Shown here: positions 1 through 34,835 of the stretch, piece by piece
How positions within the stretch are numbered: position 1 is the first letter of the stretch
Layout of the letters: every line of letters starts with the position of its first letter
Assembly (NCBI GenBank): GCA_028282005.1
Contig: JANQIV010000203.1
Span: 1 to 34,835, forward strand
DNA from: Melioribacteraceae bacterium
GTDB lineage: Bacteria; Bacteroidota; Ignavibacteria; Ignavibacteriales; Melioribacteraceae
Direction: 5' to 3'
DNA: 34,835 bases
Translations under genes and position numbers: made by a program
The notes under the pieces: model-generated
Told to the model about the DNA's origin: nothing
The model's database searches: none
The model's input: only the letters and a program-made list of their open reading frames with translations

Positions 1-55
1 TCTTCTCGCCAAGGTACTGCATGTATGTTAACTTTAATGGAAGGCTTTATTTTTT
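1..55. repeat. 55-bp direct repeat, copy A (window edge)
   Basis: Bases 1-55 are identical to bases 353-407, in the same orientation. Identity stops at base 56 (g) against base 408 (t); on the left it is cut by the window edge. The internal copy encodes a sensible part of the hydrolase gene, while this copy is read in another frame and supplies that gene's stop codon. An exact 55-mer at a contig edge is what a de Bruijn assembly with k=55 leaves at a branch. I infer an assembly end rather than biology, though a true local duplication cannot be excluded. Confidence 0.9.
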
Positions 56-1095
56 GCTAATGCTTCCCAATTCCAAAAAACTACACCATGAGATGGCTCT
101 TTCAATGCTTCGTCCAAACACTTTCCAAATTCTTTAGTTGAAACCGGATCAGGCAAATATGTTTTACTAACTTGAATGCTTGGTAAAATATTAGTGTTTG
201 ATTGCTTGGAAATACATTGAACAACTGAGTGTATCCACTCCGGTTTTCTTTTCAGCATATGCGAATAAGTCATCGGTGAGATGTAATCAACTGATTTTGC
301 AATTGCTTCAAAATCCTGACCGACCACTTTGCTAATAGCACCTTCATAATCATCTTCTCGCCAAGGTACTGCATGTATGTTAACTTTAATGGAAGGCTTT
401 ATTTTTTTCGCTTCCATTGTAATCAACCTAACATAATCAGTGATCAGTTTATTTTTCCAATCAACCCATTCATTAAAATGATTTTCTTGTATCCAATCAT
501 GAATTTCATTTTCGGTTGAAACACCATTCGGTAGAAAAAGGCTATTACTGATTAAGAAATTCGATACGCACCTTTTGTCAAAACAAGTTTTTGGTAAATC
601 ATTAAGAGCAGTTTCAAGATATACTTTCTCCCAAAAAACAAAATGCCTAATAAAATCTAAACTTATTCCGGTGGGATCATTTTTTTCAATAAACTTTTTC
701 ATGTATTCAATTTTCTGCGATTTGAATTCTTCTGAAGATGGGCAAACAAATTTCACCCATTCTTCTTCTGCCCTTTTACCGTCATTAGTCATTGCCCATA
801 AAGTTGAGTCTTCAGCTAAGGCTATGGGATCATAAAATATCGGGAAGATACCGAAAGTGGAAATACCGTAATCCTTTGCTTTTCTTTTTATTGTTTCATC
901 AGATAAAAACTCAGTACTTCCAAAAATTGTGTTTATACCAGCTTCATTAAATTTGATAAACAACTTATCAACATCTTTAGGTTTGTTATAAATTTTTGTG
1001 GCAATTATCATTTCTTTATCAAATTGATTTGACGTAATTACAATAATGAGCGCAAGTGCAGAAATGAATAACGTTATAAAAACTTTCACATTCAT
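34..1095 (-). CDS. Family-10-like TIM-barrel glycoside hydrolase, 3' end unreliable
   Basis: An exported protein of 353 residues as read. Residues 1-25 form a hydrophobic signal or anchor segment. The rest looks like a TIM-barrel hydrolase of the family-10-like (GHL) type. Recognisable parts are GISLDFIRHFVFWEK near residue 145, NIHAVPWRED near 240, DYISPMTYSHML near 270, and a final VVFWNWEALA where the last barrel strand should lie. The acidic residues after the strand motifs are candidate catalytic groups, but I cannot assign a substrate. The start overlaps the stop of the upstream DUF4380 gene by 4 bp (ATGA), which suggests translational coupling in the GH9 operon. The last six residues (KNKAFH) and the stop come from the edge repeat at bases 1-55, so the true C-terminus probably lies outside the window. 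The family call is from memory of motifs and is moderate. Confidence 0.65.
   Translation of the reverse strand: MNVKVFITLFISALALIIVITSNQFDKEMIIATKIYNKPKDVDKLFIKFNEAGINTIFGSTEFLSDETIKRKAKDYGISTFGIFPIFYDPIALAEDSTLWAMTNDGKRAEEEWVKFVCPSSEEFKSQKIEYMKKFIEKNDPTGISLDFIRHFVFWEKVYLETALNDLPKTCFDKRCVSNFLISNSLFLPNGVSTENEIHDWIQENHFNEWVDWKNKLITDYVRLITMEAKKIKPSIKVNIHAVPWREDDYEGAISKVVGQDFEAIAKSVDYISPMTYSHMLKRKPEWIHSVVQCISKQSNTNILPSIQVSKTYLPDPVSTKEFGKCLDEALKEPSHGVVFWNWEALAKNKAFH
353..407. repeat. 55-bp direct repeat, copy B (inside hydrolase gene)
   Basis: This is the internal partner of the repeat at bases 1-55. On the minus strand it encodes the segment ending in NIHAVPWRED of the TIM-barrel hydrolase, in frame with the rest of the protein, so it is the authentic copy. 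Confidence 0.9.
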
Positions 1096-2135
1096 TTCTT
1101 TTTACTTTCTCTAATATATTTTCTTAGAAATTCGATCTGAGCATTTTTATCGTCAATTCCCTTATAACTACTTAGCTTCCACGTTTCAGTAAGAGATACT
1201 TTTTCGCCTGGAGCAAAACATTTGTACTCGCCATGAACTTCCAATTCCAAAAGTGAATCCGTTCCATCTTTATTAACGTGACTGTAAAGTTCAACTAAGC
1301 CATGATTAGGATGAACCTTTTCTTTTTTCAACATTTCAAATTCGATAAGCAGCATTTGATTTTTATCAAAACCTACTATGAAATTCGACGAAGGATATAT
1401 GTGAAACTCTTGTGTCTGCTCGCGCTTATTATGCTTTGGAGTAGAAGGATTTAAAGTTAAAAACCCATCAATGATTTCATATGGAGTTGCCTCTAAAGTT
1501 TCAGTATTTTTTTTTACTAAATCAATAAAACCAGCTTCACTAAAAGGGACAAAGGCATTTGCAAAACCATGCAAGCGAGTGAGCATCCATAAATCCCAGC
1601 AAATATTTTTGTCCGAAATATTTTCTGCTTCACTAGTTACAGTTACTTTACCGTCTTTTGAGATTGATATAGTTTTATCAATTCTAAGATTACTAATTGG
1701 ACTATCGATTCCTTTTAAGACAAGAGATGTGTCTGTTTGACTGATAACTTTATTTTTGCCATAAATTAAATAAGGATCAGGCGGCCAGTCGGCTTTTGCT
1801 TTTCGTCTGCTTTCATTCAAACTTTGGTGAATCCACCACTCTTTCTGCGGACTCACCCAAGTTATATGCCCATCGAATGCTTCGAACCCTGTGAAAGGAG
1901 TAATTTTTGGTTTGAGTTTATCTGAGCTTAACCATTGGTTTTCATCAGCCTTTAAGATATTATCGTATCCGGGAAGCCTTAATAAAACTATTCTTCCACC
2001 AACTTCAGGTAATATTCCTAATTCAATTCGATCATTTTTGAGAATGATTAAATCATTTTTATTTTGCTGCGAAATTGAAAAGTTTACAAAAACGCACATA
2101 CTTGATATTAGAAAAATCACATTAAATAATTTCAT
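1092..2135 (-). CDS. Exported DUF4380 protein, aldose-mutarotase-like fold
   Basis: A 347-residue protein with a signal peptide (residues 1-22, ending SISQQ). The body starts with IELGILPEVGGRIVLLRLPG, the opening typical of galactose-mutarotase-like beta-sandwich proteins and of DUF4380. It continues with WVSPQKEWW near residue 92, and with a WDLWMLTRLHG segment near 180 where mutarotase-like proteins place active-site residues. Members of this group often sit in polysaccharide-utilisation loci, and their reaction is not established. They may bind or epimerise released sugars, or act as a carbohydrate-binding partner. The gene begins 3 bp after the GH9 stop and its own stop overlaps the next start, so the three genes form one translationally coupled cassette. 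Domain assignment is good; function is unknown. Confidence 0.7.
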   Translation of the reverse strand: MKLFNVIFLISSMCVFVNFSISQQNKNDLIILKNDRIELGILPEVGGRIVLLRLPGYDNILKADENQWLSSDKLKPKITPFTGFEAFDGHITWVSPQKEWWIHQSLNESRRKAKADWPPDPYLIYGKNKVISQTDTSLVLKGIDSPISNLRIDKTISISKDGKVTVTSEAENISDKNICWDLWMLTRLHGFANAFVPFSEAGFIDLVKKNTETLEATPYEIIDGFLTLNPSTPKHNKREQTQEFHIYPSSNFIVGFDKNQMLLIEFEMLKKEKVHPNHGLVELYSHVNKDGTDSLLELEVHGEYKCFAPGEKVSLTETWKLSSYKGIDDKNAQIEFLRKYIRESKKK

Positions 2136-2138
2136 TTT

Positions 2139-4682
2139 CTATTCATTTAAAATTTTATCCGCAGCTAAAACAAGGAGCATAAAGTTTGTTGCTCCTCCAC
2201 CAATCACATATTCCGATTGCTGCCAAAGGAAAGGCCAGTTTTTTAATTCAGGCAGATCAGGCCTGACTAAGTTCGTTCCCGAAACAACTCCGCCCGGTAT
2301 GTACGACCAGTCTGCTCTATTTACACCATAGGCAACTAATTGCGAATTTGTACCCACATTGGAAACAAATGAAGCAGTACTTTCCCCAGGATGACAGCCT
2401 AAAATAAAATTCATAGCATTTAGCATCGGCTCGGCATCAAATATTTCAGGCCACGAATCGTAAAGAAAATAATGCTTAAATCCGAAGCGCTGAATACCCC
2501 AGCCAGCTCCCCAAATATGCGGGTGATAAGGTATTCCAAATGGATTTTCATTTGATGCTTTGTCAATCCATTTTTTTACATTTTTAATTTCTTCCGTTAA
2601 TGTTGATTTGAAATTTTCATCACCAATGAGTGGAATAACTCTGCCCAATGCCCAGCCAACGTCATATGCTTTTTCTTTTATAGTTGGCAGCATACTTAAT
2701 AACTCTTTTTTGTAGATATCCTTTTGAGTTGTTATAAAAAGCTCGGCTAAAGCGTAAATTTTTCTTCCTTCCAGATCCTTACTTTTATTGCTGTAATGTT
2801 TTTGCCAAAGCCCTTCCGCGGCTTCCAAACATTCTTTTGATAATAACTCGTCATAATTTTTCATTACTCGTGCAGCAGCAGCTAAACCGGCAACACCGTA
2901 AATTTCGCGTGAAGGATTATCTTCGAAAAACACGAAACGGTCATCTAAATCTTTCACAAATTCTTTGGGAGTGTTTCTGCTATTCTGCGGTGAGAAATAT
3001 TTGTCGTACTTAGTTGCAATATGGTCATACCAAAAACCATCATATTCTTTTTTTGGTTTTCCTTTGAACACAACATTGTCTGTCATGCTTGATGCATCTC
3101 CGAGCATGGCATACTGCCTAAGTGTCGGACAAAGAATACCCCTATATAGATTTCCATTAAGATGTTTGTAACTTCCCAGAACAGTTAGTAGACCATGTTC
3201 AATTTGCTGAAGTACATCAGGCTTGCCATCGGGATGATGAATTTCAACTACACCTTCTTCTTGATTTATAAGAGTCTGATCATGAGTTAAATTAAATTCT
3301 TCATATGCATAAGCTAAAGTGAGAATAGTACCGATCTGTGATTCTATCCTGAAATCGTAATCACCGGCATCATGCCAGCCTCCTTTGTTTAAGCCTTCAA
3401 TATGCTGGAAAGGCTCAAAGCCTTCCGGTATTTGCTCATGTGTGTAAACATCAAAGTGATTGATGTTTTCCGGTGCAACAAGTGCATCATCAATATGACA
3501 GTGGTCGTGCCATACTCTGTACTTCTCAAAAACTTTCATATGGCACATTTGCACAGGAAGAAAATATTCTAGTGTCGGCTGCCAAACACCTCGCTTATAA
3601 ATATCTTTACTAATTTTAAATGGCTCAGAAGTAACTTCACCAAATTGAACAACATACATTCCGGATTCTTTGATTGGAGTGAAATCCGCTGATAAATATT
3701 TGTATCTTAAAAAATCCTTTTCTTCAGTTGGTTTAATTGATAGTGCTGTTTTAAAACCTTCCGGAGTAATTTTGTTAATCTTCACTTCATGATAAGAAGA
3801 ATCATTTTTATCTAATTCGATAATAGCTTTCTTTGTTTGATTTAGATGATAACCAACTTGCGAAGTATGAATAACAGGACCATGCTTCCAGCTTGAAACA
3901 ATACTCGGTAAAATCTCCCATTCAACAGCACTTTTAGTTGCACCTTTTTCAATGAGAGATCTTACAACGAACCAGCCATTATTATGTTTTACGCGCCCAT
4001 CAATTAATTGTAGCTTACCCTTTTTATTTGTGATTGTTATTTTTTTGTATTCATCTTCAGGAGCTACAACCAAAGTTTGGCCTTCAGCCATCGGCACAGC
4101 TTCATATTCGTCGCGAGCATCTTTCATTACGGGTGAGTTGGCGTAATTTGAAAATACACCGGATTGATCACCCAAGGAGAAAGTATTACCAAAAAGATCT
4201 CCGGGATATAATTCCAAAACAAAACCAACTTGCCCTATCCATTCTTCAGGCAGAGGTTTTTCAAAATCAACAATAATTTTAAATTTGCTGCCCTCTGCAA
4301 CTACACTTAAATTATATTCAAATTCTAAGTCTGGATAAATAATTGGCTGTTCAGCAGTTTTAATTCTTGTGGAATCAGGAAACTTAAGCGTGGCTGTAAT
4401 TCTATTTTCTTTTTGCCTCACATCTTTGTTTAACAGTCTTGGATAGGGTTGCCATTGTCCTGGTGTTGGATCTAATGATAGATTACCATTTGCGGCAACA
4501 CGCTTTCCGTGCTGAATAAATGTAATTCCACCTTGATGCCCCTCCGGGTAAATGTCATTCAAAACAATAATATTGAATCCGTGTGTTTCAAAATATTCTT
4601 TCTCGTTGATCTTTAAATCTTGCCCATAGTTAAATACAACAAGAATTAAAACTGCCAATGCAACTAATTTTTTATTGATCAT
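2139..4682 (-). CDS. Exported glycoside hydrolase family 9 enzyme with long N-terminal module
   Basis: An 847-residue secreted enzyme. Residues 1-20 are a signal peptide. Residues of about 25-270 form a beta-rich region (GGITFIQHGKRVA near 50) not found in ordinary GH9 enzymes. Residues of about 270-360 look like the Ig-like domain that precedes many GH9 catalytic domains, and about 365-847 are the (alpha/alpha)6 catalytic domain. The GH9 signature GGWHDAGDYD gives the paired acidic residues Asp438 and Asp441, and the C-terminal WQQSEYVIGGGA gives the general acid Glu824. GH9 enzymes invert beta-1,4 linkages; most act on cellulose or xyloglucan, and some are exo-beta-glucosaminidases. There is no T9SS sorting domain, so it is probably periplasmic. 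It leads the operon GH9-DUF4380-hydrolase, with an AAAGGAT ribosome site 7 bp before the ATG. Confidence 0.88.
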   Translation of the reverse strand: MINKKLVALAVLILVVFNYGQDLKINEKEYFETHGFNIIVLNDIYPEGHQGGITFIQHGKRVAANGNLSLDPTPGQWQPYPRLLNKDVRQKENRITATLKFPDSTRIKTAEQPIIYPDLEFEYNLSVVAEGSKFKIIVDFEKPLPEEWIGQVGFVLELYPGDLFGNTFSLGDQSGVFSNYANSPVMKDARDEYEAVPMAEGQTLVVAPEDEYKKITITNKKGKLQLIDGRVKHNNGWFVVRSLIEKGATKSAVEWEILPSIVSSWKHGPVIHTSQVGYHLNQTKKAIIELDKNDSSYHEVKINKITPEGFKTALSIKPTEEKDFLRYKYLSADFTPIKESGMYVVQFGEVTSEPFKISKDIYKRGVWQPTLEYFLPVQMCHMKVFEKYRVWHDHCHIDDALVAPENINHFDVYTHEQIPEGFEPFQHIEGLNKGGWHDAGDYDFRIESQIGTILTLAYAYEEFNLTHDQTLINQEEGVVEIHHPDGKPDVLQQIEHGLLTVLGSYKHLNGNLYRGILCPTLRQYAMLGDASSMTDNVVFKGKPKKEYDGFWYDHIATKYDKYFSPQNSRNTPKEFVKDLDDRFVFFEDNPSREIYGVAGLAAAARVMKNYDELLSKECLEAAEGLWQKHYSNKSKDLEGRKIYALAELFITTQKDIYKKELLSMLPTIKEKAYDVGWALGRVIPLIGDENFKSTLTEEIKNVKKWIDKASNENPFGIPYHPHIWGAGWGIQRFGFKHYFLYDSWPEIFDAEPMLNAMNFILGCHPGESTASFVSNVGTNSQLVAYGVNRADWSYIPGGVVSGTNLVRPDLPELKNWPFLWQQSEYVIGGGATNFMLLVLAADKILNE

Positions 4683-4800
4683 TTCAAAAATCCTTTAGTA
4701 GAAATTGCTAGAAAATTTATCTCAATAAAATCATTTTTTTGTATCACTAATGTTGCCCGTAATTAATTGATAGAAATGAGCACTTACTTTGCAAGAATTT

Positions 4801-4835
4801 ATAATTAAAATCCCCCGGAAATCATATCCGGGAGA
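4801..4835 (-). terminator. Rho-independent terminator after the beta-helix gene
   Basis: On the minus strand, about 29 bp after the stop at 4864, a hairpin has arms at 4827-4835 and 4811-4819 (8 of 9 pairs, mostly G-C) and a 7-base loop. It is followed by TTTTAATTAT. This is a classic terminator shape. It separates the receptor/beta-helix unit from the GH9 operon, which must have its own promoter in 4683-4800. Confidence 0.75.
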
Positions 4836-4863
4836 TCAAAGGAGTAGCAATTGTTTCAAACAA

Positions 4864-6531
4864 TTACTTGATGAGAGTCATTTTTCTTACTTTCACATCA
4901 CTATTTTGTTTTAGAACCAAGAAGTAAATACCACTTGAATGATTTGATAAATCAATGTTGAATTGATGTGTTCCAATTCCCATTTCTTGATTATTGATGA
5001 TTGTTTTGACTTCTTTTCCGATAGCGTTATAAACTTTCAAATTAACTTCACCGTTTTTAACCAAAGTAAATTTCACGTTGGTTGATGGATTAAACGGATT
5101 AGGGTAATTTTGTTCCAAGGCTAATTCAGTTGGTAATTCTGTTAAACCATCATAATCTCCAACATCTGTAGTTATGCCATCATAATATTGCTGCATTTCA
5201 TCAGGATAATAAGCTAAACTTCCAACACGATAACCATCTGACGAAGTAAAGTTTGCTGAATATGAAAAATCTTCAGGCAATGGCCATTGTAAGAAAGCCC
5301 AGTGTACATCGGGATAATCAACTGAGTCAGGATCCCATCCCCAGAAGCCGAAAGTACCGTTGTCTCTGTGATTATATAGCTGCGCAACCATTCCGTCAGT
5401 TCCGCCAAAGTTAGCAAAGCCCGGGTCAGTATTAACATTTCCCTCAGCTACAAAGTTTGGATATGCGGCATCATCATCAAACATATGTAGTGTTCTTGGG
5501 TCCATCCATTGTACTGCTTCTATTGAATCATAATGTGCCCAATAAGCTTCAACTTCGGGAGTGAAATAATAAACATTGTTTTTTAATTCAAACTTTCTTT
5601 CTTCTTCATTCATTACAAATGGTAATGAAGAACCAGGCTCGTTTGAGAATAATGTATCCACACTAACCACACCAGCATTAACTTGATCTTCACCATCTAA
5701 AATGTCTGAAATTTTATCACTGTGTGTACGAACATTGTAAAAAATGTTATTTGTTATTTTTGTATTAGTGTGAGCGTTTATTGCAGTAGTAAAACCTTTT
5801 ACAACATTTACTAAAGTATTGTGATCAAATTCAAAATATTTAACACGGTTTTGAACTTCTATATTTACAACTGCGCCTTGTAAATTAAAGAAGGTGTTAT
5901 TTCTAGCGATAAAACTTTCTATCGAGCCGGTGTTAATTTCAATAAAGAAAGGAACCCATTCATCACCACTTGGAATAACTGTTCCGTTTCTCAGATGGTT
6001 CTTGTCCAAAATAAAAGTAGTGTTTTCTACCGCCGCTTCAATCATTCCCCAGCCGGTTAATTCAAAGATACATCCTTCAAGAGTGATTGTTAGATCATCA
6101 CTTTGAAGAAGAATAACATTAGCCCATGAATAACTGTTTTCAATTGTAGTTGTACTGAAAGCAATATTTTTAATAGTTAGATCAGCAAAAGTTGTAATAC
6201 AGTGCTCGTATGGTACTGAACCTTGATCATCTGTAGTAATAATGATTTTTGGCGGCTTTGTTTCATCTGTAGTTCCTGGTTCATCAGCTATTAATGTAAT
6301 AGGATTTTTGAAAACCGGTGACTGGTTATAAAAATATGTTTTGCCTCTTTGCAGTTTATAAACATCATGCAATTGTTCACCTTGCTCGTTTGTATCAGCA
6401 ACAACGTATTGAATTAATGCGTTGATGATCGGATCGCCTTGCTCATCTGTTGCCGGAACTTCTAGCACACTTTGACCAAAAGTGTAGCTGCAAAGTAAAA
6501 GAGTTAGAATTAGTGGAAATAGTCTTTTCAT
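4864..6531 (-). CDS. T9SS-exported parallel beta-helix-like protein
   Basis: A 555-residue secreted protein with a signal peptide (1-19, ending FGQ). Residues of about 60-300 carry repeated short beta-strand turns rich in Asn and Ile, such as LTIKNIAFS, ITLEGCIFEL, FIARNNTFFN and KITNNIFYNV. This is the pattern of right-handed parallel beta-helix proteins of the pectate lyase-like/DUF5123 type. The last 85 residues are a type A T9SS sorting domain with NYPNPFNPST, ending KMTLIK, so the protein should reach the outside of the cell. It lies 70 bp after the TonB-dependent receptor with a strong AAGGAGA ribosome site and no promoter that I can see, so it is probably co-transcribed. In PULs the gene after the receptor is usually a SusD-like surface binder. 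This protein may fill that place as a binder or lyase. I see no definite catalytic residues. Confidence 0.75.
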   Translation of the reverse strand: MKRLFPLILTLLLCSYTFGQSVLEVPATDEQGDPIINALIQYVVADTNEQGEQLHDVYKLQRGKTYFYNQSPVFKNPITLIADEPGTTDETKPPKIIITTDDQGSVPYEHCITTFADLTIKNIAFSTTTIENSYSWANVILLQSDDLTITLEGCIFELTGWGMIEAAVENTTFILDKNHLRNGTVIPSGDEWVPFFIEINTGSIESFIARNNTFFNLQGAVVNIEVQNRVKYFEFDHNTLVNVVKGFTTAINAHTNTKITNNIFYNVRTHSDKISDILDGEDQVNAGVVSVDTLFSNEPGSSLPFVMNEEERKFELKNNVYYFTPEVEAYWAHYDSIEAVQWMDPRTLHMFDDDAAYPNFVAEGNVNTDPGFANFGGTDGMVAQLYNHRDNGTFGFWGWDPDSVDYPDVHWAFLQWPLPEDFSYSANFTSSDGYRVGSLAYYPDEMQQYYDGITTDVGDYDGLTELPTELALEQNYPNPFNPSTNVKFTLVKNGEVNLKVYNAIGKEVKTIINNQEMGIGTHQFNIDLSNHSSGIYFLVLKQNSDVKVRKMTLIK

Positions 6532-6601
6532 ATTAGTTCTCCTTGTTTTTTGATAGCTATATTTATTTATATAACCTCATTTATATTTTTATTAGCACCA
6601 A

Positions 6602-9559
6602 CTAGAATTGATACTTAATTCCAATATTTCCGTTCATTCCGTAGTATTCTTTATTTGTGATATATCCGGTACCGGAATTATGATTGCTCTCTGTAGTTTT
6701 TGTTATGTTCTTAAAGTTGCCGAAAACCTGCAATCCATCGATTGGTAGTTTTTGTGAAATTGCTAAATCAATTAAAGTGAAATCGTCAGTAAATCCTCGT
6801 AGTTCCGGTCTCCAGTCATTATCAGAAAAGATTTGCGATTTGAATTGAAGTGAGCCTCTAATTGAGAATCCTTCATAATCATATCCGAGGGTAATGTTCA
6901 GAATATGATCAGGCTGTGAAATTAGAGGTGCTGTGTATGATGAATCGGCATTACCGACAATTACTTCTCTATTACCAAATGGAGATTGAATAATTTCTTT
7001 TATTGGTACTGTTCGCGGATATTTTACTTCAGAGAAAGTGTAAGTGTAGTTGACACTGAAAACTATATCTTTTAGTAATCCGGGTAGATACCACAGGTTC
7101 GACTGCCATTCTACCTCGATTCCCCTTACATCAACTGTGTTTTCATTATTTACAAAATACCAAATCGGCTTGCCAACAAATCGACCTGGGTCTTGTCCGG
7201 TTAATTCTTCTCTTAAACCAAATTCTTCAATTGCCATTGAATCGCTGACAACTATTTTATTTTGTGAGAATATTAAATCATCAATTTGCTTAGTGAATAG
7301 CCCTACAGTAAACAAACCAATTTTATTGCCGTAGAATGAAAAGAATAAATCAACATTTTGTGATTTAGCAGGCTTCAAGTTTGGATTTCTATAATTTACT
7401 CCAAACAGGTACACATGCCATGATGGTAGAAATTCATAATAGCTAGGCCGGGAAAGTGTTTGAGTATAACTCGCACGAATATCAAACCAATCTGTCGGTT
7501 TGTACCGCACATGAATCATCGGTAAAAAGAAATCATTCTCTCTTGTTACAGTTGTATCGTAATGAACATATCCTTTACTTTCTGTAATCTGAAGATTAGC
7601 ATTACCTCTTACGCCGTTGTAATCTGTTTGTTTTTTCTCATATCTCAATCCAGGGATTAAAGTAAATTCTTCTCCGATATTTATAGTAGGCATAAAGTAC
7701 CAAGCCCAGTAATCTTCAGTACCGTCGTAATCATTCATTCTGCTTTCGTGAAAATTCGGTGTAAATCTTGTTGGCTGGGTTGATCCTTCGTATTCGACAC
7801 CTAAGTGATCCTGTAAATAATAGATTACTTCTTTACCTAATTCTAAATCAGGCATCCTTTCAATATCGTATTCGCCTTTCATAAAATCGCCAGGGTCGAA
7901 ACCACTATCTATAAACGGTAAGTAAGGGAATTTGCCTGTTGTGTAGTATTCATCCATCCAAGGATATTTTTCTATAAGTGCATTATTAACTTTTGCACTC
8001 GGATCTGAAAAGATGTTTAAGAATAGGGTGTTATAATCATACTTTCTATTTTTGTGTTTGAACTTACCGCCGGTCTTTATTTTAAGATTGATCAAATCTG
8101 AAATTCTATGTTCCCAATAAAGATCAAGAAAACCTGAGTACTCTTCTTCTCTGGTAATTTCATCTGCATCCGTAAAAGTATTAAGTAAAATTTCAGATAA
8201 ATTATTTTTCATGAATGAAGGGACATCTACCGGAGCTGCATCTGCATTGACCGGACCGGATAGCGGTGTTTGCTCAAGACCACCATAACTAAGTTCTTCC
8301 GGTGTTTTATCTTCGGAAAATGAAAAACTTACGCCGGACTCAAATTTTATATCCCCCAATTGTTGATTCCAGCGGAGTTGACTCATCAAAACCCAAGTAT
8401 TGCTTTCACCAAAAGTTATATCCTGTGTTCTTGATGTTGATCCACTGAATAAGCCGTTTGAATCTTCACTTCTATAAACTGTGTTGCGATTAATTCTGCT
8501 GAACATATTGCGGAATACGAGATCGGTACTGCCTTTCTTGTAGTCAAGCATTAGTGATCCGCCATATCGATCAAGTTCACGAGTCACATCATTGATGCTT
8601 AGAGAGTTGACTACAGTTTGCTGATCTTCAAGAAGATAATAATAGCTGGCACTTACTGTGTTTGAACTTCTATTTCTTCGCTCAACATCGGCATTAACTG
8701 ATATACCAAATGCATTATCAAATTCTCTTCTGCTTGCTTGGAATGCAAATCGGTAATCTTTGTATTCATCTCTTAGCCCGTTGTATCCACCTTCCAAAAT
8801 AATTTTGTAAGTAGGTTTTTCATATACAGCACCTTTTGATACAAAGTTTACCGTACCGCCTAACTGATCAGCTTCTTGATCTGCCATCGCAGATTTCGTA
8901 ACCTCTATTCCCCCCAACAAATAGGGTGAAATCATACTTAGGTCAGTACTCCGATCGTCACTATCTGTTGAAGCAAGGTCTACACCATCAATTTGAACTT
9001 TGTTATATTTGGGTGCTAACCCTCTTATTACTACTTTATTGCCTTCCCCTCCTTCGCGTTCAAGTGAAACACCGGGCAGTCGACCTACTGCTTCAGCTGC
9101 GTTTGCTTCAGGCAGTTCTTCAATTTTATCAGATGATACAACATTTTTAATTGCGTCTGAGGTAATTTGCTGGTTTATAGCAGCAAGTTGCCCTTCCCTT
9201 TGAGCAGTGATAGTGACTGTCTCACCCTCAATTGCTTCCGGTTTAAGAACAATATCAAGTTCCAAAGTTCTATCAGCTACTATTTCTACTTCTATATCCT
9301 GAGATTCAAAACCGAGATAAGTTACTCGAAGCACGTACTTTCCGGGTGGAATATTAATAATAGAATAATTCCCATCGAAGTCAGTTGAACCACCAAAGGC
9401 AGTATTAACAAGAATAATGTTTGTGCCCCATAATGCTTCGTTGTTATCTGCTTGTGATACTGTACCTTTAATTTTTCCTGTAGCAGCATTTATTACAGAA
9501 AAAGCTAAAAGCAATATTAGTAAAGAGGCTTTCATTATATTAAGTATGTTACTCCTCAT
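6602..9559 (-). CDS. TonB-dependent outer-membrane receptor with carboxypeptidase-regulatory-like domain
   Basis: A 985-residue outer-membrane transporter, probably for oligosaccharides. Residues 1-25 are a signal peptide. Residues 28-112 are a CarboxypepD_reg-like domain (KIKGTVSQADNNEALWGTNI, then TDFDGNYSI and PPGKYVLRVTYLGF). Residues of about 130-245 are the plug (DKIEELPEANAAEAVGRLPG, VVIRGL, VQIDGV), and the remainder is a 22-strand barrel ending in the usual terminal aromatic, KYQF. The overall style resembles the carbohydrate-linked TonB receptors first described in Xanthomonas and Caulobacter more than classical SusC, and no SusD neighbour exists. The chosen ATG follows AGGAGGAAAGGAGC; a second in-frame Met at residue 9 is possible. 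An operator palindrome lies about 72 bp upstream, so expression is probably controlled by the adjacent LacI-type regulator. Confidence 0.92.
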   Translation of the reverse strand: MRSNILNIMKASLLILLLAFSVINAATGKIKGTVSQADNNEALWGTNIILVNTAFGGSTDFDGNYSIINIPPGKYVLRVTYLGFESQDIEVEIVADRTLELDIVLKPEAIEGETVTITAQREGQLAAINQQITSDAIKNVVSSDKIEELPEANAAEAVGRLPGVSLEREGGEGNKVVIRGLAPKYNKVQIDGVDLASTDSDDRSTDLSMISPYLLGGIEVTKSAMADQEADQLGGTVNFVSKGAVYEKPTYKIILEGGYNGLRDEYKDYRFAFQASRREFDNAFGISVNADVERRNRSSNTVSASYYYLLEDQQTVVNSLSINDVTRELDRYGGSLMLDYKKGSTDLVFRNMFSRINRNTVYRSEDSNGLFSGSTSRTQDITFGESNTWVLMSQLRWNQQLGDIKFESGVSFSFSEDKTPEELSYGGLEQTPLSGPVNADAAPVDVPSFMKNNLSEILLNTFTDADEITREEEYSGFLDLYWEHRISDLINLKIKTGGKFKHKNRKYDYNTLFLNIFSDPSAKVNNALIEKYPWMDEYYTTGKFPYLPFIDSGFDPGDFMKGEYDIERMPDLELGKEVIYYLQDHLGVEYEGSTQPTRFTPNFHESRMNDYDGTEDYWAWYFMPTINIGEEFTLIPGLRYEKKQTDYNGVRGNANLQITESKGYVHYDTTVTRENDFFLPMIHVRYKPTDWFDIRASYTQTLSRPSYYEFLPSWHVYLFGVNYRNPNLKPAKSQNVDLFFSFYGNKIGLFTVGLFTKQIDDLIFSQNKIVVSDSMAIEEFGLREELTGQDPGRFVGKPIWYFVNNENTVDVRGIEVEWQSNLWYLPGLLKDIVFSVNYTYTFSEVKYPRTVPIKEIIQSPFGNREVIVGNADSSYTAPLISQPDHILNITLGYDYEGFSIRGSLQFKSQIFSDNDWRPELRGFTDDFTLIDLAISQKLPIDGLQVFGNFKNITKTTESNHNSGTGYITNKEYYGMNGNIGIKYQF

Positions 9560-9631
9560 GCTCCTTTCCTCCTTTTCAGATACTTATATTTGTCTGCTTA
9601 TTCTTTTTGACATATTTTTGTGCGCTCACTG

Positions 9632-9659
9632 TGTTACCGATATCATGATATCGGTAACA
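9632..9659. promoter_or_regulatory. LacI-family operator palindrome upstream of the TonB receptor
   Basis: A perfect 28-bp palindrome with half-site TGTTACCGATA at 9632-9642, a 6-bp centre, and the inverted half-site TATCGGTAACA at 9649-9659. It can also be read as two abutting 14-bp boxes of the LacI type TGTTA-N4-TAACA (TGTTACCGATATCA and its inverse). The same half-sites precede the GH2 operon at 15545-15577. It sits between the regulator's stop and the receptor start, with no T-tract, so it is an operator rather than a terminator. Confidence 0.85.
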
Positions 9660-9698
9660 TTTTCAATCGTAATTATTCAATTATTTACTAATTACTTT

Positions 9699-10706
9699 CT
9701 AAGTTGATTCTCTTATTATAAGCTTAGTCTTCAAAATTTTTCGTACAGGTTGCGAAATTTTGTTTCCAATTATGTTAAGCAGCGCTGTTGCTGCAGTTTT
9801 TCCGATTTCGTATATAGGCTGCCGGACAGTTGTAAGTGCCGGCCTGGAAAATTGACTAATTTCAATATTATCAAAACCAATTACTGCTATGTCATTTGGC
9901 ACTGATAAACCGTAAGTTTTTATTCTTTCAATTACACCAAGTGCCATATAATCATCAGAACAGAAAATTGCGGTCGGCCTTTCAACAAGATTAAGTAGTG
10001 ACTCTGATCTTTCGTAAGCAATTTCCTTTTCAAATTCTCCACAGATTACATATTCTTCTCTATATTCTAAACCAAATTTCTTTAATGAGTTTTTATAGCC
10101 TTTCAATCTATCTCTTGAGTTTGTTTCCTCCTTAGTACCTTCAACAAAAGCTATTTTCCTGTGTCCTTTTTCATATAAATGTTCCATTGCCAGTTCGGCA
10201 CCTTTAACATTTTCGGAATCAACATAATTATATCCATGTTCATTTTTTCTGTAGTTTACTAAAATGAATGGGAAACCGGATTCAGCTAATTCAGGTAAAT
10301 TCGGATCATTTATTTTTGCTTTAACTAAGATTATCCCGTCAAATAAATTACTTCTAGCGTAGTTGATATAACTTCCCTTTTCGGAACATGATTGATTTAC
10401 CGGCACAAGCATTATTCTGTAATCATTTTCTTGGGCTATGTCACTTACCCCACTTAAAACTTGAGCTATATAGTTATCAAGAAATAGTTGTTCTGTTTTA
10501 GGAATTAAAACTCCCAAATTCATAGACTTTCGAATAGACAAACTTCTTGCGATTAAATTTGGCTGATAATTCATTTCAGCCATAATACTTTTGATTTTTT
10601 TTGCTGTTTCTTCTGCTACCGGACCATTCCCGCTAAGTACTCTAGAAACCGTCATCCTGGATACACCTGCTTTGCTCGCGATATCTGAAATAGTTGTTTT
10701 ATTCAT
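9699..10706 (-). CDS. LacI-family transcriptional regulator of the sugar locus
   Basis: A 335-residue regulator of the usual LacI length. Residues 4-25 are the helix-turn-helix (TISDIASKAGVSRMTVSRVLSG), residues of about 48-58 the hinge helix (NLIARSLSIRKS), and about 62-335 a periplasmic-binding-protein-like sugar-sensing domain with landmarks such as SDDYMALGVIERIK and DIAVIGFDN. It is the last gene of the operon GH2-symporter-kinase-regulator, 8 bp after the kinase stop, so it should control its own synthesis. Twin palindromes of the form expected for this family (9632-9659 and 15545-15577) flank the operon, making it the probable local repressor. The effector sugar is unknown; it may be the product released by the GH2 enzyme. 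Confidence 0.93.
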   Translation of the reverse strand: MNKTTISDIASKAGVSRMTVSRVLSGNGPVAEETAKKIKSIMAEMNYQPNLIARSLSIRKSMNLGVLIPKTEQLFLDNYIAQVLSGVSDIAQENDYRIMLVPVNQSCSEKGSYINYARSNLFDGIILVKAKINDPNLPELAESGFPFILVNYRKNEHGYNYVDSENVKGAELAMEHLYEKGHRKIAFVEGTKEETNSRDRLKGYKNSLKKFGLEYREEYVICGEFEKEIAYERSESLLNLVERPTAIFCSDDYMALGVIERIKTYGLSVPNDIAVIGFDNIEISQFSRPALTTVRQPIYEIGKTAATALLNIIGNKISQPVRKILKTKLIIREST

Positions 10707-10714
10707 TTTTATAA

Positions 10715-11605
10715 TTAAGTTATTTCCAAATCCTTTGATGAAGCCGCAATACCACGATATTCAAAATATAACGCAGCTGCTCCTAAAATCGCAATTTGAG
10801 ATAAATTGCTCACTTCAATTTTTAAGTTACGAATAGAATTTGGATAAGGAAAACTTTTTAAAACATCATATAATGCATCTTTAAAGAAATCAAACGCTTT
10901 GCTTACGGACCCGCCTAAAATTATAACTTCAGGATCTACTGATAATACAATTGTTGCAATTGCATTGCCTAAATGATGCCCATATTCTCTAAATATTGCC
11001 AATGATTTTGGATCTGCATTTTGAGCTAACTTAAATAACTCATACCCACTTATATGATATTCTTTTTCAAAAAATTGGCCACTACAATAATATTCGTAAT
11101 TTTGCTCTTTATATTTAATAAGTCCAAATTCACCTGCACCACAGTTTGGTCCGGCAAATAGTTTATTATCAAAATATACACCTGCGCCAAGGCCTGTCCC
11201 GGAAATTAAGCCAACAATGTTTTCATAATTCTTTCCTTTGCCAAAATATTTTTCACCAACAACAAAACAATTTGCATCATTGTTAATATAAACGGGCAAC
11301 TGAAATCTGTTTTCCAAAATTTCTTTCAGTTTAACTTCCTTCCAAGATGGAATATTTTGTACATCATAAATAACACCATTCTCCACATCTACCAAACTCG
11401 GCACACCAATGCCAATACCTATAGAAGTATCATCAACAACTTTGGCTATAACATCTAATACTTCTTCAATGACTTTTTTTTCTGTTCCGTTGGATGAAAT
11501 TTTTTGTGAAGCCAAATCTTCAATATTATAATCGACCACTCTTCCGACCCTAATATTTGTTCCCCCTAAATCAACACCAATTACAGATTTCTTTTTCATA
11601 CTCAT
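10715..11605 (-). CDS. ROK-family sugar kinase lacking the zinc motif
   Basis: A 296-residue cytoplasmic kinase that should phosphorylate an imported hexose or aminosugar with ATP. Visible parts are the phosphate-binding loop GVDLGGTNIRVGRV (residues 9-22), the catalytic region YINNDANCFVVGE near residue 107 (Asp as base), the second phosphate motif LISGTGLGAGVYFD near 132, and the adenosine region VIILGGSVSKAFDF near 227. The usual ROK zinc site is missing: ExGH is EFGL, and the CxCGxxGCxE loop is replaced by YYCSGQFFE with a single Cys. I recall similar loops in other Bacteroidota ROK kinases, so this may be a subgroup rather than a defect. It lies 18 bp after the symporter gene and 8 bp before the regulator gene. 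Substrate not assigned: glucose, glucosamine, mannose and fructose are all possible. Confidence 0.88.
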   Translation of the reverse strand: MSMKKKSVIGVDLGGTNIRVGRVVDYNIEDLASQKISSNGTEKKVIEEVLDVIAKVVDDTSIGIGIGVPSLVDVENGVIYDVQNIPSWKEVKLKEILENRFQLPVYINNDANCFVVGEKYFGKGKNYENIVGLISGTGLGAGVYFDNKLFAGPNCGAGEFGLIKYKEQNYEYYCSGQFFEKEYHISGYELFKLAQNADPKSLAIFREYGHHLGNAIATIVLSVDPEVIILGGSVSKAFDFFKDALYDVLKSFPYPNSIRNLKIEVSNLSQIAILGAAALYFEYRGIAASSKDLEIT

Positions 11606-11623
11606 CCCACAATACTTACAGAA

Positions 11624-12877
11624 TTATATTTTATCTTCTTCAATTTTTGAAAAAATTGTTTCGTTGTTAATTAATGGTTTGGCCCAAAACCCAATACTGA
11701 GAATGTATACCAAAGTTACTGTTACAAATAGAATCCCAAATCTTAATCCGAGCAAGTCACCAATAGCTCCAACGATAATTTGAACAATTGCACCACCCAT
11801 AATACCAGAACATAAAATTCCGGAAAATGCTCCATGATGCTTATCCAACGAGTTTAAAGCTAAACTGAAAATAACAGACCACATTATGGAGATTGTTAGA
11901 CCCAATGTCGGTAAGCCATATAAAGCCATATCGCTGTTTCCAAACAGAGCTAAAAATAAAACAACAATCGAGGCGGAACTAAAGCCGATTAATATTTTTC
12001 TGCTATCCCAGATTTTTAGAATTACTAAACCGAGCAAACAACCTGCTAACATAAGCAGCCAAAAATAAGATACTGCCGAAGCCCCAGTAGTTTCAGGATC
12101 AAAACCGTGATATTGTTTTAAGAACAACGACATCCAATATGATATACCTTGTTCAGTACCAACGTACGCAAAAATCCCAAAGAAGAAAGCTATAACTGTT
12201 CTGTTCTTGAATAGCTCTTTGTTAACTGCCCAGCTGCCAATTTTTTCATCTTCTTTTAATTCAACGCTGGGGAAATTTGATAAAACAATTATAGCTACCA
12301 TCAGTAAGCAGATTAAAGCAAATACCCAATACAAAGAAATCCAGGTTAAATCTGCCGGCACAAGGTTTTTTAAGGTAGAAATTATAAAATCATCACTGCC
12401 GGCTTTCATGTTTACAACAATGTAGCTGTAAAGCAATGGAGCCGCATACGATGCACCACCAAAAAACAATTGAGCAATAACGGAATTAAACGCAAAATTT
12501 GATTCGCCTCCGGCTACCCTTAATAAAGGATTTATAGCTACTTGTAACATCGCCATCCCGGTTCCGATCATGAATAAAGAAAACATGTAAATCAAAAAGG
12601 TCGGAATGATTGCAAAAAGAAATGCTCCGGCCGCTGCCAAAATAAAAGCCGCAGCCATAATTTTTTTCTCTTTGTACTTTTCTACTAATAAACCTGCCGG
12701 AATGGACATTACACCATAAGCAATAAAGAACGCAAACGGTAAAAAGCCAGCCATTGTATTGGATAAATTAAATCCTTCTTTAATGGCGGGGCCTAAAGGA
12801 CCTAAAATATTCGTTAAGAATGATATTACAAAAAATGTTAAAACTACTAACCCAACGATAAAATAATTTCTTTTCAT
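11624..12877 (-). CDS. FHS-family sugar:H+ symporter (MFS, glucose/galactose/fucose type)
   Basis: A 417-residue inner-membrane transporter with about 12 hydrophobic segments. The loop motif LLVEKYKEKKIM after helix 2 is the MFS signature region. AINPLLRVAGGE near residue 115 is characteristic of the fucose/glucose/galactose permease (FHS) family of GluP and FucP type. It should import a free monosaccharide with protons, matching the adjacent ROK kinase. It begins 12 bp after the GH2 stop and is followed 18 bp later by the kinase gene, so the operon carries out final hydrolysis, import and phosphorylation. The exact sugar cannot be read from the sequence. Confidence 0.88.
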   Translation of the reverse strand: MKRNYFIVGLVVLTFFVISFLTNILGPLGPAIKEGFNLSNTMAGFLPFAFFIAYGVMSIPAGLLVEKYKEKKIMAAAFILAAAGAFLFAIIPTFLIYMFSLFMIGTGMAMLQVAINPLLRVAGGESNFAFNSVIAQLFFGGASYAAPLLYSYIVVNMKAGSDDFIISTLKNLVPADLTWISLYWVFALICLLMVAIIVLSNFPSVELKEDEKIGSWAVNKELFKNRTVIAFFFGIFAYVGTEQGISYWMSLFLKQYHGFDPETTGASAVSYFWLLMLAGCLLGLVILKIWDSRKILIGFSSASIVVLFLALFGNSDMALYGLPTLGLTISIMWSVIFSLALNSLDKHHGAFSGILCSGIMGGAIVQIIVGAIGDLLGLRFGILFVTVTLVYILSIGFWAKPLINNETIFSKIEEDKI

Positions 12878-12889
12878 AATAGTTTGATC

Positions 12890-15532
12890 TTATTTTTGAA
12901 TTAATTCATTAACTGTGTTAATTCCATTTATAACTAATTCAGCGTTTTCCATTGCACTTAATTTTGAGAAACGGCCTGTTATTTCTTTAGATTCGTTTGG
13001 CAAGATTGATACGTAATTATCAGACCAGAAAATTGGAAGCACTGACTGCTGTGTAGCTTTATCTTGTATATTTGCTTCTATAAAAAATGCTAGTTTATCA
13101 GAAGCGTTGTCAATATTAACCTTAACAACATATTCACCATTTTCTCTAGTAATTTCATATTTATATTTCACTTCAGCTACTTCTAAAGAATTTAATGCCG
13201 TAAGATCGCCCAATGATTTGTTTGGAGTATAATACCACTCAACATTTTCGAAATCCAAAACATCTTCCTTTGTTGAAAGCCAGTAGAAATTATCACTTAT
13301 GTAATTTCCTTTTGAATCACTCAGTTCTAAGTTTATAAAATAAGTTTTTGTAAGATTCTCTAATTCCGGCATATCAAAAACTTGCATTGAGGAATTTTCC
13401 AAAGCGTCAAACAATACTTCTTTTTCAAACAAGATTTTTGAATTAACATTAATCACTTTGATGTTCGCTTTTAATCCATTGTAATTTTCATTGTAGTCAT
13501 TAACCAGATAAATATTTTTGTCTTTGTAGTTATAAACTAAGTTCAACGGTTGGCATGCTTTTTTAGCTCCATAAAAAGCCCCATTCGGCATTAAATAATG
13601 ATCAAACAATTGCCAAAACATTTCAGGCCAGGCCGAATTATACATCCATTGTACAACACCGGTTGTATTGTGTTTATTAACCCCAAACGCCTCAAACATA
13701 GGCCTAATTGCTTCATAATTTGATACTTGAGTTTTCTTTGCAAAATCTTCAAGAGTTTTTGCTTCGCCGTATCTTACATTAAATATTGATAAAAATCTGT
13801 CAAGAGTGTTAAACTCATTTCTTCCGCAATGATATTCCCACATTTCGTTGATCGGCCATAGATCTTTTTCAGGGATCATTCGTTTAATACTTTCAATTGG
13901 AGGCACTTGAGGGCCGGGACCGGTTTCAGTATTGAATCCGTATGCCCCACCGTTTGTTGTATCTTCATACCAATAATTTGGGGTAACATAAGCATATGGC
14001 CCTAACATCTTCACACCAGGGTCACCACTTACATCACTCATATTTCCATATCCGTATTTATCAACACCTTTGCAAGTAGCCAAAATAGGACGAGTTGGAT
14101 CGTAAATATTAATGCTATCGTTCAGCATTCTTTCTAATTCAGGCAACGGTAATTTATCACTTCCGAAAACCCAAACTAAAACACTCGGGTGATTCCTTAG
14201 CCATTTCACTTGATCCATATAAGCTTCTGTCTGTAATTGCATATCATAGGGTGTGTCAATACACATGAAATCTGTTTCTTCCCTTCCACAATAGCCTGTC
14301 CATTCCCATTGGCAACTCCAGCCAATCATTAACAAAAGCCCTAATTCATCAGCTGCTTGATAGAGTGTTTTATTTTTGCCCCAAAAACCTTCAAGTCGAA
14401 TTGAATTTAAGTTAAGATGTTTAGCATATTCCATTTGGCTTATAACCTTTTCATCACTATCATTTAACAACATATCATCAACCCAACCGGCACTTTTTAT
14501 CATTACCTTTTTGCCATTTACTTTAAATCCTCGATGACCATTTTCATTTTTGTAATCTTCAACTTCCCTAATTCCAAAAGTCACTTCTTCTTTGTCGGAT
14601 ACTACTTCGTTTACAATTACTTGCAAATTGAGATTATACAAATTTTGTTCACCTAAATTATTCGGCCACCATAATTTTGGATTCTTAAAAACAAGTTCAT
14701 GAATTTCTTTTGAACTTAGTTCTATTTGTTTTTCTTCATTTGGACTTAGTGATATTTCTTTAGAAAAACTCTTTTGATCTATTTCTCCAATTACTTTTGC
14801 GGTAACAGCATTTGACGAGAGATTTTTTAATTCACCATTAATTATTAAATAGGCCTCATCTAATGTTTCAAGATTTACTTTTGACTTAACAAATACATTT
14901 TTTAAAGAAACCGTTTTTGTTTTTTGAAGGATCACTCCTCGCCAAAGACCCATATTTTGATCTGGCGGACTAGGATTCCAGTCAACAAATCCAATTGTTA
15001 AATCACCGGATTTTGGGGGGATAATTTCAACAGCAAGAACATTTTTACCCGGAATAACCTTATTGGAAATGTTGAAACTAAATATTCCAAATGCCCCTTC
15101 TATGTCTTTATCAGATGCAACCAAATTTCCGTTTAACCAAACATTAGCTTTATAATTAATCCCCTCAAATACTATTTCATAATTATCATCAATATCTTTT
15201 TGAGTAATTTCAAATTCTTTTCTGTACCACCAAGGAACAGTAAACTGCTTTGTATCAACAGCTTCTAAGTTTTTGCCAAAATAAATGTCTTCGTATTTTC
15301 CAGCATCAACAAGTGCAGCTAAAACAGTTTTGGGTACACTAGTTTTAATCCAATTATCTTCAACATAATTAATCGTTGAAATAGCTTCACCATTTTCTTG
15401 CAATTCTTCAGAACTTATTAAGGACCAATTATCATTTAACATTATCTTCTTTGAACCTTCTTTATAATTGGGATTACAGTTAGTTAACATGAATGAAAAA
15501 ATAAAAATTGAGGTTAACAAAATTGATTTCAT
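12890..15532 (-). CDS. Exported GH2 exo-glycosidase, exo-beta-D-glucosaminidase/mannosidase subgroup
   Basis: An 880-residue enzyme and the first gene of the sugar operon. Residues 1-19 look like a lipoprotein signal with LTNC at 16-19 (Asn at -1 is unusual), so it is probably anchored facing the periplasm. Residues of about 30-200 form the GH2 sugar-binding domain, 215-330 the immunoglobulin-like domain, and 335-650 the TIM barrel, followed by C-terminal beta domains. Around the acid/base position the sequence reads VFGSDKLP (Ser458-Asp459), not the usual Asn-Glu. The nucleophile region is GFNTETGPG (Glu536). The Ser-Asp form is, to my knowledge, typical of the CsxA-like exo-beta-D-glucosaminidase subgroup and close relatives. 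It suggests release of glucosamine or a related sugar from oligomer ends; beta-mannosidase activity remains an alternative. The ATG follows AAGGAAG. Confidence 0.85.
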   Translation of the reverse strand: MKSILLTSIFIFSFMLTNCNPNYKEGSKKIMLNDNWSLISSEELQENGEAISTINYVEDNWIKTSVPKTVLAALVDAGKYEDIYFGKNLEAVDTKQFTVPWWYRKEFEITQKDIDDNYEIVFEGINYKANVWLNGNLVASDKDIEGAFGIFSFNISNKVIPGKNVLAVEIIPPKSGDLTIGFVDWNPSPPDQNMGLWRGVILQKTKTVSLKNVFVKSKVNLETLDEAYLIINGELKNLSSNAVTAKVIGEIDQKSFSKEISLSPNEEKQIELSSKEIHELVFKNPKLWWPNNLGEQNLYNLNLQVIVNEVVSDKEEVTFGIREVEDYKNENGHRGFKVNGKKVMIKSAGWVDDMLLNDSDEKVISQMEYAKHLNLNSIRLEGFWGKNKTLYQAADELGLLLMIGWSCQWEWTGYCGREETDFMCIDTPYDMQLQTEAYMDQVKWLRNHPSVLVWVFGSDKLPLPELERMLNDSINIYDPTRPILATCKGVDKYGYGNMSDVSGDPGVKMLGPYAYVTPNYWYEDTTNGGAYGFNTETGPGPQVPPIESIKRMIPEKDLWPINEMWEYHCGRNEFNTLDRFLSIFNVRYGEAKTLEDFAKKTQVSNYEAIRPMFEAFGVNKHNTTGVVQWMYNSAWPEMFWQLFDHYLMPNGAFYGAKKACQPLNLVYNYKDKNIYLVNDYNENYNGLKANIKVINVNSKILFEKEVLFDALENSSMQVFDMPELENLTKTYFINLELSDSKGNYISDNFYWLSTKEDVLDFENVEWYYTPNKSLGDLTALNSLEVAEVKYKYEITRENGEYVVKVNIDNASDKLAFFIEANIQDKATQQSVLPIFWSDNYVSILPNESKEITGRFSKLSAMENAELVINGINTVNELIQK

Positions 15533-15544
15533 ATTCTTCCTTAA

Positions 15545-15577
15545 ATATGTTACCGATAACAGTTATCGGTAACATAT
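15545..15577. promoter_or_regulatory. LacI-family operator palindrome upstream of the GH2 operon
   Basis: A palindrome with 16-bp perfect arms (15545-15560 and 15562-15577) around one unpaired base. Half-sites TGTTACCGATA (15548-15558) and TATCGGTAACA (15564-15574) equal those at 9632-9659, with a 5-bp rather than 6-bp centre. Read differently, it holds a full LacI box TGTTACCGATAACA at 15548-15561 and a near copy, inverted, at 15561-15574. It lies 13 bp before the GH2 start and just downstream of a predicted -10 element, a classic repression position. Confidence 0.88.
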
Positions 15578-15581
15578 AATA

Positions 15582-15611
15582 ATAATATTTTAAAAGCAAG
15601 ACTTTTTACAA
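15582..15611 (-). promoter_or_regulatory. Predicted promoter of the GH2 operon
   Basis: On the minus strand, TTGTAA (15611-15606) and TATTAT (15587-15582) are separated by 18 bp. The operator begins 4 bp after the -10 element, so a bound repressor would cover the start of transcription. The surroundings are very AT-rich, so chance matches are easy; position relative to the operator is the main support. Confidence 0.5.
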
Positions 15612-15656
15612 AAGAATTAATGTTTTTTTAATATCTATGTATTGTACCAAATTTTA

Positions 15657-15691
15657 TTGGGATAACAATTTATTATAATTAACTATATTTG
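15657..15691 (+). promoter_or_regulatory. Predicted Bacteroidota-type promoter of uup
   Basis: TATATTTG at 15684-15691 matches the TAnnTTTG -7 box of Bacteroidota, 34 bp before the uup start. A TTG lies at 15657-15659, with a spacing slightly longer than ideal. A competing TATAAT at 15674-15679 has no good -35 partner. Confidence 0.4.
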
Positions 15692-15725
15692 CAACATTCG
15701 TTTTAACAGACTGGTTACCAAATTT

Positions 15726-17618
15726 ATGTCCGAAAATATTGCTCCGGTAATTTTAACTGCATTAGATTTAGAAGTTAATTTCGGTGAACAAGTAATCTTA
15801 AATAAAGCTTCTCTTTCAATTCACGAAGGTGATAGAATTGGCCTTGTAGGACGAAACGGAGTTGGAAAATCTACCTTTCTTAAAATCATTTCAGATATAA
15901 TGCAGCCCGACAGTGGTGAAGTATCAAAAAAGAAAGATTTGGTTGTATCATTCCTTCCGCAGGAATTTCAATTGAATAACGAAAAGAATGTATTCGGGAA
16001 TATCATAGAAGGTGCTGAAAATATTTTACGCTTGGTTGGCGAATATGAAAAAACTTCTTTTGATTCTCCGAAAAGAGATATTCTTGAACAAAAGATAAAC
16101 AATGTTGACGGATGGAATCTTGAGAAGCACGTTGACATTTTAATGAAATCTTTGAGTGCCCCAGGTAAAGAGAGAGAAATTTACACCCTCTCCGGCGGTG
16201 AAAAAAGGCGTGTAGCTTTGTGCTGCGCTTTAATATCTCAACCGGATCTTTTAATTCTCGATGAACCGACAAATCATCTTGACACAGACTCAATTGAATG
16301 GATCGAAAGCTTTTTAGCTAACTACAAAGGCACTTGCATTTTTGTTACTCATGATAGATACTTTCTTGACCGCATTTCAAATAGAATAGTAGAATTATCG
16401 AATGGTGTTTTCTATTCGCATCAAGGGAATTACACAGAATACTTGATTAGCAAATCCGAAAGGCAGGCGATGAAGGAAATAGAGGAAAAGAAACGCCAAA
16501 GTTTTCTGAAGCGTGAACTAGAATGGATACGCCGGGGGCCAAAAGCCAGAAGGACAAAAGCAAAAAGTAGAATTGATAGTTTTAATGAACTTACAGAAAT
16601 AAAAAATGACGACATAGAACTTGATGTTGATTTAATTATTCCGGAACCCGAAAAACTTGGGAACAAAATTCTCGAATTGAAAAACATCAGTGTTGAACTC
16701 GGCGGTAAAATGTTAATTGAAGGTTTGAGTTTTGCCTTTGACAGAAATCGCAAGTTAGGTATTGTCGGTCCGAACGGTTCAGGTAAAACTACTTTGCTAA
16801 GAGCAATACTTGAAGAAATAAAACTATATGCTGGAAAAATAGATATCGGAGAAAGAACTTCATTTAATTATGTAGATCAATCGCGATTAATATTAAACGA
16901 TGATGATACGGTTTTTAACTCGATAACAGAAGGTAGTGAATTTATTACATTCGGCAACAGAAAGCTAAATGTTTACACTTATCTTCGCCGCTTTTTATTT
17001 ACAGACGACAGAATAAACACACTTGTTAGCAGGCTCTCTGGGGGCGAAAGAAGCCGGCTAACTTTGGCAAGAATACTAAAACACGGTGGCAACTTTTTAA
17101 TGCTTGACGAACCCACTAACGATCTCGACCTTCCAACTTTGCGAATTCTTGAAGAAGCTTTGTTATCTTTTGAGGGATGTGTGGTTGTTATTAGTCACGA
17201 CAGATATTTTTTAAACCGAGTTTGCAACGGAATTTTATCTTTCGAAGGAAGCGGACAAGTTCATTTTAGTGAAGGCAATTATGATTATTACGTGGAAAAA
17301 AGAAACTCCAGGCTAAAAGAGTTTGACTCTTTACAAGTAAAAGAAAAAAAAGGTGATACAAGAGTTAAAGAAAAAATCAGAAAACTGACGTGGAAAGAAA
17401 ATAAAGAACTCGAGACAATTGAAGAAACAATTATGAATGCAGAAGAAGAAGTCGAGAGGATAGAGAAAATTTTCATTTCCCCGGACTTTTACGAAAAGTA
17501 TGCTGAACAAACTAATGTGTTGAATCAACAGTTAAATGAAGCAAAAGAGAACGTAAAAAAATTATATGAACGCTGGGAAGAATTGGAAAGTATTAAAAGC
17601 CTGAGTTCAAAAAAGTAA
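15726..17618 (+). CDS. uup: ABC-F ATPase, Uup type
   Basis: A 630-residue cytoplasmic twin-ATPase of the ABC-F family, with no membrane segment. The first cassette has Walker A GRNGVGKST (42-50), signature LSGGEKRR near 157 and Walker B LLILDEPTNHLD near 180. The second has GPNGSGKTT near 348, LSGGERSR near 437 and LMLDEPTNDLD near 460. The linker carries KRELEWIRRGPKARRTKAKS, the strongest Uup hallmark, and residues of about 540-630 form the charged coiled-coil tail typical of Uup. Family members act on ribosomes, and Uup is linked to branched-DNA and ribosome functions. It is the only plus-strand gene here, divergent from the sugar operon and convergent with comM at 8 bp, so its transcript must run into the comM 3' end. 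Confidence 0.9.
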   Translation: MSENIAPVILTALDLEVNFGEQVILNKASLSIHEGDRIGLVGRNGVGKSTFLKIISDIMQPDSGEVSKKKDLVVSFLPQEFQLNNEKNVFGNIIEGAENILRLVGEYEKTSFDSPKRDILEQKINNVDGWNLEKHVDILMKSLSAPGKEREIYTLSGGEKRRVALCCALISQPDLLILDEPTNHLDTDSIEWIESFLANYKGTCIFVTHDRYFLDRISNRIVELSNGVFYSHQGNYTEYLISKSERQAMKEIEEKKRQSFLKRELEWIRRGPKARRTKAKSRIDSFNELTEIKNDDIELDVDLIIPEPEKLGNKILELKNISVELGGKMLIEGLSFAFDRNRKLGIVGPNGSGKTTLLRAILEEIKLYAGKIDIGERTSFNYVDQSRLILNDDDTVFNSITEGSEFITFGNRKLNVYTYLRRFLFTDDRINTLVSRLSGGERSRLTLARILKHGGNFLMLDEPTNDLDLPTLRILEEALLSFEGCVVVISHDRYFLNRVCNGILSFEGSGQVHFSEGNYDYYVEKRNSRLKEFDSLQVKEKKGDTRVKEKIRKLTWKENKELETIEETIMNAEEEVERIEKIFISPDFYEKYAEQTNVLNQQLNEAKENVKKLYERWEELESIKSLSSKK

Positions 17619-17626
17619 TCTGATCA

Positions 17627-19165
17627 TTAATGATTCCACAATTGCCGATCTAAACTTCGGTATTGAATTGCTTCACTGATGTGCTGAGGTAAAATGTTTG
17701 GTTGGTTTTCCAAATCAGCAATTGTTCTGCTGACTTTCAAAATTCTGTCATATGCTCTTGCAGATAAATTTAATTTTGTCATTGCCATTTTAAGTAATTC
17801 CGATCCGGCAGCATCAAGCTTACAAAACTCTCTTATCTCCTTCGAACCCATATCTGAATTAGTATAGATACTCTGATAACTCTTGAATCTGTTAAACTGT
17901 TTATCTCTCGCTAAAACTACCCGTTCTCTAATAAAGCTTGACTCCTCTCCTTTAATTTCCGATGATAATTCTTTATAATTTACGGCGGGAACTTCAATAT
18001 GGATATCAATTCTGTCCAATAATGGACCGGAAATTTTAGCCATATATTTTTGGATATTAACAGACGAGCAAGTGCATTCCTTTTTAGGATCAGTAAAATA
18101 TCCGCACGGACAGGGATTCATTGCAGCAGCAAGCATAAAGTTTGCCGGAAAATCGAGTGTCATTTTAGACCGGCTTATAGTTACTCTATAATCTTCCATT
18201 GGCTGGCGCATGACTTCCAGAACATTCTTCTTGAATTCAGGGAATTCGTCTAAAAACAATACTCCGTGATGAGCAAAAGAAACTTCACCGGGCCGTGGGA
18301 AAGACCCACCACCAATTAATGCAGCGTCTGAAACTGTGTGATGAGGACTTCTGAAAGGACGCTCAGTAATTATAGCTTTTTCTTCCGAAAGTATCCCTGC
18401 AATCGAATGAATTTTTGTTGTTTCAATTGCTTCCTCAAAAGAAAGTGACGGTAAAATAGACGGCAATCTTTTGGCAAGCATAGTTTTACCAGAGCCAGGC
18501 GGACCGATCATTAAAATATTGTGCCCTCCGGCTGCTGCTACTTCCAATGATCTTTTTACGTTTTCCTGTCCTTTCACATCACTGAAGTCGAACTGGTATT
18601 TATTTACTTGTGAAAACAGTTCGTCTTTCCGGGTGAACAAAGGTTTTAGATTTATATAGCCATTTAAATATTCAACAATTTCTTTTAATGTTTTAATCCC
18701 AAAAACTTCAATGCCGTCAACAATAGATGCTTCGCTCGCAGACTCGTATGGTAGAAATATCTTCTTTTTGTTTTTCTTTTTTGCCTCAATTGCAATCGGC
18801 AAAGCGCCTTTTATTTTTCTGAGTGTTCCTTCGAGCGATAATTCACCGGCAAACATAAAATCTTCAATTTCATTATTCTTTATTTTGTCGGTCGCTAGCA
18901 ACAATCCTAGAGCAATTGGTAAATCAAATCCGCTACCCTCTTTTTTAATATCGGCCGGGGCTAAATTTACAGTTATTTTCTTCATCGGAAATTCGTAGCC
19001 GCTGTTCTTTATTGCAGCAGTAACTCTTTCACGGCTTTCTTTTACAGCATTATCCGGCAGGCCAACGACTGTAAATGAGGGCAATTGCTTTTCGCAGTGC
19101 GTTTCTACCTCAATTAAATAGCCGTCAATTCCATAAGTAGCAGAGGAATATACTTTTGAAAACAT
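17627..19165 (-). CDS. comM: YifB/ComM-family AAA+ ATPase (Mg-chelatase-like)
   Basis: A 512-residue protein of normal length. The N-terminal domain opens with VYSSATYGIDGYLIEVE and contains the conserved LPSFTVVGLPDNAVKESRER. The AAA+ core has Walker A GPPGSGKT near residues 219-226 and Walker B GVLFLDEFPEF near 300, then the Cys-rich CPCGYFTDPKKECTC insertion and SGPLLDRIDIHIEVP. The C-terminal helical part includes LSARAYDRILKVSRTIADLE. ComM is a hexameric helicase that promotes branch migration during integration of DNA taken up by transformation, and homologues are widespread in non-competent species too. It is convergent with uup and shares only 8 bp between the stops. Confidence 0.93.
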   Translation of the reverse strand: MFSKVYSSATYGIDGYLIEVETHCEKQLPSFTVVGLPDNAVKESRERVTAAIKNSGYEFPMKKITVNLAPADIKKEGSGFDLPIALGLLLATDKIKNNEIEDFMFAGELSLEGTLRKIKGALPIAIEAKKKNKKKIFLPYESASEASIVDGIEVFGIKTLKEIVEYLNGYINLKPLFTRKDELFSQVNKYQFDFSDVKGQENVKRSLEVAAAGGHNILMIGPPGSGKTMLAKRLPSILPSLSFEEAIETTKIHSIAGILSEEKAIITERPFRSPHHTVSDAALIGGGSFPRPGEVSFAHHGVLFLDEFPEFKKNVLEVMRQPMEDYRVTISRSKMTLDFPANFMLAAAMNPCPCGYFTDPKKECTCSSVNIQKYMAKISGPLLDRIDIHIEVPAVNYKELSSEIKGEESSFIRERVVLARDKQFNRFKSYQSIYTNSDMGSKEIREFCKLDAAGSELLKMAMTKLNLSARAYDRILKVSRTIADLENQPNILPQHISEAIQYRSLDRQLWNH

Positions 19166-19217
19166 ATAGTTTTAATAATGGCCAAATTTGATTGTTGAAA
19201 ACTTAATAAAAATTAAA

Positions 19218-20879
19218 TTATTTAGCTAGAATCATCTTTCTTACTTCGGATGAGACCGGGGTTTTAATTTCATAAAAATAAATTCCCGAAGGAAGGTCGT
19301 TTGCGTTGAATTGGAATGTGTGTATGCCTTGTGTCAAAATGCCGTCATGAAGTTTTTCTATTTCTCTTCCTACTAAATCAAATACCGCTATTTCAGCTTC
19401 GATAGTTTCAAGCATTTCAACGCTGATAGTTGTTTCCGGATTAAATGGGTTGGGATAGTTTTGGCCAAGAACAAAAATCTGTAATTCGCCTTGCCCAATT
19501 TTGACCGAAGGCGAAAGAACGATAGACTGATCTTTATTGATTTGCTTTACACGGTAATAAACTAATTCATTATTGAAATCTTTTGGATCAGAATAATAGT
19601 ATGTTTTATCAGCGTTATCTTCCGCTTGCGTATTAAAAATTTCAACGAAGTTTGTTCCGTCAATGGATTTCTCCAATACAAATTCATCAGCTGTTAAGAG
19701 AGCATTGTTATGCCACTCCACAGAATAAAAATTATCATAAAGAATTACATTAATGGTTGGAGCTTTTGAAAAAATGGGAGCATCAGATTTTACAAATTGA
19801 ACATTACTTGAATAATCAATCTGCATGCTTTCATTACTAGTCATGTATTGATCACATCTAAAACTAAAAAATAAATTAGAGTTTTCAGCAGTGTAGTGGT
19901 TAAAATTTTTGTTTGCGAGTGCAACTTCATGATTGTCGTTAAAATCCCATAAGTTAATATTGTCTAAAAAAATTGCTTGAGAGTTGTCATTGAAAAAAGC
20001 TATTTCAATATCATTACTGCTAAAAGTATCGAAGTGATCAAAAAAGAAAATCAAGGAATCATTTACAAAAATTTCAGTTAATAGTTTTCGCGGATCATAA
20101 AAAATGTTTACGTGGTTCCAAACATTGCCGCCAATAAAGAAATCTTTTTGGGACCTAATCTCGTAACCGTTTTTTGCCGATATAAAATTAAACTCATTTA
20201 ATAATAATGAGAAGACTGTGTCTTGAGACGCCTCATTAATTATTGAGAAAAACTTGCCACTGCCTTCATTAAATTTAATCCAAAACTCTGCCATTAGTTG
20301 GCTTTCCATCTCTTGATTAATTGGGATTTTAAATTCTTCTCCAACATTAAGCTTAAGAGATTTCTGTGCTATTTTTTGAGGCGAATAGAATTCCAAATTT
20401 ATTTCAGGTAGAAAATTATCTCCGTTATCGAAAGGAAAATATGAATCAATAATTTCATTATCTTTTATGAAATCTAATGCAAACTTAATCTGAACATTTT
20501 CAATATTGAACGAATTAAAAGTAAGATACAGTTGAAACAGCGAATTGTAATCAACTTGCTTATTTTCATTTTCGAAAACGATCCTATAAATGCTTCCTCT
20601 CAAATCTAAATATTCTGACTGTTCAAAAACTAGATTTGAAACTACTTCGGAGTTTACAAATTTTGCTTCATTTAGCTCAACTTGAGTTTCAGTTAAAATA
20701 TAGAAATGCATTTCATCGGCGTCATTTTCAAAAAATCTTCCTTTTAACGATACATCAAACTGCGAGTTAATTGGCAGGTACTCTGGATAATAAGATTTAA
20801 AGAAGAAAGGTTGTTTTTGCGCCTTTACTTGACAAATAGAAAACAGTACCAGAATTAAAATTGTAAATTTTCTGATCAT
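19218..20879 (-). CDS. T9SS-exported protein with a LamG-like domain, function unknown
   Basis: A 553-residue secreted protein with a signal peptide (1-20, ending VKA). Residues of about 180-320 resemble a concanavalin-like/LamG sandwich, with LMAEFWIKFNEGSGKFFSII, then GNVWNHVNIFYDP and LDNINLWD. Residues of about 370-465 look like a fibronectin III-like domain (APTINVILYDNFYSVEWHNN, YYRVKQINKD). The last 80 residues are a type A T9SS sorting domain with QNYPNPFNPETTISVE, ending VRKMILAK. The build suggests an outer-surface or released adhesion or binding protein, and no catalytic residues stand out. It follows comM at about 50 bp in the opposite reading order, so it is transcribed towards comM and may share a transcript with it. 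Domain calls are by pattern only. Confidence 0.65.
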   Translation of the reverse strand: MIRKFTILILVLFSICQVKAQKQPFFFKSYYPEYLPINSQFDVSLKGRFFENDADEMHFYILTETQVELNEAKFVNSEVVSNLVFEQSEYLDLRGSIYRIVFENENKQVDYNSLFQLYLTFNSFNIENVQIKFALDFIKDNEIIDSYFPFDNGDNFLPEINLEFYSPQKIAQKSLKLNVGEEFKIPINQEMESQLMAEFWIKFNEGSGKFFSIINEASQDTVFSLLLNEFNFISAKNGYEIRSQKDFFIGGNVWNHVNIFYDPRKLLTEIFVNDSLIFFFDHFDTFSSNDIEIAFFNDNSQAIFLDNINLWDFNDNHEVALANKNFNHYTAENSNLFFSFRCDQYMTSNESMQIDYSSNVQFVKSDAPIFSKAPTINVILYDNFYSVEWHNNALLTADEFVLEKSIDGTNFVEIFNTQAEDNADKTYYYSDPKDFNNELVYYRVKQINKDQSIVLSPSVKIGQGELQIFVLGQNYPNPFNPETTISVEMLETIEAEIAVFDLVGREIEKLHDGILTQGIHTFQFNANDLPSGIYFYEIKTPVSSEVRKMILAK

Positions 20880-20988
20880 ATATTTAAGTAAGCTCGTGAG
20901 TCCCTACGGTATTAATTAAAAATAAACAAAGATGTCCTAAAATGCTAATAATAAGTTTAAATAATTTCATAATATACGACTTGAGGTG

Positions 20989-22239
20989 TTATTTGAAGTT
21001 ATTGGATCGATAAATCTCTTGACCTATAACTACTTTCGAAAAATTCTTTTCTTGTAATATCTCATTGGCTAGTTCTTGAATTACATTTTGATCAACTTTG
21101 TTAATTTCGTTAATTGATTCTTCAACAGGTTTTACTCTATCAAAATAAATCATAGACTGACCCATTCGTATCATTCTATTAGTGGTGCTTTCAAGACCCA
21201 TTAAAATACTGCCTTTAAGATATTCTTTTGCCCTATTTAATTCTTTTTCGGGTACTTTTTTAGTCTTAATTTTTTCAAATTCTTTTGCAATTATGTCGTA
21301 AGCTTTTTTAATCATCTTTTCATTGGTTGATAAATAAACACCAAAAGTAGAAACATCAAAAAATGAATTGAGAAATGTATTTACATGATAAGCTATCCCG
21401 TTTCTCTCTCTTAAAGATTGAAAAAGCCTTGCGCTGCTTCCTTCCCCCAGAATGTGCGATAAGATATTAACCGCATTTCTTTGGTTATTATCAAAACCAA
21501 TTGTCTTTGTACCAATAATTGTATGTATTTGCTGAATGTCCTTTTCAATGAAATTATATTTTGAGCCGTCAATAGATTTATGGCTTTTTCTTTTTGGCGA
21601 CTTCCCAAAATCTTTCAATATAAATTTATGAGTCAGCTTTAAAAGAATTTCATGCTCAATGTTACCAGAAGCAACGATAAATAATTTATTATTAGAGTAT
21701 TTTTTTTGAATGAAATCAAATAGATTTTGAGAAGTAAAGCTCTTTAAATTTTTTTCAGTACCGATTATAGGAAGTGCTAACGTTGATTTATTATAAATAA
21801 CTGTTTCAAATTTATCAAAAATCAGTTCCTCAGGCGTATCTTCAATATCATATAGTTCATCAATTACAACGTTCGCTTCTTTTTCAATATCTTTATCTCT
21901 GAACAATGGATTTTGGATCATGTCCGATAAAACTTCAAAAGTTTTCGGGAGATGCTTTGTTAATCCCCTTCCGTAAAAACAAGTGTGCTCTTTTGAAGTA
22001 AAGGCATTCAAATATCCACCCAATGATTCAATATCATCTGAGATTTTTTTTGCAGATCGCTTTTTAGTTCCTTTAAAGAACATGTGCTCAAGAAAGTGGC
22101 TTATTCCATTGTTGCTTTTACTTTCATCAACTGATCCGACGTTAAACCAAAAACCCAAAGAGAAAGATTTAACATAAGGAATATGCTCTGATATGATTCT
22201 TATACCATTTGGTAATGTTGTAATTTCTACGTTTTTCAA
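20989..22239 (-). CDS. M16-family zinc peptidase (processing-peptidase-like), TTG start
   Basis: A 416-residue cytoplasmic-type M16B peptidase without a signal peptide. The inverted zinc motif is HFLEH (His48, Glu51, His52), and the third ligand is Glu128 in VIDELYDIEDTPEE, 76 residues later as the family requires. The N-terminal PNGIRIISEHIPYVKSFSLGFW and the C-terminal ESTTNRMIRMGQSMIYFDR also match the family. The start codon is TTG (22237-22239): the family's N-terminus begins here and no ATG is available nearby. The ribosome site is weak. A strong promoter lies 34 bp upstream, so poor initiation may hold the level down. Such proteins are near-ubiquitous in Bacteroidota and are thought to degrade peptides. 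Confidence 0.9.
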   Translation of the reverse strand: MKNVEITTLPNGIRIISEHIPYVKSFSLGFWFNVGSVDESKSNNGISHFLEHMFFKGTKKRSAKKISDDIESLGGYLNAFTSKEHTCFYGRGLTKHLPKTFEVLSDMIQNPLFRDKDIEKEANVVIDELYDIEDTPEELIFDKFETVIYNKSTLALPIIGTEKNLKSFTSQNLFDFIQKKYSNNKLFIVASGNIEHEILLKLTHKFILKDFGKSPKRKSHKSIDGSKYNFIEKDIQQIHTIIGTKTIGFDNNQRNAVNILSHILGEGSSARLFQSLRERNGIAYHVNTFLNSFFDVSTFGVYLSTNEKMIKKAYDIIAKEFEKIKTKKVPEKELNRAKEYLKGSILMGLESTTNRMIRMGQSMIYFDRVKPVEESINEINKVDQNVIQELANEILQEKNFSKVVIGQEIYRSNNFK

Positions 22240-22272
22240 ACTACCAATAAATTGTGATTAAAAAAAAGAAGC

Positions 22273-22303
22273 CAAATATATGTAAACGGGAAAGGGCTGT
22301 CAA
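22273..22303 (-). promoter_or_regulatory. Near-consensus promoter of the M16 peptidase gene
   Basis: On the minus strand, TTGACA (22303-22298) is followed by a 17-bp spacer and TATATT (22280-22275), extended to TATATTTG, which also fits the Bacteroidota -7 box. The predicted transcript has a leader of roughly 27 bases before the TTG start. The -35 element lies inside the 3' arm of the hairpin that ends the upstream gene. Confidence 0.65.
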
Positions 22304-22323
22304 GAAGGAATTTTCGACAGTCC
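22294..22323 (-). terminator. Hairpin terminator candidate after the 127-residue gene
   Basis: On the minus strand, a stem of about 13 positions (two A-C mismatches and one G-U) around a 4-base loop begins 27 bp after the stop at 22350. Only TTT follows the stem, so termination may be weak. The stem's 3' arm includes the TTGACA of the next promoter. Confidence 0.45.
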
Positions 22324-22349
22324 AAATGACAACCAATTACTTGGAAATA

Positions 22350-22733
22350 TCAATTACTAGCTTTATTCAGTTGAAGATCAAACTTATAATCCATAAAGTC
22401 ACTTTGAATTCTTGCGAGTAAATCTTGGGTCTTTTTTTCGTAGTACCAATTATAATAAGAATCAACATCTTTGAAATAAAAAACTGCTTTTAGTGAATTA
22501 AACAGTTTTGCATTTCCTACTTTAAGTTCAATAAGATTATCCGACTCGCTTAGGATTTTAATTATTTCTGAATTCAGAATATTTTCTTTAACCTTTCCTT
22601 TTGATTCTGCAGTAAGATTTACATAAACCTTTGTAACTACCTTCTTATCATCATTTTGGTTCTTGGTCTTTTCCTGCGCATTAATATAAATACAAAGTAT
22701 TGCTACAACAAAAAATACTGTTAAGTATTTCAT
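22350..22733 (-). CDS. Small exported protein, unknown function
   Basis: 127 residues with a clear signal peptide (1-19, ending INA). The mature part begins with a charged linker (EKTKNQNDDKK), then VTKVYVNLTAESKGKVKENI, a helix, ELKVGNAKLFNSLKAVFYFK, and an aromatic stretch YYNWYYEKK before a final helix. The alternation of strands and helices could be a small ferredoxin-like (dimeric alpha+beta barrel) domain, but this is a guess. A GGAG ribosome site precedes the ATG. It is flanked by a possible terminator and a 210-bp upstream gap, so it is probably a single-gene unit. I do not recognise the family. Confidence 0.6.
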   Translation of the reverse strand: MKYLTVFFVVAILCIYINAQEKTKNQNDDKKVVTKVYVNLTAESKGKVKENILNSEIIKILSESDNLIELKVGNAKLFNSLKAVFYFKDVDSYYNWYYEKKTQDLLARIQSDFMDYKFDLQLNKASN

Positions 22734-22943
22734 TTTAATTCTCCACTATTTTGAATTCGATTAACAAATTGATAAGAAAAATGAAATAGTCAAAAAACGA
22801 ACCAACGAAAATTAAACCCAAAAGTACTAAAATGACATATTTAATTTACTCCGTTTTTTAATTTTGTGTTTAAAACTATTCAGTTAGATTTCATATTCTA
22901 TACAGAAGATCAGAATTTAAATAGAGGAGTAAAGAGCTGTGAA

Positions 22944-23561
22944 TTAGATCCTTAATTCAACGATGACTTCATTTCTTCTTAAAAACCATGGCCAAAACGG
23001 AGGATTATATCTCGAGAAAATTGGATAGCCGATTATTTCTAAATCTGCTTTTTCTATTTCTTCAAGTAATATTTTTTCGTTTTCCCTATAATTATCTTCA
23101 CTCCAAGTTCCAGAGTATTTTCTCACGGCAACTACTTTCGTTTGAATTTCTCTAATTACAACTCTTTCATCTTTTGGAGTTGGAATATTATCCAATGTAA
23201 ATCTGGAAGGCATTACAAAACTAATTACATAATTGCCACCACTATTTAATTTTGGTTTCATTGATACCGGCCTAGTCATTTCAATTTTTTGTCCGGCATT
23301 ACTTTGATTTACAGGAATTGTCATTTCAATCTTCTGCTGTGAAGTGTTCTCTCCGGAAATGTAATCGAACAATAATTTAAAAGCTTTGTTTCCAGCTTCA
23401 TCAAAAGTTTCTTCAACTTCTGTTTCTGCAACTAAATATGAATCATATTCACGAATTTCAAATTCATCATATTCTTTGATTACTTTATATTTAGGTTCTT
23501 CAATTGCCATAACATTACTACTGAGCAATAAAGATATTGTGATTAAAAATAATCTTTTCAT
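22944..23561 (-). CDS. SOUL-family heme-binding-like protein, exported
   Basis: 205 residues from the ATG at 23561. I prefer this start to an upstream in-frame ATG at 23645 because it gives a proper signal peptide (MKRLFLITISLLLSSNVMA), has AAAGGAA 5 bp before it, and avoids overlap with the preceding gene. The mature protein opens with PKYKVIKEYDEFEIREYDSY, the SOUL/HBP signature, and contains KIEMTIPVNQ, KIEMTRPVSM, VAVRKYSGTWSEDNYRENE and FWPWFLRRNEVIVEL. SOUL proteins bind tetrapyrroles or act as small-molecule carriers, and the bacterial role is unclear. It follows the NTF2-like gene by 65 bp and may share its transcript. Confidence 0.88.
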   Translation of the reverse strand: MKRLFLITISLLLSSNVMAIEEPKYKVIKEYDEFEIREYDSYLVAETEVEETFDEAGNKAFKLLFDYISGENTSQQKIEMTIPVNQSNAGQKIEMTRPVSMKPKLNSGGNYVISFVMPSRFTLDNIPTPKDERVVIREIQTKVVAVRKYSGTWSEDNYRENEKILLEEIEKADLEIIGYPIFSRYNPPFWPWFLRRNEVIVELRI

Positions 23562-23626
23562 TTGTTTTCCTTTTATTTTCAATTGAAAACAACCAAAGAA
23601 AAGATCAAGTTCAAGATCAATTAAGA

Positions 23627-24118
23627 TTATTTTTCCGGGAGACAAGTTTCATGGACGTGCAACCACAACAATCCATTTGGTGTGTCTGATTTTGTTTTAA
23701 AAAGCGCAGTGCTTAATCGGCCTTTTGATTCACCATCAATTTCTTGCCATTCTTCGTAAGTTGAGATGTACAACTCTTTTTCGATTTGTCTAACTTCGAT
23801 ATTTTCAATCCAAATGCGAAACGGTGAAGCTTCATTTACTCTAAATCCATAAGCCTGACTTAATTTTTGCTCTAATTCATTTTTAACAGTTCTAATTCCT
23901 GAAGGAGAAATGATTTCAAAATCGTCAGCCATTACTTCACTAAATCTTGCGAACTCTTTTTCTGTGTTATCGATTTCAGCATTAAACCAATCTTGGAAAA
24001 ATTGGTGGAGGTCTATTATTTCGTGTTCAATATTTTTTTTCATTTTATCAGTACTTTGGATTTCTCGAGAATAAATAATTGTAGAGAACAAAATAAAATA
24101 TAAAAAAATTGTTTTCAT
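23627..24118 (-). CDS. Exported NTF2-like (SnoaL/DUF4440-like) protein
   Basis: 163 residues with a signal peptide (1-17). The body has the NTF2-like layout: an N-terminal helix (IIDLHQFFQDWFNAEI), MADDFEIISPSGIRTVKNE, and then a curved sheet (SPFRIWIENIEVRQIEKELY, STYEEWQE, GRLSTALF, LLWLHVHET). Such domains form cone-shaped pockets and occur in isomerases, binding proteins and enzyme subunits, so the reaction cannot be named. The gene starts 47 bp after the BNR gene stop. The only ribosome-site-like GGAG lies inside a hairpin (24129-24152) about 14 bp before the ATG. Probably co-transcribed with the SOUL-family gene downstream. Confidence 0.65.
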   Translation of the reverse strand: MKTIFLYFILFSTIIYSREIQSTDKMKKNIEHEIIDLHQFFQDWFNAEIDNTEKEFARFSEVMADDFEIISPSGIRTVKNELEQKLSQAYGFRVNEASPFRIWIENIEVRQIEKELYISTYEEWQEIDGESKGRLSTALFKTKSDTPNGLLWLHVHETCLPEK

Positions 24119-24128
24119 GAGAATAACC

Positions 24129-24152
24129 GGAGCTCCGCCTAAGCAGAACTCC
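24129..24152 (-). other. Hairpin in the leader of the NTF2-like gene
   Basis: Minus-strand arms GGAGTTCTGC and GCGGAGCTCC pair over 10 positions (two G-U) around a TTAG loop. No T-tract follows and the start codon is 10 bp away, so it is not a normal terminator. It could protect the 3' end of the BNR transcript or hide the GGAG of the next gene. Confidence 0.5.
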
Positions 24153-24165
24153 TTCTGAAATTAGT

Positions 24166-27100
24166 TTAGTTTTTTCTCCAAGTCGGGAATCTACCCGGGG
24201 TAAACGGAGCGCCAGCTTCTTCCAATTCAGATTCAATTGATTTAATTGCAGTATCAATTGATTTTAATAGCTCAAGAACACCATCAAATTTTGAAGCGGC
24301 ATCATCGTAAGATTTAATTAATGTTGTCGTCGGTGCTGAAGTTGTGGTCCAAAGAGCATAGGTAATGATATCAATTCTATCTTTAACTGCAGTTGGAACA
24401 GCACCTTCAAACCTGCTCTTAAGTCCGTCACCATTTAGCTTTCTGTTAAGTTCATCAAGATTTAATTTTGCTTGATTGATTTTATTATAAACTTCATTTG
24501 CCAGTTCCGGTGATTCAAAAACAGCTTTCTTTAAATAAGTCAGTTTCTTAACAAGTTCACTTCTGTATTGATCTGCACCAACAACTGCTCTTGTTAATTC
24601 AGCGACTTTTCTATTAAATGTATTCAATGCTTGCTTATCTTTTGCCGGAATAGAAACATGATTTAATAACCTGCAAGAGAATTCTTGTGGAGGCACTAAT
24701 TCAGTGAATTTGCCTTCATCAAATTTTGAAAGAGAAACTTTATATTTTCCAGGAACAACCATGTAACCAATATCAGGATCAATCCAAGGAATAGAATAAT
24801 CAAATGGTGTATGCGAGATTTCTGAGAACGGGCTGTATCTGAAATCCCAAACAACTCTGTTAACACCTTTTGATGCATCGGTTTTAATTTTCTTAACTAC
24901 ATTACCCTGCTCATCTGTGATCGTGAATAGTAAGTACTGGCCTATCTCTTCGGCTTCTTTTCTTAGCTGATCATAGCTCGGATGTTTTACATCCTTACCT
25001 TCTTTTTGCAGTTCTTTTTCTTTTTCTCTTCTTTTTTCTTTAAGCGATTTAAATCCATCTTTCAAATAATATGTAAATACCGCACCAACTTCCGGATTTG
25101 GGGCACTGTACATATTTACACCTTGTGCACCAACACCGCGGTAACCAAGCGGATTTGACTGAACAAACATCAGCCCTTCTTCTATAGGGAAGATGTGCGC
25201 AACTTTTGCGATTGTTTCTTGAGATAGGTGGCGTAACGGGGAATAGTCGTCCAATATGTAAACACCTCTACCAAAAGTTGAAACTACCAAATCATTTTCA
25301 TCACGCTGAATTTCCATATCCATTACTGCATGAGTAGGCATTCCGCTTTTAATTTTTAGCCATTCTTTACCACCGTTATTTGAAAAATAAACTCCAAATT
25401 GTGTTCCGACAAACAAAAGGTTTTTATCAATATGATCTTCCTGTACTGTGTAAGTACTTCCTCTCTCAGGTAGATTGTTATTTATTAAAGTCCAGTTTTT
25501 ACCACCATCCGTAGTTTTAAATAAATATGGTTTTTTATCACCGTCAACAAAATTATGGCAAGCAGCATAAGCAACTAGTTTGTCATGGAATGATGCAACA
25601 ATGTGATGAACCCGAGCATATTTTGGTAATCCTTTTGAATTACTTTTGTTCCATGTTGCACCGCCATCTGTAGAATAATGAAGTAAACCATCCCCTGTTC
25701 CGACAAATAAAACATTTTCATCTAATGGAGATTCTGCAATTGCAGTTAAATTTGCCATTGAGCTTTTGCGCGCAAGCTCATCAATACTCCAGCTTCTTCC
25801 CATCAACATCATCATTTCTTGCGGAACACCTCTTGTTAAATCCGGGCTTACTTCAATCCAAGTACTTCCCTGATCATCTGTGCGTAATAGTTTTTGCGCA
25901 CCGAAGTACAATCTTTTATTATCGTGACGGGAAATTAATAATGGTGCATCCCAGTCAAATCTGTAAGCAGTGTCAGCAAATTCATATGGACGGATATAAT
26001 AATTTTCGCCACTTCTTCTATCGTATCTAACAAGTCCGCCGTTTTGTGATTGTGCGTAAACAATATTCGGATCTTTCCAATCAACTTGTGTTTCAAAGCC
26101 GTCACCACCGTTTGTGAAAACCCAATCTCTGTTTGTAATTCCGGCTGAACTTACTGTGCGAGAAGGTCCGTATAAACTGTTATTATCTTGAGTACCGAAA
26201 TAAACATTATAAAATGGTTTTTCATTATCAGTACTTACTTTATAAATTTCTGTGATCGGGATATTACCGGTAAATCCCCAATGTTTACCTTTGTCGTAAG
26301 AAACATAAACGCCGCCGTCACAACCGTTAATTAAATGATTATTATCATTAGGATTAATCCACAAGAAGTGGTCATCAACGTGTTTATTTTTATGGCCGGC
26401 ATTTTTCCATGTCTTGCCGCCGTCTTCAGTAATTTTCAAAAACACATCCATGCTGTAAACTCTGTCGGCAATAACAGGATCAGCAAAAATTTTCTGGAAA
26501 TAAAATTTGTAAGCTGATGCGTACGAACTCATTTTAGTCCAGCTTGCGCCTCGGTCCGTACTTCTGTACGTACCCTGGTCACTTCCGGTGGCTTCAACTA
26601 AAGCATAAAGCACATCTGGATTAGCCGGTGAAACATCCATCCCGATTCTTCCAACATTACTTGTTGGGAAACCATTTGCTAATTTCTCCCAGTTTTGCCC
26701 ACCATCAGTAGTTTTGTAAATTCCGCTCTCATCACCGCCATAAATTCCAGTGTATAATTTTCTCATTCTTTGATGAGCTACTGCATAAAGTGTTTTTGAA
26801 TTTCGAGGGTCCATGTGCACTTGATAAAAACCGGTATACTTATTTACAAATAAAACTTTTTTCCATGTCTTGCCGCCATCGGTAGTCTTATAAATTCCTC
26901 TTTCATCATTTCCTTTTCTCAATGAACCATATGACGAAGCATAAACAATATTGGAATTAGTCGGATCGATTACTATTCCGGTTATGTGCTCGGATTTTTT
27001 TAATCCCATATTTTTCCAGGATTTGCCACCATCTTCACTTTTATAAATTCCGTCACCGTAAATAACATTGTTCTGATTATTATTTTCTCCGGTTCCTACC

Positions 27101-27435
27101 CAAACAACATTCGGATTGGTCGGATCGATTTCAACATAGCCTATTGCATAAGGCTCAACGCTGTCAAAAATTGGTTTGAATGTGGTGCCGTTATTTGTAG
27201 TTTTCCAGAGTGAACCGTGACCCGAACCAACATAGTACTCACTAAAATTAAAAGGATTTACAGCAATAGATGAAATACGTCCTCCGGTAATTGCAGGGCC
27301 AATACTTCTAAATTTTAATCCGTGCAGTGAAACATCTTTTAATGAATCAGGCTCGGATTTTTCATCATTATTACTTGCAGATAAAAATGTAAAGAATATT
27401 AATAGACTAAATATAGTCGCAATTAGTTTTTTCAT
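24166..27435 (-). CDS. BNR/sortilin-like beta-propeller protein, exported
   Basis: A 1089-residue secreted protein with a signal peptide (1-20, ending SAS). Residues of about 30-750 contain about eleven Asp-box (BNR) turns of the form S/T-x-D-G-G-x-x-W, for example KSEDGGKSW, KTTDGGKTW, KTTDGGQNW, RSTDRGASW, ITEDGGKTW and YSTDGGATW, which predicts two beta-propellers of the VPS10/sortilin type. A FnIII-like region (about 840-930, VVKKIKTDASKGVNRVVWDF) and a helical tail (about 960-1089) follow. Database names such as glycosyl hydrolase for this family rest on the Asp boxes, not on proven activity; a binding or scaffold role is as likely. It ends in TWRKN, without a T9SS domain. It has its own 198-bp upstream region and leads the NTF2-like and SOUL-family genes. 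Confidence 0.82.
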   Translation of the reverse strand: MKKLIATIFSLLIFFTFLSASNNDEKSEPDSLKDVSLHGLKFRSIGPAITGGRISSIAVNPFNFSEYYVGSGHGSLWKTTNNGTTFKPIFDSVEPYAIGYVEIDPTNPNVVWVGTGENNNQNNVIYGDGIYKSEDGGKSWKNMGLKKSEHITGIVIDPTNSNIVYASSYGSLRKGNDERGIYKTTDGGKTWKKVLFVNKYTGFYQVHMDPRNSKTLYAVAHQRMRKLYTGIYGGDESGIYKTTDGGQNWEKLANGFPTSNVGRIGMDVSPANPDVLYALVEATGSDQGTYRSTDRGASWTKMSSYASAYKFYFQKIFADPVIADRVYSMDVFLKITEDGGKTWKNAGHKNKHVDDHFLWINPNDNNHLINGCDGGVYVSYDKGKHWGFTGNIPITEIYKVSTDNEKPFYNVYFGTQDNNSLYGPSRTVSSAGITNRDWVFTNGGDGFETQVDWKDPNIVYAQSQNGGLVRYDRRSGENYYIRPYEFADTAYRFDWDAPLLISRHDNKRLYFGAQKLLRTDDQGSTWIEVSPDLTRGVPQEMMMLMGRSWSIDELARKSSMANLTAIAESPLDENVLFVGTGDGLLHYSTDGGATWNKSNSKGLPKYARVHHIVASFHDKLVAYAACHNFVDGDKKPYLFKTTDGGKNWTLINNNLPERGSTYTVQEDHIDKNLLFVGTQFGVYFSNNGGKEWLKIKSGMPTHAVMDMEIQRDENDLVVSTFGRGVYILDDYSPLRHLSQETIAKVAHIFPIEEGLMFVQSNPLGYRGVGAQGVNMYSAPNPEVGAVFTYYLKDGFKSLKEKRREKEKELQKEGKDVKHPSYDQLRKEAEEIGQYLLFTITDEQGNVVKKIKTDASKGVNRVVWDFRYSPFSEISHTPFDYSIPWIDPDIGYMVVPGKYKVSLSKFDEGKFTELVPPQEFSCRLLNHVSIPAKDKQALNTFNRKVAELTRAVVGADQYRSELVKKLTYLKKAVFESPELANEVYNKINQAKLNLDELNRKLNGDGLKSRFEGAVPTAVKDRIDIITYALWTTTSAPTTTLIKSYDDAASKFDGVLELLKSIDTAIKSIESELEEAGAPFTPGRFPTWRKN

Positions 27436-27633
27436 ATGGCATTCTTTGGTTTGTTATAAATGAGGTTATTTAATTTGTTTGTAGTCAAAATAATCCGTTT
27501 GATAAACAATGTGCTATGAAAAATAAAGATAGTAACCAATTATTCCAATTATTACTTGAAATTACTGATAACAAAATTAAGACGTATAAACTTAGATGTA
27601 GTTATAATATTAGCATAACTTATTATCAATTTT

Positions 27634-28917
27634 CTATTTTAATAACAGAATTTTTTTCGTTAATATTTCATCATTTGTTTGTAAAGTAAGAACATATACA
27701 CCTCCACTTACTTCAAAATTATTATCATTTAAACCATTCCAAGAAAATACTTTTGTTCCAGTTGATAAATAGGAGTTATGAAGAATTTTTACTTTTGCGC
27801 CTAAAACATCATAAATTACTAAACTAATATGACCTTCTTTCTTAATGTTAGCAGTAATCTTGGTTTCAGAATTAAAAGGATTTGGATAATTCTGGAATAG
27901 CCGCATTTCTGTAAGAATAGAATTCTGTTCATTTCTAACCGAAGTGACATTCTGAAAAGTCTCCCAATGTTTAATTAGAGACTTACTGGCATGCAGATCT
28001 GCAAATCCAAAAGTATGAACTGCATCGGGTGAAAGAACAAAATTTGAGAACGTATTAAAAATACCTTTGGCAGCCATAGTATCTAATAATTGTTTATTTC
28101 TTCCAAAGTTTGCCACAGTATCTCTAGGGCCGGTATGAATATGAAATCTTATAGATTTAATGCTATCTAATTTAGAATTATCGGCTTCCGAAAGAATGTT
28201 TACTGAACTGTTCTGAAGCATATAATCAATATTTCTTGGGATTCCAAACAAAGGGCCAAAAATTAGATCAAGATTTGTATTTAGCCAAACCGGATCATCC
28301 GGGGAATCACCTTCTATTTTTGGATCATCCAAATTATACCACATGAAGGTACCATCATAACTTCCTACCGAACTGAAAGTATTTGGATTTCTTAAACTCA
28401 AAAGAACTGCAGTATAACCTCCCAAGGAAAAGCCATCAATTCCTCTATTTTCTTTATTTGGAATTGTTCTATAATTAGAATCAATATAAGGGATAAGATC
28501 ATGAATAAGGTAATCTTCAAATCTACCTGTTCCAATTCCTGGACTAATAGTTAAATTAGGGCTAAACATATTAACCAATCCTGCGATGTTACCGTTATCA
28601 CTACCGGTATTTGGGCCAACCAAAATCATTTCAGAAACATAATTTCCCTCAATAAGAGAATCGGCAACATCTTTTAATGTACTCCCACTACGGCCGGAAA
28701 GCCCGGGATTAAACCATTCCGATTCATGCAGCCTTAAAAAATACACTACAGAATAATGCCGATTACTTTCATCATATCCTCGGGGGAGGTAAATATTAAA
28801 TGATTTGGAAGTATTAAGAATTGTTGATTCAAATGATCTCAATTCAACTCGACTGGAAGATTGGGCTAAAATATTGGCAGTTACAATGAAAATAATGATA
28901 CAATATTTCGCCAACAT
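27634..28917 (-). CDS. T9SS-exported alpha/beta-hydrolase esterase (esterase D/Fes-like)
   Basis: A 427-residue secreted esterase. Residues 1-18 are a signal peptide. Residues of about 25-325 form the hydrolase domain: LPRGYDESNRHYSVVYFL, DLIPYIDSNYRTI, then the nucleophile elbow GFSLGGY with Ser164, SYDGTFMWYN after it, and HTFGFADLH near 315 supplying a probable catalytic His. The last 80 residues are a type A T9SS sorting domain with QNYPNPFNSETK, ending KILLLK, so the enzyme works outside the cell. The family includes acetyl xylan and feruloyl esterases, but the substrate is not fixed by the sequence. It starts 35 bp after the beta-lactamase-like gene with a strong AAGGAG site, so the two secreted hydrolases are probably made together. 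Confidence 0.82.
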   Translation of the reverse strand: MLAKYCIIIFIVTANILAQSSSRVELRSFESTILNTSKSFNIYLPRGYDESNRHYSVVYFLRLHESEWFNPGLSGRSGSTLKDVADSLIEGNYVSEMILVGPNTGSDNGNIAGLVNMFSPNLTISPGIGTGRFEDYLIHDLIPYIDSNYRTIPNKENRGIDGFSLGGYTAVLLSLRNPNTFSSVGSYDGTFMWYNLDDPKIEGDSPDDPVWLNTNLDLIFGPLFGIPRNIDYMLQNSSVNILSEADNSKLDSIKSIRFHIHTGPRDTVANFGRNKQLLDTMAAKGIFNTFSNFVLSPDAVHTFGFADLHASKSLIKHWETFQNVTSVRNEQNSILTEMRLFQNYPNPFNSETKITANIKKEGHISLVIYDVLGAKVKILHNSYLSTGTKVFSWNGLNDNNFEVSGGVYVLTLQTNDEILTKKILLLK

Positions 28918-28952
28918 TTTTTAGCTCCTTAAACTTTCATAAAAAAACAAAT

Positions 28953-30386
28953 TTACTTTACTAATAAGATTTTTTGTGAAGCAATTTTTTCACCTGCTCT
29001 TAACCGATATATATACGTTCCGCTTGTAAGTCCGTAAGCATTCCAATTAATTCTGCTTGTACCTTTTTCAAAGACTTCATCAACAATTGTTGTTACTTTT
29101 TTTCCAAGAATATCATAAACTTCAATAACAACATGAGATTGAACTGGTAATACAAAACTAATGACTGTACCCTGATTAAACGGATTAGGGTAGTTTTGAA
29201 GAAGTTTAAATTCATCTGCGATTTGTTCACTTTCTTCTTCAGATACAGACGTAATATGAAAGCTATTAATTTCTTTTAGCAAAAGAGGTGCTATAGTATA
29301 AACACTTTGAAAATCATCTTGATTGACTAAAACACAAATTGAAATACCCGATTCTTTAGAGTAAGCAAGAATTGATCTAAATCCAGTAAGCATTCCAGTG
29401 TGTCCCCAAAACTCTTCACCTTCAAAAGTAAATCTCATAGTTCCTGCACTGTATCCAGTCCAAGATGTATTGTAATTTATTGATGTAAAATTTTTTATTT
29501 CATTAATTGAGGCTGAATTTATTACTTCTCCGCCATAAAGAGCTTCACCCCATCTAACAATGTCTTTAGCTGTAGAAACAATACTACCTGCAGTCCATGA
29601 CATTGAAAACATAGCTGTGCCTGTTCTATCACTAAAATCTTCAACTTGTTCGTCATTATTTCTGTCAGACCAATTGTGTACTAAGTCTCCAACAATACTT
29701 TCTTCAGAAGGAAAAAAAGTACCATCAAGATTTAGTGGATCAAAAAAATATTCCCGGTATAAAGAAGAGACTGATGAACCAGTCGCTTCTCTTATGATCA
29801 TTCCCAATAAAATGTAATTGGTATTTGAATAATCAAATTCTGCTCCCGGAGTAAACAATTCCGGATGTAGAAAGTTTTGCAATACTTCTTCAGGCTGCCA
29901 TCTTCTTTCGGGATCAGTCCATAAAGCAAACCAAGTTGCGGCATTATCAGTATAGTTATAAATTCCACTTTTATGAATCAATAGCTGACGAATTGTAATA
30001 TTCGGATTAATATGTTCAAAGTCAGGAAGCCATTGATGTAATGAATCATTAAGATTAATAGTCGATTCTTCAGCAAGTTTTAAAATTAAAGCTGCAGTAA
30101 ATGTCTTTGTAATACTGGCAACTGCAAATCGAGTTTCAATATTAATTGTATCTGGTACAGTTGGGTCAGAATAACCACTTGTTCCAGACCACAATCCCAT
30201 TCCGGGTACAATTACAGCAGCTTGGATTCCCATAAGATTTTGGTTAACTAACTCTTGATCAATAATCTGATTGAGTCTATTTCCTAAATCTTTATTGAAA
30301 TCATTTGAGTTATTTTGAGCATCTTTTCGATCAGAAAAAAAAACTATTAAAATAGCTGCTAAAAAAATATATAATTTATATATCAT
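28953..30386 (-). CDS. T9SS-exported class C beta-lactamase-like serine hydrolase
   Basis: A 477-residue secreted protein. Residues of about 35-375 form the penicillin-binding/beta-lactamase fold. The nucleophile motif is SITK (Ser91, Lys94), the second motif is YSN (Tyr186, Asn188), and the third is HTG (329-331) in place of KTG, as in many esterases and D-aminopeptidases of this group. The last 85 residues are a type A T9SS sorting domain with QNYPNPFNQGT, ending KILLVK. The protein should act outside the outer membrane, where peptidoglycan is not exposed. This favours an esterase, a lipase or an enzyme that attacks other cells' walls over antibiotic resistance; the substrate is unknown. 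The N-terminal export signal is a little unusual (FFSDRKDAQ after the hydrophobic stretch). Confidence 0.82.
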   Translation of the reverse strand: MIYKLYIFLAAILIVFFSDRKDAQNNSNDFNKDLGNRLNQIIDQELVNQNLMGIQAAVIVPGMGLWSGTSGYSDPTVPDTINIETRFAVASITKTFTAALILKLAEESTINLNDSLHQWLPDFEHINPNITIRQLLIHKSGIYNYTDNAATWFALWTDPERRWQPEEVLQNFLHPELFTPGAEFDYSNTNYILLGMIIREATGSSVSSLYREYFFDPLNLDGTFFPSEESIVGDLVHNWSDRNNDEQVEDFSDRTGTAMFSMSWTAGSIVSTAKDIVRWGEALYGGEVINSASINEIKNFTSINYNTSWTGYSAGTMRFTFEGEEFWGHTGMLTGFRSILAYSKESGISICVLVNQDDFQSVYTIAPLLLKEINSFHITSVSEEESEQIADEFKLLQNYPNPFNQGTVISFVLPVQSHVVIEVYDILGKKVTTIVDEVFEKGTSRINWNAYGLTSGTYIYRLRAGEKIASQKILLVK

Positions 30387-30433
30387 CTAATGATTCTTTG
30401 TGAAACTCTTTCTTTAAATAAAAAAACATATAA

Positions 30434-32050
30434 TCAAAATTTATTTCCAGAAAACAATTTTTCAGCTTCCATCCAATAAATGTCCCAATTACCATTTACA
30501 TTGCTTGCAAAAAAGAAATACTTCCTATCAGGAGAAATATGTGGAAACCTTACATCTCCCTCAAAATTCATTTTTGAATAAATACTTATCGGCTCTTGCC
30601 AATTCCCATTTTCGCTTTTGTAGCTAATGTAAATTCTGCCTTCACTTTTTTCTGTTGGTTTATTTGAAGCAAACAGAATATAACTCTCATCAGGAGCTAT
30701 ATACGGTTCATCTTCATAAGATTCTGTGTTAATTACTTTTCCAAGATTTTCCGGTTGAGCGTATTTTCCATTTTCATATTTGGAAATGTACAGATCAGCA
30801 GACCCAATGCCACCTTCATAAAATCCCATAAAATATAAATTACCGTTGTCTGCAATTGTTAATCCGTACTCATGGCCTTTATCAAAGCCAACATAAACCG
30901 GAGCAGACCACCCTTCTCCTTGTCTTTCAACATACCAAATGTTCATTTGATCACCGGCACCTTTTCCATCTATGGATAAGTCGCTTACAAAGAATAATTT
31001 TTGGCCATCGGCTGAAAGAGTCGGATACATATAAGTTCCGCCAATTCTACAAAACGGAAGTATTTGAGGAACGGTCCACTTTCCGTTTTTTTCTTTCGTG
31101 AAATAAATAAAATCACCACGGCTTGTGTAAACTTCCGACCAATAAACTTCTCTACCGTCTTTTGAAAAGATTGGAGCACTATGGTCATAATGAACAGTTG
31201 AGATAATTCCTTTTGCAAAAATTTCCGGTTTATCTCCAGGTTTATTTTGTGCCAAGTAATTACCGCTTAAATCAACGATTTTTTTTGATCCTTTTTTGCT
31301 ACCGTTTTTTTCGAGCAGTTTAACTATTTCACTGTGCCCAAATTCAGCGGCATTATCAATAGCGGCTTTTCCATTTAAAGAATAGTAATTAAGATCTGCT
31401 TTGTTTTCAATTAAGATTTCTACAACATTCTGCTTTCCTTCCATTGCTGCAAGTATTATTGGCGTTTGTCCGTAACGATTTTTTAAATCTATTTTGAATC
31501 CGTCATTAACCAATTTTTGCACAGTCTTTGAAAGTCCGCCGAAAGCAGCTGAATGAAGAAATGTACCATCATTATTATTTAATGTAGATAGATAAGCTTC
31601 ATTTGAAATTAATTGTTCAACAATTTCTTTGTGACCTATTTGTGCGGCTGAATGCAGAAAATATTTCCCATCATCCCCTTTTGCAGGAAACCTTACACCG
31701 GATTCAATATATGCTGAAAGAGCTTCCTTTTTCTGTTCTCTTAAACCTGGGAAACGGAGAGCGAAATTCATCAAAAATTTTAAAGGTGATCTTCCTCTAT
31801 TATCTTTAATATGTGAATCAGCACCTTTTTCAATAAGTAATTTTATTATTTCAGGATTATCGGTAAAGCGGAGAGGTGTTCTTCCGTTAGCATCTTTTGA
31901 GTTTACTGATTCAGGGAATTCCTCAATAATGCTTTTTATTTGTTCTATATTACCTTGGCCTACAGCCTCATGAATATCTTGGGCAGTTAATTTAGAAATG
32001 AAGAAAAAAAAGATTAGAAAAATATATATGTTTGATTTTGTTTTGTTCAC
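30434..32050 (-). CDS. Exported ankyrin-repeat / PD40 beta-propeller fusion
   Basis: 538 residues from a GTG start at 32050. An ATG at 32074 is in frame, but it lies inside the predicted -7 box, whereas the GTG has GGGGGA 4 bp before it and gives a cleaner signal peptide (hydrophobic FLIFFFFISKL, cleavage near TAQ). Residues of about 25-255 are ankyrin repeats (ANGRTPLRFTDNPEIIKLLI, NGKAAIDNAAEFGHSEIVKL). Residues of about 280-530 are WD40-like PD40/TolB-type blades (FSKDGREVYWSEVY, LSADGQKLFFVSDL, IAPDESYILFASN, ISPDRKYFFFASN). Both halves are protein- or ligand-binding modules and I see no enzyme site. No sorting domain is present, so it is probably periplasmic. It precedes the two T9SS-exported hydrolases by 47 bp and may lead that operon. 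Confidence 0.8.
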   Translation of the reverse strand: MNKTKSNIYIFLIFFFFISKLTAQDIHEAVGQGNIEQIKSIIEEFPESVNSKDANGRTPLRFTDNPEIIKLLIEKGADSHIKDNRGRSPLKFLMNFALRFPGLREQKKEALSAYIESGVRFPAKGDDGKYFLHSAAQIGHKEIVEQLISNEAYLSTLNNNDGTFLHSAAFGGLSKTVQKLVNDGFKIDLKNRYGQTPIILAAMEGKQNVVEILIENKADLNYYSLNGKAAIDNAAEFGHSEIVKLLEKNGSKKGSKKIVDLSGNYLAQNKPGDKPEIFAKGIISTVHYDHSAPIFSKDGREVYWSEVYTSRGDFIYFTKEKNGKWTVPQILPFCRIGGTYMYPTLSADGQKLFFVSDLSIDGKGAGDQMNIWYVERQGEGWSAPVYVGFDKGHEYGLTIADNGNLYFMGFYEGGIGSADLYISKYENGKYAQPENLGKVINTESYEDEPYIAPDESYILFASNKPTEKSEGRIYISYKSENGNWQEPISIYSKMNFEGDVRFPHISPDRKYFFFASNVNGNWDIYWMEAEKLFSGNKF

Positions 32051-32071
32051 AATTCCCCCATGAATGTCAAA

Positions 32072-32079
32072 CAAATATA
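32072..32079 (-). promoter_or_regulatory. Predicted -7 promoter box of the ankyrin/PD40 gene
   Basis: The minus strand reads TATATTTG (32079-32072), matching the Bacteroidota TAnnTTTG element, 22 bp before the GTG start at 32050. I see no good TTG partner at the usual distance. The box overlaps the alternative ATG at 32074, which argues against that start. Confidence 0.4.
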
Positions 32080-32173
32080 TTAAAATGAATTATAATTACG
32101 TGTTAAGAATTTCAAAAAAGCAGTAATTCTTTTACATACTTATCATCATTAAAATTTACGGAAATTGATTTAA

Positions 32174-34003
32174 CTATAATCCATTATTACCAATTAAGTA
32201 TCCTGAACCTGCGGTTTCATTTTCAGAAGTTTTAAACTGCTCAAGTAATTTCGTTAACCTTTCCGTTAAACGGTTCAAGTCTTCAGATGCCTGTGCAATT
32301 TGTTGTATACCCATAGAAGACTCATTTGTAACTGTTGATATAGATTCAATATTTTTACTTATTTCTTCAATTGTTGCTGATTGCTGTTCGGATGCTGTTG
32401 CCACTTGAAGAATTTCTGCTGAAACTTTTGTTGAACCGTCAAGAATTACATTTAACGAGTTCCTTAAATCATAGGAAGTCTCTTTACCTTCCTTCACGGA
32501 TATGTTTGCTTCTTCCATAGATTGATTAGCTTCTTGAGCTTCCGCCTGAATAGCTTTTATAGTTTCCGCTATTTCTTTGGTGGCCTTCGTTGTTCTTTCG
32601 GCAAGTTTTCTTACTTCGTCTGCTACTACGGCAAAACCTCTGCCCTGTTCCCCCGCCCGTGCAGCTTCAATTGCAGCATTTAAGGCAAGAAGATTTGTCT
32701 GGTCAGCGATATCGTTAATTACCTGAGTAACCTCACCAATCTGATCAGTTTTTCCGGCAAGTGATGCTATAATTTTACTTGTTCCTTCAGCAGATTGCGA
32801 GATTTTTTCAATCCCTTCTATGTTTCTTTTAATTTTTTCATTTCCTACTTGAGTTTCATTACTTGCTTTTTGTGATAATTCTGAAGCCGAGTTTGCGTTT
32901 GATGTAGTCTGCATTATTGTTTGAGACATTTGCTCAACAGAAGCAACTATTTCTGTTGATTGCGTTATTTGCTCCTGGGCACCTGCTGCCAATTCTTCGC
33001 TGCTAGAGGATATTTGAGCACTTGCGCTTGCAGTTGCGTGTGCCGCTTCATAAACTTTTAGAATCATATCCTTAATATTTTTCACTGCTAAGTTAAAACC
33101 ACTAAACAACCTGCCAATGTCGTCATTGCTATTGCTCTTTAATTCAACGGTCAAATCTCCTTTGGCAAACTGTTCCATTCCAAACAAAATTTCACTTACC
33201 TTCTCCGATAGATATTTCTTTTGATTTTCTGATTCTTCAACAGCCTCTTTCACTTTATTTTCAATATTGGCTTTTTCTTCAAGTAAAGCTTCTCTCGTAT
33301 TTTTGATTCTTGATGTCATATTGTTAAAACCGTCAAACAGCTCTCCAAACTCATCGTCCTTATTTTTATGCAATTTAACACCCAGATCACCCGCGGTTAT
33401 CTTTTTAACACTCTCTTGCATTTCATTAATTGGTGAGAGAAAATCCCTTTTTATCCCAATAGTTGCAAATACTCCCAAAATTACAGTTACGATTAAGAAT
33501 ATAGTCTGTATTAATTTTAATGTGGAGACTTTGTTAACAGAAGCTTCTTCAAAAAGCCCAACAGCTTCATTCATCGTTTTCAATAATTTTATGTTATTAT
33601 TCAACACGTAGTCTAAATTAGCAGAAGAGGAAACATTTTCTATTTTTTCTTTAAAGGGTTTCCAAAGTTTTTTTACATCATTTAATTTTGATAAAATGAT
33701 TTCGTCTTCGGTCTTAGGCAGGTTCAATTTATGATCACCGTCAATTAATCCATTTAAAGTTTTGTCAAACAGATCAACAGTCTTTTTCAAATCATTTAAA
33801 CTGCCGTTTCCATTTGAGTAGGCTAGTGCTTCTTTAGTCATTTTTTGGGTAAGCATTCTTTGCTTCCCTGCAAGATTAATTACTACACCATCACTTGATT
33901 GCGAGTTAACAGTTATAAAAGTGATTGATATCAATAGAATAATTACAGCTATAAAAGATCCGACTAAAATTGCTGATTTTGTTTTAATCGATTGGAATGC
34001 CAT
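32174..34003 (-). CDS. Methyl-accepting chemotaxis protein with PilJ-like sensor and two HAMP domains
   Basis: A 609-residue inner-membrane chemoreceptor. Transmembrane helix 1 spans about 11-32. The periplasmic domain (about 33-160) contains [18 protein letters not shown] near 42-59, the PilJ/NIT-like four-helix motif. Transmembrane helix 2 is at about 163-183. A HAMP domain follows (about 185-238, [19 protein letters not shown]) and then, unusually, a second HAMP-like unit (about 275-325, [20 protein letters not shown]). The signalling domain (about 335-595) has the conserved hairpin [20 protein letters not shown] with [20 protein letters not shown] near 433-472. It relays signals to CheA/CheW for motility, type IV pilus gliding or another output; none of those partners is in this window. 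A GAGGG-type ribosome site precedes the ATG. Confidence 0.92.
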
Positions 34004-34105
34004 TTTTCCCTCTTGTAGGTTTTCTTAATATCAGAATGAATAATCCTATTATCGAAACTAAATGATTTTTTTTTACTTTTATTCACGATTTAATTGTTTT
34101 GAAAG

Positions 34106-34113
34106 CAAACTTA
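34106..34113 (-). promoter_or_regulatory. Possible -7 promoter box of the chemoreceptor gene
   Basis: The minus strand reads TAAGTTTG, a match to TAnnTTTG, about 100 bp before the chemoreceptor ATG. No convincing -33 partner is seen and the region is AT-rich, so this is weak. I see nothing else in the 211-bp gap 34004-34214. Confidence 0.25.
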
Positions 34114-34214
34114 GTCGTTAATACTAAATGGAGAATTGAGATTAAGTTAAATGACATAATTAAACTTAATTAATGCCAAAAGAATACACCGGCTAATCTT
34201 TCTAAAAAAATTAT

Positions 34215-34715
34215 TTACACTCCTTTTACCGAAGTCAAAAAAGAATCAATTTTTTCTTTACTCGAGTCAAAATCGTTTTCAAACACTAATAAACTTTTCA
34301 CAAATCTCATTTGTAAATAATTAAAAGAGTTTTCAAACGCTTCTATAAAGCTTCTTGGCACTACTTCTTCGGATGCAGTGTAGATTAAAAAAGCATTTTT
34401 CCCTTTTAGTTTTCTGCCCAAATCTTTTTCGATTGACAACAAGTCGCTGATTCTATCAAAGAAGATTTTCATTTGTGCGCTCATTGTGTACCAGTAAACC
34501 GGCGATGCAAAAATAAGATTATCGTACTCAACAATTTTTTCGATCAAGGGAATAAAATCATCGTCTCTGTTTTTATGTTGGTAGTCATAAGGCGAAATGT
34601 TCAAAGCAGCAATATCTACAACTTCGCAGTCTAGTTCAGATGCGATTAAGTCGGCCAATCCTCCTGTGTTACCATTTCTGCGCGAACTTCCAAAAATTAT
34701 AATATTCTTCTGCAT
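34215..34715 (-). CDS. NADPH-dependent FMN reductase-like flavoprotein
   Basis: 166 residues from the ATG at 34715. An in-frame ATG at 34832 exists, but the extra 39 residues are not part of the fold, while the chosen start has AGGAAA 5 bp before it and begins directly with the first strand. The flavodoxin-like core shows IIIFGSSRRNGNTGGLADLI (residues 5-24), the FMN phosphate loop, then LIFASPVYWYTMSAQMKIFF near 70-90, where the flavin ring binds, followed by DRISDLL. Such proteins reduce FMN, quinones or other small molecules with NAD(P)H. It is the last gene in the window and stands alone. A short inverted repeat lies upstream at 34761-34780. Confidence 0.85.
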   Translation of the reverse strand: MQKNIIIFGSSRRNGNTGGLADLIASELDCEVVDIAALNISPYDYQHKNRDDDFIPLIEKIVEYDNLIFASPVYWYTMSAQMKIFFDRISDLLSIEKDLGRKLKGKNAFLIYTASEEVVPRSFIEAFENSFNYLQMRFVKSLLVFENDFDSSKEKIDSFLTSVKGV

Positions 34716-34760
34716 AAGATTTCCTGAATGTTTGGTAATTTTTAACGAACAAAAAGAAAA

Positions 34761-34780
34761 TGTAAATGTTTTTACATTTA
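34761..34780. promoter_or_regulatory. Inverted repeat upstream of the flavoprotein gene
   Basis: TGTAAA (34761-34766) and TTTACA (34771-34776) form a short palindrome, and overlapping TAAATG (34763-34768) and CATTTA (34775-34780) form another. The position, about 50-65 bp before the start codon, fits an operator, but AT-rich palindromes arise easily by chance. Confidence 0.3.
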
Positions 34781-34835
34781 TTTGACTTATTAAATATTGT
34801 AAAAAAAACTTGTGTAAAAAAAGCTTCAGCAAAAT

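Follow-up and report, generated by a model that had tools for sequence, protein, structure and literature searches.

The window, by which we mean the whole stretch of 34,835 nucleotides from a Melioribacteraceae bacterium, carries on its minus strand a gene for a protein that joins ankyrin repeats to a PD40 beta-propeller. Two genes for secreted hydrolases follow directly downstream and a chemotaxis receptor gene lies upstream. The features of this region, with the evidence in brackets, are as follows.

30434..32050, minus strand: ankyrin-repeat and PD40 propeller protein, very probably exported (ORF, start inspection, Pfam)
31979..32050, minus strand: predicted signal peptide, residues ~1–24 (hydropathy and reading by eye)
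31286..31978, minus strand: ankyrin solenoid, about seven repeats by eye, residues ~25–255 (Pfam Ank_2/Ank_4/Ank, model, Foldseek)
31172..31285, minus strand: linker and family motif LSGNYLAQNKPGDKPEIFAKGIIST, residues ~256–293 (model, comparison by eye)
30437..31171, minus strand: PD40 beta-propeller, five repeat motifs, residues ~294–538 (Pfam, motifs, Foldseek)
28953..30386, minus strand: exported beta-lactamase-fold serine hydrolase (PF00144) with T9SS tail, next gene downstream (ORFs, Pfam)
27634..28917, minus strand: exported esterase (PF00756) with T9SS tail, third gene (ORFs, Pfam)
32174..34003, minus strand: methyl-accepting chemotaxis protein with PilJ sensor, upstream gene (ORF, Pfam)

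The region 30434–32074 is a single uninterrupted reading frame of the minus strand, listed as 546 aa from a TTG codon. The likelier start is the GTG at 32050, which has GGGGGA shortly 5' of it and yields a protein of 538 aa. The initial annotation had placed the feature at 30434–32079; its first coordinate is correct, but its end lies 5 bases past the longest listed start and 29 past the likely one. From the GTG, the N-terminus reads VNKTKSNIYIFLIFFFFISKLTAQ, with a basic beginning followed by a hydrophobic core as judged by eye and by hydropathy, and inspection by eye found no lipobox cysteine in it. The protein is very probably exported by means of this predicted signal peptide, in agreement with the export signal proposed in that annotation. 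Both domains were recognised by Pfam with scores far over their gathering cut-offs, namely 102.8 bits against 27.3 for Ank_2 (PF12796 and kin) and 69.8 bits against 20.9 for PD40 (PF07676), and both domain calls are thus well beyond chance. Together with the intact frame, these scores bear out the claim that the two domains are fused. The PD40-type motifs start near residues 296, 346, 400, 452 and 506 (538-aa numbering), and the linker motif appears by eye in many relatives as YLGQxPPGxxPExFAPGIVST. Pfam detected no hydrolase domain within the chain, and a Pfam and NCBIfam scan found no T9SS sorting domain (Por_Secre_tail) on it. Assignment to a defence system was rejected, as PADLOC returned two models only, both on the ankyrin half. 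The genome of the window contains no second Ank_2 gene at E 1e-6 and two further, stand-alone propeller relatives, one of them truncated at a contig end.

The AlphaFold2 model of the full protein, built from a two-row alignment, had a mean pLDDT of 70.8 and a pTM of 0.53, at which the relative placement of the ankyrin and propeller parts is unreliable. The ankyrin part is formed by helix pairs, with ten-residue blocks mostly at pLDDT 67–94 (one at 54, the last at 44), and the linker (model residues 254–290) falls below 50. The propeller was of moderate confidence within the full-length model and weak when modelled alone (pLDDT 60.8). Structure prediction, as suggested in the initial annotation, therefore gave a well-modelled ankyrin half, but not a dependable propeller or two-part arrangement. 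Foldseek matched the ankyrin half to DARPins and ankyrins. For the propeller, with the low-confidence model as query, the best match was TolB (1c5k, E 6.3e-7), closely followed by lectins, S9 peptidases and sialidases, the bacterial lectins and sialidases having E-values near that of TolB. Comparison with solved structures by sequence placed ankyrins and DARPins on top among the best 60 of 417 matches; the propeller alone matched TolB only (E 0.082).

The three genes are closely spaced on the same strand, with 47 bases between the fusion gene and the PF00144 gene and 35 bases between the latter and the esterase gene. The PF00144 product contains SITK, YSN and HTG (by eye), which we take to be the motifs of a beta-lactamase-fold serine hydrolase. 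A T9SS sorting domain scoring above its cut-off is present on each hydrolase, which confirms the two secreted hydrolases downstream. The chemotaxis receptor gene ends 123 bases before the GTG start. Pattern scans gave 28 promoter-like sites against 30.5 expected by chance and six terminator-like sites against 3.2 expected (sd 1.9), none of the latter within either gap of the three-gene run. Since both gaps are free of terminator-like sites and promoter-like sites are not above chance, co-transcription of the fusion with the two hydrolase genes is plausible from the sequence. Between 27300 and 34835, no non-coding RNA was found at Rfam gathering scores. Further along the minus strand, positions 24166–27435 encode an exported Sortilin/BNR propeller protein of 1089 aa, and a similar-looking protein lies near propeller genes in another locus (L062:2-2413). 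The SOUL heme-binding gene at 22944–24118, on the same strand, overlaps by 19 bases with a gene carrying an S6PP_C domain.

Searches for the same architecture covered the window's own genome with 57 relatives (58 genomes), a class set of 391, phylum sets of 395 and 394, the class of genome G565 (244) and the family of genome G544 (92); these sets overlap, and genome labels reach G743. At least four ankyrin–PD40 proteins were identified from Pfam domains, with export signals read by eye: that of the window and those of G009 (contig C5), G565 (C209) and G544 (C1). This number is a lower bound because the class and both phylum searches scored at most three candidates per genome and the G565-class search at most five, with E-value limits between 1e-25 and 1e-40. 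The fusion occurs in 2 of the 58 genomes of the first set. Its distribution is patchy, since G458 and G505, of the same genus as G544, gave no match at 1e-40. The G009 protein is present in JAHISV010000012.1, the sole match in contig scans of genomes for named relatives. A match was found in 53 plasmid records, in no case with 80% coverage of the protein.

The window protein has a full-length relative in G565, with 111 of 254 aligned positions identical in the ankyrin half (44%) and 160 of 281 in the propeller (57%), which shows that the domain pair has been kept. These two proteins alone share a nine-residue insertion in one ankyrin repeat, absent from the G009 and G544 fusions. The N-terminus of the G565 protein contains a lipobox-like LSC (by eye), and this protein would thus be membrane-anchored. 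The initial annotation had allowed that homologues might reveal two separate genes joined here by a sequencing error. The window is indeed one contig of a 271-contig draft assembly, but such an error is effectively ruled out and we regard it as extremely improbable: the frame has no stops, a full-length relative exists and the architecture recurs in three other assemblies. Comparison of the surroundings of the four fusions, also proposed earlier, was carried out but revealed no close neighbour common to all. In G009 the fusion gene is followed downstream by one for a hybrid sensor kinase and in G544 by ApbE; the G565 fusion is followed first by an outer-membrane barrel and then by a metallo-beta-lactamase (MBL) protein at 62.5 bits.

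A rapidly built maximum-likelihood tree of 85 propellers, to be read with caution given its short search and the long branches of L065_5474, L030 and L099, grouped the window and G565 propellers with support 98. Their sister, with support 95, is a propeller of G244 (locus L060) that carries an alpha/beta hydrolase (Abhydrolase_1) where the pair carries ankyrin repeats; it scores 17.0 bits for PD40, below the cut-off of 20.9, and aligns with the window propeller at 43%. The G009 and G544 propellers are placed elsewhere. On well-supported branches, the placement of the four ankyrin fusions requires a minimum of three gains or losses; their grouping as one clade was rejected (p-AU 0.0018). Judging from this tree, ankyrin repeats and propeller seem to have been joined more than once; separate gains are the simpler reading because the ankyrin fusion is so rare a trait.

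Propellers of this PD40 family mostly stand alone, and in our first survey 55 of 81 had no extension of more than 110 aa at either end. The domains of extended members were scanned in two sets of ten proteins each. Besides the L060 protein, the scans revealed one propeller joined to a PF00144 hydrolase (L099) and one joined to a metallo-beta-lactamase-fold domain (L030), each of the three fusions being a single example. In L102:5761-7056 and L103:5054-6385, MORN_2 repeats precede the propeller, so that a repeat module occupies the place of the ankyrin. In one scanned set, six of the ten proteins had a T9SS sorting domain at the C-terminal end, some with Ig-like or Fib_succ_major domains. Across both sets, the N-terminal parts of the L007, L035, L061 and L108 proteins had no Pfam match. 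Locus L065:2-8204 (G298 C8) contains six propeller genes, one cut at the end of the stretch, interleaved with two S41-peptidase genes. In locus L031, DUF5916 proteins are encoded beside propellers at 5050-7203 and 9697-12174, the second with a CBM9 match.

The initial annotation considered an exported ankyrin protein unusual because bacterial ankyrin repeats are usually cytoplasmic. The window protein does look exported, but the premise is weaker than claimed. Among the 58 genomes, 12 contain 14 Ank_2 genes at E 1e-10; by eye, eight of the products have a signal peptide or lipobox, five have neither and one (G032) has no readable start. One exported ankyrin protein, at L031:7311-9047 (G009 C4), lies between stand-alone propeller genes, 2.5 kb from one of them, and ends in an MBL-like domain scoring 25.0 and 23.8 bits, slightly below the cut-offs of 27 and 24. 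In L152 (G565 C237), an SDR-like domain and ankyrin repeats are fused behind an apparent signal sequence (by eye). A periplasmic ankyrin-like protein, AnkB of Pseudomonas aeruginosa, has moreover been in print since 2000; according to the excerpted text of PMC10294975, it is needed for full activity of the catalase KatB and was proposed to keep this enzyme in working form. The window protein, whose export is predicted, would resemble AnkB in being an ankyrin protein of the periplasm tied to an enzyme. It differs in that this excerpt mentions no propeller for AnkB, and in that the partner of AnkB is a catalase, a family for which Pfam found no member among the eight nearby window proteins scanned.

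PG1058, which we take to be PorE, is a known envelope protein of similar general plan. It combines TPR repeats with a PF07676 propeller predicted to have five blades, and the T9SS depends on it (PMC5053529, excerpt). In both proteins helical repeats precede a PD40-type propeller, with five repeat motifs in the case of the window protein; as far as the excerpt describes PG1058, its repeats are TPR rather than ankyrin, and its CRD and OmpA-like domains are missing here according to Pfam. The NCBIfam PorE model (NF052230) matched the propeller half at E 5.7e-19, with 67.8 bits against a curated cut-off of 600. TolB likewise consists of PD40 repeats and was the top Foldseek match, but its propeller has six blades (PMC5053529, excerpt) as opposed to five repeat motifs, and its model TIGR02800 scored 21.2 bits where the cut-off is 343.15. 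S9 prolyl oligopeptidases and isopeptidases pair a PD40-type propeller with a serine hydrolase (PMC11878206, excerpt), and S9 chains were among the Foldseek matches of the window propeller. In the window, however, the hydrolases are encoded separately and come from other families; in the fused L060 and L099 proteins the hydrolase lies N-terminal to the propeller and is not assigned to S9 by Pfam. Stand-alone exported proteins named "PD40 domain-containing" belong to the same propeller family but lack the ankyrin part. No description of the ankyrin–PD40 architecture was found in the literature searched (titles and beginnings of abstracts, with subscription papers mostly outside). As exported ankyrins are common and both AnkB and PG1058 are known, the combination is a variation upon known themes: the fusion is genuine, and its occurrence patchy and recurrent, but its parts and general idea are already familiar.

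We also asked whether hydrolase genes are enriched beside the propellers. The main count drew on 64 loci, the window among them, of which 63 contained a total of 84 propellers; genes of the window were excluded, and close same-strand neighbours were compared with other genes encoding 150 aa or more. PF00144-like genes, one of five families tried, made up 5 of 103 close neighbours versus 3 of 350 other genes (Fisher p 0.017). The remaining families gave p 0.13 (Esterase), 0.40 (alpha/beta hydrolase), 0.32 (S41) and 0.23 (MBL), the S41 and MBL counts including their own model's seed. Two of the three "other" PF00144-like genes came from L131, the propeller of which had been dropped by the gene-picking rule; by eye, its frame spans 5047-5991 and a hydrolase starts at 4997. 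With L131 added by eye, the count became 6 of 104 versus 2 of 349 (p 0.0024), or p 0.008 when two loci of one genus were counted once, figures that come from a post hoc correction made once the result was known and from related rows. With L131 again read by eye, a PF00144-like gene is neither fused to nor found beside a propeller in 56 of the 64 loci.

The first count followed another gene-picking rule and compared 97 neighbours of at least 150 aa (94 without the window; the survey list has 109 with shorter genes) with 97 random control genes. It left L100, L101 and L131 without a propeller, of which the main count recovered the first two but not L131. Of the 94 neighbours, 5 had a PF00144 match in Pfam; the family is missing from the control list, which is capped at the 25 commonest families. 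Esterase domains occurred in 3 of 94 neighbours versus 3 of 97 controls, S9 and S41 in 3 of 94 neighbours each, and DUF5916 in 4 of 94. The counts point to a modest enrichment of PF00144 near this propeller family, and the link of the family to hydrolases is suggestive, not firm.

Based on these results, we hypothesise, with a probability of roughly 0.4, that the ankyrin–PD40 protein serves in the envelope as an adaptor for secreted hydrolases or for their ligand. The signal peptide would take the protein across the inner membrane, leaving it soluble in the periplasm, where the five-repeat propeller would bind one partner and the ankyrin solenoid another. The likeliest clients would be the secreted hydrolases of the adjoining downstream genes, or the ligand on which they act, and the adaptor may hold the enzyme, present it or protect it, either ahead of T9SS export or in the course of it. 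This proposal draws on the intact fusion, its recurrence and apparent repeated origin, the hydrolase-fused relatives of the propeller, the L031 ankyrin protein with its MBL-like domain, the PF00144 neighbours and the two T9SS hydrolases downstream; the partner itself we infer from gene order, the single-example fusions and the modest enrichment. Counting against it, the four fusions share no close neighbour, most loci lack a PF00144-like gene, the enrichment is small and the propeller model is weak. The periplasmic binding platform put forward in the initial annotation is a fair guess as a putative role.

The main rival is a ligand-binding envelope protein unrelated to hydrolases, in which the propeller would bind a sugar or peptide, the ankyrin part would relay this to an envelope protein and the gene order would be coincidental. 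The predominance of propellers without extensions, the rarity of PF00144 neighbours and the lack of a neighbour common to the four fusions would all fit such a binder, as would the lectin and sialidase propellers ranked near TolB and the DUF5916 neighbours, one with its CBM9 match. We consider it possible if doubtful, given that propeller–hydrolase fusions, each a single example, and the modest neighbour enrichment speak for a hydrolase connection. The protein could instead be a secretion-side scaffold in the manner of PG1058, organising components or cargo of the T9SS at the outer membrane. The shared repeat-plus-propeller plan, the PorE match and the T9SS cargo encoded by both downstream genes agree with this, but the CRD and OmpA-like domains are absent, the PorE score is far from its cut-off and a fusion found in 2 of 58 genomes is unlike a core secretion part, making such a role unlikely. 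Domain shuffling without a common job, with promiscuous exported repeat modules and a fusion that adds a generic contact surface, would account for the many exported ankyrins of the lineage, for ankyrin repeats joined to MBL-like and, by eye, SDR-like domains, and for the same propeller joined to MORN_2 repeats or, along with T9SS tails, to Fib_succ_major or Ig-like domains. We view it as rather unlikely because the window and G565 proteins retain both halves and the nine-residue insertion across families.

The adaptor reading may extend to the exported PD40 propellers of the family in general. Solenoids of ankyrin or MORN type and hydrolases would then be interchangeable N-terminal partners, the solenoid would recruit a separate hydrolase in trans and the ankyrin version would have been made several times for that purpose; we hold this broader version to be improbable. 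Were the adaptor reading correct for the window protein, it would suggest a function for many exported PD40 proteins now named by domain alone and provide a natural case of ankyrin repeats as binding proteins outside the cytoplasm. The partner question is directly testable because ankyrin repeats have been exchanged for a hydrolase on closely related propellers. One stand-alone propeller was also found on an Agarilytica plasmid, where it is annotated as "PD40 domain-containing".
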